Source: Aquibium carbonis (GTDB taxonomy: Bacteria > Pseudomonadota > Alphaproteobacteria > Rhizobiales > Rhizobiaceae). Taken from it: a stretch of DNA of 64,000 nucleotides. The notes under the pieces are model-generated. The model was not told where the DNA came from. It searched no databases and saw only the letters and a program-made list of their open reading frames with translations. Each line of letters begins with the position of its first letter. Positions within the stretch are counted from its first letter, which is position 1. The stretch lies in NCBI RefSeq assembly GCF_003970795.1, contig NZ_RWKW01000004.1, positions 1 to 64,000 on the forward strand, read 5' to 3'. Below, one piece after another: positions 1-64,000 of the stretch. Both the position numbers and the translations under genes were made by a program.

Positions 1-43
1 CGCTCATCGAAGCCGCTCCGTTCCGCTTTCCCAGGGATGGGCG

Positions 44-433
44 TCAGGCGACGGTGCCGGCCGCCATGTCGTCGACCACCGCCTGCGCCTCGCGCCGCAC
101 CTCGTCGGCCGTTTCGCTGGCGATCCGGGATCCGAGGCTGGCGAACTTGCTGGTCTCGCCGGAATATTCGGCAATGGCGCCTTCCATGAAACCCGCATAG
201 ACGTCGAAGGCGTCCTTCATGTCGTCCGATGACGAGAGATCGTCGAACAGCTTGATGTCCTGCTCGATGCGGTGCCTGACGAAATCCAGCGCCTCGACAT
301 TGTATCGCAGGGCCGCCTTCACGGCGTTCGCCTGCAGCCTGGCGGCGGCGATCCAGAACTTCTGCACGTTCGCCACGCCCGGCGCCGCTCCGGTGAACGT
401 CCTGAAGGCGGCGGGGTTCATTGCGTTGATCAT
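44..433 (-). CDS. Phasin family protein
   Basis: A 129-residue protein related to phasins, small amphipathic proteins that coat polyhydroxyalkanoate granules. The middle is helical (FWIAAARLQANAVKAAL, then a run around EALDFVRHRIEQDIKLFDDL) and the C-terminal half is rich in A/E/R, as in the Phasin_2 fold. I chose the ATG at 433 because GAGGAG lies 7 nt upstream on the minus strand; a longer reading from 730 is low-complexity Arg/Ser and unlikely. The gene stands alone downstream of the universal stress gene. A perfect FixK/FNR-type palindrome at 578-591 lies in its upstream region, suggesting induction at low oxygen. Family assignment is from sequence character; no granule association is shown. 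Confidence 0.8.
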   Translation of the reverse strand: MINAMNPAAFRTFTGAAPGVANVQKFWIAAARLQANAVKAALRYNVEALDFVRHRIEQDIKLFDDLSSSDDMKDAFDVYAGFMEGAIAEYSGETSKFASLGSRIASETADEVRREAQAVVDDMAAGTVA

Positions 434-577
434 GATGGTGGCTCCTCTGTGAACGGAAGCCCGGATCGGATCAGCCCGAACCGGGGGTCGTCGCAAATGC
501 CTCTTTCGGCTTTGACGGGCACCTTTTTCGCGAAACGTCTGACCATGGCAGGATAGCGCGGCCGGCCCGACCGTGGG

Positions 578-591
578 TTGATCCGGATCAA
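578..591. promoter_or_regulatory. FixK/FNR-type box upstream of the phasin gene
   Basis: TTGATCCGGATCAA is a perfect 14-bp palindrome matching the FNR/FixK consensus TTGAT-N4-ATCAA. It sits between the stop of the universal stress gene (639) and the phasin start (433), about 151 bp before the latter, so a leader of roughly 110 nt would follow if it works at -41. Confidence 0.8.
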
Positions 592-638
592 ACCCGGGGC
601 GAGACGGACGGCCGCCCCGGATTGGAGCCCCCAGGCCC

Positions 639-1475
639 TCAGCGGGCGAAGAGGACCGGGACGGTCGCCTCGTCGAGCATCGACTTCGTCGTGCCGCCGA
701 ACATGCGCTGGCGCAACCGGGAGTGGCCATAGGCGCCCATCACGATCAGGTCGGCGGCGACATCGACGGCGTGCTGGCGAAGCACGGCCGCGATGGGCTT
801 GCCGCCCGAAGGCAGGCGGTCGACGGAAACCTTGGCGCCGCGCCGCGCCAGATAGGTGGCGGCATCGGCACCCGGTTCGGCGCCATGCCCGTCCTCGCCC
901 TCGACGGGATCAATCAGCGTCAGGTGCACCGCGTCCGCCCCCGCCAGCAGATCGACAGCCGCATGCATGGCGCGCGAGGCCTCGATGCCGGCATCCCAGG
1001 CCAGCAGCACGCGCCGTGGCGAGATCGTCGGCTTTGCGCCCGCGGGCACGACCATCACCGGTTGCCCGGAGGAGAACATCGCGCCTTCGATGACCCTGGC
1101 GCCCAGAACCTCGTCGCCGAGCAATCCGGCGGCCGCGATGGTCAGGTCGGCATAGCGCGCGCGCCGGCCCACGACCTCGTCGGCCCAGGCGAGTTCCGGA
1201 TAGGCGGACGAGACGTCGGCGGAGATGGAGGTGCCGGCGAGCCTGGCCGTCACAGCGGCGCTGCGGTCGTCCAGCCGCTTCTGGCCGGCCTGGCGGTCCT
1301 GGATCCAGCCATCCGACACCATCGCCGCGAATTCCCCGACGGGCGGCGCGGGCGCGATCTCCACGATCAGCACCGACAGGTGCACGCCTTCGTCCTCGCA
1401 CAGCTTCATCGCCAGCGTCAGGTCGTCATCGCCGTTTTCCGTACCGATGATGGTCAGTATCGTCTTGATGGACAT
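639..1475 (-). CDS. Universal stress protein family (tandem USP domain)
   Basis: A 278-residue protein of the UspA superfamily, about twice the length of a single USP domain. The C-terminal half carries the nucleotide-binding signature G-x2-G-x9-G-(S/T), seen as GAYG followed by nine residues and GGT, ending in VPVLFAR, typical of USP proteins. The N-terminal half (SIKTILTIIGTENGDDDLTLAMKL) is a degenerate USP repeat. A GGAAAGGAAGAG stretch precedes the ATG at 1475. It is divergent from the cytochrome c gene at 1653, and a FixK-type half-conserved box (1543-1556) lies about 75 bp before its start. Such tandem USPs are common members of anaerobic/FixK regulons. Confidence 0.9.
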   Translation of the reverse strand: MSIKTILTIIGTENGDDDLTLAMKLCEDEGVHLSVLIVEIAPAPPVGEFAAMVSDGWIQDRQAGQKRLDDRSAAVTARLAGTSISADVSSAYPELAWADEVVGRRARYADLTIAAAGLLGDEVLGARVIEGAMFSSGQPVMVVPAGAKPTISPRRVLLAWDAGIEASRAMHAAVDLLAGADAVHLTLIDPVEGEDGHGAEPGADAATYLARRGAKVSVDRLPSGGKPIAAVLRQHAVDVAADLIVMGAYGHSRLRQRMFGGTTKSMLDEATVPVLFAR

Positions 1476-1542
1476 CGTCTCTTCCTTTCCGGGCGCGGTC
1501 GCCTTGCACGCTTGACCCTAGGTTCCAACGCGAAGGGCATCA

Positions 1543-1556
1543 TTGCGTTGGATCAA
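1543..1556. promoter_or_regulatory. FixK/FNR-type box facing the universal stress gene
   Basis: TTGCGTTGGATCAA keeps one perfect half (ATCAA) and the TTG of the other. Its centre is about 75 bp before the USP start at 1475, giving a leader of about 33 nt if it acts at -41.5. It is one of two boxes in the 177-bp divergent gap. Confidence 0.65.
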
Positions 1557-1583
1557 CTTCCGGGTACACGCGCCGGGTCCAGG

Positions 1584-1597
1584 TTGACCCGGATCAA
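1584..1597. promoter_or_regulatory. FixK/FNR-type box facing the cytochrome c gene
   Basis: TTGACCCGGATCAA matches TTGAy-N4-ATCAA. The centre is 62 bp before the ATG of the cytochrome c gene at 1653, the same spacing seen at several other boxes in this block. Confidence 0.8.
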
Positions 1598-1652
1598 GGC
1601 GCCGGCTCCACGCTGGTCTAGCCTGCGACGAAATGAACGACTGGAGGCGGCA

Positions 1653-2102
1653 ATGAAGACGATGGCGGCGGCGATCCTGGCGATGATGGCGGCCTCGTTG
1701 GTGACCGGCCCTGCGTGGGCGCAGGATGCGGGCGATGCCCCGCCCCCCGAGCAGGGCGCTGTCGACATGCCCTACGGAGAGGCCGAATTCCTGAATTCCT
1801 GCGTGGCCTGCCACGGCGACGACGGGCGCGGCGCAGGCCCGATCGCGGGCGATCTCCTCAAGCCGCCGACGGACCTCACGCTGCTGACGCGCGGCAATGA
1901 CGGCGCATTTCCATATTATCGCGTGTTTGCGGTGATCGACGGTCGGTATCTCGTCTCCGGGCATGGCGACCGCGAGATGCCGGTCTGGGGCCGCCAGTTC
2001 ATCGAGGAAGACGCGCGCATGTTCGGCGCGCAAGGTGGCGAGATGATCACGACCGAACGAATTCACGAGCTGACGAGTTACATCCAGAGCCTGCAACGCT
2101 GA
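1653..2102 (+). CDS. Small secreted c-type cytochrome
   Basis: A 149-residue periplasmic monoheme cytochrome c. A signal peptide covers about residues 1-23 (hydrophobic core AAAILAMMAASLV, cleavage near AWA-QD). The heme motif CVACH occurs near residue 51, and a distal Met in REMPVWG is a likely sixth ligand. GGAGG at 1643-1647 precedes the ATG. It probably carries electrons in the periplasm; partners are not in the window. It sits next to a FixK-type box, and the following kinase-like gene starts 29 nt after its stop, so the two may be co-transcribed. A second small cytochrome (8949-9272) has the same regulatory arrangement. Confidence 0.9.
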   Translation: MKTMAAAILAMMAASLVTGPAWAQDAGDAPPPEQGAVDMPYGEAEFLNSCVACHGDDGRGAGPIAGDLLKPPTDLTLLTRGNDGAFPYYRVFAVIDGRYLVSGHGDREMPVWGRQFIEEDARMFGAQGGEMITTERIHELTSYIQSLQR

Positions 2103-2131
2103 CGGCACGAACCCAGGGAAGGACCGAAGCG

Positions 2132-3667
2132 ATGATCGTCGAGGATCAGTCCCCAGTCGTCGCCTTCCTGTCCGATCCGGCGACGCATGGCGCCACCGGG
2201 CCGGTCGAGACGATGGAGACGCACATCTCGCGCATCTTCCTCGTCGGCGACCGGGCCTTCAAGATGAAGCGGGCGGTCAAGCTGCCCTATGTCGATTTCT
2301 CGACGCCCGACAGGCGGCTGGAAGCCTGCCGCCGCGAGGTCGCGTTCAATGGCGAAACCACGCCCGAACTCTATCTCGGCGTCCGCGCCATCACGCGCGG
2401 CGCGGATGGCGGCCTGACGCTCGATGGCGACGGCGTCCTCGTCGACGCCGTGGTGGAGATGGCGCGCTTCGACCAGGCCGCCCTCTTCGACCGGATCGCG
2501 CTGGCCGGCGGGCTGTCGCCCGACCTGATGACCGAGACGGCGCGCATGATCGTCCGGTTCCATCGCGCCGCGCCGACCGTTCATGCCGGCGCGGGCGCGG
2601 ACAACATCGCCGGGGTGCTGGACATCAACGAGGCGGCCTTTGCCGCGAGCGGCGTGTTCGGCACGGAAGCGGTCGCCACGCTCAACCGCGCCTTTCGGGA
2701 GGCGCTCGCCCGCCACGCCGCGCTGCTCGACCGGCGCGAGGCCGCCGGCAAGGTGCGCCGCTGCCATGGCGACCTGCACCTGCGCAACATCGTCCTGATC
2801 GATGGCGCGCCGCGCCTGTTCGACTGCATCGAGTTCAACGACGCGATCGCCACGATCGATACGCTCTATGATCTCGCGTTCCTTTTGATGGACCTTTGGC
2901 ATCGCGGCTACGATGCCTTCGCCAACCGGGTGATGAACCGCTATCTCGACGAGGCGGACGACGAGGACGGCTTCCCGCTGCTGCCGTTCTTCATGGCCAT
3001 CCGTGCGGCCGTGCGCGCCCATGTCACCGCCACGCGGATTGCGGATGGCGGCGATCCGGACGGGCGGCTTGGCGCCGAGGCACGGTCCTATTTCGATCTC
3101 GCCGGCCTTCTGCTCGAGCCGCGTCCGAACCGGCTGATTGCGATCGGCGGGCTGAGCGGCACGGGCAAGACGACCGTGGCGGAGGCGCTGGCGCCGACGC
3201 TCGGGCCACCGCCCGGCGCCCGCATCGTCGAAAGCGACCGCGTGCGCAAGGCCATGCACGGCGTGCCCGCCGAGACCCACCTCCCGCCAAAGGCCTACAC
3301 GCCGGAGATCTCGGAGCGGGTCTACGCGGAGATGGCCTGGCGGGCGGGGCTGATCCTGTCGGAAGGGGGAACGGTGGTGGCCGACGCGGTGTTCGATCGG
3401 CTCCCCGATCGGGAACGGATCGCCGGGGTGGCGCAGGCGCGATCCATTCCCTTCTGCGGCGTCTGGCTCGAAGCCGATCCGGCGCTGTTGTGGGAACGCG
3501 TGCGCGACCGCCGAGGCGGACCGTCCGACGCGACGGTCGACGTCCTGTCGCGGCAGCTCGCCCGCAAGGTCGAGTGCACCGACTGGGACCGGCTGGACGC
3601 GGCGCAACCGGCGGCTGGGATCGTCGAGGCGGTGCTGGCGCTGGCGGCAGCCAAGGGCGACGGGTAG
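2132..3667 (+). CDS. Bifunctional phosphotransferase-like / AAA ATP-binding protein
   Basis: A 511-residue fusion. The N-terminal two thirds resemble aminoglycoside phosphotransferase-like kinases: the catalytic loop is visible as RCHGDLHLRNIV and the metal-binding Asp as LFDCIEF. The C-terminal third, from about residue 335, is a P-loop kinase domain with Walker A GGLSGTGKTT and a second acidic stretch (VVADAVFDRLPDRERI). This two-domain architecture (COG2187 plus COG0645) is widespread in proteobacteria but, as far as I know, its substrate is unestablished; antibiotic resistance should not be assumed. It follows the FixK-box cytochrome gene by 29 nt and is likely in the same transcript. Confidence 0.85.
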   Translation: MIVEDQSPVVAFLSDPATHGATGPVETMETHISRIFLVGDRAFKMKRAVKLPYVDFSTPDRRLEACRREVAFNGETTPELYLGVRAITRGADGGLTLDGDGVLVDAVVEMARFDQAALFDRIALAGGLSPDLMTETARMIVRFHRAAPTVHAGAGADNIAGVLDINEAAFAASGVFGTEAVATLNRAFREALARHAALLDRREAAGKVRRCHGDLHLRNIVLIDGAPRLFDCIEFNDAIATIDTLYDLAFLLMDLWHRGYDAFANRVMNRYLDEADDEDGFPLLPFFMAIRAAVRAHVTATRIADGGDPDGRLGAEARSYFDLAGLLLEPRPNRLIAIGGLSGTGKTTVAEALAPTLGPPPGARIVESDRVRKAMHGVPAETHLPPKAYTPEISERVYAEMAWRAGLILSEGGTVVADAVFDRLPDRERIAGVAQARSIPFCGVWLEADPALLWERVRDRRGGPSDATVDVLSRQLARKVECTDWDRLDAAQPAAGIVEAVLALAAAKGDG

Positions 3668-3677
3668 CCCTGAGCCC

Positions 3678-3691
3678 CGCCGCCTGCGGCG
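3678..3691. terminator. Small hairpin between convergent genes
   Basis: CGCCGC-CT-GCGGCG lies in the 27-bp gap between the convergent kinase-like and acyl-CoA synthetase genes, followed on the plus strand by CTTCTAT. The stem is short and there is no clear T-tract, so a terminator role is tentative. Confidence 0.3.
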
Positions 3692-3694
3692 CTT

Positions 3695-6376
3695 CTATCG
3701 CAGGGTCAGCACCGCCAGATACACGCCCTGCTCCTGCGGGTGGTGCTCGATGACGAAGCCGAAGTCGCGGCACATGGCCAGCATCTTGTGGTTCTCGGCC
3801 AGGACGATGCCCTCGATCCGGCCGATTCCTTCGGCCCGCGCATATTCGATGAGCCGGCTCAGCAATGCGAAGCCCAGGCCTTGCCCCTGCACGTCGGTTC
3901 GGATCAGAAGCGCATATTCCGCCGCCTCGCGATCCGGATCGCTGGAGAGGCGACCGATGCCGGCGAGATCGCCGGACCCCTGCTCCAGCGCCACGAAGGC
4001 CATGTCGCGCCCATAGTCGAGCTGGGTCAGCCGCTTCAGCATCTCGTCGGGAAAATTCTTGCGCGGCGCGAGAAACCGGAACCGGATGTCGGCCGGCGAC
4101 GTCCTGTCGAGGAAGGCGGGATAGAGCGCGATGTCGGCCGGCCGGATCGGCCGGATGGCGTAGCGGGCCTGGCCGCTGTCGAAGTCGCTCTCCAGACCGG
4201 ACGGATAGGGGCGGATGGAGAGTGCGGGATTCGGCCCCGGGAGCCCGACCAGCATCGGATCGATCTGGATCCGCGCGTCGAGCGCGACCACGCCGTCCGC
4301 GTCGGCAAGCAAAGGGTTGACGTCGACGGAGACCATGCAGGGAAAGTCGACCGCCATCTGGGACAGGCCGTTGAGCGAACGGATGATGGCCGCCCGATCG
4401 GCCGGCTTGCGGTCGCGGAAGCCGGCGAGCAGCTTGCCGATCCGCGTCCGGTCGATCAGGTCGCCGGCCAGCACGTCGTCGAGCGGCGGAAGGGCGACGG
4501 CCGTGTCGTTCATCACTTCGACGGCGATGCCGCCGGCGCCGAACAGGATCACCGGTCCGAAGATCGGGTCGCTGCTGATCCCGACGATCAGTTCCTGCGC
4601 CTCGCGTCGCGTGATCATCGGCTGCACCGCGAAACCCTCGACGTCGCCCTCCGGCGCGAGCCTTCCGACCTTGTCGACGATGCCCTCGGCGGCCGCGCGC
4701 GCGCCATCGGCGCTGTCGATGCCGAGAACCACGCCACCGACGTCCGACTTGTGGGTGATCGTCTTGGACAACAGTTTCACGACCACCTTGTCCCACGTGC
4801 CGAGCAATCGTGCCGCAGCCTGGCCGGCCTCTTCCGGCGTGGCCGCGACGATCGTCTCGGGCGCCGGGATGCCATAGGCGGTGATCGCCGCCTTGGCTTC
4901 CGGCTCGGTGAGCATGTCGCGGCCTTCGGCGGCCACCTTGCGGAAGATCGCCTCCACCGTCTCGCGGTCCGCCTCGATGTCCTCGCCGCGGCTTTCGGGC
5001 ACCCGCGACAGTGCCGCCTGCGCCTTCGACCAGTCGGCCAGATAGGACAGCGCGGATGCGGTATCGGCGGGCGTCGCGAAGCTCGCCACGCCGGCCTCGT
5101 GCAGGATCTGCCGTCCTTCGCGCGCCGTGCTCTCGCCGAGCCAGCACGTCAGCACCGGCTTGCCATTGATCATGCCCTTCGTGGTGAGGTCGGCGACGGC
5201 GCGGGCCGATTCGACCGGGGAGGCGAGGCCGGTCGGACAATTGAACACCATGACGGCGTCGGTGCCGGGATCGGCCGCCACCGCCTCGATCGCCGCCACG
5301 TAACGCTCGGCCGGCGCATCGCCGATGATGTCGACGGGGTTTGCCCGCGACCAGGTCGGCGGAAGCGCCTTGTCCAGACTGGCGATCGTCTCCGTCGCCA
5401 GCGCGGCCAGCTCGCCGCCGCAGTCGATGATCTGGTCGACGGCGAGGACGCCGGCGCCGCCGCCATTGGTCACGATCGCCACCCGGGCGCGCCCAAGCGG
5501 CTGGAAACGGGCGGTGATCTCGGCGGCGTCGAAAAGCTCGCCAAGGCCGTTGACGCGCAGGATGCCGGCGCGCGACAGGGCCGCCTCGACGACCCGGTCG
5601 GCGCCCGACAGGGCACCGGTATGGGTCGCAGCGGCCGCGGCCGCCTCCTCGTGGCGGCCGGCCTTGATGGCGATCACCGGCTTGATGCGGGCGGCGGCGC
5701 GCGCCGCCGACATGAACTTGCGCGGGTTCGGGATCGATTCGAGATACATGACGATCGACTTCGTGCGCCCGTCGCCGGCCAGCATGTCGAGATAGTCGCC
5801 GACGTCCACGTCGGCCATGTCGCCCAGGGACACGATGTGCGAGAAGCCGAGATTGTTCTCCGCCGCCCAGTCGACCAGCGAGGTGGCGATGGCGCCCGAC
5901 TGCGACAGGAGGGCGATCCCGCCGGGCTGCGGGGTCATGTGCACGAAGCTGGCGTTCAGCTTGGCCGGGGGCACCATCAGCCCGACCGTGTTCGGGCCGA
6001 TGATGCGGAAGAGAGTGGGCTTCGCGGCGTCGAGCATGGCCTGCCTGAGCCCGTTGGCCACCGTCAGGCCGGCGGTGATGACGACGGCTGCCCGCGTGCC
6101 TTTCCTGCCCAGATCGCGGATCAGGCCGGGCACCGTGGCCGGCGGGGTGACGATCACCGCGAGATCCGGCGCTTCCGGCAGGCTTTCCGCATCCGGATAG
6201 CAGGTCAGGCCGGCGATCTCGGCATATTTGGGATTGACCGGCCAGATCGCGCCTTCGAAGCCGCCCTTGACGATGTTGCCCAGCACGACGCTGCCGACCG
6301 AGCGCTCGCGCGGCGAGGCGCCGACGACGGCGACGGATCGCGGGCGGGCGGCGAATTCGAGGTTCCTGATCGTCAC
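3695..6376 (-). CDS. ADP-forming acyl/acetyl-CoA synthetase fused to GNAT acetyltransferase
   Basis: An 893-residue protein of the NDP-forming acyl-CoA synthetase family with a C-terminal GNAT domain, the architecture of bacterial protein lysine acetyltransferases (Pat/PatZ). The CoA-binding Rossmann domain starts at residue 1 (SVAVVGASPRERSVG), the succinyl-CoA-ligase-like domain contains THTGALSG, which includes the His phosphorylated in active synthetases, an ATP-grasp region follows (ILFGAGGIAVEV), and the last about 160 residues are GNAT (QGQGLGFALLSRLIEYAR). In Pat homologues the synthetase part is often only a regulatory sensor; because His is kept here, activity cannot be excluded. 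A FixK-type box at 6433-6446 is 63 bp before its start, so protein acetylation may rise at low oxygen. Confidence 0.9.
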   Translation of the reverse strand: MTIRNLEFAARPRSVAVVGASPRERSVGSVVLGNIVKGGFEGAIWPVNPKYAEIAGLTCYPDAESLPEAPDLAVIVTPPATVPGLIRDLGRKGTRAAVVITAGLTVANGLRQAMLDAAKPTLFRIIGPNTVGLMVPPAKLNASFVHMTPQPGGIALLSQSGAIATSLVDWAAENNLGFSHIVSLGDMADVDVGDYLDMLAGDGRTKSIVMYLESIPNPRKFMSAARAAARIKPVIAIKAGRHEEAAAAAATHTGALSGADRVVEAALSRAGILRVNGLGELFDAAEITARFQPLGRARVAIVTNGGGAGVLAVDQIIDCGGELAALATETIASLDKALPPTWSRANPVDIIGDAPAERYVAAIEAVAADPGTDAVMVFNCPTGLASPVESARAVADLTTKGMINGKPVLTCWLGESTAREGRQILHEAGVASFATPADTASALSYLADWSKAQAALSRVPESRGEDIEADRETVEAIFRKVAAEGRDMLTEPEAKAAITAYGIPAPETIVAATPEEAGQAAARLLGTWDKVVVKLLSKTITHKSDVGGVVLGIDSADGARAAAEGIVDKVGRLAPEGDVEGFAVQPMITRREAQELIVGISSDPIFGPVILFGAGGIAVEVMNDTAVALPPLDDVLAGDLIDRTRIGKLLAGFRDRKPADRAAIIRSLNGLSQMAVDFPCMVSVDVNPLLADADGVVALDARIQIDPMLVGLPGPNPALSIRPYPSGLESDFDSGQARYAIRPIRPADIALYPAFLDRTSPADIRFRFLAPRKNFPDEMLKRLTQLDYGRDMAFVALEQGSGDLAGIGRLSSDPDREAAEYALLIRTDVQGQGLGFALLSRLIEYARAEGIGRIEGIVLAENHKMLAMCRDFGFVIEHHPQEQGVYLAVLTLR

Positions 6377-6432
6377 GTCGGTTTCTCCATCACTTCACCG
6401 GCACTGTCTGCGACCTTATCGCGGCCCAATCG

Positions 6433-6446
6433 TTGCGGTGGATCAA
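6433..6446. promoter_or_regulatory. FixK/FNR-type box facing the acyl-CoA synthetase/GNAT gene
   Basis: TTGCGGTGGATCAA has one perfect half-site and a TTG half. Its centre is about 63 bp before the minus-strand start at 6376 and about 134 bp before the DUF302 gene at 6574, so the minus-strand gene is the more likely target. Confidence 0.7.
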
Positions 6447-6573
6447 AGCGGCATCGGCGCGTGCGACCTAGTCTTAAGCATGATCATGCGACAGGTTCGC
6501 GATCTTTCGGGACGCGGGGCCGCTTCGCAACCGAGCTGCGGCCAGTCCGCGGCTCAAGAAGGAGACGTGAGCG

Positions 6574-6960
6574 ATGAGCTACTATTTCACCAAGACGATC
6601 GACATGCCGTTCGACGCGGCCGTTGCCCATGTGACAGAGGCGCTCGCGGCCAAGGGCTTCGGCGTCCTGACCACGATCGACGTCAAGGCGACGATGAAGA
6701 AGAAGCTGGATGTCGACTTCAAGCCCTACACCATTCTCGGCGCCTGCAATCCCAAGCTCGCCCTGAGCGCCCTGCAGGCCGAGGACAAGATCGGCACGAT
6801 GCTGCCCTGCAACGTGATCGTGACCGAGACGGCGCCCGGCAAGGTCGAGGTGGCGGCCGTCGATCCGGTGGCCTCGATGTCGGCCATCCAGAATCCGGCG
6901 CTCGGCGACATCGCCGGCAAGGTCCGCCAGATGATCTCGGACGTGGTGGACGCGCTCTAG
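6574..6960 (+). CDS. DUF302 domain protein
   Basis: A 128-residue single-domain cytosolic protein of the DUF302 family (residues about 34-97 form the core: ATMKKKLDVDFKPYTILGACNP, then MLPCNVIV). No signal peptide or membrane segment is seen. Biochemical function of the family is not known. A strong ribosome site AAGAAGGAGA lies ahead of the ATG. It starts the transcript that continues 45 nt later into a P-type ATPase. DUF302 genes often neighbour redox and heavy-metal genes, which fits here, but this is only association. Confidence 0.85.
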   Translation: MSYYFTKTIDMPFDAAVAHVTEALAAKGFGVLTTIDVKATMKKKLDVDFKPYTILGACNPKLALSALQAEDKIGTMLPCNVIVTETAPGKVEVAAVDPVASMSAIQNPALGDIAGKVRQMISDVVDAL

Positions 6961-7005
6961 CGGCCGGCCGGTCTGCGGCCACGGTCGGGAGGGGAGGTTG
7001 CGGCG

Positions 7006-8880
7006 GTGAGCGAAGGCATCTTGCGCAAGCTTCTGCTGGCCATCGCCCTGGCCGGTCTGGCGACGGGCCTTGCCGGCGCCGACCTCGGAACCGGGTGGAC
7101 ACCCGGAACCATCTGGACCCTGTCGACCCTTCCGGTGATCGCTCTGCTGGCCGTGTCCATCGTGCGCGATTTCATGATCGGGCGGGTGGGGGTCGATGCC
7201 ATCGCCCTGGTGTCGATGTCGGCGGCGCTGCTGCTCGACCAGCCGCTGGCGGCGGTGGTGGTGGCGGTGATGTATGCCGGCGGCAGCGTGCTGGAAGACT
7301 ATGCCCGCGGCCGCGCCCAGCGCGAGTTGCGCGCCCTGTCGGACCGTTCGCCGCGCATCGCTCATCTCCAGGTCGGCGGACGGCTGGAGGACGTCGCCGT
7401 CGAGCGGGTCGAGGTGGGCGACGAACTGCTCGTCCGCGCCGGAGACGTGCTGCCGGTCGATGGGGTTCTCCTTGGCGAAACCGCAGCGATCGACGAGTCG
7501 GCCGTGACCGGCGAGCCGTTGCCAAGGCATCTGCGCCAGGGCGACCGCCTGTTCAGCGGCACCGTCAATGCGGGCGAAACCTTCCGGATGCGGGCCACCG
7601 CCATGGCGCGCGCCAGCACCTATGCCGGCATCGTGCGCATGGCGGAGGCGGCGCAGACGGCGAGGGCGCCGCTGATGCGCATGGCGGACCGTTTCGCGCT
7701 CTGGCTCCTGCCCGTCACACTGGCGGTCGCCGGGCTCGCCTGGTGGCTCTCGGGGGATCCGGTTCGCGGACTGGCGGTGCTGGTCGTCGCCACGCCCTGC
7801 CCGCTCATCCTGGCGGCACCGGTCGCCTTCATCGGCGGCGTCTCGCGCGCGGCCAAGGCGGGCGTGCTGATGAAGGGCAGCGCCGCGCTGGAGGCGCTGG
7901 CTGGCGCAACCACCGCGATCTTCGACAAGACCGGGACGCTCACCCATGGCGGGGCGGAACTGATCGGGATGGAAGCCGCGCCGGGGCGCGACCCCGATGA
8001 GTGCCTGCGCCTGCTGGCCTCCCTCGAGCAGGCTTCGCCCCATGTCGTGGCGGCGGCCGTGGTGGAGATCGCCAGGACGCGCGACCTCGCCCTGTCTCCC
8101 CCCCGCGACGTGCGCGAACAGCGAGGCGCGGGCGTGGAAGGCCTGGTCGACGACGTCAGGGTCAGGGCGGGTTCGCGCAGCTACGTCGTCGACGACGCGG
8201 AGACGCCGCTGTGGGCCGAGCGCGCCGCGCTGCGGTACGCGGGACAACCGATCCTGATCGTCCACCTGACGATCGACGGCCGCCTGGCGGCCCTGTTCTT
8301 CTTCGGAGACAGCCTTCGCGGCGACGCGCTCGACACGCTCGCGGCGCTGAGGGAGGCGGGGATCACCCGGACGGTGATGCTGACGGGGGACGATTCCGAC
8401 GCGGCGACCCGCATCGGCGAGACGCTGCGCCTCGACCGCCTGCTGGCGAATGCCGACCCTGCGGCCAAGGTCGCCGCGGTCGCGGAGGAGCGGGCGCGAG
8501 CACCCACGCTGATGGTGGGCGACGGCATCAACGACGCCCCGGCGCTGGCCTCGGCGACGGTCGGAATCGCCATGGGGGCACGTGGCGCCACGGCCTCCTC
8601 GGAGGCGGCCGACATCGTGATCCTGACCGATCGGCTGAAGCCGGTGGCGACGGCCGTTGCCATCGCCCGGCGCACGCGCGGCATCGCCCTGCAGAGCATC
8701 GTCGCGGGGATCGGGCTGTCCGGCGTCGCCATGGTCTTTGCCGCGTTCGGATATCTGACGCCCGTCGCCGGGGCGCTGGTGCAGGAGGCCATCGACGTCG
8801 CGGTGATCCTCAATGCGCTGCGGGCGCTCGGCGGCGGCGACCCCACGGCCCGGCGCGCCATCAAGGCCGGACGGTCTTGA
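7006..8880 (+). CDS. P1B-like heavy-metal-translocating P-type ATPase with CPL motif
   Basis: A 624-residue membrane pump. Visible motifs are the actuator sequence AVTGEPLP, the phosphorylation site DKTGTLT with Asp at residue 307, and the hinge GDGINDAPAL. The transmembrane metal motif is TPCPLIL (Cys265-Pro-Leu) rather than CPC, SPC or CPH. There is no N-terminal HMA domain and no His-rich extension, and the usual HP dipeptide of P1B pumps appears as SPHVVA. About six membrane helices are evident, fewer than the usual eight. It is therefore not FixI/CcoI, and metal specificity cannot be assigned. The start is GTG at 7006 with GGGGAGG about 9 nt upstream. Its stop overlaps a FixK-type box belonging to the next gene. 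Confidence 0.85.
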   Translation: MSEGILRKLLLAIALAGLATGLAGADLGTGWTPGTIWTLSTLPVIALLAVSIVRDFMIGRVGVDAIALVSMSAALLLDQPLAAVVVAVMYAGGSVLEDYARGRAQRELRALSDRSPRIAHLQVGGRLEDVAVERVEVGDELLVRAGDVLPVDGVLLGETAAIDESAVTGEPLPRHLRQGDRLFSGTVNAGETFRMRATAMARASTYAGIVRMAEAAQTARAPLMRMADRFALWLLPVTLAVAGLAWWLSGDPVRGLAVLVVATPCPLILAAPVAFIGGVSRAAKAGVLMKGSAALEALAGATTAIFDKTGTLTHGGAELIGMEAAPGRDPDECLRLLASLEQASPHVVAAAVVEIARTRDLALSPPRDVREQRGAGVEGLVDDVRVRAGSRSYVVDDAETPLWAERAALRYAGQPILIVHLTIDGRLAALFFFGDSLRGDALDTLAALREAGITRTVMLTGDDSDAATRIGETLRLDRLLANADPAAKVAAVAEERARAPTLMVGDGINDAPALASATVGIAMGARGATASSEAADIVILTDRLKPVATAVAIARRTRGIALQSIVAGIGLSGVAMVFAAFGYLTPVAGALVQEAIDVAVILNALRALGGGDPTARRAIKAGRS

Positions 8881-8890
8881 CACGGGTCAA
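8877..8890. promoter_or_regulatory. FixK/FNR-type box overlapping the ATPase stop
   Basis: TTGACACGGGTCAA is a palindrome of the TTGAC-N4-GTCAA type. Its first four bases overlap the ATPase stop codon; the centre is about 65 bp before the cytochrome start at 8949, so it probably gives the downstream genes their own promoter. Confidence 0.75.
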
Positions 8891-8948
8891 GGCCCTTGCG
8901 GCGCTTCATGAGAAGATGCAACCCTTCCAACGAAAGGCGAGGACGCAC

Positions 8949-9272
8949 ATGTCGAACACAAAGCCCTGGTTGCTGCTCCTGGCCATTGCCTTCGTGCAGC
9001 CGGCCGCCGCCAGCGATCCCGAGAGCGCCTTTCGCGGCAAGCGCCTGGCCGAGGTGAACTGCGCCGACTGCCACGCCATCGCGCAGGTCGACGAGAGCCT
9101 GGACCCGGCGGCGCCACCGTTCCGCAGCATGGCCGAACGCCGCGACCTGGCCTCGCTGCGAACCGAGATGACCGGCGACCTGTTTCTCCGCCACGCGGTG
9201 ATGCCGGATTTCGAGCCGGATGCGGGGCAGGCGAACGACATCGTGACCTATATCGAGAGTATCCAGGACTGA
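8949..9272 (+). CDS. Small secreted c-type cytochrome
   Basis: A 107-residue periplasmic monoheme cytochrome c. The signal peptide spans about residues 1-21 (WLLLLAIAFVQPAAA-S). The heme site is C38-A-D-C41-H42 and Met85 in RHAVMPDF is the likely distal ligand. The ATG at 8949 is preferred over one 36 nt upstream because GGCGAGGA lies just ahead of it. It is followed after 31 nt by thioredoxin 2 and then a DUF4010 protein, giving a plausible three-gene transcript under the box at 8877-8890. Confidence 0.88.
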   Translation: MSNTKPWLLLLAIAFVQPAAASDPESAFRGKRLAEVNCADCHAIAQVDESLDPAAPPFRSMAERRDLASLRTEMTGDLFLRHAVMPDFEPDAGQANDIVTYIESIQD

Positions 9273-9303
9273 CGCGCCTGGCGAGAAGGATGGGAGACGC
9301 GTG

Positions 9304-9753
9304 ATGGGTGAGGAGAACCTGATCGTCTGCAGCCGCTGCGCGGCGGTGAACCGGCTTTTGCCCGGCCGGAACGCCGAAGAGGGAAAATGCGGCAAGTGCC
9401 ACGAGCCGCTGTTTTCGGGTCATCCGGAAGACATCGACGCCGCCAATTTCGACAAGCAGGTGTCGCGCGGGACGGTGCCGGTGCTGGTCGACGTCTGGGC
9501 GCCCTGGTGCGGTCCGTGCCGGATGATGGCGCCCGCCTTCGAGGCGGCGGCGCGCGAGCTCGAGCCCCAGGTGCGGCTGATCAAGCTGAATTCCGACAAC
9601 GAGCAGGCGGTCGCCAACCGGCTGGGCATTCGCGGCATCCCGACCATGATCCTGTTTCGGGCGGGTTCCGAGATCGCCCGCACGTCCGGCGCGCTGACCA
9701 CGTCGCAGATCGTCTCCTGGACCCGCGACCACCTGCAACGCGCGCGCGCCTGA
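9304..9753 (+). CDS. trxC: Thioredoxin 2 (zinc-ribbon thioredoxin)
   Basis: A 149-residue cytosolic disulfide reductase. The N-terminus has two CxxC pairs (IVCSRC near residues 9-12 and KCGKCHE near 29-32), forming the zinc ribbon that separates TrxC from TrxA. The thioredoxin fold follows, with active site WCGPC and the cis-Pro loop RGIPTMILF. Start codon is GTG (9301) or ATG (9304); ATG fits better with GGGAG spacing. TrxC is a redox-stress thioredoxin in other bacteria, which fits its place among low-oxygen genes. Confidence 0.92.
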   Translation: MGEENLIVCSRCAAVNRLLPGRNAEEGKCGKCHEPLFSGHPEDIDAANFDKQVSRGTVPVLVDVWAPWCGPCRMMAPAFEAAARELEPQVRLIKLNSDNEQAVANRLGIRGIPTMILFRAGSEIARTSGALTTSQIVSWTRDHLQRARA

Positions 9754-9763
9754 GCGCAACCGG

Positions 9764-11029
9764 ATGGATCCGCTCCTTCCGCGCCTTGGCCTGGCCCTCG
9801 CGATCGGCCTGCTGGTGGGGCTGGAAAGGGGCTGGCGCGAGCGCGACGCACCCGACCGCAGCCGTACCGCAGGCTTCCGGACCTACGGCATTTCCGGTCT
9901 GCTCGGCGGCATCTTCGCCGCCCTCGGCGCGGCCGTCGATTCGGTGGCGGTCCTTGCCGTCGGCTTCGTCGGCTTCACGGCCGTCTTTGCCTGGTTCAAG
10001 CTGCGCGAGGCCACGCATGATGCCGATTTCAGCGTGACCGGGGTGATCGCGGGCATGGCGGTCTTCGCGCTGGGGGCCCTGGCGGTGGCGGGCGACACGC
10101 TCGCCGCCGCGGCCGGCGGCACCGCGCTGACGGCCCTTCTTGCAAGCCGCGAGGTTCTTCACGGCATGCTGAAGAAGCTGACCTGGACCGAGCTGCGCTC
10201 GGCACTCGTGCTCGCGGTCATGACCATCATCGTGCTGCCGGTCCTGCCCGACCGGACGATCGATCCCTGGGGCGGCGCCAACCCACGCGAAATCTGGTTC
10301 TTCACGGTTCTCATCGCGGCCATCTCCTTTGCCGGCTATGTCGCGACGCGGATCCTGGGCGAAAAGCGCGGCTTGCTGGTGAGCACGCTGGCGGGCGCGG
10401 TGGTTTCGTCCACGGCGGTCACCGTGGCGCTCGCCCGCATGGCGAAGAGCGGGCCGACCGTGCTGCCGCTCGCCGGCGCCGCCTCGCTCGCGGCCATGGT
10501 TTCGCTGCTGCGCGTGGGCGCCATCGTCGGCGCCATACGGCCCACGGTTCTGGCCCATGCGGGACTGCCGATCGTCGCGGCCGCCATCGTTCTGGCCGCA
10601 TCGGCCGGGGTGATGTTTTTCCGCGATGGCGGCGCGGAACCGATGGAGCAGCCCGCGCGCAACCCGTTCGACCTGGCGCCGCTGCTGGCCTTCGCAGCCC
10701 TGTTCGCCTTCGTTTCCACGGTGAGCGCGGCCTTGTCGGGGCTGGTCGACGAACGCGGCCTGCTGGCGACGTCCGCCGTATCGGGCACGTTCGACGTCGA
10801 CGTCGCGGTCCTGAGTTCGCTGCGGCTGGTGGAGCAAGGCATCGCACCGGCGACCGTGGCGGTCGCCGTTCTCCTGGCGCTCGCGGCCAATGCCGTCGGG
10901 CGGCTGGTGCTCGCGGCCCTGGCAGGCCCGGCGCGCTTCGTGCTGCCGCTGGGGGTGGCGACCGCGCTGGCCGGGCTGGCCGGCGCATCCGCTTATCTTG
11001 TGCTCGCGCCGCTGCCCTTTCCTGCCTGA
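9764..11029 (+). CDS. MgtC/SapB-DUF4010 family integral membrane protein
   Basis: A 421-residue polytopic membrane protein with about eleven or twelve hydrophobic segments. The N-terminal part (LALAIGLLVGLERGWRER) is MgtC/SapB-like, and the C-terminal two thirds correspond to DUF4010. MgtC itself affects magnesium-limited growth through ATP synthase, but the long DUF4010 members have no settled function that I know of. The gene begins 10 nt after trxC and so is probably translated from the same message; no strong ribosome site is visible. Confidence 0.82.
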   Translation: MDPLLPRLGLALAIGLLVGLERGWRERDAPDRSRTAGFRTYGISGLLGGIFAALGAAVDSVAVLAVGFVGFTAVFAWFKLREATHDADFSVTGVIAGMAVFALGALAVAGDTLAAAAGGTALTALLASREVLHGMLKKLTWTELRSALVLAVMTIIVLPVLPDRTIDPWGGANPREIWFFTVLIAAISFAGYVATRILGEKRGLLVSTLAGAVVSSTAVTVALARMAKSGPTVLPLAGAASLAAMVSLLRVGAIVGAIRPTVLAHAGLPIVAAAIVLAASAGVMFFRDGGAEPMEQPARNPFDLAPLLAFAALFAFVSTVSAALSGLVDERGLLATSAVSGTFDVDVAVLSSLRLVEQGIAPATVAVAVLLALAANAVGRLVLAALAGPARFVLPLGVATALAGLAGASAYLVLAPLPFPA

Positions 11030-11037
11030 CCGCAACC

Positions 11038-11051
11038 TTGATTCCGATCAA
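11038..11051. promoter_or_regulatory. FixK/FNR-type box
   Basis: TTGATTCCGATCAA has perfect TTGAT/ATCAA arms. The centre is about 60 bp before the ATG at 11105, matching the spacing of the other boxes in this block. Confidence 0.8.
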
Positions 11052-11104
11052 GGCGTGTTCGGATCACCCGGCTACTACGATCGGAGCGAAAGAAGGAAAC
11101 ACCG

Positions 11105-11491
11105 ATGACGCAACTCAAGGATCTCTCCCCGAACTTCCGTCACGTGCGCCTGCTGCTCGCCCGCGAGAAGGGCCACCCGGCCGGCGAACGAGACGAGGGC
11201 TACGACATCCTCGCACCGCTGCAGGCGGACGGGCGGCTCGATGCCGCGGACTGGAAGACGCATCAGGAGCATTGCCGGGTCCGACATTTTCGCCCGGGCG
11301 AGAACGATCGGATCGGTCGGCTGCGCCGCAAGCCCGGCGGCACCTGGTTCTTCGACTACGAGGAGGGCGACCGCGACGACGAGGTCGGTTTCCGCTTCGG
11401 CGCGGAGCGCTTCGTCACCGGCGAATACGTGTCGGTGAAGAGCGACGGCGCCATGCACACCTATCAGGTCGCGCGCGTCGAACGACCGTGA
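11105..11491 (+). CDS. Conserved hypothetical protein under a FixK-type box
   Basis: A 128-residue soluble acidic/basic protein that I do not recognise as a named family. It has no signal peptide, membrane segment or cysteine pair. The middle is strongly charged (RVRHFRPGENDRIGRLRRKPGG) and followed by an aromatic/acidic stretch (WFFDYEEGDRDDEVGF). GAAAGAAGGAAACACC precedes the ATG. A perfect FixK-type box lies 60 bp upstream, so it is very likely induced with the rest of the block; the NAD(P)H reductase gene follows 43 nt later. Confidence 0.75.
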   Translation: MTQLKDLSPNFRHVRLLLAREKGHPAGERDEGYDILAPLQADGRLDAADWKTHQEHCRVRHFRPGENDRIGRLRRKPGGTWFFDYEEGDRDDEVGFRFGAERFVTGEYVSVKSDGAMHTYQVARVERP

Positions 11492-11534
11492 GCGGCGGCG
11501 GGCGATCCGCGCCGACGACGAAGCCGGAAACACG

Positions 11535-12125
11535 ATGTCCCGCCGCATCCTGATCGTGATCGGCCATCCCGACCCTTCGCCCGACCGGTTCGCCCGCGCT
11601 CTGGCGCAGGCCTATGCGGACGGCGCGACGGCTGCGGGCCACGAGGTTCGCCTCGTCGACCTTGCCGGCCTCGACTTCCCCCTGCTGCAGACGCGCGCGG
11701 CGTTCGAGACCGGCGAGCCACTTCCCGTGCTGGCGCAGGCGGTCGACGACCTGCGCTGGTGCGAGCACGTCGTCTTCGTCTTTCCGCTCTGGCTCGGCAC
11801 CATGCCGGCCCTGCTGAAGGCCTTCCTGGAGCAGGTCATCCGACCGGGCATCGCCTATGCACGTCCCGAAAGCGGCAGGGGCTGGGCGCGTCCCCTGCTG
11901 CGGGGCCGCTCCGCGCGGCTCGTGGTGACGATGGGCATGCCCGCCCTCCTCTACCGCCTCTGGTTCCTCTCCCACGGCGTTGCCGGCATGCGGCGCAGCA
12001 TCCTGGGGTTTGCCGGCATCCGCCCGGTGCGCCAGACGCTGATCGGGCTCGTGGAAGGCGCAAGCGACCCCCGCCGCACGGCATGGCTCGCGCGGTTGCG
12101 CATGCTTGGCGCCCGGGCGGCCTGA
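11535..12125 (+). CDS. NAD(P)H-dependent oxidoreductase, flavodoxin-like fold
   Basis: A 196-residue member of the NAD(P)H:quinone oxidoreductase (MdaB/Kef-ancillary) family. It opens with a flavodoxin-type strand-loop (RILIVIGHPDPSPDRFARAL), and the flavin contact region PLWLGTMPALLKAFLEQV is typical of the family. It probably binds FMN or FAD and reduces quinones or similar acceptors with NAD(P)H in the cytosol. It ends the low-oxygen block before fixL and may share the transcript of the preceding hypothetical gene. Confidence 0.88.
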   Translation: MSRRILIVIGHPDPSPDRFARALAQAYADGATAAGHEVRLVDLAGLDFPLLQTRAAFETGEPLPVLAQAVDDLRWCEHVVFVFPLWLGTMPALLKAFLEQVIRPGIAYARPESGRGWARPLLRGRSARLVVTMGMPALLYRLWFLSHGVAGMRRSILGFAGIRPVRQTLIGLVEGASDPRRTAWLARLRMLGARAA

Positions 12126-12383
12126 GGCGCTCTCCGCGGCCCGGCCACCCCAAAGGCGCGCGCAGGCCCAATCCGCGTCGCGTGCCCGGGTCCGTCGCTC
12201 CACGGTCTCCGGCGCTTCGCGTGTTGACCGGACGAAGCCTATCCTGCGATATGGGCCGATGCCGGTTCATGACCGCGCCGTCATGTCCAACGACGCCGAG
12301 ACGAGCCTTGTGATGGAGTCGATCCCGTATTGTGCCCGGCCTTCGGGCCAGCCGCGGGCGCGACATGCAACAGACTGACGACC

Positions 12384-13904
12384 ATGGACATCCATCCCAT
12401 CGCCCGGGACGAGAATCGGCTGCTGAGCAGATCGCTGGCGTATCGATGCGCGGGTTTTCGCGGCTACGGCATCGCGCTCCTGGTCGTCGCGATCGCCTTC
12501 ACCGCCCGCCTCGCGCTCGACGATTCGCTCGACGGCCATGCGGTGTTCGCGCCGTTCCTGCCGGCGATCCTGATCGTCTCCGGCTTCTGCGGGCTCGGAG
12601 CGGCCGCGTTCGCGTTCGGGCTTTCGCTCGCGGGCGCCTGGTACATCCACGAGCTTCAGCCGGGCGAGGCCGTCCCGTCCGTGGAAATGCTGCTCTACAC
12701 GCTGACCGGCGTGCTGACGATCGCGATGGGCGAGATCATCAACCGGTCGCGTTTCGCCGCCGAGCGGACCGGCGAAATCCTGAAGGAGCGGGAGGCGCAT
12801 CTCGCCTCGATCCTGAACACGGTGCTCGACGCCACCATCGTCATCGACCGAAAGGGCACGATCGTGTCCTTCAACACGGCCGCCGTGCGCCAGTTCGGCT
12901 ATGCGGCGGACGAGGTGATCGGCCGCAACGTGCGCATCCTGATGCCTGAGCCCTACCAGGCGCAGCATGACGGCTACATGCAGCGCTACATGGCGACGGG
13001 CGAAAAGCGCATCATCGGCACCGATCGCGTGGTGGTGGGCCGGCGCAAGGACGGTTCGACCTTTCCCATGAAGCTCGCCGTCGGCGAAATGAAGAGCGGC
13101 GACCGGCTATACTTCACCGGCTTCGTGCGCGACCTGACGGAGCGTGAGGAATCGGCCGCTCGCCTGCAGGAGGTGCAAGGCGAACTGGCGCGGCTGGCGC
13201 GGCTCAACGAACTGGGCGAGATGGCATCGACGCTGGCGCACGAGCTGAACCAGCCGCTGTCGGCGATCGCCAATTACGCGCAAGGCTGCACGCGCCTTTT
13301 GCGCGGCGCAGAGGACGGACCGTCGATGCGGGTGCGCGAGGCGCTGGAGGAAATCTCGCGCCAGTCGCTGAGGGCGGGCCAGATCATTCGCCATCTGCGC
13401 GAATTCGTGATGCGCGGCGAGACCGACAAGCAGGCCGAAGACATTCGCCGGATGGTGGAGGAGGCCGGCGCGCTGGCGCTGGTGGGTTCGCGCGAGCGCG
13501 GCGTGCGCTCGGTGTTCGACTTCCGGCCGGGGGCCGAGCTCGTGCTCGCCGACCGCGTCCAGATCCAGCAGGTGCTGATCAACCTCATGCGCAACGCCAT
13601 GGAGGCGATGAGCGACAGCGAGCGCCGCGAACTCACCATTCGCACGACGCCGCACGGCGACGGCATGGTGGCGGTGGAGGTGTCGGATACCGGCCCCGGC
13701 ATTTCCGACGAGGTGGCGGCCCGCCTGTTCCAGCCTTTCGTCACGTCAAAGGCCGGCGGAATGGGCATTGGCCTGTCCATATCGAAGCGGATCATCGAAT
13801 CCCACGGCGGCACCATGGAGGCGCAACGCGCGGACCAGGGCGGGGCGCTCTTCCGGTTCACCCTGCCCGCGATCGAGAGCGAGACGAGCAATGGAAACAG
13901 GTGA
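12384..13904 (+). CDS. fixL: FixL-type oxygen-sensing histidine kinase (heme PAS)
   Basis: A 506-residue membrane sensor kinase. Three or four hydrophobic segments lie between residues 28 and 118, followed by a PAS domain (about 135-255). The PAS contains the FixL heme pocket pattern: His195 in [11 protein letters not shown] corresponds to the proximal heme ligand (His200 in Bradyrhizobium FixL) and Arg215 in [10 protein letters not shown] to the ligand-sensing Arg220. The kinase part has phospho-acceptor His286 (AHELNQPL), then N, G1 (DTGPGIS) and G2 (MGIGLSIS) boxes. FixL autophosphorylates when oxygen leaves the heme and passes phosphate to FixJ. The start at 12384 has no strong ribosome site. 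It overlaps fixJ by 14 nt. Confidence 0.93.
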
Positions 13905-14508
13905 GTATGTCGTTCACATCGTGGACGACGAGGAACCGGTCAGGAAATCGCTGGCCTTCATGCTGACCATCGCCGGATTTCCGGTCCGCATGCACGAGTC
14001 CGCGGCCGCTTTCCTGGCCGCCGCGCCGGGACTGCGCAATGCCTGCCTGGTGACCGATCTGCGCATGCCCGAGATCAACGGCGTCGATCTGATCCGGCGC
14101 CTGCGCGACATGGCGGTGTCGGTTCCCTCGATCGTCATCACCGGCCATGGCGACGTGCCGATGGCGGTGGAGGCCATGAAGGCCGGTGCGCTCGACTTCA
14201 TCGAGAAGCCCTTCGAGGACGAGGTCTTGATCGCCGCGATCACCCGCGCGGCGGCGGAACTCGATCGCCAGGCCGCGACGCAGGATTCCACCGACATTCT
14301 CCGGCGGCTCGAACAGCTCACCGACCGCGAGCGCGAGGTGCTGGCCGCCGTGGTGGCCGGCCATGCCAACAAGACCATCGCCTACGACCTGAACATCAGC
14401 CCGCGAACGGTCGAGGTTCATCGGGCCAACGTCATGGCCAAGATGGATGCCCGGAGCCTGCCGGAGCTGGTGCGCATGGCGCTTGCGGCAGGGATCGTTC
14501 CCAAATAG
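13891..14508 (+). CDS. fixJ: FixJ-type response regulator
   Basis: A 205-residue two-domain regulator. The receiver (about residues 6-120) has the acidic pair in HIVDDEEP, phospho-acceptor Asp56 (VTDLRMP), Thr in VITGHGD and Lys in FIEKPFED. The C-terminal LuxR/NarL-type helix-turn-helix spans about 140-200 ([19 protein letters not shown], then [14 protein letters not shown]). The ATG at 13891 overlaps the fixL end, implying translational coupling. Phospho-FixJ activates fixK in rhizobia; a partial FixJ-site match is seen ahead of fixK here. Confidence 0.95.
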
Positions 14509-14535
14509 GCCGATCTCCAGCACGGCGCGCCATTT

Positions 14536-14549
14536 TTGACCTGGAGCAA
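14536..14549. promoter_or_regulatory. FixK/FNR-type box upstream of the stand-alone receiver gene
   Basis: TTGACCTGGAGCAA matches the consensus except for one base in the right half (AGCAA for ATCAA). It is centred about 90 bp before the GTG at 14633, in the gap after fixJ. It would let FixK regulate the receiver gene and perhaps its own upstream region. Confidence 0.55.
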
Positions 14550-14632
14550 TGCGCCGATCCCCTTCCATCTCTATCCGAGGTCGACCGGCCGCCCTGTGCG
14601 CGGCCGCTGGCGGCGCGTTGGAGGCTGTTTAC

Positions 14633-15007
14633 GTGAAGCATGGCCGCAAGGTTCTGGTCGTGGTCCCGAACGACGAGCTTCGTCGCTCGATCGAGTTCAC
14701 GGTCGAGGCCGAAGGCTACGAAATCGAATCGCATGCGGGCTTCCCGACGGTCTTCGCCTCGCACAAGTTCAACGGCTTCGATTGCGCCGTGGTCGACGAG
14801 GACGCGGTGGATGCGCGCCAGCGCAACCTGATCGAGTTTGCGCGGATCGCCGGCGACGAGCGGCCGGTCGTCGTCCTGGTGGACAGGACCGCGACGCTGG
14901 ACAGCGTCGTGCCGTTCAAGCTGCTCCGCAAGCCGCTGCTCGGGCCCGCGCTGGTGGAGGCGATCCTGCCGAAGGTGGGGGCCAAGACTGCGGAACCGGC
15001 TACGTAG
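14633..15007 (+). CDS. Stand-alone receiver-domain protein, possible FixT-like anti-kinase
   Basis: A 124-residue protein consisting only of a divergent response-regulator receiver domain. Predicted sites are Asp14 (in VVVPND, the acidic pair reduced to Asn-Asp), candidate phospho-acceptor Asp55 (FDCAVVDED) and the conserved Lys100-Pro101 (LLRKPL). There is no output domain. GTG at 14633 is chosen because GGAGG lies about 9 nt upstream and homology-like sequence starts there; a longer reading begins at 14549 with low-complexity sequence. Its position between fixJ and fixK, plus a FixK-type box, resembles fixT, a small receiver-like inhibitor of FixL in Sinorhizobium and Caulobacter. That function is inferred; it has only one Cys. 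Confidence 0.72.
   Translation: MKHGRKVLVVVPNDELRRSIEFTVEAEGYEIESHAGFPTVFASHKFNGFDCAVVDEDAVDARQRNLIEFARIAGDERPVVVLVDRTATLDSVVPFKLLRKPLLGPALVEAILPKVGAKTAEPAT
15000..15007 (+). promoter_or_regulatory. Possible FixJ-binding site ahead of fixK
   Basis: CTACGTAG matches seven of eight bases of the class I FixJ site GTAMGTAG as I recall it from Sinorhizobium work. It overlaps the stop of the receiver gene and is about 86 bp before the fixK ATG, a distance that would suit an activator site near -50 with a short leader. An 8-bp match alone is weak. Confidence 0.35.
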
Positions 15008-15092
15008 AACCCCGTAGGGACATGAACGAATACAAGCGACCGGAAAAATAGGCGAGCTTGCACCGACAGAACGAACAGCGTCGGAGGAAGCC

Positions 15093-15746
15093 ATGACCAT
15101 CCATTCCCGCGAATTCCGCAGTGCCGCGATCCTCGGAACGCCCTCGGACATCCGGATCGATTCGCTGTTCGACGGCTGCGCGGGGCAACCCGCCACGCTC
15201 TTCGCTGCCGGCTCCGAAATCTACGCCCAGGGCGAGAAGGCCGGCGACCTCTACCTCATCGAATTCGGCGCCGTGCGCGTCTACCGGCTTCTGGCCGACG
15301 GACGCCGCCAGATCTCGTCGTTCCACCTCGCCGGCGAAGTGTTCGGTTTCGAGGCCGGCGGCACCCATCATTTCTTCGCCGAGGCCATCGGTGCGACGGG
15401 CATTCGCGTCATTCGCGCCGGCCACGGCGCCGACCGGTCGCGCGAACTGCTGCCGCTGGTGCTGCAGGGGCTGGTCAAGGCGCAGGAGCATCTCCTGGTG
15501 CTCGGCCGCCAGCAGGCCGCCGAGCGCGTGGCCGCGTTCCTGCTCGACATGGCCGCCCGCCAGGGCGACCTCGAAGAATTCGACCTGCCGATGTCGCGTG
15601 GCGACGTCGCCGACTATCTCGGCCTCACCATCGAGACCGTCTCGCGCGTCTTCTCGCGCATGAAGGACAAGGGCATCGTGCGGCTGCCGAGCCTGCGTCG
15701 CGTGCGCATCCTGAAGTGGGACACGCTGCGCGCCATGAGCGAGTAG
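15093..15746 (+). CDS. fixK: FixK-type Crp/Fnr family transcription regulator
   Basis: A 217-residue Crp/Fnr regulator. The cyclic-nucleotide-like beta barrel covers about residues 25-120 (ASEIYAQGEKAGDLYLI, GAVRVYRLLADGRRQISSFHLAGEVFG) and the C-terminal winged helix about 145-215. The recognition helix IETVSRVFSRMKDKG retains the Glu...Ser-Arg residues that FNR/FixK proteins use to read TTGAT half-sites, matching the boxes found in this block. There is only one cysteine (near residue 29) and no N-terminal Cys cluster, so it is not a direct Fe-S oxygen sensor like FNR; control through FixLJ is expected. CGGAGGAAGCC precedes the ATG. Confidence 0.92.
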   Translation: MTIHSREFRSAAILGTPSDIRIDSLFDGCAGQPATLFAAGSEIYAQGEKAGDLYLIEFGAVRVYRLLADGRRQISSFHLAGEVFGFEAGGTHHFFAEAIGATGIRVIRAGHGADRSRELLPLVLQGLVKAQEHLLVLGRQQAAERVAAFLLDMAARQGDLEEFDLPMSRGDVADYLGLTIETVSRVFSRMKDKGIVRLPSLRRVRILKWDTLRAMSE

Positions 15747-15763
15747 GTTCTGCGCCCATCCGG

Positions 15764-15779
15764 CCCGCGATCACGCGGG
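15764..15779. terminator. Hairpin between convergent fixK and FAH-family genes
   Basis: CCCGCG-ATCA-CGCGGG forms a 6-bp GC stem followed by TTCGG on the plus strand. It lies 18 bp after fixK and overlaps the stop of the convergent gene. It may act as a terminator for fixK; the T-tract is poor. Confidence 0.4.
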
Positions 15780-16544
15780 TTCGGCCACAACCGGGTTCGA
15801 CAGCACGCCGATCCCGTCGCCGAAGATCTCCACGACATCGCCGGGCACGATGGGACCGACGCCCGACGGCGTACCGGTGATGATGACGTCGCCCGGCAGC
15901 AGCGTCATGGCGCCGCTGAGATAGGCCACGAGGTCGCGCACGGAAAAGAGCAGGTCGGCGGTCGAGCTCGACTGGCGCTCTGCGCCGTTGACGCGGGCGC
16001 CGATGCGGATGTCGGCCGGGTCGAGCCCGGTGGCGATGACCGGGCCGAGCGGACAGAAACCATCATAGCCCTTGCCCACGAGCAGCGCGCCCTGATCCAT
16101 TTCCGTCTTCTGGATGATGCGTTCGCTGACGTCGTTGGCGAGCGTGTAGCCGAGCACATGGTCGAGCGCGTCGGCCGGCGCGATGCGTCGACCGCCGCGG
16201 CCGATCACCACCGCAAGCTCCGCCTCGAAATGCACCAGCCCGGCCTCGCGCGGGTAGACGATCGGATCGCCTGGTCCGATCACCGCCGTCGATGGCTTCA
16301 TGAACAGCAGCGGCGTCGTCGGCGTGGCCGATCCCGATTCGGCGATGTGGGCGACATAGTTCAGCCCGACGCCGAAGACGCGCGGCGCTTCCACGGGCGC
16401 CAGCAGGCGAAGCTGCGCGAGCGGCCACGCCTTGCCCGTGCGGTGCACCACACCGAAGGGAGCACCTTCGAACTCGTGGACGACGTCTCCGTCGAGATCG
16501 CCATAGGCCCGACGCCCATCCCTTTCGAACCGTACGATCAGCAT
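15771..16544 (-). CDS. Fumarylacetoacetate hydrolase (FAH) family enzyme
   Basis: A 257-residue cytosolic enzyme of the FAH superfamily, which cleaves C-C bonds of, or decarboxylates, beta-keto or oxo acids using a divalent metal. Metal ligands are visible as the EAE triad region in VHFEAELAVVIGRGG and the Asp in YTLANDVSER; the substrate loop SRS-type region is KGYDGFCPLGP and the C-terminal GTPSGVGP loop is typical. ATG at 16544 is chosen since the protein there begins with the family's MLIVRFERDG. It starts 1 nt after the stop of the DUF6807 gene, so the two are co-transcribed with the GntR gene upstream. The substrate is unknown. Confidence 0.9.
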   Translation of the reverse strand: MLIVRFERDGRRAYGDLDGDVVHEFEGAPFGVVHRTGKAWPLAQLRLLAPVEAPRVFGVGLNYVAHIAESGSATPTTPLLFMKPSTAVIGPGDPIVYPREAGLVHFEAELAVVIGRGGRRIAPADALDHVLGYTLANDVSERIIQKTEMDQGALLVGKGYDGFCPLGPVIATGLDPADIRIGARVNGAERQSSSTADLLFSVRDLVAYLSGAMTLLPGDVIITGTPSGVGPIVPGDVVEIFGDGIGVLSNPVVAEPA

Positions 16545-16545
16545 G

Positions 16546-17457
16546 TCACGATGTCTCCCTGGCGATGGCGTCGTTCTCGTCCTGGTCCGCCTCGCCGTCA
16601 TGCACGAGGACGGTGTAGCGCGACTGGTAGGTTCGACCCTGGTCGAGCAGAAGTGGCGCCGAACGAAAATGCCCGACCGAGACGACACCCCAGTCGGCGG
16701 CGAACCAGAACGGCTTCCGGCTGTCTACCGGATGCGGCACCACCGAGACACCGGCCTCGCGGCCGCCGCCGACAGGACCGGTGAAGTCCACCCAGGTCGC
16801 GCCTTCGCCGCAGATGGCCGCGCCGCCCTCGCGGCCCCTGTCGTCGCGCAGCCTGCCGCCATTGGCCGCGATCAGGCTGTCGGCCACCCGGACGTTGAAC
16901 CAGGCATGCCGCGTCGGACCCAGCCGAACGGGACAGGCGGCGGGCGTGAAGGTGGACGTCACATCGATCCGGTGCCGGCGCGCGCTGGTGGAGACGACGA
17001 AGCGGCGCTCTTCGGTGGCGACGAGGCGGCCATCGTCGGCGCCCCATTCCGGCGGGCCCCGCCAGTCGAGCCGCTGGCGAATCTCGAACCGTCCGTCGCC
17101 GGACGCCGTGCCGGAGACCGACGTCTCGAGGATGCGGCCCGGCGCACGACCCTGGAAGACCTCGTCGACGTAGAAATTGTAGGTGTAGTCCTCGACCGTC
17201 CCGCCGACGGCCGGCACCAGCGTGTCGACGTGGTCGGCGCCGATCCACAGCGATGCGTGATGGGGATGGTCGGCCGGCCGCTCGGCCGTGACCAGGAAGC
17301 CGGCCGGGGTGTAGAGCGGGAAGACATAGGCGCGATGCTGGCCCTGCGTCAGCGCCAGCACCGGTCGGCCATCCAGGAACAGACGTCGGCGGTGGGTGCG
17401 TGCCCAGGCGCCTTTCGGCAGGTCGATGTCCTCGGGCTCGAAGCTGTAGTCCGGCAA
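16546..17457 (-). CDS. DUF6807 (PmoA-like) family protein
   Basis: A 303-residue protein of the family often labelled PmoA or DUF6807. Despite the label it has no similarity in setting to methane monooxygenase; it is a soluble protein without signal peptide or membrane helices. Typical elements are the PADHPHHASLWIGADHV motif, rich in His, and the late FWFAADWGVVSVGHF segment. Members usually sit beside Gfo/Idh/MocA dehydrogenases in sugar-type catabolic operons, as here, and may act as epimerase- or lyase-like enzymes; activity is unproven. It lies between GntR and the FAH-family gene, 22 bp after the former. Confidence 0.8.
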   Translation of the reverse strand: MPDYSFEPEDIDLPKGAWARTHRRRLFLDGRPVLALTQGQHRAYVFPLYTPAGFLVTAERPADHPHHASLWIGADHVDTLVPAVGGTVEDYTYNFYVDEVFQGRAPGRILETSVSGTASGDGRFEIRQRLDWRGPPEWGADDGRLVATEERRFVVSTSARRHRIDVTSTFTPAACPVRLGPTRHAWFNVRVADSLIAANGGRLRDDRGREGGAAICGEGATWVDFTGPVGGGREAGVSVVPHPVDSRKPFWFAADWGVVSVGHFRSAPLLLDQGRTYQSRYTVLVHDGEADQDENDAIARETS

Positions 17458-17479
17458 GGTCGGCTCCCGCTGGCTTGCG

Positions 17480-18202
17480 TCAGGCGTCGGTCGGCACGAG
17501 GGCGTGAGAGTGCTCGGGCAGGACGGTATCGGAAAAGAGCTCGGGATGCGCGGCGGCGATGTGCGGCAAGGCGATCAGGATTTCGCGCAGGTGCCGCCGC
17601 ATCGACCTCTCGGCACCCTGCGGATCCTGCGCCTCGAGCCGGTCGACGATGTCCCGGTGCTGGCTGATGAGAAGCGGCATGGGCGACGCGTTGGACAGGC
17701 TGAGATAGCGGATGCGGTCCGTCTGGATGCGCGCGCCTTCCACGACGCGCCAGGCATAGTCGCAGTCGACGATGTCGGCGATGGCGCGGTGAAAGGCCTC
17801 GTCGCATTCGTTGAAGCGCCAATAGTCGTCGGCCGCCGCCGCCCGCTCCTGGTCGGCGATGTTGTCGCGCAAGGCCTCGATCTGGCCGGCGTTGGCCAGG
17901 GACCCCGCATGACGGGCGATGTCGGCCTCGATCGCCTCGCGCACGAAGCGGGCGTTCGCCACGGCGCGCACCGAAATCTTCATGACGAAGGTTCCGCGGC
18001 TGGGCCTGATCTCGACCAGACCCGCTTCCGACAGCTTGATGAAGGCCTCCCGCACCGGCTGGCGGCTGACACCGAAGCGCAGGGCAATATCCTTTTCCGA
18101 GAGCGCTTCCCCCGGACGCAGCCGCAGGTCGGCGATGCTCTGGCGCAGGGCCGCGATCAGTTGCGGGGCGAGTGGGTCGGTCTGGCGGAGGCCGGCTGGC
18201 AT
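17480..18202 (-). CDS. GntR family (FCD domain) transcription regulator
   Basis: A 240-residue FadR-type GntR regulator. The winged helix spans about residues 10-75 (ALSEKDIALRFGVSRQPVREAFIKLSEAGLVEI) and the all-helical FCD ligand domain about 85-220, with conserved metal-site residues D/H in the region YWRFNECDEAFHRAI and late His residues (SQHRDIV, MRRHLREIL). The ATG at 18202 is chosen because the preceding translated sequence overlaps the operator and is not family-like. It is divergent from the TRAP transporter operon and probably represses both arms through the nested palindrome at 18241-18262, releasing on binding the transported acid. Confidence 0.9.
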   Translation of the reverse strand: MPAGLRQTDPLAPQLIAALRQSIADLRLRPGEALSEKDIALRFGVSRQPVREAFIKLSEAGLVEIRPSRGTFVMKISVRAVANARFVREAIEADIARHAGSLANAGQIEALRDNIADQERAAAADDYWRFNECDEAFHRAIADIVDCDYAWRVVEGARIQTDRIRYLSLSNASPMPLLISQHRDIVDRLEAQDPQGAERSMRRHLREILIALPHIAAAHPELFSDTVLPEHSHALVPTDA

Positions 18203-18240
18203 CGCAAACGAAGCCTTGTCATCGGATGGCGAGACTGTAT

Positions 18241-18262
18241 CATACCGGTATGGTGCCATACC
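18241..18262. promoter_or_regulatory. Nested palindrome, probable GntR operator
   Basis: CATACCGGTATG (18241-18252) is a perfect 12-bp palindrome, and GGTATGG-TG-CCATACC (18247-18262) is a second perfect inverted repeat that shares its right half. GTAT just upstream (18237-18240) extends the pattern. FadR-type GntR proteins commonly bind such ATGGTATxATACCAT-like sites. It lies midway between the divergent GntR and dctP starts. Confidence 0.7.
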
Positions 18263-18294
18263 GCAACGGGTCCGGCGCCGATGGGAGGAAAAAC

Positions 18295-19329
18295 ATGACA
18301 CGCAGACAAGGATCGGGCTTTCACTTGACCCGTCGCACCTTCGTGGCGACGGGCGCAGCCGCACTCGCCATGCCGGCGGTGCTGACCAGTGCGCGCGCGC
18401 AGCAGAAATTCGTGGCCAAGATTGCCCACACAGAGGCGATCGGGTCGCCCCTGACCAATGCCTTCGAGGCCTGGACCAAGACGCTCAACGAGAAGAGCGA
18501 AGGCCGCATCGAGGCGCAGCATTTTCCGGCCGGACAGCTCGGCAAGCTCGGCGAACTGCTGGAAGGCAGCCGCATCGGCACCATCCAGGTGACGACCGCC
18601 GGCCCGGATTCCGAGGAAGCGATCGCGCCGGAAATCGCCGCCTTCGGCGGGGCGCCCGGCTTCATCTACAAGGACGAAGCCCATGTCGACGCCGTCCTGC
18701 AGGGACCGCTTGGCGAGGAAGCCTCGCAGATCGCCCGCGCCAAGACCGGCGTCGAGTTCGTGGCCTATGGCGAAACCGGCTTCCGCCATGTCCTGTCGAA
18801 ATCACCGGTGACCGACCTCGCCACGCTCAAGGGGCTGAAGATCCGCGTTCCCGAACTGCGCATCTGGGTCGACTTCTGGAAGCTGCTCGACGCCAACCCC
18901 ACGCCGCTTCCCTACACGGAGCAGTATTCGGCGCTGTCGACCGGCATCATCGACGGGCTGGATTCCGATCTCTACTCGATCATCGGCTTCAAGTGGCACG
19001 AGCAGGCGAAGAACCTGACCATGACGTATCACTGGTTCCTGCCCAAGGCCGTGCGCGTCAACGCCGCCTGGCTGGACTCCATGCCCGCCGATCTTCAGGA
19101 ACTGGTGCGCACGTCGGCCAAGGAACACTTCGCCGAACAGCGCCAGATCAACCGCGCCAACACGCAGAAGGCGCTGGAAGAGCTGAAGGGTCTCGGCGTG
19201 CAGGTGAACACGCTGTCGGACGAGCAGCGCGCCGAATGGGCCAAGCTGACCGAGCCGCTGTTTGCCGACTTCGGATCGAAGAGCCCTGAAACGCAGGCGA
19301 TGATCGACAAGATCCGCGCCCTCGGCTGA
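18295..19329 (+). CDS. TRAP transporter solute-binding protein (DctP family)
   Basis: A 344-residue periplasmic binding protein. The N-terminus has a twin-arginine signal (TRRTFVATGAAALAMPAV, cleavage near SARA-QQ), which is unusual but known among DctP proteins. The mature part shows the DctP pattern including the carboxylate-binding Arg region LKGLKIRVPELRIWVDFWK and YTEQYSALSTGIIDGLDSD. GGGAGGAA lies 6 nt before the ATG at 18295. It begins the plus-strand operon with the fused permease. The ligand is probably an organic or sugar acid because TRAP ligands usually carry a carboxylate. Confidence 0.92.
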   Translation: MTRRQGSGFHLTRRTFVATGAAALAMPAVLTSARAQQKFVAKIAHTEAIGSPLTNAFEAWTKTLNEKSEGRIEAQHFPAGQLGKLGELLEGSRIGTIQVTTAGPDSEEAIAPEIAAFGGAPGFIYKDEAHVDAVLQGPLGEEASQIARAKTGVEFVAYGETGFRHVLSKSPVTDLATLKGLKIRVPELRIWVDFWKLLDANPTPLPYTEQYSALSTGIIDGLDSDLYSIIGFKWHEQAKNLTMTYHWFLPKAVRVNAAWLDSMPADLQELVRTSAKEHFAEQRQINRANTQKALEELKGLGVQVNTLSDEQRAEWAKLTEPLFADFGSKSPETQAMIDKIRALG

Positions 19330-19370
19330 ACGCAGGCAGCCAGGGCCGACGAAGGGTAGGAGCCGTCCAG

Positions 19371-21224
19371 TTGGTTTCGCAAGACCAAGCCGCCGCGCCG
19401 ACAGGCGCGGCGCAGCGCGCCCTCGCCGTCTTCGACGCGGCCCTCGAAGCTGCGGCCGTCCTGGCGATGCTGGCCTCGGCCTGCATCGCCAGCCTGCAGG
19501 TGTTCTACCGATACGTGCTGGAATCCGCGCTTCCCTGGCCGGAGGAGGTTGCGCTCTGGGCGTTTTCCTGGGGCGTGTTCCTCGGCACGGCCGTGCTCGT
19601 CGGCCGCAACGGCCATATCGCGATCGATCTCCTGTCGCGCTTCCTGCCGGCGCGGGCCAAGGCCTGGCATTCGTTCTTCACGGCCACCGTCGTCTCGGCC
19701 GCCTCGATCATGCTGGTCATCCACGGCTACGACTACATGACGCGCACCATGGCCGTTTCGCCGGCCATGCAGTGGCCGATCCGCTATCTGTTCCTCGCGG
19801 TGCCGGTGGGCGGCATCCTCAACCTGTTCTACGTGCTGCGGCGCGCCGGTCCGCCCTGGCTCGGCCTCGCGACGGTCGTCGCGGGAGGCCTGCTCTATCT
19901 CGCCGTCCGCCATGCCGCGCCGCTGCTCTATGGCGAAAGCAGCAGCGCGGCCGTGCTCATGCTCGTCGGGCTGGCGCTCATCCTGCTCGAGGTTCCGGTG
20001 GCCTTCGCACTGGTCTTCGGCGCCTTCGCGGCCTTTTCGCCGCTCGGCGGGACGATGCTGCTGATCGTGTCGCAGAACCTCGCCTCGGCGCTGAACTCGT
20101 TCACGCTGCTCGCCATCCCCTTCTTCATCATGGCGGCGGCGGTGATGAACGCCGGCGGCATCACCGCCCGGCTGGTCGACCTCGCCACGCATCTCGTCGG
20201 CCACCTGCGCGGCGGGCTCGGCCAGGCCAACGTCGTCACCAACACGCTGCTGGCCGGCGTGTCGGGCTCGTCCTCGGCCGATGCCTCGGCGATCGCCAAG
20301 CTGCTGGTTCCGGAGATGGAACGCAGAGGCTATGCCCGCGCCTTCTCCTGCGCGCTGACCAGCGCCGCCTCGACGCTGGCCAACCTCATTCCGCCAAGCC
20401 TCGGGCTCATCATCTACGCCGCGCTGGCCTCCGTTTCGGTCGGCGCGCTGTTCGTGGCCACCATCATCCCCGGCCTGATGGCGGCGGCGGCGCTGTCGAT
20501 CGTGGTCTATCTCGTCTCGCGCCAGAAGGGCTATGGCGCCGACATTCCCCGCTCGACCGGACGCCAGCGCTTCATGGCGCTCGGCCATGCCGTGCCCGCC
20601 CTGCTGCTGCCGCTGGTGATCGTCGGCGGCGTGCGCTTCGGCGTGTTCACCGCCACCGAGGCGGGCGCGATGGCCTTCGCCTTCGCCATCTTCACCGGGG
20701 CGCTGATCTACCGGCAGCTGACGGCGCGCAGCTTCATCGCCGCCGTGCGCGAGGCGACGTTCGACACGGTGGCGGTCGCCATCATCATCGCCGCCGCCGC
20801 GCCCTTCGCCTGGATCCTCACCTTCGAGCAGGCGCCGCAGAAGATCGCCGCCGCGCTCGGCGCGCTGAGCGAGAACCCCTACGTGCTGCTGCTGCTCATC
20901 AACCTGTTCCTGCTGGTGATCGGGCTGTTCATGGAAATGATCGCCGCGCTCGTGATCCTGGTGCCGATCCTCGTGCCGATGATCGTGGCGGCCGGATACG
21001 ATCCGGTGCAGTTCGGCATCGTTCTGGTCTTCAATCTCGTCATCGGCGCGCTGACGCCGCCGCTCGGCATGCTGGTCTTCATCACCTCGCGGGTGGGACA
21101 GGCCGACATCGGCGCCGTCTTCAGAGCGGTGCTGCCCTTCCTCGGCGCGCTGCTGGTCGTGCTTCTCCTGATCACCTACGTTCCCGCCCTCAGCCTCGGG
21201 CCGCTGCGCTGGTTCGGCCCCTGA
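19371..21224 (+). CDS. Fused TRAP transporter permease (DctQ-DctM)
   Basis: A 617-residue inner-membrane protein joining the small (DctQ, residues about 1-170, four helices; PWPEEVALWAFSWGVFLGTA) and large (DctM, about 190-617, twelve or more helices; TLANLIPPSLGLIIYA) permease subunits in one chain. Separate DctQ is about 170 and DctM about 430 residues, so the length fits a simple fusion. It energises uptake with a sodium or proton gradient. The start appears to be TTG at 19371, 8 nt after AGGAG; no ATG or GTG serves as well. It follows dctP by 41 nt and precedes two dehydrogenases. Confidence 0.92.
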   Translation: MVSQDQAAAPTGAAQRALAVFDAALEAAAVLAMLASACIASLQVFYRYVLESALPWPEEVALWAFSWGVFLGTAVLVGRNGHIAIDLLSRFLPARAKAWHSFFTATVVSAASIMLVIHGYDYMTRTMAVSPAMQWPIRYLFLAVPVGGILNLFYVLRRAGPPWLGLATVVAGGLLYLAVRHAAPLLYGESSSAAVLMLVGLALILLEVPVAFALVFGAFAAFSPLGGTMLLIVSQNLASALNSFTLLAIPFFIMAAAVMNAGGITARLVDLATHLVGHLRGGLGQANVVTNTLLAGVSGSSSADASAIAKLLVPEMERRGYARAFSCALTSAASTLANLIPPSLGLIIYAALASVSVGALFVATIIPGLMAAAALSIVVYLVSRQKGYGADIPRSTGRQRFMALGHAVPALLLPLVIVGGVRFGVFTATEAGAMAFAFAIFTGALIYRQLTARSFIAAVREATFDTVAVAIIIAAAAPFAWILTFEQAPQKIAAALGALSENPYVLLLLINLFLLVIGLFMEMIAALVILVPILVPMIVAAGYDPVQFGIVLVFNLVIGALTPPLGMLVFITSRVGQADIGAVFRAVLPFLGALLVVLLLITYVPALSLGPLRWFGP

Positions 21225-21246
21225 CCGACGAACACGGATTTCTCGA

Positions 21247-22272
21247 ATGAAGACACGCATCGCCATCATCGGTCTCGGCATGGCCGTCACGCCGCACGCC
21301 CGGGGTCTCGTCGATCTCGCCGACACGGTCGAGGTCGTCCATGCCTTCAGCCCGAGCGCGGAACGCCGGACGTCCTTCGCGGAACGCTTCCCCTTCCCGA
21401 CCTGCGACCGTCTCGACACCATTCTGGGCGACGACCGGGTGGAGGCGGTCGCCGTCTTCACGCCGGCCAACACGCACCGCGACATCGCGCTGAAATGCGC
21501 GGCGGCGGGCAAGCACGTCCTGATGGAAAAGCCGCTCGACATCACCACCGCGCGGGCGGTCGAACTGGTCGAAGGCTGCCGCGCGGCCGGCGTGACGCTC
21601 GGGGTGGTTCTGCAGCATCGTTTCCGCCCGGCCGGCCAGACACTCGCAGAGCTGCTGGCCACCGGCGAACTCGGCGCGATCGTCGGCTGCTCCACCGTCA
21701 TCCGCCTGTGGCGCCCGCAGGGCTATTATGACGAGCCCGGCCGCGGTTCGTTTGCGCGCGACGGCGGCGGCGTGCTGATCTCGCAAGGCATCCACACGCT
21801 CGACCTGATGCTGAGCCTGGCCGGACCGATCACCGAAGTGGCGGGCTTCGCCACCACCACGCCCGTGCACCGGATGGAGACCGAGGACATGGTCTGCGCC
21901 GCCGTGCGCTTCGCCAACGGCGCCTTCGGCACGATCGACGCCACCACCGCCGCCTATCCGGGCTTTCCCGAGCGCATCGAGCTGACCTGCGAGAAGGGCA
22001 CGGCGGTGCTGGCCGGCACGTCGCTGACGGTGCAGTTCCAGGATGGCCGCCGCATCGACGTCGCGCCCGACGACAGCGCGGGCGGCACCGGCGCCGACCC
22101 GATGGCGTTCCCGCACGATTACCACCGCGCCGTCATGGCCGATTTCGTCGAGGCGATCCGCACCGGGCGCGAGCCGCGTGTCACCGGCGAGGAGGCGCTG
22201 AAGGTTCACCGTCTGATCGACGCGCTGATTGCGGCGGGATCGAGCGACAGGCGCGTGGCGGTCGAGCCATGA
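21247..22272 (+). CDS. Gfo/Idh/MocA family NAD(P)-dependent dehydrogenase (first)
   Basis: A 341-residue oxidoreductase. The N-terminal Rossmann fold begins at residue 3 (RIAIIGLGMAVTPHARGL) and the sugar-family catalytic motif EKP is present in HVLMEKPLDIT. The alpha/beta C-terminal domain includes GVLISQGIHTLDLML, with the usual catalytic His. Such enzymes oxidise a hydroxyl of sugars, inositols or related polyols. It overlaps the next dehydrogenase by 4 nt (ATGA) and follows the TRAP permease by 22 nt, so it probably acts on the transported compound. Confidence 0.93.
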   Translation: MKTRIAIIGLGMAVTPHARGLVDLADTVEVVHAFSPSAERRTSFAERFPFPTCDRLDTILGDDRVEAVAVFTPANTHRDIALKCAAAGKHVLMEKPLDITTARAVELVEGCRAAGVTLGVVLQHRFRPAGQTLAELLATGELGAIVGCSTVIRLWRPQGYYDEPGRGSFARDGGGVLISQGIHTLDLMLSLAGPITEVAGFATTTPVHRMETEDMVCAAVRFANGAFGTIDATTAAYPGFPERIELTCEKGTAVLAGTSLTVQFQDGRRIDVAPDDSAGGTGADPMAFPHDYHRAVMADFVEAIRTGREPRVTGEEALKVHRLIDALIAAGSSDRRVAVEP

Positions 22273-23294
22273 CGTACACGCTCCGCTTCGCGGCGATCGG
22301 CCTCGACCATCGCCACATCTTCCACATGGTCGGCGAGCTGATCGCGCAGGGCGCGGTCTGCGCCGGCTACTGCCCGCTGACCAGCGACCCACGCGTGCTG
22401 GACGGTTTTCGCGAACGCTTTCCCGATCTCGCACCGGTGTCCCGCGACGCGCTGTTCGACGACCCGTCGATCGACGTCGTCGTCAGCGCCGCGATCCCGC
22501 GCGACCGCCCCGAAATCGCGATCCGCGCCATGCGCGCGGGAAAGGACGTGATGGTCGACAAGCCGGGCGCCACGACGCTCGACCAGGTCGAGGCGATCGA
22601 GCAGGTTGCCACCGAGACCGGGCGGATCTTCTCGATCTGCTTTTCGGAGCGCTTCGTCGTTCGCGCCTGCGAGGCCGCGAGCCGCCTCGTCGCGACGGGC
22701 GAGATCGGACGCGTGGTGCAGACCGTCGGGCTTGGCCCCCACCGGCTCAACCGGGCGATCCGGCCGGCCTGGTTCTTCGAGCGCGCCGCCCATGGCGGCA
22801 TCCTCGTCGACATCGCCTCGCACCAGATCGACCAGTTCCTGTTCTACACCGGCGCGCGCGACGCCGAGATCGTTTCCAGCGCGGTCGCCAACCACGCGCT
22901 GCCCGACATTCCCGATTTCGAGGATTATGGCGAGATCCTGCTGCGCTCCGCGTCGGCCTCCGGCTTCATCCGGGTCGACTGGTTCACCCCCGACGGGCTG
23001 GACGCCTGGGGTGACGGGCGTCTCGTGATCCTCGGCACGGACGGCTATATCGAGCTGCGCAAGTATATCGACATCGCCGGGCGACCGGGCGGCGACCACC
23101 TCTTCCTGGCGAATGCCAGCGGCACCCGGCACATCGACGCCGGGCATGAGCCGCTGACCTATTTCCGCAATTTCCTCGCCGACGTCCGCGACCGAACGGC
23201 GACGGCCATGCCCGACGGCCACGCCCTGACGGTGACCAGGCTCGCCCTCAAGGCGCAAGGCTCGGCGGCGCGGATCGTGCGCGCCGGGGCCTGA
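22269..23294 (+). CDS. Gfo/Idh/MocA family NAD(P)-dependent dehydrogenase (second)
   Basis: A 341-residue paralogue-type dehydrogenase with a diverged nucleotide-binding start (LRFAAIGLDHRHIFHM) in place of the classic GxGxxG, which is seen in some MocA subfamilies. DKPGATT replaces EKP around residue 99, and GGILVDIASHQIDQFLFY gives the C-domain catalytic His. It is translationally coupled to the preceding gene. Two such enzymes together suggest sequential oxidation/reduction or epimerisation through a keto intermediate. Confidence 0.9.
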   Translation: MTYTLRFAAIGLDHRHIFHMVGELIAQGAVCAGYCPLTSDPRVLDGFRERFPDLAPVSRDALFDDPSIDVVVSAAIPRDRPEIAIRAMRAGKDVMVDKPGATTLDQVEAIEQVATETGRIFSICFSERFVVRACEAASRLVATGEIGRVVQTVGLGPHRLNRAIRPAWFFERAAHGGILVDIASHQIDQFLFYTGARDAEIVSSAVANHALPDIPDFEDYGEILLRSASASGFIRVDWFTPDGLDAWGDGRLVILGTDGYIELRKYIDIAGRPGGDHLFLANASGTRHIDAGHEPLTYFRNFLADVRDRTATAMPDGHALTVTRLALKAQGSAARIVRAGA

Positions 23295-23306
23295 TCGACT
23301 CGCGCG

Positions 23307-23786
23307 TCAGATCCTCGTCAGGTCGACCGGGCGGTTCTGCACCATCGCTTCCATGGAAAAGAAGCCCGTGACGGTCGCAAGCTCGAAATCCGTCGTCAGT
23401 TTCTGGTAGAAGGCGTCGTATCCCGACATGCCGCGCGTCACGACCTTGATCAGGTAGTCCCAGTCACCGCCGATCCGGTAGAAGTCGATCACCTCCGGCA
23501 GCCGCTCGACATGGGCGCGGAACGCAACCGACCAGTCCTTCGAATGATGACGGGTGCGGATCATCACGAACACCGTCAGGTCCAGCCCCAGCGCGGCCAG
23601 GTCGATCGAGCTGCCCACGCCTTTGATGATCCCGCTCTGCTGCAAGCGCTGCAGGCGCCGCCAGCACGCGTTCTGGGACAGTCCGACGCGCTCGGCGAGG
23701 TCGCGCTGCGAGATCGCGCCGTCGCGCTGCAGCACTGTGAGAATGTTCAGATCAATTCGATCGATTTTCGCACCTGATGCGATCAT
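23307..23786 (-). CDS. Lrp/AsnC family transcription regulator
   Basis: A 159-residue regulator. The N-terminal winged helix (KIDRIDLNILTVLQRDGAI, then RDLAERVGLSQNACWRRLQRLQQSGII) is followed by an Lrp ligand-binding RAM domain (about 70-150; VTRGMSGYDAFYQKLTTD). The ATG at 23786 gives the standard family length; a longer reading to 23861 adds sequence from the promoter. It is divergent from the cysteine-desulfurase-like gene at 23893, so it probably controls that gene in response to an amino acid. Confidence 0.92.
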   Translation of the reverse strand: MIASGAKIDRIDLNILTVLQRDGAISQRDLAERVGLSQNACWRRLQRLQQSGIIKGVGSSIDLAALGLDLTVFVMIRTRHHSKDWSVAFRAHVERLPEVIDFYRIGGDWDYLIKVVTRGMSGYDAFYQKLTTDFELATVTGFFSMEAMVQNRPVDLTRI

Positions 23787-23892
23787 TTGAACGATTTCCT
23801 GCAATTTCCAGGGTCGAATAGGTGAAGATTCACCGCCCCAGGAAGGACTATGATCCACCACGGATACATGTTTCGTTCAAGAGGAAGTACCG

Positions 23893-25356
23893 ATGCCCGC
23901 CGCCCACAGCCTCGATGCGCCGCTGCTGACGCAATTTGCGACGGATCTCGACCCGGGCGACGTCGTGGCGGCGCTTCGCGGCGGGCTGATCGGCGAGGAC
24001 GCGATGCTCGACGGTCCCTTCGGCCGCCAGCCGCTGGTCTACGCGGACTACGCCGCCTCGGGGCGGGCGCTCATGCAGGTGGAGCGCTTCATCCTCGAAA
24101 AGGTGCTGCCCTACTATGCCAACAGCCACACGGAAGCCTCGTTCTGCGGCAGCTACGTCACCAGGCTGCGGCGGGAGGCGCGCGCCGCGATCGGGCGATG
24201 CTGCAGCGCCGGCGACGACCACGCCGTGATTTTCGCGGGTTCCGGCGCGACGGCGGGCATCAATCGTCTCGTCAACCTGTTCGGGATCACCCAGGCGGTG
24301 GCGTCCGGCGCGGGCGCGCGGGTGATCATCGGACCCTACGAGCACCATTCCAACATCCTCGCCTGGCGCGAGAGCGGCGCCGAGATCATCGAGATCGCCG
24401 AGGGCCTGTCGGGCGGCCCGGACATGTCCGCGCTCGACGCCGCGCTCGCGCTCCCGACTCCGGCGGGACCGCTCGTCTGCTCCTTTTCGGCCGCCTCGAA
24501 CGTCACCGGCATCATGGCCGACGTCTGCAACATCACGCGCCGGGCAAAGGCCGGGGGCGCGAAGATGATCTGGGACTATGCCGGCGGCGGCGCCTACATG
24601 CCGATCTCGATGAACCCGGAACCGGGCGCGGAGATCGACGCGATCGTCGTGTCCACGCACAAGTTCATCGGCGGGCCCGGCGCGTCGGGCGTTCTCGTCG
24701 TCCGGCGCGACGCCGTCGTGGCGGATCGCCCCACCTGGCCCGGCGGCGGCACGGTGCGTTTCGTGTCGCCCACCGCGCACGACTATTCCGCGAAGGTGGA
24801 GACGCGGGAGGAAGCCGGGACGCCGAACGTGATCGGCGACATCCGCGCCGCGCTGGCCTTCCTGGTGAAGGAAGCCCTCGGCGTGGACCGGATCGCGCGG
24901 CGCAATTCGGACAACGTCGATCGCGCGATCGCGGAATGGGAGAATGTCGAAAACCTCGAACTGCTCGGATCGCTGACGGCGGAGCGGCTGCCCATCTTTT
25001 CCTTCCGGATCCGCGACGGACAGGGCGGCTACGTGCACCATCAACTGGTCACGCGCATCCTCAGCGATCGGTTCGGCATCCAGGCGCGGGGCGGATGCGC
25101 CTGCGCCGGACCCTATGTCCATCGCCTGCTGGGCATCGGCGACGACGAATCGGACCGCATCCGCGACGACATCCTCGCCGGTCGCGAACTGGAGAAGCCC
25201 GGTTTCTGCCGGCTCAACTTCAGCGCCCTGATGAGCGATGCCAAGGTCGGCTACATCCTCGATGCGGTGAAGCAGCTGGCCGGCGGCGCCGCCGCCTTCG
25301 CCCCCTGCTACGAGGGCGATCCGAGCAACGCGATCTTCATGTCGAAGGTGGCCTGA
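23893..25356 (+). CDS. Class V aminotransferase-fold PLP enzyme, cysteine-desulfurase-like
   Basis: A 487-residue PLP enzyme. The Schiff-base lysine is in VVSTHKFIGGPGASG (about residue 257), the cofactor phosphate/ring contacts in EHHSNILAWRESG, and a candidate catalytic cysteine loop in QARGGCACAGPYVHRLLG near residue 400. This pattern resembles selenocysteine lyase/cysteine desulfurase proteins, but the long C-terminal extension and a cysteine loop different from IscS/SufS mean the substrate is uncertain. GAGGAAG lies 7 nt ahead of the ATG. It is alone, divergent from the Lrp-type regulator, without isc or suf partners, so housekeeping Fe-S assembly is unlikely. Confidence 0.8.
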   Translation: MPAAHSLDAPLLTQFATDLDPGDVVAALRGGLIGEDAMLDGPFGRQPLVYADYAASGRALMQVERFILEKVLPYYANSHTEASFCGSYVTRLRREARAAIGRCCSAGDDHAVIFAGSGATAGINRLVNLFGITQAVASGAGARVIIGPYEHHSNILAWRESGAEIIEIAEGLSGGPDMSALDAALALPTPAGPLVCSFSAASNVTGIMADVCNITRRAKAGGAKMIWDYAGGGAYMPISMNPEPGAEIDAIVVSTHKFIGGPGASGVLVVRRDAVVADRPTWPGGGTVRFVSPTAHDYSAKVETREEAGTPNVIGDIRAALAFLVKEALGVDRIARRNSDNVDRAIAEWENVENLELLGSLTAERLPIFSFRIRDGQGGYVHHQLVTRILSDRFGIQARGGCACAGPYVHRLLGIGDDESDRIRDDILAGRELEKPGFCRLNFSALMSDAKVGYILDAVKQLAGGAAAFAPCYEGDPSNAIFMSKVA

Positions 25357-25376
25357 CCGGATCGGTGCGCCGCGCT

Positions 25377-26132
25377 TCAGGTCGCGGGGCGCGCGACCGG
25401 CGACTGTCGCGACGACTGGGCGCGCAGCCGGGCGAAGCTCATGGCGATGTGCGCGCGCCGGATGTGACCGACGGACACGAGGTCGCCGATTTCGATGGCG
25501 GCCACGATGTCGGACACCTCGCGATGGAAGATCCCGATTTCCTCGTGCAGAACCTGGCTGTACCGATCGAAGGTCGAGGCGGTCTTCAGCCAGATCCGCG
25601 TGGTCTGGTAGTAGAGCTGCTCGGAAATCTCGCGCAGCGGCTCGTTCGCCGTCAGCCCGTTCAGAAGATGAAAGAAATCCATGTTGAGGCGCGAAAACGC
25701 ACGCGGTTCGGGCTTCACCACCAGGATCGCGCACCGGGATAGCGCGTTGCGGAACGCCTGAAGCCTGGCCGCGTCCGGCGCCACCGGCGCAAGCTTGCCG
25801 ATCAGTTCGGCGAGCTCGACGCGCAGCTGATAAACCTGTTCCAGTTCGTGGATGTCGATGTCGGTCACGATGGTGCCGACGCCATGGACCGAGCGCAACA
25901 GGCCTTCGGCCTCGAGCTTGACCAGCACCCGGCGGATCGGCGTGCGCGAAACCTTGAACTCGGCGGCGAGGTCCTCTTCGCGCAACCGCTCGAGAGGCTG
26001 GTACTCGAGCAGGCAGATTCGCATGCGCAAGGTGTCGTAGATGCGGTCGAAGCGTCCGCGTGCACCTTCGTCCGTCGCCGGAGCGCGGACTTCGGCGCCG
26101 CCTTCCCCCGTTCTGCGTGTCGTTTCCATCAT
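25377..26132 (-). CDS. GntR family (FCD domain) regulator of the ectoine cluster
   Basis: A 251-residue regulator with a GntR winged helix at about residues 28-90 (PLERLREEDLAAEFKVSRTPIRRVLVKLEAEGLL) and a helical FCD-type effector domain after it. It lacks the aminotransferase-like domain of EnuR, the MocR-type repressor known for ectoine catabolism. The ATG at 26132 overlaps the stop of the M20 gene (ATGATG over TGA), so it is the last gene of the minus-strand operon doeA-M20-gntR. Two short palindromes in the divergent doeA/ehuB promoter are candidate operators. Control of this cluster is inferred from position. Confidence 0.88.
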   Translation of the reverse strand: MMETTRRTGEGGAEVRAPATDEGARGRFDRIYDTLRMRICLLEYQPLERLREEDLAAEFKVSRTPIRRVLVKLEAEGLLRSVHGVGTIVTDIDIHELEQVYQLRVELAELIGKLAPVAPDAARLQAFRNALSRCAILVVKPEPRAFSRLNMDFFHLLNGLTANEPLREISEQLYYQTTRIWLKTASTFDRYSQVLHEEIGIFHREVSDIVAAIEIGDLVSVGHIRRAHIAMSFARLRAQSSRQSPVARPAT

Positions 26133-27289
26133 CTTGCCAGCATGCCGCCCAACCCGTCGAGCATTTTCAGGCAAGCCGACAACTGGTCAAGCCCGACATA
26201 TTCATCGGGCTTGTGGGCCTGTTCGATCGACCCGGGTCCGCACACCACAACCGACAGGCCCAAGGCCTGGAAAAGGCCGGCTTCGGTGCCGAAAGCCACG
26301 ACGTCGGCCTCACTCTGGCCCGTCAGTGCAAAGACGATATCGCGCGCCTCGGATTCGTCTGCCACGGCAAGCCCGGCGATTTCGCCCACGGTGTGCGTTA
26401 CGATGTCGGCCTGCGGGGAGACGGCGCGCATGGCCGGCTTCAGGTCGTGTTCGACATAGGCGCCGATCTGCGCCTTGACGAAGTCGGCGTCGCTGCGCTG
26501 GACCGGCCGCATCTCCCAGTCGACCGTACAATGGCCGGCGATGACGTTGTGGGCGACGCCGCCCGAAACACGGCCGACCTGCAGCGTGGTCCAGGGCGGC
26601 GTGTATCGGCTCCCCGCCGGCGCCCGTCCGACCAGCGTCTCACGGAGTTCCAGCAGCCGGCCGATGTAGCGCGCGGCGTATTCCACGGCGTTGACGCCGA
26701 GCTCCGGCCGGGAGCCATGGCCTTCCAGCCCGGCGAACTCGGTGGTGTATTCATGGCAGCCCTTGTGTCCCTCGATGACGCGCATGGAGGTCGGCTCACC
26801 GATGATCGCCACGGCCGGCCGGATGCCCATGCGCTCGATCTCGGCCACCAGCGTGCGCGCGCCCATGCAGCCCACCTCCTCGTCATGCGTCAGGGCGACG
26901 TGCAGGGGGCGCTTCAGGTCCAGCGATCCGAAATGCGGCGCCATCGCCAGGACGCAGGCGATGAAACCCTTCATGTCGCAGGCGCCGCGACCATGAAGCC
27001 GCCCGTCGCGCTCGGTCATGACGAAGGGGTCGCTCGTCCACTCCTGGCCCGCCACCGGAACGACGTCGGAGTGCCCCGACAGCACGATGCCGCCATCGCC
27101 CGCCGGTCCGAGCGTCGCGAAGAGATTGGCCTTGGTTCCGGTCTCGTCGCGCGTGAAGGACAGCGTCGCACCTGCACTCGAAAGCAGGTCGGCAGCATAG
27201 GTGATCAGTTCCAGATTGCTGTCGGAAGAGACGGTGGGAAAGGCGATCAGCTCGCCGAGGATGCCGCGCGTGCGCGCCAGACGCTCCAT
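26129..27289 (-). CDS. M20 family deacylase (ArgE/acetylornithine deacetylase-like)
   Basis: A 386-residue metallohydrolase of the ArgE/DapE group. Zinc ligands are visible: His and Asp in LSGHSDVVPV, the bridging Asp in GRGACDMKGF, the catalytic Glu pair in THDEEVGCMGA and later His near the C-terminus. ArgE removes acetyl from N-acetylornithine. Here it sits between ectoine hydrolase and the regulator, so a likely substrate is N-acetyl-2,4-diaminobutyrate, one carbon shorter. The known deacetylase for that step (DoeB/EutE) is, as I recall, of the unrelated AstE/aspartoacylase family; if so this would be a replacement. True arginine biosynthesis ArgE is the alternative. Confidence 0.85.
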   Translation of the reverse strand: MERLARTRGILGELIAFPTVSSDSNLELITYAADLLSSAGATLSFTRDETGTKANLFATLGPAGDGGIVLSGHSDVVPVAGQEWTSDPFVMTERDGRLHGRGACDMKGFIACVLAMAPHFGSLDLKRPLHVALTHDEEVGCMGARTLVAEIERMGIRPAVAIIGEPTSMRVIEGHKGCHEYTTEFAGLEGHGSRPELGVNAVEYAARYIGRLLELRETLVGRAPAGSRYTPPWTTLQVGRVSGGVAHNVIAGHCTVDWEMRPVQRSDADFVKAQIGAYVEHDLKPAMRAVSPQADIVTHTVGEIAGLAVADESEARDIVFALTGQSEADVVAFGTEAGLFQALGLSVVVCGPGSIEQAHKPDEYVGLDQLSACLKMLDGLGGMLAR

Positions 27290-27296
27290 GGCGGGC

Positions 27297-28481
27297 TCAG
27301 TTCTTCACGAAGAGCTTGCGGGGACGGTTGCACAGGCACTCCGCGGCGCCATCCTCCCGGATCAGGATGCTCTCGGTGATCTCCAGGCCCCAGTCGCTCA
27401 TCCAGAGACCCGGCATGAAGTGGAACGTCATGCCCGGTTCCAGGATCGTGTCGTCCTCGCGGCGGAAGGAGATGGTGCGCTCGCCCCAGTCCGGCGGATA
27501 GGAGATGCCGATCGGATAGCCGCAACGCCCCTCCCGCTCGATGCCGGCGCGTTCGAGCGACCGGTAGAGCGCATCGGCCACGTCGCCCGCGCGATTGCCG
27601 GGGCGCGCGGCTTCCAGCCCCGCCTCCAGGCCTTCCGCCAGCGCCTTTTCCGCTTCCAGCATGTGGGCCGGCGGCGTGCCGAGGAAAACCGTGCGGCAGA
27701 ACGGCACGTGATAGCGGCGGTAGCAGCCGGCGATCTCGAAGAAGGTCGCGGTGCCCTCCTCGAAGCGGCGGCCGTCCCAGGTCAGATGCGGCGCGGCGGC
27801 ATCCGATCCGCTCGGCAGCAGCGGGACGATGGCCGGATACTCGCCCCAGTCGTCGTCGACGCCACGGATGGCGTCGCCGTAGATCTCGGCCACGAGGTCG
27901 TTCTTCTTCAGCCCCGGCTCGACCCGCTGCATGATGCCGTCGACGATCTTCTCGGAGATCCGCGCGGCGCGGCGCATGAAGACGATCTCCTCGTTTGACT
28001 TGACGGTGCGCTGCCAGTTCACCAGCGCCGTCGCGTCGATCAGGTCGGCTTCGGGCAGTTCGTCCTTCAGCACGAGATAGGCCTTCGCCGAGAAATAGTA
28101 GTTCTCCAGCTCGAGGCCGATGCGCCGACGGCCATAGCCATGCTCGCGCAGCAGCGCGGCGAGCGTTTCCATCGGGTGCAGCGTCGGCGACTGGATGTAG
28201 CGGTCGGCATAGCTCGCCACCCGCTCGTCGGCCATCCAGACCGTCCTGACGGCGCCATTGGCGTCCTGGCTGCGGCCCCACCAGACCGGATCCTGGTCGT
28301 GGAAGACGATGACGCCCTGATGCACGTAGAAGGACCAGCCGTCATAGCCGGTCAGCCAGGCCATGTTGGACGGGTCCTCGATGAAGAGCACGTCGATCTC
28401 GCGCAAGGCCATCGCGGCCCGCACCTTGGCCAGGCGGCGCCCATACTCGGCCGCGCTGAATGGCAACTGACTTGCAGGCAT
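27297..28481 (-). CDS. doeA: Ectoine hydrolase (M24 peptidase family)
   Basis: A 394-residue member of the Xaa-Pro aminopeptidase fold, close in pattern to DoeA/EutD, which opens the ectoine ring to N-acetyl-diaminobutyrate. The N-terminal creatinase-like domain (MPASQLPFSAAEYGRRLAKV) precedes the pita-bread catalytic domain; segments such as YDGWSFYVHQGVIVF and HFMPGLWMSDWGLEITES are typical. The usual five metal ligands of M24 peptidases are not all obvious, consistent with DoeA using a metal-independent variant site. ATG 28481 is chosen because GGAGGA lies 3 nt upstream and length fits; a longer start at 28541 would cross the promoter. It is divergent from ehuB. Confidence 0.87.
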   Translation of the reverse strand: MPASQLPFSAAEYGRRLAKVRAAMALREIDVLFIEDPSNMAWLTGYDGWSFYVHQGVIVFHDQDPVWWGRSQDANGAVRTVWMADERVASYADRYIQSPTLHPMETLAALLREHGYGRRRIGLELENYYFSAKAYLVLKDELPEADLIDATALVNWQRTVKSNEEIVFMRRAARISEKIVDGIMQRVEPGLKKNDLVAEIYGDAIRGVDDDWGEYPAIVPLLPSGSDAAAPHLTWDGRRFEEGTATFFEIAGCYRRYHVPFCRTVFLGTPPAHMLEAEKALAEGLEAGLEAARPGNRAGDVADALYRSLERAGIEREGRCGYPIGISYPPDWGERTISFRREDDTILEPGMTFHFMPGLWMSDWGLEITESILIREDGAAECLCNRPRKLFVKN

Positions 28482-28688
28482 GCGTCCTCCTGGCGCCGCG
28501 CGGGGAGCCCACGCGAGCGGCATTTGCTGTAATGTGTACATCTATCCAGATTTTCAGACGCGAAGGAAGAGGCTTCCGCAGCGTAGCGGCGCAAATTGCG
28601 TTGACAGCTGCCCGCTATGGTATGATGTTGTGCACAACGAAGTCTGACATCCGGTTTCTCACATCCAAAAACCAAGGGAACAAATGCC
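28482..28688. promoter_or_regulatory. Divergent doeA/ehuB promoter region with two palindromes
   Basis: This 207-bp gap holds ATGTGTACAT (28532-28541; ATGT/ACAT arms) and GTTGTGCACAAC (28627-28638; perfect 12-bp palindrome), the sort of TGTxxACA sites GntR proteins bind. A TTGACA at 28604-28609 followed by TATGAT at 28621-28626 is a promoter candidate, though the apparent spacing (11-14 bp) is too short for a normal sigma-70 promoter, so the -10 may lie a few bases further on. No other gene is seen here. Confidence 0.55.
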
Positions 28689-29534
28689 ATGACACGCACC
28701 GTGATGAAAACCCTGCTCGCCGGCATCGCCGCCGTGACGATGGGCGCCTCCATCGCTCAGGCCGGGCCGCTGATGGACAGGATCGAGGCCGGACAGCCGA
28801 TCCGAATCGGCTTCGCCAACGAGATTCCCTTCGCCTATCCGGGCGACGACGGCAGCCCGAGAGGCTTCGTCAACGCCCATACGCTCGGCGTGCTCGAGGC
28901 AATGGGCCACACCAACATCGAAGCGGTGCAGACCGAATGGGGCGGCCTGATCCCGGGTCTCAATGCGGGCCGCTTCGACATCGTCACCGGCGGCATGAAC
29001 ATCCTGGCCAGCCGCTGCGAGAACATCGCCTTCTCCGAGCCCATGGCCAAGGTCGGCGACGCCTTCATCGTGGCGCCCGGGAATCCGAAGAACATCGGCA
29101 ACTACGAAAGCGTGGCCGAAAGCGGCGCGATCATGGTGACGGGCGCGGGCTACTCCAACATCGAGGCGGCGAGGGCCGCGGGCGTCGCCGACAGCAACAT
29201 CATGCAGGTTCCCGGACCGACCGAGATCCTCGCCGCCGTCCGGGCCGGACGCGCCGACGCCGGGGGCGGCACCTACTTCACCGTCCGGCAGCTGGCCGAC
29301 AGTTCCGGCGGCGCGGTGGAGGTCACCGACCCCAGCGCCATGCCCGAGGACGCCGTCAACTGGGCGGGCATCGGCTTCCGCAAGGACGACACGGATTTCC
29401 TGGCCAGGTTCAACGAGGCGCAGAAGGCCTATCTCGGTTCGCCGGACATGCTCGAAGCGGTCGCCGAATACGGTTATGATGAAGGCTCGCTGCCCGGCGA
29501 CCGGACGACCGAATGGGTCTGCGCCAACCGCTGA
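28689..29534 (+). CDS. ehuB: Ectoine/hydroxyectoine ABC transporter binding protein
   Basis: A 281-residue periplasmic binding protein of family 3. The signal peptide covers residues 1-25 (KTLLAGIAAVTMGASIAQA-GP). The mature start (PIRIGFANEIPFAYPGDDG) matches the EhuB ligand-pocket strand of Sinorhizobium, including the Glu and aromatic residues that hold ectoine. DIVTGGMNILASRCENIAFSEP is the usual family 3 motif. It is the first gene of the plus-strand ectoine operon and is followed by a strong hairpin before the permeases. Confidence 0.92.
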   Translation: MTRTVMKTLLAGIAAVTMGASIAQAGPLMDRIEAGQPIRIGFANEIPFAYPGDDGSPRGFVNAHTLGVLEAMGHTNIEAVQTEWGGLIPGLNAGRFDIVTGGMNILASRCENIAFSEPMAKVGDAFIVAPGNPKNIGNYESVAESGAIMVTGAGYSNIEAARAAGVADSNIMQVPGPTEILAAVRAGRADAGGGTYFTVRQLADSSGGAVEVTDPSAMPEDAVNWAGIGFRKDDTDFLARFNEAQKAYLGSPDMLEAVAEYGYDEGSLPGDRTTEWVCANR

Positions 29535-29545
29535 TCCCGAAGCGA

Positions 29546-29569
29546 GGCGGACCGGGCAACCGGTCCGCC
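29546..29569 (+). other. 10-bp stem with GCAA loop after ehuB
   Basis: GGCGGACCGG-GCAA-CCGGTCCGCC forms a perfect 10-bp stem with a GNRA-type tetraloop, 12 bp after the ehuB stop. No T-tract follows. Such intercistronic hairpins after binding-protein genes usually protect the upstream mRNA and give more binding protein than permease. Confidence 0.8.
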
Positions 29570-29641
29570 GCCCTTCGCCGCCGGCCGCCGGGAACGCCTG
29601 CGTCCTGCCTTCGTGGCCATGAGGGGAACGTCTGAGCGGCC

Positions 29642-30307
29642 ATGTCCTACGTCGAATTCCTCTCCCAGTATGGCGACCGGATTCTCAGCGGCACGCTGGT
29701 GACCATGGTGCTGACCGTCCTCGCCGCGGCTCTGGCGGTGGCGATCGCGCTGGCTGCCGGACTGATGCGACTGGCGCCGAACGTTCTCGTGCGCGGGACC
29801 GCGACCGTCTACATCGAGATCTTTCGCGGCACCTCGCTGCTGGTGCAGCTCTACTGGATCTTCTTCGTGCTGCCGCTGTTCGGCATCACGCTGGAGAAGT
29901 TCACCGCCGGTTTCGTCGCCGTCGGGATGAACCTCGGCGCCTACGGCGCGGAGGTGGTGCGCGGGGCCATCCTGTCGGTGCCGAAGGGCCAGTGGGAGGC
30001 GGCGCTGGCGATCAACATGTCGCCCGCCACGCGCATGCGCCGCGTGATCCTGCCGCAGGCGCTGCTGATCATGCTGCCGGCCTGGGGCAACCTGCTGATC
30101 GAACTGCTGAAGGGCACGGCGCTCGTCGCGCTGATCGCCGTCGCCGACCTGATGTTCCAGGTCAAGCAGATCAACGGCACCACGTTCCTGTCGGCAGAGA
30201 CCTTCGGGACGGCGCTGATCATCTACTACATCCTCGCACGCTTCATGATCACGCCCTTCATGCGCTGGCTCGAGCGGTTCATGCTGCGCAAGGTGGGGAG
30301 GGTCTGA
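29642..30307 (+). CDS. ehuC: Ectoine/hydroxyectoine ABC transporter permease
   Basis: A 221-residue inner-membrane permease of the polar amino-acid (HisMQ) type with about five helices. The N-terminal RGT motif is visible (IFRGTSLLVQLYWIFFVLPLFG), and the EAA loop that docks the ATPase is EAALAINMSPATRMRRVILPQ. It is followed by ehuD after 3 nt. EhuC and EhuD form the heterodimeric channel of the ectoine importer. Confidence 0.92.
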   Translation: MSYVEFLSQYGDRILSGTLVTMVLTVLAAALAVAIALAAGLMRLAPNVLVRGTATVYIEIFRGTSLLVQLYWIFFVLPLFGITLEKFTAGFVAVGMNLGAYGAEVVRGAILSVPKGQWEAALAINMSPATRMRRVILPQALLIMLPAWGNLLIELLKGTALVALIAVADLMFQVKQINGTTFLSAETFGTALIIYYILARFMITPFMRWLERFMLRKVGRV

Positions 30308-30310
30308 GCC

Positions 30311-30979
30311 ATGTTCGACTGGCGCTGGGACTTCACCTGGCAGATCCTGCCCCGCCTCGTCATCGCGACCGGCAACACCTTGATGGCGGCGGGATTCGGC
30401 TATGCCATCGCCGTGGTGCTCGGCCTCGTCTTCGCCCTGGCGCAGAGGACGCCCTCCCGCACGCTGACATTCGTGGTGCGGGAAGCGGTCGAATTCATCC
30501 GCTCGACGCCGCTCGTCCTGCAGATCTTCTTCGTCTTCTATGTCGGCCCGCAATTCGGGCTGAGGCTGTCGCCCTGGACGGCCGGGATGATCGCGATCGG
30601 CCTGCACTACGCGGCCTATCTGTCGGAGGTCTATCGCGGCGGACTGGACAGCGTCCCCAAGGGCCAGTGGGAAGCGGCGACCTCGCTCAACCTGTCGACG
30701 ACACGAACCTATTTCCGCGTCATCATTCCCCAGGCCCTGCCGCCGTCGCTGGCCGGCATGGGCAACTATCTGGTGGGCATCTTCAAGGACACGCCGATGC
30801 TGTCGGTCATCGGCGTGGCCGAACTGATGCACACCGCCACCGCGATCGGCTCGGAAACCTATCGCTATCTCGAGCCCTACACGCTGGTCGGGCTGATCTT
30901 TCTGGCAATCTCGCTGCCCACCGCCGCCGGCATTCGTGTCTTCGAGCGCTGGGTTCGCAGGAAACTGGGATTGAGCTGA
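30311..30979 (+). CDS. ehuD: Ectoine/hydroxyectoine ABC transporter permease
   Basis: A 222-residue HisMQ-type permease. FIRSTPLVLQIFFVFYVGPQFG is the N-terminal signature and EAATSLNLSTTRTYFRVIIPQ the EAA loop. It overlaps ehuA by one base (TGATG). Together with EhuC it forms the membrane channel. Confidence 0.92.
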   Translation: MFDWRWDFTWQILPRLVIATGNTLMAAGFGYAIAVVLGLVFALAQRTPSRTLTFVVREAVEFIRSTPLVLQIFFVFYVGPQFGLRLSPWTAGMIAIGLHYAAYLSEVYRGGLDSVPKGQWEAATSLNLSTTRTYFRVIIPQALPPSLAGMGNYLVGIFKDTPMLSVIGVAELMHTATAIGSETYRYLEPYTLVGLIFLAISLPTAAGIRVFERWVRRKLGLS

Positions 30980-31800
30980 TGACCGACGAAGACCTTTCCG
31001 GTTTCCCCCTCGCGCTCGAGGGTCCCGACGTGCCGATGGTGAGCTTCAGGACGGTCACCAAGCGGTATGGCGAGCTCGTGGTGCTCGACGCTCTCAATCT
31101 CGACGTCGCCGAAGGCGAGATGGTCACCGTCATCGGCCCCTCCGGGTCCGGAAAGACGACCGTGCTCCGGATGCTGATGACGCTGGAGACGATCAATGGC
31201 GGCGTCATCTATGTCGATGGCAAGCCTCTCACCCACATGCCCCGCAACGGCAGGCTGGTGCGCGCCGACAGCCGCCACCTGCGCCAGATGCGGTCCAACA
31301 TCGGCATGTGCTTCCAGCACTTCAACCTGTTCCCGCACATGACGGCGCTGGAAAACTGCATGGAAGGGCCGGTGCACGTGCTGGGCATCCCGAAGGCGGA
31401 AGCCCGCGCGCGATCCGAGGAGCTGCTCGACATGGTCGGCATGGCCGACAAGCGCGACCAGCATCCGTCCCGGCTGTCCGGAGGCCAGCAGCAGCGCGTT
31501 GCGATTGCCCGGGCGCTCGCCATGCGGCCCAAGGTGATGCTGTTCGACGAGGTGACGTCGGCGCTGGATCCCGAGGTCATCGGCGAGGTGACCAACGTGA
31601 TCCGGCGGCTGGTGGCCGAGCACAACCTGACCATGCTGATGGTCACCCACCAGATGGGCTTCGCCAAGGACATTTCCGATCGCGTCTGCTTCTTCTACGG
31701 CGGCCGGATCGAAGAGCAGGGCGCGCCCGACGAGCTGTTCGGAAACCCGCAGAAGGAACGCACGCAGCAGTTCCTGAGCGCGGTGAAGGAGGCCAATTGA
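30979..31800 (+). CDS. ehuA: Ectoine/hydroxyectoine ABC transporter ATPase
   Basis: A 273-residue ABC ATPase. Walker A is GPSGSGKTT, the signature is LSGGQQQR, Walker B is VMLFDEVTSALD, and the switch His is in VTHQMGF. Hydrophilic throughout, it powers EhuCD from the cytosolic side. The ATG overlaps the ehuD stop, and its own TGA overlaps the TTG start of eutB, so translation is chained through the operon. EhuA is commonly last among the ehu genes, as in this order BCDA. Confidence 0.93.
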   Translation: MTDEDLSGFPLALEGPDVPMVSFRTVTKRYGELVVLDALNLDVAEGEMVTVIGPSGSGKTTVLRMLMTLETINGGVIYVDGKPLTHMPRNGRLVRADSRHLRQMRSNIGMCFQHFNLFPHMTALENCMEGPVHVLGIPKAEARARSEELLDMVGMADKRDQHPSRLSGGQQQRVAIARALAMRPKVMLFDEVTSALDPEVIGEVTNVIRRLVAEHNLTMLMVTHQMGFAKDISDRVCFFYGGRIEEQGAPDELFGNPQKERTQQFLSAVKEAN

Positions 31801-32804
31801 GCCTCTCGCTCGCCGACATCCTCGCCGCCGCGCGGACCATCCGCGACCTGGCTGTTCGAACGCCGCTGGTGCCATCCCCTCATCTGGCGCGGCTGGCCGG
31901 GCACGATTTCCTGGTGAAGCTCGAGAACACCCAGCCCATCGGCGCCTTCAAGCTGCGCGGCGCGGCAAACGCGATCCTCAACCTGCCGGCCGACGTCGGC
32001 GGCGTGACCTGCTGCTCGACCGGCAACCATGGCCGTGGCGTCGCCTATGCGGCCCGCGCCCGCGGCATGAAGGCGGTGATCTGCATGTCGGCGCTGGTGC
32101 CGCAGGCCAAGATCGACGGCATTCGCGCGCTCGGCGCCGAGGTCCGCATCGTCGGGCGAAGCCAGGACGACGCGCTGGCCGAGAGCCGGCGCATCGCCGA
32201 GGAAGACGGCTTGGTCGAGATCTCGCCCTTCGACGATCCCCTGGTGATCGCCGGCCAGGGCACGATCGGACTGGAGCTGATGCAGGACCGGCCCGACCTC
32301 GACATGGTGCTGGTGCCGCTGTCGGGCGGCGGGCTTGCGGCCGGGGTGGCCCTGGCAGTCAAGACCATCCAGCCGTCCGTCCGCGTCATCGGCGTCTCGA
32401 TGGACCGGGGCGCGGCGATGGACGCCTCGATCCGCGCCGGGCGGCCGGTCGAGGTCGAGGAAGTGGCAAGCCTCGCCGACTCGCTCGGCGGCGGCATCGG
32501 CCTCGACAACCGGCTGTCCTTCCCGCTTTGCCGCGACCTGCTCGACGACGTGGTTCTCGTCACGGAGGACGAGATCTACCGCGCCCTTCAGACCCTCTTC
32601 TACGAAGACCGCATGGTGGCCGAAGGCGCCTGCGTGGTGGGGATCGCCGCCCTGCAGGCCGGCAAGCTTCCCGTCCCGAAGGGGCCGATCGCCACCATCA
32701 TCACGGGCCGCAACGTCGACATGACGGTGTTCCACCGCATCATGGCCGGTCAGGATGTCTCACTCGGCGACCTGACGCTGAAAGGACAAGCCTATGGCGC
32801 ATGA
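31797..32804 (+). CDS. eutB: EutB, threonine-dehydratase-like PLP enzyme of hydroxyectoine use
   Basis: A 335-residue fold-type II PLP enzyme. The Schiff-base lysine is in PIGAFKLRGAANA, the phosphate loop is PLSGGGLAAGV and the substrate loop is CSTGNHGRGVAYAARARG. It resembles serine/threonine dehydratase but in this setting corresponds to EutB, which with EutC helps turn hydroxyectoine-derived intermediates into the ectoine pathway, plausibly by eliminating the hydroxyl. The start is TTG at 31797, inside the ehuA stop, with GAAGGAGG 4 nt upstream. The related BhcB of the beta-hydroxyaspartate cycle is the main alternative. Confidence 0.85.
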   Translation: MSLSLADILAAARTIRDLAVRTPLVPSPHLARLAGHDFLVKLENTQPIGAFKLRGAANAILNLPADVGGVTCCSTGNHGRGVAYAARARGMKAVICMSALVPQAKIDGIRALGAEVRIVGRSQDDALAESRRIAEEDGLVEISPFDDPLVIAGQGTIGLELMQDRPDLDMVLVPLSGGGLAAGVALAVKTIQPSVRVIGVSMDRGAAMDASIRAGRPVEVEEVASLADSLGGGIGLDNRLSFPLCRDLLDDVVLVTEDEIYRALQTLFYEDRMVAEGACVVGIAALQAGKLPVPKGPIATIITGRNVDMTVFHRIMAGQDVSLGDLTLKGQAYGA

Positions 32805-33786
32805 CGTAACGATCCTGACCGAGGCCGACCTGCGGCACATCGTGTCGCTCGACCTTCAGTCGGTCGATGTCGTGGAGAGGGCCTTCGCCGCCCTGGCCGG
32901 AGGGCAGGTCGTCATGCCGCCGATCCTGTCGATGGCCATTCCGGACGCGCATGGCGAGGTGGACGTGAAGACCGCCTATCTGCCGGGGTTCGACGGTTTC
33001 GCCATCAAGGTCAGCCCCGGCTTCTTCGACAATCCGAAGATCGGCCTGCCCAGCCTGAACGGGCTGATGATCCTGTTCTCGGCCAAGACGGGCCTGGTGC
33101 AGGCGCTGCTTCTGGACAATGGCTACCTGACGGACGTCCGCGCCGCCGCCGCCGGCGCCGTGGCGGCCAGGCACCTGGCGCCGGCCGACACGCACACGGC
33201 GGGCGTCATCGGGACCGGTGTCCAGGCGCGGCTGCAGATCGCGGCGGCCCTGTTGGTGCAGCCGATCCGCCGCGTTCTGGTGTGGGGACGCGACCACGAC
33301 AAGGCGGCGGCCTGCGCGCGCGACATCGCGAGCCGCCATGGCGTCGAAGCGGTTGCCATGCGGGATCCCGCGCGGCTGGTCGCAGACAGCCAGCTCGTCG
33401 TGACCACGACGCCCGCCGCCGAACCGGTGCTGAAGGCCGAATGGCTGCATCCGGGCCTGCACGTCACCGCGATGGGTTCGGACCAGGCCGGCAAGAACGA
33501 GATCGAGCCGGCGGCGCTCGCTGCAGCCGACCTTTATGTCTGCGACCGGGTGAGCCAGTGCGAGACGCTCGGCGAGCTGCGCAGCGCCATCGCGGCCGGC
33601 CTGTGGCGCAAGGGCACGCCGCCCGAACTCGGCGCCATCGTCACAGGCTCGGCCCCTGGCCGAACGCGCGACGACCAGGTGACCCTTTGCGACCTGACCG
33701 GCACCGGGGCACAGGATACCGCCATCGCAACCTTCGCCGCCGAGCGGGCACGACAGGCAGGAGCGGGGTCGGTCATCTCGACCTGA
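32794..33786 (+). CDS. eutC: EutC, ornithine cyclodeaminase/mu-crystallin family enzyme
   Basis: A 330-residue protein of the ornithine cyclodeaminase/mu-crystallin family. The Rossmann core is [21 protein letters not shown] and the substrate strand is [21 protein letters not shown]. Many members are NAD(P)H-dependent imine reductases; reduction of the imine made by EutB is a sensible role. It overlaps the eutB end by 11 nt. The family name alone does not prove cyclodeaminase activity. Confidence 0.86.
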
Positions 33787-33868
33787 ACGATCGGCCGGGG
33801 CGCGGCAGGCGGACCTCGGCGACCTCCCACCCTTGCAGGTCGGGGGCACACATCACAGGAGACTCGTC

Positions 33869-35239
33869 ATGCTGAAGAACGATCTGCTCGACCAGTGGGA
33901 TCGGGACCATTTCTTCCACCCGTCCACCCATCTCGCCCAGCACGCGCGCGGCGAAAGCCCGAACCGCATCATCACCGGCGGCAAGGGCGTCCACATCGAG
34001 GACCGTGACGGCAACCGGTTGCTCGACGCCTTTGCCGGGCTCTATTGCGTCAATGTCGGCTATGGCCGCACCGAGATCGCGGAGGCGATCGCCGCGCAGG
34101 CGAAGGAACTCGCCTATTATCACGCCTATGTCGGCCACGGCACCGAAGCCTCGGTGACGCTGGCGAAGATGGTGCTCGAGCGCGCGCCGAAACACATGTC
34201 GAAGGTCTATTTCGGCCTCGGCGGATCGGATGCCAACGAAACCAACGTCAAGCTCGTCTGGTACTACAACAACATCCTCGGCCGGCCCGAGAAGAAGAAG
34301 ATCATCTCGCGCTGGCGTGGATATCACGGCTCCGGCCTCGTCACGGGCTCGCTGACCGGGCTGAAGCTCTTCCACGACAAGTTCGATCTTCCGCTCGACC
34401 GGATCCTGCATACCGAGGCGCCCTACTACTTCCGCAGACCCGATCTCGCGATGAGCGAAGCCGACTTCGTCGCGCATTGCGTCGCGGCGCTGGAGGCGAT
34501 GATCGATCGCGAGGGCGCCGACACGATCGCCGCCTTCATCGGCGAGCCGGTTCTGGGCACCGGCGGCATCGTGCCCCCGCCCGCCGGCTACTGGGCCGCG
34601 ATCCAGGCGGTGCTCGACAGGCACGACATCCTCCTGATCGCCGACGAGGTGGTGACGGGGTTCGGCCGGCTGGGGTCGATGTTCGGATCGGACCACTACG
34701 GCATGACGCCGGACATCATCACCATCGCCAAGGGCCTGACCTCAGCCTACGCACCCCTGTCGGGGTCGATCTTCTCGGCGAAGGTCTGGGCCGTCCTTGA
34801 ACGCGGCACAGACGAGAACGGGCCGATCGGCCATGGCTGGACCTATTCGGCGCATCCGATCGGCGCAGCGGCGGGCGTCGCCAACCTCAAGCTGATCGAC
34901 TCGCTTAGCCTGGTGAAGAATGCCGGCGAGACCGGCGCCTACCTCAACGCGGCGATGAAATCCGCGCTCGGCGAACACGCTCGTGTCGGCGACGTCCGCG
35001 GCGAAGGCATGCTCTGCGCGGTCGAGTTCGTGGAGGACCGCGAAACGCGGCGCTTCTTCGACCCGGCGCGCAAGATCGGCCCGGCGGTGGCCGCGGCCCT
35101 GCTCAAGCGCGGGGTGATCGCGCGCGCGATGCCGCAAGGCGACATCCTGGGCTTTGCACCGCCGCTCTGCCTGACGCGCGCCGAGGTCGACGAGGTGGTC
35201 GGCAAGACGGCGGACGCGGTGGCGGAAGTGCTCGGCTGA
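33869..35239 (+). CDS. doeD: Class III aminotransferase, probable diaminobutyrate transaminase (DoeD-like)
   Basis: A 456-residue PLP transaminase of subgroup III. The Schiff-base lysine is in [18 protein letters not shown] (about residue 290), the cofactor-phosphate contact in [15 protein letters not shown], and the Asp contacting the pyridine nitrogen in [15 protein letters not shown]. In ectoine catabolism DoeD moves the amino group of 2,4-diaminobutyrate to give aspartate semialdehyde. CAGGAGACTCGTC precedes the ATG at 33869. It is the last gene of the operon, 82 bp after eutC. The dehydrogenase that would finish the pathway to aspartate is not in the window. Confidence 0.85.
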
Positions 35240-35282
35240 CATCACACCCGCCCGTCCACTCCGCCCGGAACGCTGAAGAGGT

Positions 35283-35296
35283 CGGGCTCCGGCCCG
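35283..35296 (+). terminator. Weak hairpin after the ectoine operon
   Basis: CGGGC-TCCG-GCCCG lies 43 bp after the transaminase stop. It is short and lacks a T-tract, so it may or may not end the operon. The rest of the 232-bp gap to the next gene shows nothing distinctive. Confidence 0.3.
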
Positions 35297-35471
35297 TCGT
35301 CGGTCCGCCGTCGTCATCGTCTTGACCCGCGCGCCCGAAAGCGCCAATCCCTAGCGGGAAAAATCCGGCAGGTGCGCGGGACGGACGGCATCGGTTCGAC
35401 GGTCCCGTCTCACGTGAAACCTGCGGACGGGACACGGGCCATGCGCCCGCACGCACAGGGGAACTGCGTCG

Positions 35472-36707
35472 ATGAGCTTGAAGCGTGTCGTCATCGCCGG
35501 CGCCGGCCAGGGCGGTTTCCAGGTTGCGGCCAGCCTGCGTCAGGACGGGTTCGACGGCGAGGTCCTGCTCTTCGGCGACGAGCCGGGGCTGCCCTACCAG
35601 CGTCCGCCGCTGTCCAAGGAGTACATCAAGACGGGCAATGCCGAGCGCCTGCTGTTTCGCAATGCCGATTTCTTCGACAAGAACGCCATCCGCTATCTCG
35701 ACGGGCGGAGCCTGACGACGATCGACCGCGCCGACCGGACGGTCGAACTGGACGATGGCCAGACCCACGGTTTCGACCATCTGGTGCTGGCACTCGGCGC
35801 GCGCAACCGCCGCCTGCCGATCCCCGGCATGGATTTCGACGGCGTGATGCAGCTGCGCACGCTGGCCGATGCGGAGCGCATCCGCGCCGCCATCGCGCCC
35901 GGGCTGTCGCTCGTCGTCATCGGCGGCGGCTTCATCGGCCTCGAGATCGCGGCGACCGCGGCGGCGGCCGGAGCGCGCGTGACGGTGCTGGAGGCCACCG
36001 ACCGGCTGATGTCGCGCGTCGTTTCACCGGCGATCTCGGCGCATTTCCTCGCCATGCATCAGGCTTGCGGGGTCGACGTCCGGCTGGGAACCATGGCGCG
36101 GGGGATCAGGGGCAACGATCGGGGACGCGCAGCGGCGGTGGAGATCGACGAGGGTGCGTCCATCGAGGCCGACATCGTGCTCGTCTCCGCCGGGATCGTG
36201 CCGAACGTCGAGATCGCCGAGGCAGCGGGGATCTATGTGCAGGACGGGATCAGGGTCAACGACCTGATGGAGACCTCCGATCCCCATATCTCGGCCATCG
36301 GCGATTGCGCCTCGTTTCCGTTCGGCCGGGACGGCATCCTGATCCGCCTCGAATCGGTCCAGAACGCCATCGACCAGGCGAAATGCGTCGTCCAGCGCCT
36401 GCTCGGCCATCCGGAGCCCTATGACAAGGTGCCATGGTTCTGGAGCGACCAGGCCGCCTTCAAGCTCCAGATCGCCGGGCTGACCGCCGGCGCCGACCAC
36501 CAGGTGGCGCGCGCGTCGGACGACGGCGCCAAGCTGACCGTGCACTGCTTTCGGCAGGATACGCTGATCGGCGTCGAAACCGTGAACGCGCCAGCCGACC
36601 ACATGATGGCGCGCAAACTGCTGGCGCTGCCGCAGGCCCCGACGCTCGGCGCCGTCGAGGCGAAGGATTTCGACCTCAAGGCGGTGTTCGCAGCAGCCCA
36701 GGCGTGA
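35472..36707 (+). CDS. FAD-dependent NAD(P) oxidoreductase, ferredoxin-reductase type
   Basis: A 411-residue flavoprotein of the rubredoxin/ferredoxin reductase family used by oxygenase systems. The FAD motif is VVIAGAGQGGFQVAASLR, the NAD motif LVVIGGGFIGLEIAATAAA and the late FAD contact ISAIGDCASFPF, with a C-terminal reductase domain after about residue 325 (VPWFWSDQAAFKLQIAGLT). It should pass electrons from NAD(P)H to a ferredoxin. No ferredoxin or oxygenase gene is nearby, so the partner is unknown. Confidence 0.9.
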   Translation: MSLKRVVIAGAGQGGFQVAASLRQDGFDGEVLLFGDEPGLPYQRPPLSKEYIKTGNAERLLFRNADFFDKNAIRYLDGRSLTTIDRADRTVELDDGQTHGFDHLVLALGARNRRLPIPGMDFDGVMQLRTLADAERIRAAIAPGLSLVVIGGGFIGLEIAATAAAAGARVTVLEATDRLMSRVVSPAISAHFLAMHQACGVDVRLGTMARGIRGNDRGRAAAVEIDEGASIEADIVLVSAGIVPNVEIAEAAGIYVQDGIRVNDLMETSDPHISAIGDCASFPFGRDGILIRLESVQNAIDQAKCVVQRLLGHPEPYDKVPWFWSDQAAFKLQIAGLTAGADHQVARASDDGAKLTVHCFRQDTLIGVETVNAPADHMMARKLLALPQAPTLGAVEAKDFDLKAVFAAAQA

Positions 36708-36737
36708 AGCAAATCGCGCGTATGTTAGCCGGCTATT

Positions 36738-37703
36738 TCATGCATCGGTCCGGCCGAGGGGCCTGACTTCGTAGCCAGGCTCCTCCGGTTCGTCGTCGAC
36801 CAGTTCCTGCGGGAAGCCCGGCGCCAGGATCGACAGGCCGGTCGCCTCCTCCAGCCTGCGGATGATGTCGTCGGAGTTGGCCCGCTCGCCATAGCGACGC
36901 TGTCCATCACGGAAGATGTCGATCATCAGCGGCGAGATTTCCAGCGGTACGCCGAAGCGGTCGGCGATGGTCTGGAAGAGGCCGATGTCCTTCATCACCA
37001 AGTCCATCGAGAAGTCGACGTCGCGGGATCCCGACAGGATCAGCTGGCTTTCGGTCTCGTGCACGAAGGAGGTGCCCGACGAGATCCTGATCGCTTCGTA
37101 GGTGGTCGCGAGGTCCATGCCCGCGGCCTTCATCGTCACCAGCGCTTCGCACAGGGTCAGCAGGTTGGCGGTGGCGAGATAGTTGGTCATCACCTTCAGC
37201 GTGGAAGCCGTGCCGATCGGCCCGGTGTGCAGGACGCGCCGGCCGAGCACGGTGAGAACGGGCAGGATGCGCTCGAAGACGGCGCGGTCGCAGCCGGCGA
37301 AGATCGAGATGTTGCCGGTTGCGGCCCGATGCACTCCGCCCGAGACCGGGCAATCGACCGCGAAAGCCCCGAGCGCCTCGACCCTGGCGGCGAGCCGCGT
37401 GATCTCGGCCGCGTCCGTCGTGGACATTTCCGACCAGATCTTGCCGTGCGCCAGACCGGCCAGGATGCCGTCCTCGGCCTCGACCACCGCCGCCGAGGCG
37501 GCCGGCGACGGCAGGCAGGTGATGACCATGTCGCACGCCTGCGCCATCGCGCGCGGGCTTTCGCCCCATGCCGCGCCCGCGGCCAGGAAACGCTCGCCCG
37601 CCTTCGGATCGAGGTCGCGAACCGTCAGGTCGAAGCCGTTTCGCAACAAGGAGCCGGCGAGCTTGCCGCCCACGTTGCCAAGGCCGATGAAGCCCAGTTT
37701 CAT
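36738..37703 (-). CDS. Beta-hydroxyacid dehydrogenase (3-hydroxyisobutyrate dehydrogenase family)
   Basis: A 321-residue NAD(P)-dependent dehydrogenase. The dinucleotide motif is LGFIGLGNVGGKLAGSLL, the substrate motif DCPVSGGVHRAATG, and the catalytic Lys lies in STLKVMTNYLATANL. Members oxidise 3-hydroxyisobutyrate, tartronate semialdehyde or similar acids. A GGGGGA site precedes the ATG at 37703. It lies 44 bp downstream of a P-loop kinase gene on the same strand; substrate unassigned. Confidence 0.9.
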   Translation of the reverse strand: MKLGFIGLGNVGGKLAGSLLRNGFDLTVRDLDPKAGERFLAAGAAWGESPRAMAQACDMVITCLPSPAASAAVVEAEDGILAGLAHGKIWSEMSTTDAAEITRLAARVEALGAFAVDCPVSGGVHRAATGNISIFAGCDRAVFERILPVLTVLGRRVLHTGPIGTASTLKVMTNYLATANLLTLCEALVTMKAAGMDLATTYEAIRISSGTSFVHETESQLILSGSRDVDFSMDLVMKDIGLFQTIADRFGVPLEISPLMIDIFRDGQRRYGERANSDDIIRRLEEATGLSILAPGFPQELVDDEPEEPGYEVRPLGRTDA

Positions 37704-37747
37704 GTCATGTTCCCCCGCCTGATCGCGCCGTTGATGGAAACGGCCGA

Positions 37748-38380
37748 TCATCCGGTCCGCTTCGTGTCCTGTCTCCATTCCACATCGGCGGCGCGGCGGC
37801 ATGCCAGAACGCGACGTGCATTGGGTATATCGTTGGAAAAGGCGCGCGCGACGGCCTGCTCGTGAGAATGGCCGTGCTGCAGCCAGCGTTCGACGAGCCG
37901 CCGCTCCAGGACCGGCTCTTCGACATCGAGGAAGATGGTGAAGTCGAAGCTCGGCGCGAGATCGTTCCACGGGGCTTCGTCCGACAGGAGATAATTGCCC
38001 TCCACCAGCACGAAACGGATGGCGCGGGGGACGACCGCAGCCCCGGCCCGGGCGAGGTCGGCGGCGCGATCGAACAGCGGCACTGCGACGCCCTCTTCGC
38101 TGGCGCGGATGCGCATCAGCGTCGCGGCGAGACCGCCGACGTCGAAAGTTTCCGGCGCACCCTTGCGCGGCAGGAGATTTCGCGCCGCCAGGATGGCATT
38201 GTCGAAGTGGAACCCGTCCATCGGCACGATGACGGCCGATCCTTCGGGAAAGAGGGGCAGCAGGGCTTCTGCGAGGGTCGATTTTCCCGCGCCGGGCGGC
38301 CCGGCAATCGCGACGACGAAACGATCCCGCCCCGCCGCCTTGCGGAAGATGGTCGCCACCAAATGCGCGATTTCGGTCAT
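37748..38380 (-). CDS. Nucleoside/sugar-kinase-like P-loop protein (uridine kinase family)
   Basis: A 210-residue P-loop kinase. Walker A is AIAGPPGAGKSTLAEAL and the Asp after strand 2 is in VPMDGFHFDN, the pattern of uridine kinase/phosphoribulokinase-like proteins. Similar proteins (FrcK) lie beside fructose transport genes in rhizobia, but no sugar transporter is adjacent here. ATG at 38380 follows GAGGCCAGGGCA. The alternative is pantothenate-kinase-like; a true CoaA is encoded separately at 42179-43138. Confidence 0.82.
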   Translation of the reverse strand: MTEIAHLVATIFRKAAGRDRFVVAIAGPPGAGKSTLAEALLPLFPEGSAVIVPMDGFHFDNAILAARNLLPRKGAPETFDVGGLAATLMRIRASEEGVAVPLFDRAADLARAGAAVVPRAIRFVLVEGNYLLSDEAPWNDLAPSFDFTIFLDVEEPVLERRLVERWLQHGHSHEQAVARAFSNDIPNARRVLACRRAADVEWRQDTKRTG

Positions 38381-38450
38381 TGCCCTGGCCTCCTCACCTG
38401 CGCCTCCCATGCTACCGCGAGGGCCCGCCGGCTTGAAGGGGCCACGACGC

Positions 38451-38477
38451 AAAACGGCCGCGGTTTCCCGCGGCCGT
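38451..38477 (-). terminator. Rho-independent terminator of the orphan dctP gene
   Basis: On the minus strand a perfect 10-bp stem ACGGCCGCGG-GAAA-CCGCGGCCGT is followed by TTTTGCG. It begins 27 bp after the dctP stop, a standard position and structure. Confidence 0.85.
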
Positions 38478-38504
38478 CGAACGATCCGATCGCCTGTCGG
38501 CGGA

Positions 38505-39536
38505 CTACATGCCGGTCGAGTACTTCTCGACGAGCGAACGCGCCTCCTCGACGAGCGCCTTGCCGTCCTTGCCCTTGCCGGTCATCTCGGCTTCCCAAGC
38601 CTCGACGAGCGGAGCGGCGGTGTCCTTCCAGCGCTGGGTCTCGGCCTCGTCCAGCACGATGATGTTGTTGTTGCGGCCCTCGGCGATCGCCTTGCCGCCG
38701 ATATCGCCTTCATCCATGACGCGGCCGAAGAAGGCAGCGGTTTCGATGCCGGAATTGTCGTCGATCACCTTCTTCAGGTCGTCGGGCATCGCGTCATAGG
38801 CCGACTTGTTCATCGCGACGACGAAGGTCTGCGTGTAGAGGCCGTTCGTGCCGGAGAAGGTGGTGTGGTTGCTCACCAGCTCGCTGACCTTGAGCGAGGG
38901 GGTCACTTCCCACGGGATCGTGGTCGCATCGATGACGCCCTTGGACAGCGCTTCCGACACTGCCGGAACGGGCATGCCGACCGGGATCGAGCCGAGCTTC
39001 TCGAGCATCTGGTTGATGGTGCGCGAACCGCCGCGGATCTTCAACCCCTTCATGTCCTCGAGCGTGTTCACCGGGGTCTTGGAGTGGATGAGACCCGGGC
39101 CATGCGCGTGCCAGGCTATGACCTTCACGTCGGCGAACTCTTCCATGCAGTGCTTTTCGCAATATTCCTGCAGCGCCTTGGAGGTTGCCTCGCCGGTGGT
39201 CATCAGGAACGGAAGCTCGAAGGCTTCCGTGGTGGGGAACCGGCCGGGCGTGTAGCCGATGACGGTCCAGATGATGTCGACCGCGCCGTCCTTGGCCTGG
39301 TCGTAGAGCGAGGGCGGCGTGCCGCCGAGCGCCATGGCGTCGAACTGGTCGATCTTGATGCGGCCGCCCGACTCCTGCATGACCTTCTCCGCCCAGGGCT
39401 TGAGCGCCTTGGCCGGGATGGTGGCCTGCGGCGGCAGCATCTGGTGCAGGCGAAGCGAGACGTCCTGCGCAAAGCCGGAGACCGTCATGGAGCCGAGCGC
39501 GACGACTGCGGCGATGGAGCATTTCAGCATGTTCAT
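38505..39536 (-). CDS. TRAP transporter solute-binding protein, orphan
   Basis: A 343-residue periplasmic DctP-family protein. Signal peptide residues 1-23 (MLKCSIAAVVALGSMTVSGFA-QD). The carboxylate-binding Arg is in MKGLKIRGGSRTINQMLEKLG and the pocket motif follows (GMPVPAVSEALSKGVIDATTIP). GGGAGG lies 8 nt before the ATG. There are no DctQ or DctM genes beside it and a strong terminator closes it as a single-gene unit, so it must work with a permease encoded elsewhere or serve in sensing. Confidence 0.92.
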   Translation of the reverse strand: MNMLKCSIAAVVALGSMTVSGFAQDVSLRLHQMLPPQATIPAKALKPWAEKVMQESGGRIKIDQFDAMALGGTPPSLYDQAKDGAVDIIWTVIGYTPGRFPTTEAFELPFLMTTGEATSKALQEYCEKHCMEEFADVKVIAWHAHGPGLIHSKTPVNTLEDMKGLKIRGGSRTINQMLEKLGSIPVGMPVPAVSEALSKGVIDATTIPWEVTPSLKVSELVSNHTTFSGTNGLYTQTFVVAMNKSAYDAMPDDLKKVIDDNSGIETAAFFGRVMDEGDIGGKAIAEGRNNNIIVLDEAETQRWKDTAAPLVEAWEAEMTGKGKDGKALVEEARSLVEKYSTGM

Positions 39537-39578
39537 TGAAGCACCTCCCTTTGGTATCCCTTTGTTATAAGGTAAAAC

Positions 39579-39593
39579 CTTTTCGATGAAAAG
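39579..39593. promoter_or_regulatory. Inverted repeat upstream of orphan dctP
   Basis: CTTTTC-GAT-GAAAAG is a perfect inverted repeat in an A+T-rich stretch about 43 bp before the dctP start. A TTATAA on the minus strand at 39564-39569 could be a -10 element. It may be a regulator site for the orphan binding protein. Confidence 0.4.
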
Positions 39594-39727
39594 TGGCGGG
39601 TTGTACGGAAGCGTTCATGGCTTCCCATGATGGTAAAGGATGGCTCGAAGCACCCATGAAAGTCTCGACAGCCATGCGCGAAGTGGCGTAAGCCCCGCCC
39701 AACAGCCTGCCACACGGGAGATCAAAC

Positions 39728-40861
39728 GTGTCGTCAATCACCGCCGCCAAGCCACCCTTTCGCGCCGACCACGTCGGCAGCCTGCTGAGGCCGGACTCGG
39801 TCAAGGCGGCCCGCCGGAAGTATCATGACGACAAGTCGATCGATGCCGCCGAATTGAAGGCCGTCGAGGACGAGGCCATCCGAGAGGTCATCAAGCTGCA
39901 GGAAGATGTCGGAATTCCGGCGATCACCGACGGCGAGATCCGCCGCTCGTTCTGGCACTACGACTTCATGGGCGACCTGACCGGGCTGGACCTCGAACAG
40001 CGCGACGAGGGCGTGCAGTTCCATGGCGTGAAACTGCGTCCGATCTTCCCCACCATCACCGGCAAGCTCGATTTCCCCGCCGATCATCCGATGATCGAGC
40101 ACTTCAAGTTCGTGGCCGCAAACACGAAAGCGACGCCGAAGATCTCCATCCCCGGCCCCAGCTGCTGCCATTTCCGCACCGCCAGGGCCGACATCAAGCC
40201 GAAGGAATACCAGGACGATCCGGAAGCGCTGTTCGCCGATCTCGCCGCGACCTATGCCAAGGCCGTGCAGGCCTTCTACGACGCCGGCTGCCGCTATCTG
40301 CAGATGGACGACATCTTCTTTGCCTATCTGTGCGACCCCAAGCACCGTGCCGCCAAGACGGCGGAAGGCATGGATCCCGACTGGCTGATCGACCGCTATG
40401 CCTGGATGATGCACGAGGCGATCAAGGACCGCCCGGCCGACATGCTGATCGGCATGCACATGTGCCGCGGCAACTTCGTCTCGACCTACGCGGCCGAAGG
40501 CGCCTACGATCCCGCCGCCGACGCGATCTTCAACAAGACCGGCGTCGACATCTACTTCATGGAATACGACAGCGAGCGCGCCGGCGGACTGGAGCCGCTG
40601 CGCCTGCTGCCGAAGGGCAAGAAGCGCGTTCTGCCCGGCTTCATCACCACCAAGACCGGCGAGCTGGAATCGATCGACGACCTGAAGCGCAAGTTCGACG
40701 CGGCAGCGAAACATGCCGATCTCGATCAGCTCGGCATCGCGCCGCAATGCGGCTTCGCGTCGACCGAGGAAGGCAACAAGATCACCGTCGACGACCAGAA
40801 GCGCAAGCTGGAACTGGTGGTGAAGACGGCCGAGGCGATCTGGGGCGGCGTAGACAAGTAG
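39728..40861 (+). CDS. MetE C-terminal-domain protein (cobalamin-independent methionine synthase type)
   Basis: A 377-residue TIM-barrel enzyme matching the catalytic C-terminal half of MetE. Zinc-site residues are visible as GMHMCRGNF (His and Cys), Glu in YFMEYDSERAG and Cys in APQCGFAS. The N-terminal half of full MetE (about 750 residues in all) is absent, as in archaeal or core MetE proteins, which use other methyl donors. The start is GTG at 39728 with GGGAG about 8 nt upstream. It is a single gene divergent from dctP; donor and acceptor cannot be named. Confidence 0.87.
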   Translation: MSSITAAKPPFRADHVGSLLRPDSVKAARRKYHDDKSIDAAELKAVEDEAIREVIKLQEDVGIPAITDGEIRRSFWHYDFMGDLTGLDLEQRDEGVQFHGVKLRPIFPTITGKLDFPADHPMIEHFKFVAANTKATPKISIPGPSCCHFRTARADIKPKEYQDDPEALFADLAATYAKAVQAFYDAGCRYLQMDDIFFAYLCDPKHRAAKTAEGMDPDWLIDRYAWMMHEAIKDRPADMLIGMHMCRGNFVSTYAAEGAYDPAADAIFNKTGVDIYFMEYDSERAGGLEPLRLLPKGKKRVLPGFITTKTGELESIDDLKRKFDAAAKHADLDQLGIAPQCGFASTEEGNKITVDDQKRKLELVVKTAEAIWGGVDK

Positions 40862-40938
40862 AACCACCTCGGGTCGCCGCGTTCTCCTCACGGGGGCGCT
40901 CCTTTGTCCAGGGCCGTCCCCCGTGCTATAATCGGTCC

Positions 40939-41217
40939 ATGGCAAAGCCTCCCACGACGCAGATGGTCACGATTTCGCTTTCGACCGAGCAGGCGGAGCG
41001 CTTGCGGAACGCCGTGGCGTCCGGTGCCTACGCTTCGAGCGACGACGTGGTTCAGGACGCCCTGCGGCTTTGGGAGTTGCGGGAACGCGAACGCGCGGAA
41101 GACCTGGCCCGGCTGAAACAGGCTTACGTCGAAGGCAAGCATAGTGGCACGCCGCGCGAGATTGACCGCGAAAGCTTCCTAGCCGATCTCAGAGAGCAGT
41201 TCCGCGCTCGTGGCTAG
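40939..41217 (+). CDS. ParD-family antitoxin
   Basis: A 92-residue protein with an N-terminal ribbon-helix-helix domain (TQMVTISLSTEQAERLRNAVASGAY, SSDDVVQDALRLWE) and a basic, flexible C-terminus that would wrap the toxin. It overlaps the toxin start by 8 nt. Antitoxins of this type repress their own operon. Confidence 0.9.
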   Translation: MAKPPTTQMVTISLSTEQAERLRNAVASGAYASSDDVVQDALRLWELRERERAEDLARLKQAYVEGKHSGTPREIDRESFLADLREQFRARG

Positions 41218-41506
41218 CATCCGCTATTCGCCGAGGGCGGAAAGGGATCTTCGGGACATCTGGCGCACGATCGCGATCGACAGCATGACGGCGGCCGATC
41301 GTCTGATCCTCCGTATCATCGACAAGCTCGAGTTGGCGGCCACTCAGCCCGCCATGGGCGTAGCTCGTGGGGATCTCGGCGCGGAGGCTCGACTTCTGAT
41401 CGTTCAACGATACATCGTGATATACGAGCCGTCGCCGAGCGGAATCGACGTCATCGCGATCCTCCACGGCATGCGGGATCCCCAGCACTGGCTTGACCAG
41501 AACTGA
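41210..41506 (+). CDS. ParE/RelE superfamily toxin
   Basis: A 98-residue protein of the ParE type (SIRYSPRAERDLRDIWRTIA at the N-terminus, RLLIVQRYIVIYEPSPSGIDVIAILHGMRDPQHWL at the C-terminus split by a loop). ParE toxins inhibit gyrase. The start is GTG at 41210. The intact pair lies beside alkB, between core and accessory genes. Confidence 0.9.
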   Translation: MASIRYSPRAERDLRDIWRTIAIDSMTAADRLILRIIDKLELAATQPAMGVARGDLGAEARLLIVQRYIVIYEPSPSGIDVIAILHGMRDPQHWLDQN

Positions 41507-41527
41507 CTAAGGGCGGAAGTCCAACCC

Positions 41528-42145
41528 ATGAACGTCCTGCCGCGCGGCGTGAAGCACATCCCCGGCTGTCTCGACGTCGAGGCGCAGCGCGCCCTGCTCG
41601 AGGAGATCCGCGCCGTGGTGGCGGCCGCGCCGCTCTACCGGCCCGAGATGCCGCGCACCGGCAAGCCGATGAGCGTGCGCATGACGAATTGCGGCTCGCT
41701 CGGCTGGGTGACGGACCGGCAGCGCGGCTATCGCTACCAGGCGACCCATCCCGTGACCGGCAAGCCCTGGCCGGCGATGCCGCAGCGGCTGGTCGACATC
41801 TGGGACGCGCTCGCCGGCCACCCCGCCCCGCCGCAGGCGTGCCTCGTCAATTTCTACGCCGACGACGCGAAGATGGGCCTGCACCAGGACCGCGACGAGG
41901 AGGACCTGTCCGCGCCCGTGGTTTCGATCTCGCTCGGCGATGCCTGCCTGTTTCGCGTCGGCGAAGCGACGCGCGGCGGGCGCACGACCTCGATCCGGCT
42001 CGAAAGCGGCGACGTGGTGATCCTCGGCGGCGAAGGGCGGCTCTGCTTCCACGGCGTCGACCGGATCTATCCGTCGACGTCGGCGCTGCTGAAGAAGGGC
42101 GGGCGCATCAACCTGACGCTCAGGCGCGTGACACGAACGGCCTGA
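41528..42145 (+). CDS. alkB: AlkB-type DNA/RNA oxidative demethylase
   Basis: A 205-residue Fe(II)/2-oxoglutarate dioxygenase that removes methyl groups from alkylated bases. Iron ligands are HxD in LHQDRDEE and the distal His in CFHGVDRI; the 2-oxoglutarate-binding Arg is in GRINLTLRRV, with the second family Arg following. The length matches E. coli AlkB. No ada or other adaptive-response gene is next to it; it follows the toxin gene by 21 bp. Confidence 0.93.
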   Translation: MNVLPRGVKHIPGCLDVEAQRALLEEIRAVVAAAPLYRPEMPRTGKPMSVRMTNCGSLGWVTDRQRGYRYQATHPVTGKPWPAMPQRLVDIWDALAGHPAPPQACLVNFYADDAKMGLHQDRDEEDLSAPVVSISLGDACLFRVGEATRGGRTTSIRLESGDVVILGGEGRLCFHGVDRIYPSTSALLKKGGRINLTLRRVTRTA

Positions 42146-42178
42146 AGGGCGGCGCTCGTCGAAACGGCTACCCTGCGG

Positions 42179-43138
42179 TCACAACCGGCGCAGCGCGACT
42201 TCCTCGACGCGATGGTTCGTGCCCTTCTTGAGGATCAGGTCGGCGCGGGGGCGCGTCGGCAGGATGTTCTCGCGCAGGTTCTTCAGGTTGATGTTGGACC
42301 ACAGACCCTCGGCGATGGCGCGGGCCGAGTCCTCCGACAGGGTCGAATAGCGATGGAAGAAGGAGTCCGGATTGCGGAACGCCGTTTCCCGCAACCGCAT
42401 GAAGCGGTTGATGTACCATTTGTGGATCAGCGCCTCGTCGGCGTCGATGTAGACCGAAAAGTCGAAGAAGTCGGAGACGACCGGCACGGCGCGGCCGTCC
42501 TTCGGCAGGTCGCGCGTCTGCAGGACGTTGATGCCCTCGAAGATCAGGATGTCCGGTCGGTCAATGGCGACGTACTCGCCCGGCAGGACGTCATAGGTGA
42601 AGTGCGAATAGACCGGCGCGGGCACGTTCGGCTCGCCCGACTTGATGGCGGATAGAAAGCGAAGCAGCGCGCCGACGTCGTAGCTGTCGGGAAAGCCCTT
42701 GCGTTCCATCAGGTTCTCGCGGCGCAGAACCTCGTTGGGATAGAGAAAGCCGTCGGTGGTGACGAGATCGACCTTGGGGCTCGACGGCCAGCGCGCCAGC
42801 AACTCCTTCAGGATACGCGCCGTGGCCGACTTGCCCACCGCGACGGAACCGGCAATGCCGATGATGAAGGGGGTCTTCTTGCTTTCCGAGGCGTTGAAGA
42901 ACGCCTGCCGCTGGCGAAACAGCAATTGCGTGGCTTCGACATGCGCCGAGAGCAGCCGCGACAAGGACAGGTAGATGCGCCGCACCTCGTCGAGGTCGAT
43001 CGGGTCGTTGAGAGAGCTCAGCCGCTGGACCTCGTCCTCGGTGAGGGTGAGCGGCGTGTCGGCCCGAAACTCGGCCCATCGCTCCGCCGAAAAGACGCGG
43101 TAGGGCGAGTACTTCACTTCCGGTGCAAGCTGGTCCAT
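42179..43138 (-). CDS. coaA: Pantothenate kinase, type I
   Basis: A 319-residue kinase for the first step of coenzyme A synthesis. Walker A is [17 protein letters not shown], and typical stretches are [10 protein letters not shown] and [23 protein letters not shown]. The ATG at 43138 gives the usual family start. It is the last gene of the histidine operon, 37 bp after hisE, an arrangement common in Hyphomicrobiales. A second CoA gene, coaE, is at 57557-58150. Confidence 0.95.
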
Positions 43139-43175
43139 CGCCGTGTTCGTCCCGGAAGATACCAATCCGTTCACG

Positions 43176-43499
43176 TCAGCGTCCCGTGCGGGACGCCTTC
43201 TCCGCAATGCCCGATTGCCCCGTGCGGCGCTCGAGTTCCTCCATCACCCGCGACAGGGGGACATCGGCGAGAGCGAGGACCACCATCCAGTGATACAGGA
43301 GATCGGCGCTTTCCGAAACGAGTTCCGTCTCATCCTTTCGCACGGCGGCGATGACGGTCTCGACAGCCTCCTCGCCGAGCTTCTTGGCCGCCCGGTCCAT
43401 GCCGGAGGCAAACAGCTTCGCCGTCCAGGAGTTCGTATCGCCGGATCGGGCGCGTTCGGCCACGATCCGTTCGAGGTCGTCGAGGGTAAAATCGCTCAT
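43176..43499 (-). CDS. hisE: Phosphoribosyl-ATP diphosphatase
   Basis: A 107-residue enzyme of histidine synthesis, hydrolysing phosphoribosyl-ATP to phosphoribosyl-AMP. The MazG-like fold has its metal motif [14 protein letters not shown] and [13 protein letters not shown]. It is a stand-alone HisE, not the HisIE fusion. It starts 9 bp after hisF. Confidence 0.96.
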
Positions 43500-43508
43500 G
43501 TGCGGCGT

Positions 43509-44303
43509 TTAGTGCGCAAGCGGTCCGGAGTCGAGTCGCATCGCGAGGCCCGCCGCCGCCATGTGCGCCTTGGCTTCGGCGATGGTGAAGGTGCCGAAAT
43601 GGAAGATCGAGGCGGCGAGCACCGCCGTCGCGTGGCCGTCGCGGATGCCTTCGACGAGATGGTCGAGCGTCCCGACGCCGCCTGACGCGATCACAGGCAC
43701 GCGCACCGCGTCGGCGATGGCGCGGGTGACGGCCAAGTCGTAGCCGGCCTTGGTGCCGTCGCGATCCATCGAGGTGAGCAGGATTTCACCGGCCCCCTTG
43801 TCGACCACCAGACGGGCGAAGTCGATCGCGTCGATGCCGGTCGGCTTGCGACCACCATGGGTGAAGATCTCCCAGCGATCCGTCTCGCCCGGCTGCGACA
43901 CCTTCTTGGCGTCGATGGCCACGACGATGCACTGGTTGCCAAACTTGTCGGCGGCCTCGGCGACGAAGTCCGGATTGTTCACCGCCGCCGTGTTGATCGA
44001 CACCTTGTCGGCGCCGGCGAGCAAAAGCTTGCGGATGTCGGCGACGGTGCGCACCCCTCCCCCCACCGTGAGCGGCATGAAGCACTGCTCGGCTGTGCGG
44101 GCGACGACGTCGAAGATGGTTTCGCGGTCGTCGGACGAGGCGGTGATGTCGAGGAAGCAGAGTTCGTCGGCGCCGGCCGCATCATAGGCCCTGGCGGCCT
44201 CGACGGGATCGCCGGCGTCGATCAGGTCGACGAAGTTGACGCCCTTGACGACACGGCCGTCCTTGACGTCGAGGCAGGGGATGACGCGGGATTTGAGGGT
44301 CAT
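43509..44303 (-). CDS. hisF: Imidazole glycerol phosphate synthase, cyclase subunit
   Basis: A 264-residue TIM barrel that closes the imidazole ring with ammonia from HisH. Catalytic Asp11 is in [15 protein letters not shown] and the second Asp in [15 protein letters not shown]. HisH is encoded four genes upstream in the same operon. It starts 39 bp after the Uma2-family gene. Confidence 0.97.
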
Positions 44304-44342
44304 GAAGGTCGTTTTCCGATATCGTCGGCGTGGAGCATGGAC

Positions 44343-44921
44343 CTACCGCTCGGCGGCGGCAGGATTTGCGATGCCCGTGTAAAGGGACTTCAGGTCGATG
44401 ACGACGGTCTTGTCATCGATCGTCAGAGTGATGGATCCGGTTTCATGGATCACCGGTGACTGCCACTCCCCATCCTCCCCGCGGGACCAGACCCAGATGC
44501 GGACCTCGTCCTGCGAAACGGTCAGGTAGTGACGCAGGCTCGGCAGGCTCTGGTAGTCCCGCGCCTTCGGTCCGAAATCATCCGCCAGACTGGACCCCGA
44601 GAGCACTTCGGCGATCAGCAGCGGCGACGTGGCCGCCAGCGCCTTGCCATCGGCGATCACCTTGTCGACCATGACGTCCGGAAACCGGATCCCGTCCGCC
44701 GTCAGGACACCGTGGTCCGTCGTTCCGACGTCATAGGCCTCGTCGCCAAGCTGAACTGCAATTTGTCGCTCGAGGCGGTTCGCGAGACGCCAGTGATTCC
44801 TCGTCACGTTGATCATCATCTCGACCACCCTCCCGTTGACGAACTCGCGCTTGCCCTCGCGCCCTTCGTTCCAGCGCAGGAATTCGTCCGGTGTGGTCGG
44901 CGGTCTCGACTGGATGTTCAT
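44343..44921 (-). CDS. Uma2 family (DUF820) restriction-endonuclease-like protein
   Basis: A 192-residue protein with the PD-(D/E)xK-like pattern of Uma2/DUF820: an N-terminal Glu (EGREGKREFVNGRVVEM), Asp in IRFPDVMV and the E-x-L/S segment in LLIAEVLSGSS. These families are abundant in cyanobacteria and scattered in proteobacteria; function is uncertain. It is inserted between hisA and hisF with tight spacing (4 bp after hisA, 39 bp before hisF), so it should be transcribed with the operon. It looks like a late insertion. Confidence 0.85.
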   Translation of the reverse strand: MNIQSRPPTTPDEFLRWNEGREGKREFVNGRVVEMMINVTRNHWRLANRLERQIAVQLGDEAYDVGTTDHGVLTADGIRFPDVMVDKVIADGKALAATSPLLIAEVLSGSSLADDFGPKARDYQSLPSLRHYLTVSQDEVRIWVWSRGEDGEWQSPVIHETGSITLTIDDKTVVIDLKSLYTGIANPAAAER

Positions 44922-44925
44922 GACG

Positions 44926-45681
44926 TCAGTCTAACATGCCGCGCGGGGGCTTTGAATTGCCCGACAGGATGGCGAGCGCCTCGGCCGGATCGATGCGCCC
45001 GTCATAGAGCGCGCGGCCCGAGATCGCGCCTTCGAGCTTTCGCGCATCCGGCATGGTCATGCGCACGATGTCGGCGATCGAGGCGAGGCCGCCCGAGGCG
45101 ATGACGGGGATCGACACCGCATCGGCCAGCTCGATGGTGGAATCCCAGTTGATGCCCGCCAGCACGCCGTCGCGGTCGATGTCGGTGTAGATGATGGCGG
45201 CGACACCGGCGCCCTCGAATTTCTGCGCCAGTTCGATCACGCCGAGGGTCGAGGCTTCCGCCCAGCCCTCCACCGCGACCTTGCCGCCCCTGGCGTCGAT
45301 GCCGACGGCGACCTTGCCGGGGAAGAGCCGGCAGGCCTGCTTCACCAGATCGGGGTCGCGCACGGCGACCGTGCCGAGGATGACGCGGGCGAGCCCCTTG
45401 TCGAGCCAGCTTTCGATATGCGCGAGCGAACGGATGCCGCCGCCGAGCTGGACCGGGTTGGTCGTCGCCTTCAGGATCGCCTCGACGGCCGCGCCATTGA
45501 CGCTGCCGCCCTCGAAGGCGCCGTTGAGATCGACCACGTGCAGCCACCGGAAGCCCTGGTCCTGAAAGGCTTTCGCCTGCGCGGCCGGGTCTTCGTTGTA
45601 GACGGTGGCGGTGGCCATGTCGCCGAGCTTCAGGCGCACGCACTGGCCGTCCTTGAGGTCGATCGCGGGAAACAGGATCAT
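44926..45681 (-). CDS. hisA: ProFAR isomerase
   Basis: A 251-residue TIM barrel of histidine synthesis. Catalytic Asp residues are in [15 protein letters not shown] and [14 protein letters not shown]. It begins 4 bp after DUF1330 and precedes the Uma2 gene. Confidence 0.97.
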
Positions 45682-45685
45682 CGGC

Positions 45686-45973
45686 TCAGACGCCTTCCAC
45701 CACGGCCATGTGGGCGGTCGAACAGGCTTCGCGCAGCTTCAGCGCGGCCTGGTATTCAGGCGAATGGAAGCAGTCGAGCGCGGTCTGATAGCTGTCGAAC
45801 TCGATGACGACGAGACGCGTCGCCTTCGGGCCTTCCAGCACCTCGCCCTGGCCGCCGCGCACGAGGAATTTCGCGCCATACTTGTCGAAGGCCGCCTTGT
45901 TGGCGGCGACATAGCGCGGATAATTGTCGGGATCGGTGATGTCGACCATCGCCATCCAGTAGCCCTTCTTCAT
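45686..45973 (-). CDS. DUF1330 family protein
   Basis: A 95-residue single-domain protein of the dimeric alpha-beta barrel type: [22 protein letters not shown] and [18 protein letters not shown] are characteristic. Function is unknown. The ATG at 45973 overlaps the hisH stop (TGATG), so it is translationally coupled within the histidine operon; this neighbour is common in Hyphomicrobiales and should not be taken as proof of a histidine role. Confidence 0.88.
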
Positions 45974-46623
45974 CAAGGTCTCCATGTCAGGAAGTTCGCG
46001 ATCAGGGCGAGGCCGAACGCCTGGCTCTTTTCGGGATGGAACTGGGTGCCCACCATGTTGTCGCGCCCGACGGCCGCGGTGACCTCGCCGCCATAATCTG
46101 TGACGGCCAGAACCTCGGCCGGGGTCGTTGCGGCCAGGTGGTAGGAGTGGACGAAATAGGCGTGCAGCCCATCGTCGCCGGTGGGAATGCCGGCGAAGAT
46201 CGGGTGGGAATGTTTCACGTGAATCGTGTTCCAGCCGATTTGCGGAATCTTGAGCGCGGGATCCGAAGGCTGGATCTCGACCACGTCGCCTGCGATCCAG
46301 CCCAGACCGTGCGTGATCGTCTTCTCCAGCCCGCGTTGCGACATCAGCTGCATGCCGACGCAGATGCCGAGAAACGGGCGCCCTGCCTTCAGCGTCGCTT
46401 CCTCGATCACCTCCCACATGCCCGGAACCGCGTGCAGGCCTGCGGCACAATCGGCATAGGCCCCGACGCCGGGCAGCACGATGCGATCGGCCGTGCGCAC
46501 GCGCTCGGCATCGGCCGTCAGGTCGATCTCGGCGTTGGTGCCGCTTTCGCGCGCGGCGCGCTCGAAGGCCTTGGTGGCCGAACGCAGATTGCCCGAGCCA
46601 TAGTCGATGATCGCCACGCGCAT
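45973..46623 (-). CDS. hisH: Imidazole glycerol phosphate synthase, glutaminase subunit
   Basis: A 216-residue class I glutamine amidotransferase. The catalytic Cys is in [11 protein letters not shown] and the His/Glu pair in [12 protein letters not shown]. It supplies ammonia to HisF. Placed 3 bp after the DUF2628 gene. Confidence 0.97.
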
Positions 46624-46626
46624 GGA

Positions 46627-47109
46627 TCAGTTCCTTCCGGGATAGCCGAACAGGCCGAGTTCCGGCTCGTTGCCGCCACGCGTATCGGCCGGCACGACGC
46701 CTTGCCGAATGGGCGGCAAGGGGCGCGGCCCAGCTTCGATCTCGTCGGGCTGCGCCGACAGATATCGTGTTTCGGCATCCGCGCGGTTGTCGGCGTCGAC
46801 CACACCCCATTCCGCATAGCCCCGGCGGCGAAGCGCCCAGAGCCGCAAGGCCGAGCCTTCGAGCCCGACATAGATCGACACCAGCAAGGTGAAGCCGCCG
46901 ACGAGCATTTCGGCGGTACCGGAGGTTTCACCGAGAATGCCGAGCCCGAGCATGACGGCGAGCAGCACGAGCGTCTCGATCCACAGACGGTTCCAGAGCA
47001 ACCAGACGAGCGGCAGCAGGAAGCCGAGGACATGAAATCCGTCGCGCACGTAGACCTCGTCCGCGTCCACGCGGTCGCGCGGCGGTTGCATCACGACATA
47101 GATCGCCAT
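46627..47109 (-). CDS. DUF2628 family membrane protein
   Basis: A 160-residue protein with three hydrophobic helices (about residues 27-45, 45-62 and 64-82; FHVLGFLLPLVWLLWN, LLAVMLGLGILGET, LVGGFTLLVSIYVGLEG) and a hydrophilic C-terminal tail. The function is unknown; it commonly lies between hisB and hisH in this order of bacteria. It starts 9 bp after hisB. Confidence 0.85.
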   Translation of the reverse strand: MAIYVVMQPPRDRVDADEVYVRDGFHVLGFLLPLVWLLWNRLWIETLVLLAVMLGLGILGETSGTAEMLVGGFTLLVSIYVGLEGSALRLWALRRRGYAEWGVVDADNRADAETRYLSAQPDEIEAGPRPLPPIRQGVVPADTRGGNEPELGLFGYPGRN

Positions 47110-47118
47110 CGTCCGCTC

Positions 47119-47730
47119 CTATCCGTTCAGCGTTCCCTTGGTGGAGGGGACGGCCCCTGCCTGGCGCATGTCGGGCTCGATGGCCGTTCGAAGCGCGCGG
47201 GCAACCGCCTTGAAGCAGGTTTCGGCGATGTGGTGATTGTTGGCGCCGTAGTGATTCGTCACGTGCAGCGTGATGCCGGCGTTCTGCGCCAGCGCCTGGA
47301 AGAACTCGCGCACCAGTTCGGTGTCGAAGGTGCCGATCTTCGGCGCGGAGAACACGACCTGCCAGACGAGGAACGGCCGGCCCGAGACGTCGATGGCGGC
47401 GCGGGTCAGGGTCTCGTCCATGGCGAGGTCGATCGAGGCGTAGCGCGTGATGCCGCGGCGGTCGCCCAGGGCCTGGGCAATGGCCTGGCCGATGGCGATG
47501 CCGGCATCCTCGACCGTGTGATGGTCGTCAATGTGAAGATCGCCCTTGGCTTCGAGCGTCAGATCGATCAGCGAATGCCGCGACAACTGCTCCAGCATGT
47601 GGTCGAAGAAGCCGACGCCGGTGGACACCTCGTACTTGCCCGATCCGTCGAGATCGACCGATGCGCTGATCGCCGTCTCGTTGGTCTTGCGGCTGACCGA
47701 TGCCGTGCGGCCCTTCGCGGGAGCGTTCAT
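47119..47730 (-). CDS. hisB: Imidazoleglycerol-phosphate dehydratase
   Basis: A 203-residue manganese enzyme and first gene of the operon, single-function (no phosphatase domain). Metal motifs are [24 protein letters not shown] split across the chain and a second His cluster ([17 protein letters not shown]). It is divergent from hslV across a 185-bp gap in which I see no clear operator. Confidence 0.96.
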
Positions 47731-47915
47731 TCCCTGGTCCTTTCGATGCCCATGGCGGGTGCTTTATCAGCCCGTTTCGGCGAATTCCAGTTGCCGGCTT
47801 CCGGAAGCATGCCGGCCGGGCGATTTGCATTCGACGCGGCGACGCATAGATAACGGTGCAGAGGCCGGGCGCGGCAGTCCGTTCGGCCAATCCAGTCCGC
47901 CTTCCGGAGCGCCCC

Positions 47916-48464
47916 ATGTCCAGCGAAATCACCATGCATGCAACGACCATCGTCACCATCCGCAAGGGCGGCAAGGTGGTCATCGCGGGCGACGGGCAGG
48001 TCAGCCTCGGCCAGACGATCATGAAGGGCAACGCCCGCAAGGTCCGGCGGCTCGGCAAGGGCAACGTGATTGCCGGTTTTGCCGGCGCGACGGCGGACGC
48101 CTTCACCCTGCTGGAGCGGCTGGAGACCAAGCTCGAACAATATCCGGACCAGCTCACCCGCGCCTGCGTGGAACTGGCAAAGGACTGGCGCACCGATCGC
48201 TATCTGCGGCGGCTGGAAGCGATGATGCTGGTGGCCGACAAATCGGTGACCCTGGCGCTGACCGGCACCGGCGACGTGCTGGAGCCGGAACACGGCGTCA
48301 TGGCGATCGGCTCGGGCGGCAACTACGCGCTGGCGGCGGCCCGCGCCCTGATGGACACCGACAAGGACGCCGAGGAGATCGCGCGCAAGGCGATGCAGAT
48401 CGCGGCCGAGATCTGCGTCTACACCAACGGCAACTTCGTCGTCGAAACGCTCGATGCCGACTGA
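47916..48464 (+). CDS. hslV: ATP-dependent protease subunit HslV
   Basis: A 182-residue peptidase. Processing before the Thr in [13 protein letters not shown] exposes the N-terminal catalytic threonine; Lys and Gly of the pocket are in [18 protein letters not shown]. It forms the proteasome-like complex with HslU (50215-51516). The ATG at 47916 gives the normal length. A GNAT gene overlaps its end by 11 nt. Confidence 0.96.
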
Positions 48465-48999
48465 AGCGCCGGTCATCGGGTTCCGCCCGGTCGGGGCCGC
48501 CGACCTGCCCATGCTCGAACGCTGGATGCGGCAACCGCACTGGCGCAAGTGGTGGGGCGATTCGGACGAGGAAATCCGTTTCGTGCAGGACATGATCGAA
48601 GGTCGGGACACGACGCGCCCCTTCATCTTCACGGTCGACGGCGACGATGCGGGCTACATCCAGTACTGGTTCATCGGCCATCACCAGAACGAGAGCTGGC
48701 TGGCCGACAATCCCTGGCTCGGCGTCCTGCCAGCGGGCACGATCGGGGTCGACCTGTCGATCGGTCCGGCCGACCGGCTGTCGAAGGGCATCGGAACCGC
48801 AGCGCTGACGGCGTTCGTCGCCATGCTGCGTGCGACGGGCTTTTCGCAGATCATCATCGATCCCGATCCCGCGAATCTGCGCGCGGTGCGGGCCTACGAG
48901 AAGGCCGGCTTCCAGCCGATCCCCGAACTCCTGGGGAAAAGCGGGGACAGCCTGATCATGCGGCATGTCGCACGAGACACCGCGACGCAGACGGCGTAG
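48454..48999 (+). CDS. GNAT family N-acetyltransferase, AAC(6')-like
   Basis: A 181-residue acetyltransferase with the aminoglycoside 6'-acetyltransferase-like pattern ([18 protein letters not shown], then acetyl-CoA loop [15 protein letters not shown], and [13 protein letters not shown]). It is translationally coupled to hslV. GNATs at this place are common in rhizobia; the substrate is unknown and resistance is not implied. Confidence 0.87.
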
Positions 49000-49037
49000 C
49001 GGCTGATCCGCGACGACACCTTGCCGCGCGGGAGCGA

Positions 49038-50120
49038 ATGCTGTTGTGCTTCCGCGCCCGAAAAGCGAACCGGAAGAACGATCCCCGAATGGTCGAGACC
49101 TTGCCTCTGACCGCGCACGCCGCCGTCGAACACGTCGCGGACGACGACCGCGCGACGCTTTTCGCGGTGGCCGAAGAAATCGATGCGATCGTCGCGGACT
49201 GGCTCGCGCGCCTCGGCCGCGACCGGCTGATCGTCACCCTCGCGACCCGCGATTTCGCCGCCGGGCTCCTTGTCATGATCCGCTCGCTGCGGGCGGTTTC
49301 GGACGTCCCGGTCCTGGTGCTGAAGCTCGGTTCGTGGCGGTTCGAGCACGAGGCCGAGGACGTCGCCGCGATCCAGGTGCCGGCCCTCGTCCGGGCGGGC
49401 GTCGAAGCGCGGGCGGACCTGCCGCATCTGTCCGCGACGCTGAGCAAGCTGTGGGCATTCTCGATCACGACGCCATGTCGCGTGGCTCATCTGGACGCCG
49501 ACTGTCTCGTCCTGCGTCCGATCGACGGACTTCTGGACGGCGACGGGTTCGCGGCAGCGCCGGACCTGCTCCTTCACTACAGGCTGCGTGCCTTCAACAC
49601 GGGGGTGTTCTCCTTCACGCCGTCCGCCGACCTTCGCGAAAGCCTGTTCAGGCGGCTGCCGGAGCTTTCGGTGACCGACGGAGACCAGAGCGTCCTGAAC
49701 GCCTTTTTCGAGGACTGGCGGCCATTGCCGCTTGGACTGAACTTCCTGCGGAGTCAGGCGCTGGTGCGCGCGCTGGCGCAGGATCGCAATCTGCGCATTC
49801 TCCATTACACGCCGGGAAAACCATGGACGAGCGGGCCCTCGCACCCGCGCGACCACGCGCTGGCCCCCCTCGATGATCTCTGGACGGAACGCCTGAGCGA
49901 CGCGGAATACCGGGACGTCAAGCGGCAGTGGCAGCTGGACGTCGACGCGGTGGAGCAGAACCTGACCGTCTGGGCGAGCCGCTCCGCCGGGCTCTACCGC
50001 GACCAGATCGCGGACGGTCTCACGCGAACCCGGCGCCGGCTGAGACTCTGGCTCGCCGGCCTTGGCCTCCTGTCGGCGATGCAGACGCTGGCGCTGTTCT
50101 GGATCGTCCTGCGCGGATGA
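49038..50120 (+). CDS. Glycosyltransferase-family-8-like protein with C-terminal membrane helix
   Basis: A 360-residue protein whose middle resembles GT8/glycogenin-type transferases: strand LIVTLATRDFAAGLLVMIRSL, a DxD motif in VAHLDADCLVLRPID, FNTGVFSFTPS, and the His motif in HYTPGKPWTS. A single hydrophobic helix ends the chain (LWLAGLGLLSAMQTLALFW), so it may be tail-anchored with the catalytic part in the cytosol. It lies between hslV-GNAT and hslU, an unusual place. The start may be 49038 (GGGAG nearby) or 49089. Donor and acceptor are unknown. Confidence 0.72.
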   Translation: MLLCFRARKANRKNDPRMVETLPLTAHAAVEHVADDDRATLFAVAEEIDAIVADWLARLGRDRLIVTLATRDFAAGLLVMIRSLRAVSDVPVLVLKLGSWRFEHEAEDVAAIQVPALVRAGVEARADLPHLSATLSKLWAFSITTPCRVAHLDADCLVLRPIDGLLDGDGFAAAPDLLLHYRLRAFNTGVFSFTPSADLRESLFRRLPELSVTDGDQSVLNAFFEDWRPLPLGLNFLRSQALVRALAQDRNLRILHYTPGKPWTSGPSHPRDHALAPLDDLWTERLSDAEYRDVKRQWQLDVDAVEQNLTVWASRSAGLYRDQIADGLTRTRRRLRLWLAGLGLLSAMQTLALFWIVLRG

Positions 50121-50214
50121 CCATGCCGGGCGGGATTGTGCGGCAGGCGGCGATCCCTATGTAGTGTCGGTGCCGACAGTGCCTGCACCGGCGGCACGCT
50201 TCACGGAGTAAGAC

Positions 50215-51516
50215 ATGACCAATTTTTCCCCCCGCGAGATCGTCTCCGAACTCGATCGGTTCATCATCGGACAGAAGGACGCCAAGCGCGCCGTGGCCAT
50301 CGCGCTGCGCAACCGTTGGCGCAGGCAGCAGCTCGAGGGCGACATGCGCGAAGAGGTCATGCCCAAGAACATCCTGATGATCGGACCCACCGGCGTCGGC
50401 AAGACGGAGATCTCGCGCCGTCTCGCCAAGCTCGCCGGCGCGCCCTTCACCAAGGTCGAAGCCACCAAGTTCACCGAGGTCGGCTATGTGGGCCGCGACG
50501 TGGAACAGATCATCCGCGATCTCGTGGAAGTCGCCATCGGGCTCGTGAAGGACAAGATGCGCGAGGACGTGAAGGCGCGTGCGCACATCAACGCCGAGGA
50601 GCGCGTGCTGGACGCGCTGGTGGGCAAGACGGCCAGCCCCGCGACCCGCGACAGTTTCCGCAAGAAGCTGCGAGCGGGAGACATGGACGACAAGGAAATC
50701 GAGGTCGAGGTCGCCGACACCGCGCCCGCCGGTTTCGAGCTTCCCGGGATGCCGGGCGCCAACATCGGCGTGCTCAACATCAACGAGATGCTGTCGAAGG
50801 CGATGGGCGGGCGCACCAAGACGCGCAAGACGACCGTCAAGGAATCCTACGGCCATCTCATCAACGACGAATCAGACAAGCTGCTCGACCAGGACGAGGT
50901 GGTGCAGCGCGCGCTTTCTTCGACCGAAAACGACGGGATCGTCTTCATCGACGAGATCGACAAGATCGCGACCCGCGAGGGCGGCGTCGGCGCCGGCGTC
51001 AGCCGTGAAGGCGTGCAGCGCGACCTGCTGCCGCTGGTCGAAGGCACGACCGTGGCGACCAAGTACGGGCCGGTGAAGACCGACCACATCCTGTTCATCG
51101 CCTCCGGCGCGTTCCATGTGGCCAAGCCGTCCGATCTCTTGCCGGAGTTGCAGGGACGCCTGCCGATCCGCGTCGAGCTGAGGGCGCTGGAGAAGAACGA
51201 TTTCGTGCGGATCCTCACCGAGACCGAAGCAAGCCTCATCAAGCAGTACATCGCCCTGATGCTGACGGAAGGCGTGGAACTCGATTTCACCGAAGAGGCG
51301 ATCGACGCTCTCGCGGGCGTGGCCGTGGACCTGAACGCCTCGGTCGAGAACATCGGCGCCAGGCGCTTGCAGACGGTGATGGAACGCGTGCTGGACGACA
51401 TCTCGTTCAACGCGCCGGATCGCTCCGGAACGAGCGTGACGATCGACGCGGACTATGTCGCCAGGAACGTCGGGGACCTGGCGAAGAACACGGATTTGTC
51501 CCGATTCATCCTGTAA
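50215..51516 (+). CDS. hslU: ATP-dependent protease ATPase subunit HslU
   Basis: A 433-residue AAA+ unfoldase that feeds substrates to HslV. The N-terminal [19 protein letters not shown] is characteristic; Walker A is GPTGVGKTE, Walker [12 protein letters not shown], with the I domain between about residues 110 and 230 and sensor 2 in [11 protein letters not shown]. The C-terminus DLSRFIL is the peptide that activates HslV. Confidence 0.97.
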
Positions 51517-51533
51517 GACAGCGTTGCAATCGC

Positions 51534-51569
51534 ACCACAGGTGCGGCTGTCAACGGCCGCGCCTGTGGT
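51534..51569 (+). terminator. Hairpin after hslU
   Basis: A 14-bp stem (ACCACAGGTGCGGC with GCCGCGCCTGTGGT, one G-T pair) closes around an 8-nt loop, 18 bp after the hslU stop. There is no T-tract beyond TTCTCGG, so it may terminate with help from Rho or stabilise the message. Confidence 0.65.
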
Positions 51570-51647
51570 TCTCGGACCTTTGCCGGATCGACTCGGGGGG
51601 CAGGCTTCAATAGTTAGGTCGGGGCGGGACATCACAGGCAACCATTC

Positions 51648-52616
51648 ATGAGAAGATGGATCGTCGTCGTTGCGGGTCTGTTCGCGGCCCTGACCGTCCT
51701 GCCAGCCTGGGCGGGCGTCGTCGTTCCGCCCGGAAATCGAAGCGCCCAGCAGCCCGATGTTCCGTTCGGCTCGGCATCGCGCACCCGCGCGATGAAGACC
51801 ACCTACGAAGCGAAGTACCGGAAGGTTTTTGGTCTCTTGCAGCGCGATCAGGCACTGCGAGACAAGATCCGGGCCGCCGCCGCCCAGTTCGGCATCGACC
51901 CGATCCACGTCGCGGGCGCGATCGTCGGCGAACACACCTACAATGTCGACGCCTATGACCGGCTGCAGACCTACTACGTCAAGGCGATCGCCTACCTGAA
52001 CTCGAGCTTCGCCTTCACCCATGACGGCGAGAACGTCGACGACTTCATCCAGCGGCCGCAATTCGCGCCATGCGCCGACCTGTCCGACAGCTACGATCGC
52101 TGGACCTGCCGCGAAACGATCTGGAACACCCGTTTCCGTGGCAAGTCCGTCGATGGAAAGGGCTTTCCCAACAACCGCTTCAGCGCCGTCTTCTTCCAGC
52201 CGTTCTATGCCGGCCAGACCTTCGGCATCGGTCAGCTGAACCCGCTGACGGCGCTGATGATGAGCGACTTCGTCCACGACAGGACGGGGCTGCCACGCCT
52301 CGACCACAAAAATGCGCAGGAGGTCTACCGCACGATCATGGACCCGGATCGGACGCTGACCTACGTCGCTGCGACGCTGCGCAAGTCGATCGACGCCTAT
52401 GAGACGATCGCCGGTTTCGACATCTCGAAGAACCCCGGCATCACGTCGACGCTCTACAATGTCGGCGATCCCGAGGGCCGCGCGCGCGCATTGAAAACCG
52501 AAAATGCCGCCCGAGCCCGCCGTGGCGAAGCCCCGCGGTTGCCGGAGGAGAATTATTACGGCTGGCTCGTCAACGACAAGCTGCCCGAGCTTCGAGAGCT
52601 GTTTCCCTCGAGCTGA
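51648..52616 (+). CDS. DUF1402 family secreted protein
   Basis: A 322-residue exported protein. Signal peptide about residues 1-22 (RRWIVVVAGLFAALTVLPAWA-GV). The DUF1402 core includes IDPIHVAGAIVGEHTYNVDAYD and FGIGQLNPLTALMMSDFVH, which look lysozyme-like (GEHTYN and GIGQLNPLTAL recall the Glu and GxGQ segments of transglycosylases). A cell-wall role is thus possible but unproved. The family is typical of Hyphomicrobiales. Confidence 0.85.
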   Translation: MRRWIVVVAGLFAALTVLPAWAGVVVPPGNRSAQQPDVPFGSASRTRAMKTTYEAKYRKVFGLLQRDQALRDKIRAAAAQFGIDPIHVAGAIVGEHTYNVDAYDRLQTYYVKAIAYLNSSFAFTHDGENVDDFIQRPQFAPCADLSDSYDRWTCRETIWNTRFRGKSVDGKGFPNNRFSAVFFQPFYAGQTFGIGQLNPLTALMMSDFVHDRTGLPRLDHKNAQEVYRTIMDPDRTLTYVAATLRKSIDAYETIAGFDISKNPGITSTLYNVGDPEGRARALKTENAARARRGEAPRLPEENYYGWLVNDKLPELRELFPSS

Positions 52617-52640
52617 GGACCGGCAATTGCAACGGCGACG

Positions 52641-53000
52641 TCATCGGCTGCCGGTGCGAAGCCGCTCCGTCATCGCCGCCAGTTCGTCCTCCGACAGCGT
52701 CGCGATGCGCGCGGCCAGGAGATTGGCGAATTCCGTGGCTGAAGGCGACAGACCCGCGGTGTCGATGACCACGCGCGGGTGGGAGCGTTCGGCGAGGCGG
52801 ACCAGATCCTCGGCGTCGTCCCATATGATGTTGAAATAGCCGATGATCTTCTGGATCAGCGCCCATGTGGGCCGCCCGCGGCGGCCGCTTTCCAACGCCG
52901 AGAGGTAGGCGGCGCTGACGCCGATGGCGCGCGCCATGTCCTTTTGCGTCACGTTGCGCTCGCGGCGCATGTCGCGCATCCGCTGTCCGAAGGGGGTCAC
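52641..53000 (-). CDS. Helix-turn-helix (XRE/Cro) transcription regulator
   Basis: A 119-residue protein with an XRE-type HTH at about residues 6-62 (MRRERNVTQKDMARAIGVS, AYLSALESGRRGRPT) and a short helical C-terminus. The start is GTG at 53000, whose GTGA overlaps the smr stop. It is the last gene of the Tim44-mltA-smr run, a conserved order in this group. Targets unknown. Confidence 0.85.
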   Translation of the reverse strand: MTPFGQRMRDMRRERNVTQKDMARAIGVSAAYLSALESGRRGRPTWALIQKIIGYFNIIWDDAEDLVRLAERSHPRVVIDTAGLSPSATEFANLLAARIATLSEDELAAMTERLRTGSR

Positions 53001-53557
53001 CGCGCCTTGACCTCGGTCTGCCGGCGCAGGCGCACATAGAGCGCGCCACCGCCGCCATGATGGCGCGCGGCCGATTCGTAGCTGCCCACGAGCGGCTTGA
53101 ACGACGGGGTGGCAAACCACGCCGGCACCGCCTTGCGCAGGACGCCGTCGCTGCCAAGCGAGGAACCCTTGCCGGTGATGATGAGCACGTGGCGGATGCC
53201 GAGCGCATAGGCGCGGTGCAAAAATCCGAGCAGCAGCGCATGCGCCTCGCTCTGCGTCATGCCGTGCAGATCGACGCGGGCCTCGATCTGCAGCCGACCC
53301 TTGGCCAGCTTGTCCCGCGTCGGCCTGTCGAGGGCGCGTGGCGCCGGCGCAGGCCTTTCCCCGTCGCGCCGCCGGGACGGCGGCGGCGCGGCGTCGGCCG
53401 CGGCAGCCACGTCCTGCTGCGGATGCGGCAACGGATCTTCGATCTCGAACAGATCGTCGGGAAGCGCCTTGCCCTTCAGCGGCGTGGCGCTTCTGGCGAC
53501 CTGGTTCCAGAGGATGCGGTCCTCATCGGTCAGACCGGCGGCGGGACGCTTCTTCAT
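52997..53557 (-). CDS. Smr/MutS2-type endonuclease domain protein
   Basis: A 186-residue protein with an N-terminal flexible, Arg/Pro-rich region and a C-terminal Smr domain (about 95-185): ARVDLHGMTQSEAHALLL, VLIITGKGSSL and GGGGALYVRLRR are the nuclease-loop motifs. It overlaps mltA by 4 nt. Such Smr proteins nick DNA or RNA; the physiological target is unknown. Confidence 0.9.
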   Translation of the reverse strand: MKKRPAAGLTDEDRILWNQVARSATPLKGKALPDDLFEIEDPLPHPQQDVAAAADAAPPPSRRRDGERPAPAPRALDRPTRDKLAKGRLQIEARVDLHGMTQSEAHALLLGFLHRAYALGIRHVLIITGKGSSLGSDGVLRKAVPAWFATPSFKPLVGSYESAARHHGGGGALYVRLRRQTEVKAR

Positions 53558-54654
53558 GGCCGATCGTCCAAGGCCCGTCGCGGCACCAGCGCGAAGAAAT
53601 CGGCGTCATGCTTGACGACGCCGGCGATCTCGCCGGCCGCGTCGCCGGAGCCGGCGAAGAGATCGCCGCGCGCGGGACCAACGATCGCCGAACCGGTGTC
53701 CTGCGCGACCATCAGACGGGCGAACGGGGCGGTTCCGAAGGCGTCCAGTCTCTCGGCATGGACGAAGAACGGCGTGCCGAAGGTGTGCAGCAGACGGTCG
53801 ACGGCGAGCGAACGGCCGGGCGTCAACGGCACCTTCGCCGCCGCGACCGGACCAAGCGATTCATCGTCGACGGGGGCGTCGCGAAAGAAGATGAAGGAGC
53901 GGTTGCGCCGGAGGATCTCGTCCACGCGGTTCGGATGTGCCCGGAACCAGGCGCGGATGGACTGCATCGTGACCCGTTCTTTCGGGATTTCACCCATGTC
54001 GGCGAGCACGTGGCCCGGCCCGGTGAAGCGCTGACCCGATTTCGCCGCGTAGGTGACCCGCCGCGAACCGCCGGGCATGCGCAGGCGCGCGGCGCCCTGC
54101 ACGTGGATGAAGAAAACGTCGACCGGATCCTCCAGCCAGGCGATTTCCAGCCCGCGGCCCGCCAGCGCGCCCTCCTCGATGGCGGCCCGATCGAAATATT
54201 CGACGATGCCGTCGTCGGTGGCTCTTCCGAAGGCGAGGTAGGAATCCATCCCCGCCGGCCTGTTGTCGTCATCGACGTCGACCAGATCAGCCGGGCGGGC
54301 CAGCAGCGCAAAGCGATGGCGCGCGGTGCGGATGGGCGAAGCGTCGACCACCGGTTCGTAGAAACCGGTGACGAAACCGCCCGGCCGGTCCTCGGGCAGG
54401 ATCAGGCAGGGGGAGAACCAGGCCTCGAAGAAGGCGCGCGCGCCCGCGTCATCCAGGGCCGGGTGGGCAAGCGCCGCCTCGAAGGCAGCGTCAAACGCCT
54501 CGGCCTCGATGCCGAGCGCACCGGAGCGGTACGGTTTGATCCGGGACCGGTCGGCGCTGCGCCTGAACGCGGCAAAGGCGTCGGCCATCGGGTCCGAACG
54601 CCATCCGGGGAGATCGTCGAAGGAAACCGGCCTGAGGAGCGGAGAGAGGGCCAC
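53554..54654 (-). CDS. mltA: Membrane-bound lytic murein transglycosylase A
   Basis: A 366-residue peptidoglycan enzyme. The MltA domain spans about 90-250 (GFVTGFYEPVVDASPIRT, VFFIHVQGAARLRMPGG) and the C-terminal 3D domain has the catalytic Asp in RLMVAQDTGSAIVGPARGDLF. The start is GTG at 54654. No clear signal peptide is seen with this start, so either a further upstream start exists or export uses another route. It is translated with smr (4-nt overlap) 15 bp after the Tim44 gene. Confidence 0.92.
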   Translation of the reverse strand: MALSPLLRPVSFDDLPGWRSDPMADAFAAFRRSADRSRIKPYRSGALGIEAEAFDAAFEAALAHPALDDAGARAFFEAWFSPCLILPEDRPGGFVTGFYEPVVDASPIRTARHRFALLARPADLVDVDDDNRPAGMDSYLAFGRATDDGIVEYFDRAAIEEGALAGRGLEIAWLEDPVDVFFIHVQGAARLRMPGGSRRVTYAAKSGQRFTGPGHVLADMGEIPKERVTMQSIRAWFRAHPNRVDEILRRNRSFIFFRDAPVDDESLGPVAAAKVPLTPGRSLAVDRLLHTFGTPFFVHAERLDAFGTAPFARLMVAQDTGSAIVGPARGDLFAGSGDAAGEIAGVVKHDADFFALVPRRALDDRP

Positions 54655-54669
54655 CTCGATCCGCCGGAA

Positions 54670-55368
54670 TCAGTCTTCGGCTTCGGTCGCGACCAGCTTC
54701 CAGTTGGGATCGCGCGAGCGTGTGTCGCGGGCAAAGGTCCAGACGTCCTTGACCTCGGCCACCGTCTCGGGATCGCCATCGATCACGACGCCCGCGCCGT
54801 CGCGCGTCGCCGAAATCAGCTCGCTGACGATCCTGAGCGTCACATGCGCTTCCGAACCCTTCATCTCGGCGCCGACGATATCGGCCTTGTCGATGCCGAC
54901 GAAGGACGACTGGATCTTCTCCGACCGGGTCTCGCGATCCGAAATGGCGGCGACGAAGCCTTCGTAGACATCCTTGGACAGGAGGTTCTTCAGCGTCTTC
55001 CGGTCGCCATCGGCATAGGCCATGACGATCATCTCGTAGGCCATCTTGGCGCCCTCGACGAAGCCCTTGGGTTCGAAGCTCGGATCCGCATCGCGGATGG
55101 CGCGAAGACCCTTGTTGAGGTCTGTGCCCGGCGCCGCCATCTTGTCGATCATCGCGTAGCCAGCATCCGTGTCCGCGCCGCCCTTGCGCCGCGGCAGGGA
55201 CACGACGTTGTCCTGCGCCTCGGCCGGCTCCTGCGAGCGCGCGGCGGTGTAGGGATCGAAGGGTGGTTTTTCGCTGCCTGTCCTGCGCCCGAGCACGTTG
55301 CGCAGCTGCAGGAATATCACCACTGCGGCAACGATGAAGAACAGGGTTCCGAAGTCGAAAAATTCCAT
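54670..55368 (-). CDS. Tim44-like domain protein
   Basis: A 232-residue protein with one N-terminal membrane anchor (MEFFDFGTLFFIVAAVVIFL) and a C-terminal Tim44-like domain (about 90-228). Bacterial homologues (TimA) are thought to be cytoplasmic-side inner-membrane proteins related to mitochondrial Tim44. It is divergent from fxsA and precedes mltA; this order is conserved near the origin in Hyphomicrobiales. ATG at 55368 is well supported by the membrane-anchor sequence. Confidence 0.9.
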   Translation of the reverse strand: MEFFDFGTLFFIVAAVVIFLQLRNVLGRRTGSEKPPFDPYTAARSQEPAEAQDNVVSLPRRKGGADTDAGYAMIDKMAAPGTDLNKGLRAIRDADPSFEPKGFVEGAKMAYEMIVMAYADGDRKTLKNLLSKDVYEGFVAAISDRETRSEKIQSSFVGIDKADIVGAEMKGSEAHVTLRIVSELISATRDGAGVVIDGDPETVAEVKDVWTFARDTRSRDPNWKLVATEAED

Positions 55369-55452
55369 ATGGTCCGCCGAGTGATCATTTAGAGCCGCGG
55401 TTGCGCTACCGGGCCTGACGCAGGCACGCACCCATCAAATGCATATAGAACG

Positions 55453-55488
55453 GGTGCATCCATCATTCAAATCCCGCGTGGATGCACC
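55453..55488. repeat. Perfect inverted repeat in the Tim44/fxsA gap
   Basis: GGTGCATCCA (55453-55462) and TGGATGCACC (55479-55488) are perfect 10-bp arms around a 16-bp spacer in the 184-bp divergent region. It may be a dimer-binding operator or a long hairpin in the leader; no gene fits here. Confidence 0.6.
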
Positions 55489-55552
55489 TATGTAATAGGA
55501 AGGCTTTATATGGGGCGGCGTCGGCGGTCCTTCCACCTCGAATGGCAGCAGC

Positions 55553-56083
55553 GTGCGATTTCCCTTCCTTCTCGTGATCTTTCTGACCGTCCCGCTGCTC
55601 GAGATTGCGGCTTTCGTGCTCGTGGGCAGCCGAATCGGCGTCCTGGCGACCCTCGGGATGGTGCTCGTGACCGCCGTGGTCGGCTCGCTGCTGCTTCGGG
55701 TCCAGGGTTTCGGCCTGCTTCGACGCATCCAGGCGGAAACCGACGGCGGCCGGGTTCCCGGGCGCGAACTCGTGCACGGGGCGATGATCCTGCTTGCCGG
55801 TTTTCTGCTGCTCCTGCCCGGGTTCGTCACGGACGCCATCGGGTTTCTCCTGTTCGTACCCGCTTTCCGCGACTGGATGTGGCGGGCACTCGCCCGGCGT
55901 GTTCTGGTGAAGGTGGATCTCTCCGCCATGGGCGGTGCCGGCGCCCGTCATCGACGCGATTCCCGGACCATCGACCTCGACGAGGACGACTTCACCCGCA
56001 CCACGCACGATACCGGCGACGCAGGCCAAGCCACGGATGGGAAAGACCCATCTCCATGGCGCCGCATCGACGACGGCAGATAG
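55553..56083 (+). CDS. fxsA: FxsA family membrane protein
   Basis: A 176-residue protein with three hydrophobic segments (FPFLLVIFLTVPLLEIAAFVL, VLATLGMVLVTAVVGSLLL, MILLAGFLLLLPGFVTDAIG region) and the FxsA motif LRVQGFGLLRR. E. coli FxsA relieves F-plasmid exclusion of phage T7; the bacterial role is unknown. The start is GTG at 55553. It precedes secB by 133 bp. Confidence 0.93.
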   Translation: MRFPFLLVIFLTVPLLEIAAFVLVGSRIGVLATLGMVLVTAVVGSLLLRVQGFGLLRRIQAETDGGRVPGRELVHGAMILLAGFLLLLPGFVTDAIGFLLFVPAFRDWMWRALARRVLVKVDLSAMGGAGARHRRDSRTIDLDEDDFTRTTHDTGDAGQATDGKDPSPWRRIDDGR

Positions 56084-56216
56084 CGGAACGCCCTGACGGA
56101 ATGCCCGTTTCCCGCACGTCGCGGGCATGCTGCGCGCTTGTGTCGACCTGCCGCCCATGTTAGCCAACCGCCCGACCCGGCCGCGCGTTGCGGCAACTTC
56201 ACAAGGATCGAGTGAC

Positions 56217-56717
56217 ATGGCCGAATCGCAGGACAACAACGCCGTTGGCGCAACGGGCAACGGAAACGGTGCTCAGCCGACGCTGAACATCATGGCCCAG
56301 TACGTCAAGGATCTCTCCTTCGAAAGCCCGGGTGCGCCGAACTCGCTGCGCGGCCGCGACAAGGCGCCGAGCATCAACATCAACGTCAACGTCAACGCCA
56401 ATCCGATGTCGGAGAACGACTTCGACGTGAACCTGACGCTGACGGCGAAGGCGAACGTCGACAAGGAAGTGCTGTTCAACGTCGAGCTCGTCTATGGCGG
56501 CGTGTTCCGGATCGCCGGCTTCCCCAAGGAGCACGTGCTGCCGGTCCTCTTCATCGAATGCCCGCGTCTGCTGTTCCCGTTCGCCCGCCAGATCGTGGCC
56601 GAGGCGACCCGCAACGGCGGCTTCCCGCCGCTGATGCTCGACCCGATCGATTTCGCGCAGATGTTCCAGCGCAAGCTGGCCGAGGATCAGGCGAAGGCCA
56701 AAGTCCAGGTCAGCTGA
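56217..56717 (+). CDS. secB: Protein-export chaperone SecB
   Basis: A 166-residue tetrameric chaperone that hands preproteins to SecA. The N-terminus is variable; [32 protein letters not shown] and [19 protein letters not shown] are hallmark segments. It is convergent with dnaQ and ended by a small hairpin. Confidence 0.96.
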
Positions 56718-56724
56718 GGCTTCG

Positions 56725-56744
56725 CGGCCACCGCGGCCGCTTTC
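56725..56744 (+). terminator. Hairpin ending secB
   Basis: GCGGCC-ACCGC-GGCCGC followed by TTT lies 8 bp after the secB stop. A 6-bp GC stem with a short T-run is a plausible intrinsic terminator in the gap before convergent dnaQ. Confidence 0.5.
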
Positions 56745-56759
56745 ATTGGAGGGCGGGGT

Positions 56760-57497
56760 TCAGGACGCCGCCTTCTCTCCCCCCGAATCGACGGCCTGGG
56801 CGGGCAGTAGCTTCTTCCAGATGGCCCCGTCGCCGATCCTCTCGATCATGGCGGCATGGGCCGCGCGCTCCGCTTCGGCCAGGCGCGGTGCCAGCGGCCG
56901 CGGCCGCTGCGACAGGATGACCGTGACGACGAGATCCGTCGAGGTCTCGACAACGGTTTCGACGATCTCGAGCCCGAGCGCAGCCTGCTTGCCGCCGACG
57001 AGTTCGATGTAGACCTCCGCCAGAAGCTCCGAGTCGAGCAGCGCGCCATGCTTCGTGCGCCTCGAATTGTCGACCCCGTAGCGTCGGCACAGCGCGTCGA
57101 GCGAGTTTGGCCCCATGGGATGCTTGCGCTTGGCGATGGCCAGCGTATCGATGACGCGATCCTGCGGGATCGGATCCATGCCGATCCGGGCGAGTTCCTG
57201 ATTGACGAAACCCATGTCGAAGCCGGCATTGTGCGCGATCAGCTTTGCGCCCTCGGTGAAGGCGAGAAACTCCTCGGCGATTTCGGCAAAACGCGGCTTG
57301 CCCTGGAGATCGGCCAGGCTGATGCCGTGCACAGCCTGCGCCTCGGGGTGGATCTGGCGGTCTCCCGGATGGATGTAGAAGTGAATGAAGCGGCCAGACG
57401 GGAACCGGTTGACCAGTTCGACCCCGCCGATTTCGATGATGCGATCCTCGCGGGAATCGAGACCCGTCGTTTCGGTGTCGAATATGATCTCGCGCAT
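56760..57497 (-). CDS. dnaQ: DNA polymerase III epsilon (proofreading exonuclease)
   Basis: A 245-residue 3'-5' exonuclease subunit. ExoI is IFDTETTGLD (Asp7, Glu9), ExoII is AHNAGFDMGF and ExoIII is HGALLDSELLAEVY. The C-terminal tail binds the alpha subunit. It is conserved beside coaE and secB in this group. Confidence 0.97.
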   Translation of the reverse strand: MREIIFDTETTGLDSREDRIIEIGGVELVNRFPSGRFIHFYIHPGDRQIHPEAQAVHGISLADLQGKPRFAEIAEEFLAFTEGAKLIAHNAGFDMGFVNQELARIGMDPIPQDRVIDTLAIAKRKHPMGPNSLDALCRRYGVDNSRRTKHGALLDSELLAEVYIELVGGKQAALGLEIVETVVETSTDLVVTVILSQRPRPLAPRLAEAERAAHAAMIERIGDGAIWKKLLPAQAVDSGGEKAAS

Positions 57498-57556
57498 CGT
57501 CCTGTCTCCCGATTCGTGGCCGCGATCCTATCGCATGCGACGCCGGCGGGATCGGG

Positions 57557-58150
57557 TCAGGAGCGGGATCGGCCCGTCAATTCACCGATAATGTGCCTCA
57601 CGGCCTGTCGAGCCGGCTCCATGCCCTGCCCGGTGTCGATGACGAAATCGGCGCGGGCGCGTTTTTCGGCATCAGGCACCTGCTTCGAAAGGATGGCGTC
57701 GAACTTCTGTTGCGTCATTCCCGGACGTGCCAGCACGCGGGCCTGCTGCACGTCGGCCGGAGCCGTGACCACGGCCACCCGGTCGACGCGGCCCTCGGCG
57801 CCCACCTCGAACAGGAGCGGAATGTCGAGAACGACCAGAGGCGTGCCGGCGGCGCGGTGGCGGTCCAGGAACGCCATCTCCACCCCTCGAACGAGCGGGT
57901 GGACGATCGATTCCAGCCGCTTCAGCGCGACCGGATTGCCAAGCACGAGGGCCGACAGCCGATTCCGGTCGACCGCGCCATCCACGATCGCCTCAGGAAA
58001 GGCTTCGCCGACAGGCTGGACGGCCTTGCCACGATAGAGTTCGTGAACCACCGCGTCCGCGTCGTTGACCGGGATGCCCTCGGCCTCGAACATGGCGGCC
58101 GTCGTCGACTTGCCCATGCCGATCGAGCCGGTCAGGCCGAGGATGATCAT
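57557..58150 (-). CDS. coaE: Dephospho-CoA kinase
   Basis: A 197-residue kinase for the last step of CoA synthesis. Walker A is [12 protein letters not shown] and the acidic residue region is [12 protein letters not shown]. The ATG at 58150 overlaps the aroE end (4 nt). It is followed by dnaQ after 59 bp. Confidence 0.96.
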
Positions 58151-58992
58151 CGATGGCGCTCCATGTCCGCGATGACGAGGGCGCGAAGCTCGGCCGTCAC
58201 CTCGGGCACTTGACCGAACCACCGGGCAAAGCCTGGAACGGCCTGATGGAGGAGCATGCCAAGTCCATCGACCGTCTTCAGGCCGCGAGCCCGCGCCGCG
58301 ACCAGCAGCGGCGTCAAAAGCGGTACATAGACGATGTCGGTGACGATGGCCGCGCCGGGCAGGAGAGCAAGGTCGGGAGGCGTCGAACCGTCGCGTCCTG
58401 CCATGCCGATCGGTGTGGTGTTGACCAGCAGATCGCAGTCGGCAAGGAGTTCGGGCAGCGCAACCCAGTCATGCGCCGAAACGCGACCGCCGAAACGATC
58501 GGCCAATTCGCGCGCCCGGTCGACCGTTCGATTGACGACCCGTACCTCGCGATAGCCCTTTCGCAACAGGGCGAACAGGATCGCGCGCGCGCTGCCGCCC
58601 GCGCCGAGCACGACGGCCCGACGACCACTCACCCAGGCCGGAGCCCCTTCGTCCAGATTGGCCGAAAAGCCCGACCAGTCGGTGTTGGTCGCCAGAAGAC
58701 GTCCGTCGGCGATCCAGACGGTGTTGATGGCACCGATCATCTCGGATGCCTCGTCGCTTCCATCGACCGCGGCGAAGGCGGCCTCCTTGTGCGGGATGGT
58801 CACGTTGCCGCCCGTGAAGCCGGCGCTCGCGATGCCGCGCAGGAAATCGGCGAAGTCATCCGGCGCAACGTCGATGGCTTCGTAGCTGCCCCTGATCCCC
58901 AGGCTGGCGAGCCAATGCCCATGGATGAGCGGCGATCTCGAATGCGCGACGGGATGGCCGCAGACGAAGGCCCTGGCGATGTCCTCAGCCAT
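58147..58992 (-). CDS. aroE: Shikimate dehydrogenase
   Basis: A 281-residue NADP enzyme of aromatic amino-acid synthesis. Substrate site motifs are [11 protein letters not shown] and the catalytic Lys/Asp in [10 protein letters not shown] and NTDWSGF; the NADP motif is [12 protein letters not shown]. It overlaps maf by 8 nt. Confidence 0.96.
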
Positions 58993-59584
58993 CGATCGCT
59001 CCAAGATCGCGAAGCTTCGCGAGAAGCGGCAGAAGCGGCAGACCGACGATGGTGAAATGATCGCCGTCGATCTTCTCGAACAGCTGAATGCCGCGACCTT
59101 CCACCTGATAGGCGCCGACGCTCGTGAGCGCGGCATCGCCAACCTCGGCCAGGTGGCGGCCGATGAAGCCTGGATCGAGTGCGCGCATGGTCATCCGCGC
59201 CACCGAGACATGCCGCCAGATCGCTTCGCCGTTGCGTGCGAGGACGACCGCGCTGTTGAGGAGGTGGGTCTTGCCGGACAGCTTGAGAAGATGGCGACGC
59301 GCCCCTTCCATGTCGTCCGGCTTGTGGAACAACTCGTCGCCGAGCGACAGCGTCTGGTCGGAGCCGATGACCAACGCCCCGGGCCGCGCCTCGCTGACGG
59401 CGGTCGCTTTTGCTTCCGCGAGGATGAGAGCCACGTCTTCGGAGGTCGCGCCGGTCCCTTCGAGCGTCGCTTCGACGGCACGTTCGTCCAGCTCCGGCTT
59501 CAAGACGGTGAAATCGACGCCGGCGCTCTCGAGCAGCTGCCGGCGATACCGGCTTCCGGACGCGAGAATGATGGGGATGGCCAT
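58985..59584 (-). CDS. maf: Maf family nucleotide pyrophosphatase
   Basis: A 199-residue house-cleaning pyrophosphatase. [11 protein letters not shown] is the substrate loop and IGSDQTL the central Asp motif; SDQ rather than ADT points to the YceF branch, which prefers m7GTP. The ATG at 59584 is supported by GGAGGAG 8 nt upstream, not the GTG seven codons earlier. The order ppsR-maf-aroE-coaE-dnaQ is a conserved cluster. Confidence 0.94.
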
Positions 59585-59614
59585 GACGGGTGCTCCTCCT
59601 GACACGGCGTCTGG

Positions 59615-60436
59615 CTACCTGCTGCGCGAACGCAACGCAAGGATGGCGGCCGCCGTCTCCTCGATGGATCGTCGCGACACGTCGATCATCGGCCAGCCAT
59701 GACGGGTGCAGATCTTGCGGGCATGTGCCAGTTCCTCGGCGATGATGGACCGATCGGCATAGCTTTCGGCCTGGTAGCCGACACTGCTGCCAAGGATGCG
59801 GTTCTGCCGGACGTGGGAAATCCGCTCCGCGGTGGCGATCAACCCAACGATCAGCGGTTTCGTCGCGGTCTTCAGGCTCTCTGGAATGTCGAGGCCGAAA
59901 ACGATCGGGACGTTGGCGGTCTTGATGCCGCGGTTGGCGAGATAGATGCTGGTCGGCGTCTTGGAGGTGCGCGAGATGCCGACGAGGATGATGTCGGCTT
60001 CCTCGACATCGGCCGGAAGCTGGCCGTCGTCATGCTCCATGGTGAAGTTCAGCGCGTCGATGCGGCGAAAATATTCGGCATCGAGGACGTGCTGCGCGCC
60101 AACCCGACGGCCTGCCGGTTCCCCGAGATAGGACTGGAACACCGTCAGCACCGGCTCGAGCACCGAGACGCAAGGCAGGCCCATCGCCGCACATCGTTCG
60201 TCCACGATCCGCGCGAGGCTCTGGTCGACGATGGTGTAGAGGACGATGCCCGGCTGGGCGTCGATCTCCTCCAGGACGGCGGCGATCTGCCTTTCGGTAC
60301 GGATCAGCGGGTAGATGTGCTCGATCGCGCGGGCGTCCTTGTATTGCGCCGAGGCAGCGCGGCCGGCGGCCAGAAGCGTCTCGCCCGTCGCATCGGAGAT
60401 GAGATGGAGATGGAAGTAGCTCTGGGGTTTGTTCAC
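59615..60436 (-). CDS. ppsR: PPDK regulatory kinase/phosphorylase (DUF299)
   Basis: A 273-residue protein that controls pyruvate phosphate dikinase or PEP synthetase by reversible phosphorylation. The P-loop is [12 protein letters not shown]. The start is GTG at 60436. This is the RP001-type gene that flanks the origin opposite hemE in Caulobacter and Rickettsia. It is divergent from hemE across the probable origin. Confidence 0.93.
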
Positions 60437-60840
60437 AGCCTGGCGGGCATCCTGTGGGTATCGGGGGAGAGGAGACCGGCCGGAGCCCGCCTCCTGGCGC
60501 GGACTGTATCAGATGGCGTTTCATCCACAATGCGGAGGGCTGTGGAAGCGGTTTTCGGGCCGGGGAGAACAAGGAGAGGCTGAAAGGATCGTCCACATCG
60601 GCTGGGGTGGACGGGCCTACGGGACAGGCCAGGCAGCCACTTGATTTTCAAGCCGAATGCGCGATGTTCACCGCTCTTCACAGGATGTGCGGAAGACGCG
60701 GCCGACCGCGGCCGCGGCGACGCCACGACTGGTCCGATTGGGGAAAAGCCGATATCCCCTGTACCAACAGAGTCATAGTAGAATCAGATTCCTTAAAAAA
60801 GATTCTCTTCTTTAAGAAGGGAGGGAGAAGGGTGGAGCCA
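60437..60840. other. Probable chromosomal replication origin (oriC)
   Basis: This 404-bp gene-free gap lies between ppsR and hemE, the position of the mapped origin in Caulobacter and near it in Sinorhizobium and Brucella. DnaA-box-like sequences include TCATCCACA at 60521-60529 (8 of 9 against TTATCCACA), TCGTCCACA at 60589-60597, TGTGGGTAT at 60453-60461 and TTGTTCACA at 60429-60437 (7 of 9 each). Positions 60771-60820 are about 70% A+T, a candidate unwinding element. TTAA half-sites at 60793 and 60812 may be CtrA-related but lack the standard spacing. Origin function is inferred from position and motifs. Confidence 0.75.
60770..60805. promoter_or_regulatory. Cluster of four GANTC (CcrM) methylation sites
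   Basis: GAGTC (60770), GAATC (60781), GATTC (60787) and GATTC (60801) fall within 36 bp in the A+T-rich part of the ppsR-hemE gap. GANTC is methylated by CcrM once per cell cycle in alphaproteobacteria; by chance about one site per 256 bp is expected at even base use, and fewer at this GC content. Confidence 0.8.
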
Positions 60841-61866
60841 ATGGCGGTCGAGCAGCGGATGATGAAGGCTCTGAAGGGGGAAACGCTTTCGCCTCCCCCC
60901 ATCTGGATGATGCGCCAGGCAGGCCGGTATCTGCCGGAGTATCGCGCCAAGCGCCTGGAAGCCGGAAGCTTCCTCGACCTGTGCTACTCGCCCGATTTCG
61001 CGGTCGAGGTGACACTGCAGCCGATCCGGCGCTACGGCTTCGACGCATCGATCCTGTTTTCGGACATTCTCGTCGTCCCGCATGCCCTTGGACGTGATCT
61101 TCGCTTCGAGGAAGGACGCGGACCCCTGATGACGCCCATCCAGGAGAACGAGATTGGCGGGCTCACGACGACGGGTTTCCACGACAGGCTTGCGCCGGTC
61201 TACGAGACGGTCGGGCGCCTTCGTGAGGAGCTGCCGCAGGAGACCACGCTTCTCGGCTTCTGCGGGGCGCCCTGGACCGTGGCGACCTACATGATCGCGG
61301 GCAAGGGCACGCCCGACCAGGCGCCGGCACGACTGTTTTCCTATCGGCACCCGGAAGCGTTCGCAAAACTCATCGACCTTCTGGCCGACGTCTCGGCCGA
61401 CTACCTGATCCACCAGATCGACAAGGGCGCCGACGCGGTGCAAATCTTCGACAGCTGGTCGGGCGTTCTGGACGAGGCGTCCTTTGCCGCCTTCTGCGAA
61501 GCGCCGGTGCGGAAGATGGTCGAGCGTATCAAGCGCAAGCATCCGGGCGTTCCGATCATCGGGTTCCCGAAGGGCGCGGGGTCCCGTTACGAGCGCTATC
61601 GGGAGAACACCGGCGTCGATGTTCTGGCGCTCGACTGGTCGGTTCCTTTGTCGACCGCGGCCAGACTGCAAAAGGAGGGCGCCGTTCAGGGCAATCTCGA
61701 TCCGATGCGTCTCGTCGCCGGCGGAAAGGCGCTGGAAGAAGGCATTGACCGGATCCTCCAGGCACTCGGTGGCGGGCCGTTCATCTTCAATCTCGGCCAT
61801 GGCGTGACACCCGAGACACCGGTCGACCACGTCGCCGCGATGGTTGCGCAGGTGCGGGGCGCCTGA
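60841..61866 (+). CDS. hemE: Uroporphyrinogen decarboxylase
   Basis: A 341-residue heme-synthesis enzyme. The signature [19 protein letters not shown] is at the N-terminus, with the second [15 protein letters not shown] motif near residue 140. ATG 60841 or GTG 60832 may be used; GGGAGGGAGAAGG precedes both. The promoter lies in the GANTC-rich segment, so transcription may be tied to replication timing as in Caulobacter. hemJ follows 2 bp after its stop. Confidence 0.96.
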
Positions 61867-61868
61867 GG

Positions 61869-62402
61869 ATGGTGGCAAGCGCGCAATCGAGCGGGGCGAA
61901 GGCTGCGCGCCGCGCGGCCATCGCCATCGCCATCTTCCTAGCGCTGACGGCCATGCTGTTTCTGATGGACCCCGGCAATTTCTACCTCTGGGCCAAGGCC
62001 ATCCACGTGATCGCGGTCATCTCCTGGATGGCGGGAATGCTCTATCTGCCGCGCCTGTTCATCTATCACTGCGAGGCGGAGCCCGGCTCGGTGCAGTCGG
62101 AAACCTTCAAGGTGATGGAGCAGCGCCTGCTGCGGGTGATCATCAATCCGGCGATGACGGTGACCTGGGTCTTCGGCTTGTGGCTGGCATGGGAAGGATT
62201 TTCGTTCCAGCCGGGATGGCTCCACGCCAAGATCGCACTCGTGCTGGTCCTGTCGGGCTTTCACGGCTATTTTTCAGCTGCCGTCCGGCGCTTCTCCGAA
62301 GATCGCAACACCAAGCCGGCCGGGCATTGGCGCCTGATGAACGAAGGGCCGACGATCGTGATGATCCTGGCCGTCATTCTCGTCATCGTGAAACCGTTCT
62401 GA
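61869..62402 (+). CDS. hemJ: Protoporphyrinogen oxidase HemJ
   Basis: A 177-residue membrane protein with four helices, the HemJ type of protoporphyrinogen IX oxidase. The conserved heme-ligand His is in [19 protein letters not shown], and the essential Lys/Arg region is [19 protein letters not shown]. It is co-transcribed with hemE. Rho follows 142 bp later. Confidence 0.93.
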
Positions 62403-62544
62403 CCGAAAGCCACCTTGCGCTCGCGACCAGTCGAGGCTAATAGACAAAATTCCTTCCTCTACAGCGCAGCAGCCTCTTTTCCTCCGCCGCCGGCTCCCCG
62501 CCGCATCCGCTGTACCTCGCCTCCTAACATCAGAGCTGTTCTCC

Positions 62545-63810
62545 ATGCAGGAAATGAAACTCCAGGACTTCAAGAACAAGAAGCCGACCGACCTGATTGC
62601 CTTCGCCGAATCGCTCGAGGTCGAGAATGCGAGCGTGATGCGCAAGCAGGAGCTCATGTTCGCCATCCTGAAGAAACTGGCCGCGCAGGACATCGAGATC
62701 ATCGGCGATGGCGTGGTGGAGGTGCTCCAGGACGGTTTCGGATTCCTGCGGTCGGCGAACGCCAACTATCTTCCGGGGCCCGATGACATCTACATTTCAC
62801 CTTCGCAGATCCGCCGATTTTCGCTGAAGACCGGCGACACGGTCGAAGGACCGATCCGCAGCCCCAAGGAAGGCGAACGCTACTTCGCGCTTTTGAAGGT
62901 CAACACCATCAATTTCGACGATCCGGAGAAGATCCGGCACAAGATCCACTTCGACAATCTCACGCCGCTGTATCCGAACGAGCGGCTGCGGATGGAGGTG
63001 GAGAACCCGACGACGAAGGACATCTCCTCGCGGGTGATCGATCTCGTCGCGCCGCTTGGAAAGGGCCAGCGCGGCCTGATCGTCGCACCGCCGCGAACCG
63101 GCAAGACGGTGCTGCTCCAGAACATCGCCCACTCGATCACGTCCAACCATCCCGAGTGCTTCCTGATCGTCCTCCTAATCGACGAGCGGCCGGAAGAAGT
63201 CACCGACATGCAGCGCTCCGTGCGCGGCGAAGTCGTATCGTCGACCTTCGACGAGCCCGCGGTGCGCCACGTGCAGGTTGCCGAAATCGTCATCGAAAAG
63301 GCAAAGCGCCTCGTCGAGCATGGTCGCGACGTCGTGATCCTTCTCGATTCCATCACACGTCTCGGCCGCGCCTACAACACGGTGGTGCCGTCGTCGGGGA
63401 AGGTGTTGACCGGTGGCGTCGACGCCAATGCGCTGCAGCGCCCGAAGCGCTTCTTCGGCGCGGCACGCAACATCGAGGAAGGCGGGTCGCTGACCATCAT
63501 CGCAACGGCGCTGATCGATACCGGCAGCCGCATGGACGAGGTCATCTTCGAAGAGTTCAAAGGCACCGGCAATTCCGAAATCGTGCTCGACCGGAAGGTT
63601 GCCGACAAGCGCATCTTCCCCGCCATGGACATCCTCAAGTCGGGCACGCGCAAGGAAGACCTGCTCGTTCCCCGCCAGGACCTGCAGAAGATCTTCGTGC
63701 TGCGCCGCATCCTTTCGCCGATGGGCACGACCGATGCGATCGAGTTCCTCATCGACAAGCTGAAGCAGACGAAGGGCAATGCCGACTTCTTCGACTCGAT
63801 GAACACCTGA
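62545..63810 (+). CDS. rho: Transcription termination factor Rho
   Basis: A 421-residue RNA helicase. The N-terminal RNA-binding domain opens with [19 protein letters not shown] and has the cold-shock-like GFGFLRS motif; Walker A is [12 protein letters not shown], Walker B is [15 protein letters not shown], and the R-loop follows. The 142-bp leader after hemJ is moderately T/C-rich and may allow Rho autoregulation. Confidence 0.97.
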
Positions 63811-63921
63811 TCGATTCGGTCCCGATACGAAAATCTTTCGCTCGGCGTCGATTCGTTTCCGAAACGATCTTTGGCGCAGCGGGGACCGCCGACGGATAGG
63901 AGTCTCCGGCGAGGCCGACCC

Positions 63922-64000
63922 ATGCAGAGCCGACCGGACATGGATACGATCTTCGCCCTTTCCAGCGGGCGCCTGCCGGCCGGGCTGGCCGTGATCCGCC
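63922..64000 (+). CDS. mnmE: tRNA modification GTPase MnmE, N-terminal fragment
   Basis: The first 26 codons are present: DTIFALSSGRLPAGLAVIR is the conserved MnmE start, which leads into the formyl-tetrahydrofolate-binding domain. The start may be ATG 63922 or 63940. The gene runs off the window. The order rho-mnmE is standard beside the origin in this group. Confidence 0.85.
   Translation, partial: MQSRPDMDTIFALSSGRLPAGLAVIR

Follow-up and report, generated by a model that had tools for sequence, protein, structure and literature searches.

A region in the genome of Aquibium carbonis, a relative of Mesorhizobium, very probably holds a self-contained low-oxygen circuit, in which FixLJ would activate fixK, FixK would act through seven FixK/FNR-type boxes and FixT would provide feedback. 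It lies in a 64 kb stretch of contig NZ_RWKW01000004.1 (here called the window), which was analysed throughout. The observations are sequence features, from which we infer protein activities, operons, the response to oxygen and read-through between genes. Circuits of this type are already known, and the island is a very complete example because oxygen sensor, activator and FixT brake are all encoded there. What began as a list of motifs found by eye becomes a circuit that can be tested, whose parts fit into less than 16 kb and whose feedback protein is now named among the unknowns.

The initial annotation had placed seven 14-mers at 578, 1543, 1584, 6433, 8877, 11038 and 14536, and all are found at these positions. 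On the left of the island, box TTGATCCGGATCAA (578..591, reverse strand) faces a phasin gene (Phasin_2; 44..433, reverse strand). Box TTGATCCAACGCAA (1543..1556, reverse strand) points towards the gene of a universal stress protein (usp; 639..1475, reverse strand), and box TTGACCCGGATCAA (1584..1597, forward strand) towards a small cytochrome c (cytc1; 1653..2102, forward strand), which would be the first gene of an operon with an APH/AAA_33 fusion kinase (2132..3667, forward strand). The box at 6433..6446, to which no strand is assigned, lies between an ADP-forming acyl-CoA ligase with a GNAT domain (acs; 3695..6376, reverse strand) and a DUF302 protein (duf302; 6574..6960, forward strand), with 22/23 on either side. 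Its spacing is conserved on the acs side and a TANNNT element is found on the duf302 side; it may serve acs, duf302 or both. All further features are on the forward strand. A heavy-metal P-type ATPase (7006..8880) is followed by box TTGACACGGGTCAA (8877..8890), a second small cytochrome c (cytc2; 8949..9272), a thioredoxin (trx; 9301..9753) and an MgtC/DUF4010 membrane protein (9764..11029). Box TTGATTCCGATCAA (11038..11051) then precedes an unnamed family of 128-aa beta-rich proteins (11105..11491) and a flavodoxin-fold NAD(P)H oxidoreductase (11535..12125).

Several of these genes had been proposed as uncharacterised targets, a proposal that stands in part: DUF302 has a box upstream, which might belong to acs instead, whereas DUF4010 and the phosphotransferase/AAA gene have none directly before them. 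Since the same holds for thioredoxin and the P-type ATPase in the window, all four genes would be reachable only through operon read-through. In this way DUF302, DUF4010, the APH/AAA kinase and the 11105 family acquire a common predicted expression condition.

The regulators fixL, fixJ, fixT and fixK are all found within the same island as the boxes. The predicted PAS sensor kinase FixL (12384..13904, without a box) combines PAS, HisKA and HATPase domains with a putative proximal His; it is 60% identical to FixL of S. meliloti and scores 517 bits with the NCBIfam model, under the equivalog cut-off of 850. Its His195, Arg215 and His286, whose functional roles we assume, are common to both proteins. 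The response regulator FixJ (13891..14508) reaches 306.9 bits with its NCBIfam equivalog, over the cut-off of 255. FixK (15093..15746), a Crp/Fnr activator, carries the recognition helix LGLTIETVSR and a single Cys in its first 60 residues. It lacks the FNR cysteine cluster and thus belongs to the FixK subfamily by the rule given in the available part of PMC2908626 (FNR-type helix, no four cysteines). It obtains 192 bits with the Caulobacter FixK model of NCBIfam, under the cut-off of 300, and FixK of S. meliloti obtains 194.

Before fixK lies a FixJ-type site of the form GTAMGTAG / TAAGTAATTTCCCTTA, namely CTACGTAGAACCCCGTAGGG (15000..15019), which overlaps the fixT stop codon. It is the one perfect match in the whole genome, and its cores do not vary among 8 aligned loci; the window has an imperfect version of the CSNAATWT element (ACGAATAC). 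This site had been overlooked in the initial annotation.

The genome encodes a second candidate for binding the boxes, FnrN (contig C165, 21982-22710). It is possible, if unlikely, that this protein is their main binder and FixLJ-FixK a minor or condition-specific input, and the island would then answer oxygen directly. FnrN has the N-terminal cysteines, which we take to form the Fe-S cluster that senses oxygen, and a helix identical to that of FixK; boxes are also found in the gap before fnrN and at nearby hemN-like, COX1 (ccoN-like) and fixG genes. The boxes do not discriminate between FixK and FnrN, because both are encoded in this genome with the same recognition helix, and the motifs of FNR, DNR and FixK are virtually identical according to the available part of PMC2908626. 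Against a leading role of FnrN speak the position of fixK within the island, with a FixJ-type site of its own, and the recurrence of boxes around fixK in many of 80 relative loci, which were themselves picked by fixK. FixK is the presumed activator here, and FnrN may also use the boxes.

Box TTGACCTGGAGCAA (14536..14549) precedes a gene starting at GTG 14633 (14633..15007) whose identity had likewise been overlooked; by its sequence, the product is a FixT homologue. It has a receiver fold and consists of a single receiver domain. Its sole NCBIfam match is FixT (4.8e-6, 26.6 bits, cut-off 150), a model with which S. meliloti FixT, 31% identical, scores 27.9. Asp55, Lys100 and Cys51 are invariant in an alignment of 13 sequences, and the position that we take to be the usual acidic pair of receivers is mostly P-D or P-N, with P-G in one sequence and A-D in two Sinorhizobium rows. 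The receiver fold with invariant Asp55 and Lys100 would also suit a single-domain response regulator that competes for FixL as a phosphate sink, and not a direct kinase inhibitor of the FixT type. We regard this as improbable: FixT is the closest family, the acidic pair is mostly replaced as described, and phosphorylation was not seen for S. meliloti FixT, which has the same residues (introduction of PMC7078487).

The seven boxes all have the form TTG(A/C)-N6-(T/G)CAA. A scan of the window with TTGMNNNNNNKCAA, the FixK2 box consensus in the available text of PMC5582078, returns exactly these seven and no others, compared to a mean of 2.02 and a maximum of 6 in 100 shuffles of the window. If sites were as frequent in the island as in the rest of the genome, its 14 kb would be expected to hold 0.45; the probability of at least seven is about 5e-7, or about 4e-4 with a rough scan correction. 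The signal is much weaker for the FNR form: TTGATN4ATCAA, when as many as two mismatches are allowed, gives 17 matches in the window versus 10.0 expected, and 6 of 100 shuffles also reach 17. Further matches to it within the island are at 1465, at the usp start, and inside genes at 2615, 5664 and 14128.

The genome-wide scan suggested in the initial annotation gave a divided answer. Enrichment of the loose 14-mer has to be rejected, with 178 matches versus 165 for the reversed pattern, whereas the strict form TTGAYN4RTCAA, which fits four of the seven window boxes, is enriched (35 versus 2) and TTGATN4ATCAA occurs 11 times versus 0. Among the 31 strict sites outside the window, 4 fall within predicted coding regions, and for another 6 there is no start at a distance of 40-130 bp. 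Mixed boxes (TTGAYN4CGCAA) show a weak signal, 6+13 versus 8+4 in the control, and were listed for the loci named by this mixed-box scan and two longer stretches. The fixT, acs and usp boxes had prompted the idea of an orientation rule, with the TTGAT half upstream and the CGCAA half downstream. The counts do not support it: for noncoding boxes that have just one start at 50-110 bp, the only ones tabulated, there are 33 cases of this orientation (TG+CG) and 18 of the opposite one (GT+GC), and the counts are not independent.

In two congeners all seven are in place, and the same stretches hold no further ones. All 56 columns of the box arms are identical across the three genomes, versus 293 of 661 other intergenic columns (44%), in hand-cut slices with gapped columns outside boxes skipped and with the usp-cytc1 slice of L221 ending before the gene. 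The 80 relative loci, picked around fixK, contain together with the window 478 boxes, compared to 44, 60 and 31 matches for three control patterns. Noncoding are 415 of the 478 and 12/44, 13/60 and 4/31 of the controls, and for 254 of the boxes the nearest start is 50-100 bp away.

A box is present upstream of fixT homologues in 19/19 cases, of usp in 18/19, of acs in 22/23 and of near homologues of the 11105 gene in 32/32; with the window included, the same is true for cytc1 (6/6), cytc2 (4/4) and phasin (3/3). Genes with an internal position lack it (thioredoxin 0/26, DUF4010 0/12), and it precedes fixL homologues in 1/19 and P-type ATPase homologues in 1/20 cases. Apart from that for the 11105 gene, these counts include the window and its congeners and exclude tblastn matches starting past residue 25 and, for five gene families, those under 45% identity; homologues in related Mesorhizobium loci are not independent of one another. 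Homologues with less than 80 nt of upstream sequence were also dropped, which leaves six for cytc1. The boxes are intergenic and keep their positions ahead of the same genes; the one at 8877 overlaps the ATPase stop codon in the window and, in the two congeners, begins 24-30 bp after the ATPase match ends.

Chance 14-mers, fitted by eye with a loose pattern in a GC-rich genome, deserve next to no credence and are refuted as a general explanation, although single boxes could be idle: the missing genome-wide excess and the shuffles that equal the two-mismatch count stand against a consensus taken from print, the excess in the window, the invariant arms and the contrast between fixT and the 11105 gene, with boxes throughout, and trx, DUF4010 and fixL, almost without any. 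Conservation in place, noncoding position and start spacing support the initial assignment of an island of FixK/FNR-type boxes, and the seven look like real, conserved candidate sites for an oxygen-controlled activator.

The spacing also fits class II activation. As first reported, four box centres are 60-66 bp before a start codon (cytc1 62.5, acs 63.5, cytc2 65.5, 11105 gene 60.5 bp); the other distances are 74.5 bp for usp, 90.5 bp for fixT, 134.5 bp for duf302 and 151.5 bp for phasin. An ad hoc gene caller places these starts, including that of phasin, at the same positions, except for cytc1, which it overlooked. Within the window, a full TANNNT element 21-22 nt past the box is limited to phasin (TATCCT, 22), usp (TAGGGT, 22), cytc1 (TAGCCT, 21) and duf302 (TAGTCT, 22). 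At this distance there is none for cytc2, which lacks the element, acs (its sole one is at 14), the 11105 gene (at 24, with TACTAC at 21) and fixT (TATCCG at 22). Outside the window, 236 noncoding boxes have a single gene start at 40-120 bp. Clustering reduced them to 132 dissimilar promoters of relatives, and 22 of these have a -10 element at 21-22 nt, compared to a control mean of 0.98 and a maximum of 4. For the relatives' promoters as a group, this supports the proposed activation at -41. A comparable case is nosR of B. diazoefficiens, with a FixK2 box 40.5 bp from the start site (available text of PMC5582078).

The 11105 family has no significant match among solved structures (best sequence E 0.72, best Foldseek E 0.14). 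Its distant alphaproteobacterial homologues, the best 29 of 54 matching genomes with the window's locus aside, have a box in 9 of 29 cases, including L250 with only ~60 nt of upstream sequence in the set, and in 0/29 for each of three controls. A usp-like gene is near 13 of the 29.

Taken as a mechanism, oxygen would leave the PAS heme of FixL, which, by homology to characterised FixLJ systems, would phosphorylate FixJ. FixJ-P would bind 15000-15023 and start fixK transcription, and FixK dimers on the seven boxes, acting from -41.5 as class II activators do, would bring in RNA polymerase. FixK would turn on phasin, the universal stress protein, the 11105 family and fixT, as well as the two small cytochromes c with their operons (APH/AAA kinase; thioredoxin, DUF4010) and the acyl-CoA ligase and/or DUF302 with the metal P-type ATPase. 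FixT would then dampen FixL, and a positive autoregulatory loop would arise from read-through into fixK of transcription begun at the fixT promoter. The entry point of FixJ is on the fixT stop codon, so its binding could also limit this read-through. Beyond the textbook FixK regulon, we tentatively propose two points jointly: a fixT-fixK unit in which one box before fixT would serve both the positive loop through fixK and the negative one through FixT, and the 11105 family as a class-wide low-oxygen effector. With a box before all 19 fixT homologues examined, feedback by a FixK-driven FixT may well be widespread in this group of Rhizobiales; if so, it would extend beyond Sinorhizobium and Caulobacter.

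The closest known system is fixL-fixJ-fixT-fixK on pSymA of S. meliloti, which shares the order fixJ-fixT-fixK, the sequence features of FixT, the FixL identity given above and a published FixJ site before fixK. In S. meliloti the next gene after the cluster is ccoN, whereas in the window it adjoins a metabolic and stress island; the COX1 (ccoN-like) gene and fixG of the host are on another contig together with fnrN. Similarly, FixLJ-FixT-FixK of Caulobacter has a feedback inhibitor that consists of a single receiver and is switched on by the pathway itself, as far as described in the available part of PMC7078487, although that FixT has a 4-Cys motif and the one in the window a single cysteine, Cys51. 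The FixK2 regulon of B. diazoefficiens shares the box consensus, and its microoxia-induced genes and proteins include universal stress, phasin and DUF302 proteins; an island of this composition is not found in the available portions of these accounts (PMC5582078, PMC6515984). The predicted FNR/FixK core regulon of Alphaproteobacteria (available part of PMC2908626) comprises UspA, a heavy-metal P-type ATPase, a FixG-type protein and oxygen-independent coproporphyrinogen oxidase. FixT, DUF302 and the 11105 family are not found in that part, whereas UspA and the heavy-metal P-type ATPase are common to this core and the window.

According to the initial annotation, the region 578-14549 is a low-oxygen island defined by seven FixK/FNR-type boxes, which start at 578, 1543, 1584, 6433, 8877, 11038 and 14536. 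The same seven are all the matches in the window to the FixK2 consensus TTG(A/C)-N6-(T/G)CAA, as printed in the available part of PMC5582078, compared with a mean of 2.02 and a maximum of 6 in 100 dinucleotide shuffles; TTGATN4ATCAA with two mismatches gives a weak signal (17 vs 10.0 expected). In the proposed genome-wide scan, the strict forms TTGAYN4RTCAA (35 vs 2) and TTGATN4ATCAA (11 vs 0) exceed background; the loose form shows no excess (178 vs 165). The claim is therefore carried not by the pattern alone but by the place and conservation of the boxes. Overall, the observation is confirmed and its interpretation, with corrections, supported.

A relatives search provided four genomes of the same genus. 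Two of these (L221, L222) share the gene order of the window, one without the flavodoxin gene, and have each of the seven boxes in its corresponding gap, with no further boxes in these stretches. In the third, the island is partial and the acs/duf302 box absent; the fourth genome, 69% complete, has two boxes in place in the 5.5-kb stretch read. Three-genome alignments of six intergenic regions show identity at 56/56 arm columns vs 293/661 other ungapped columns. Adding the congeners and the window to 80 loci from Mesorhizobium, Aquamicrobium and relatives, and counting boxes up to 220 bp from the gene start, a box precedes fixT in 19/19, usp in 18/19, acs and duf302 each in 22/23, cytc1 (1653) in 6/6, cytc2 (8949) in 4/4 and phasin in 3/3 cases. 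The gene at 11105 has one in 32/32 cases among the 80 loci, about 54-60 bp away where the distance was computed (31/32). The box is mostly missing before genes with separate promoters or internal to inferred operons: trx (0/26), DUF4010 (0/12), the P-type ATPase (1/20), fixL (1/19) and flavodoxin (3/23).

The 80 loci were chosen around fixK homologues and are thus enriched in such promoters by design; together with the window (1.59 Mb) they hold 478 boxes vs 44, 60 and 31 matches to three control patterns. Noncoding positions account for 415 of the boxes (controls 12/44, 13/60 and 4/31), and the nearest start lies at 50-100 bp for 254. TANNNT starts 21 or 22 nt past the box in 22 of 132 promoters that share less than 60% identity in the 45 nt downstream of it (control windows: mean 0.98, maximum 4), a spacing that corresponds to the class II layout. 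In the window, phasin, usp, cytc1 and, from the 6433 box, duf302 show this layout; no complete version of it is present for acs, cytc2, fixT or the 11105 gene. As the 6433 box keeps a tight distance to acs (53.5-63.5 bp in 21 of 22 box-bearing homologues, 142.5 in one) and a variable one to duf302 (82.5-134.5), it may serve both.

The 11105 family (11105-11491; 128 aa, beta-rich, unnamed) has no Pfam or NCBIfam match, no solved-structure relative by sequence search and no significant match in a fold search with its model (pLDDT 82.6). It occurs in 54/289 alphaproteobacterial genomes (E 0.001 or better), four of them with short, weak matches only, and is annotated as hypothetical or not at all in the 25 plasmid records listed of 41. 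Of the distant homologues examined, 9/29 have a box upstream (each of three controls 0/29) and 13/29 lie no more than about 1.5 kb from a usp-like gene. The family is found across Alphaproteobacteria, in association with FixK/FNR boxes and usp-like genes. The thioredoxin at 9301-9753, inside an inferred low-oxygen operon, weakly matches the Thio2-type zinc ribbon (23.3 bits vs a cut-off of 27.1).

The FixL protein and its S. meliloti counterpart are 60% identical, and His195, Arg215 and the phospho-acceptor His286 are conserved. FixJ exceeds its NCBIfam cut-off, and FixK lacks a cysteine cluster and carries the FNR-type helix LGLTIETVSR. The fixT-fixK junction contains a FixJ-type site, CTACGTAGAACCCCGTAGGG, whose cores CTACGTAG and CCGTAGGGACAT do not vary across eight aligned loci; variants occur upstream of fixK in 34/87 loci. 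It is the sole perfect genome match to CTACGTAGN3CCCGTAGGG, with four others at 3 mismatches (reversed control: 14 and 7 such matches), and fits the FixJ sites summarised in the available part of PMC4999443. In the window, the fixT stop codon falls within this site (15000-15007).

The initial annotation had overlooked the fixT homologue (14633-15007), downstream of the 14536 box. FixT is the only NCBIfam match of its product (4.8e-6, 26.6 bits; S. meliloti FixT itself scores 27.9), the two sequences agree at 31% in the alignment, and ten columns are invariant over 13 sequences. The gene lies between fixJ and fixK, as in S. meliloti, and the model of its product (pLDDT 78.7) matches receiver domains. 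Combined with the inhibition of FixL by FixT reported in the accessible text of PMC7078487, this predicts a loop in which FixLJ would activate FixK, FixK would activate FixT, and FixT would inhibit FixL. By our own reading, fixK has a box at most 200 bp upstream, with no accompanying fixT-like gene found, in 21 of 80 Mesorhizobium-type fixK loci (L048-L127), which suggests FixK autoregulation without FixT.

Outside the window, 31 strict sites were found, 27 of them noncoding by our own gene caller and 21 at 40-130 bp from a predicted start. One (C164:63591) lies between phaR, the PHB accumulation regulator, and a gene that we take from its sequence to be thiolase-like; a box beside phaR fits the phasin box at 578. 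The stretch C45:8090-9611 carries a second DUF302 gene, with another Crp/Fnr-type regulator some 1.1 kb away. The fnrN product has the same recognition helix as FixK, so the two regulators may share sites. Strict sites adjoin fnrN, a Radical-SAM hemN-like gene, a COX1 (ccoN-like) gene, fixG and a cytochrome c assembly gene, and also genes for CBS-BON and PfkB proteins, a universal stress protein, PhaR and a phosphoribosyltransferase. These neighbours agree with the FNR/FixK regulons in the available parts of PMC2908626, PMC6515984 and PMC4999443, and the system is a very complete example of an already known kind of circuit.
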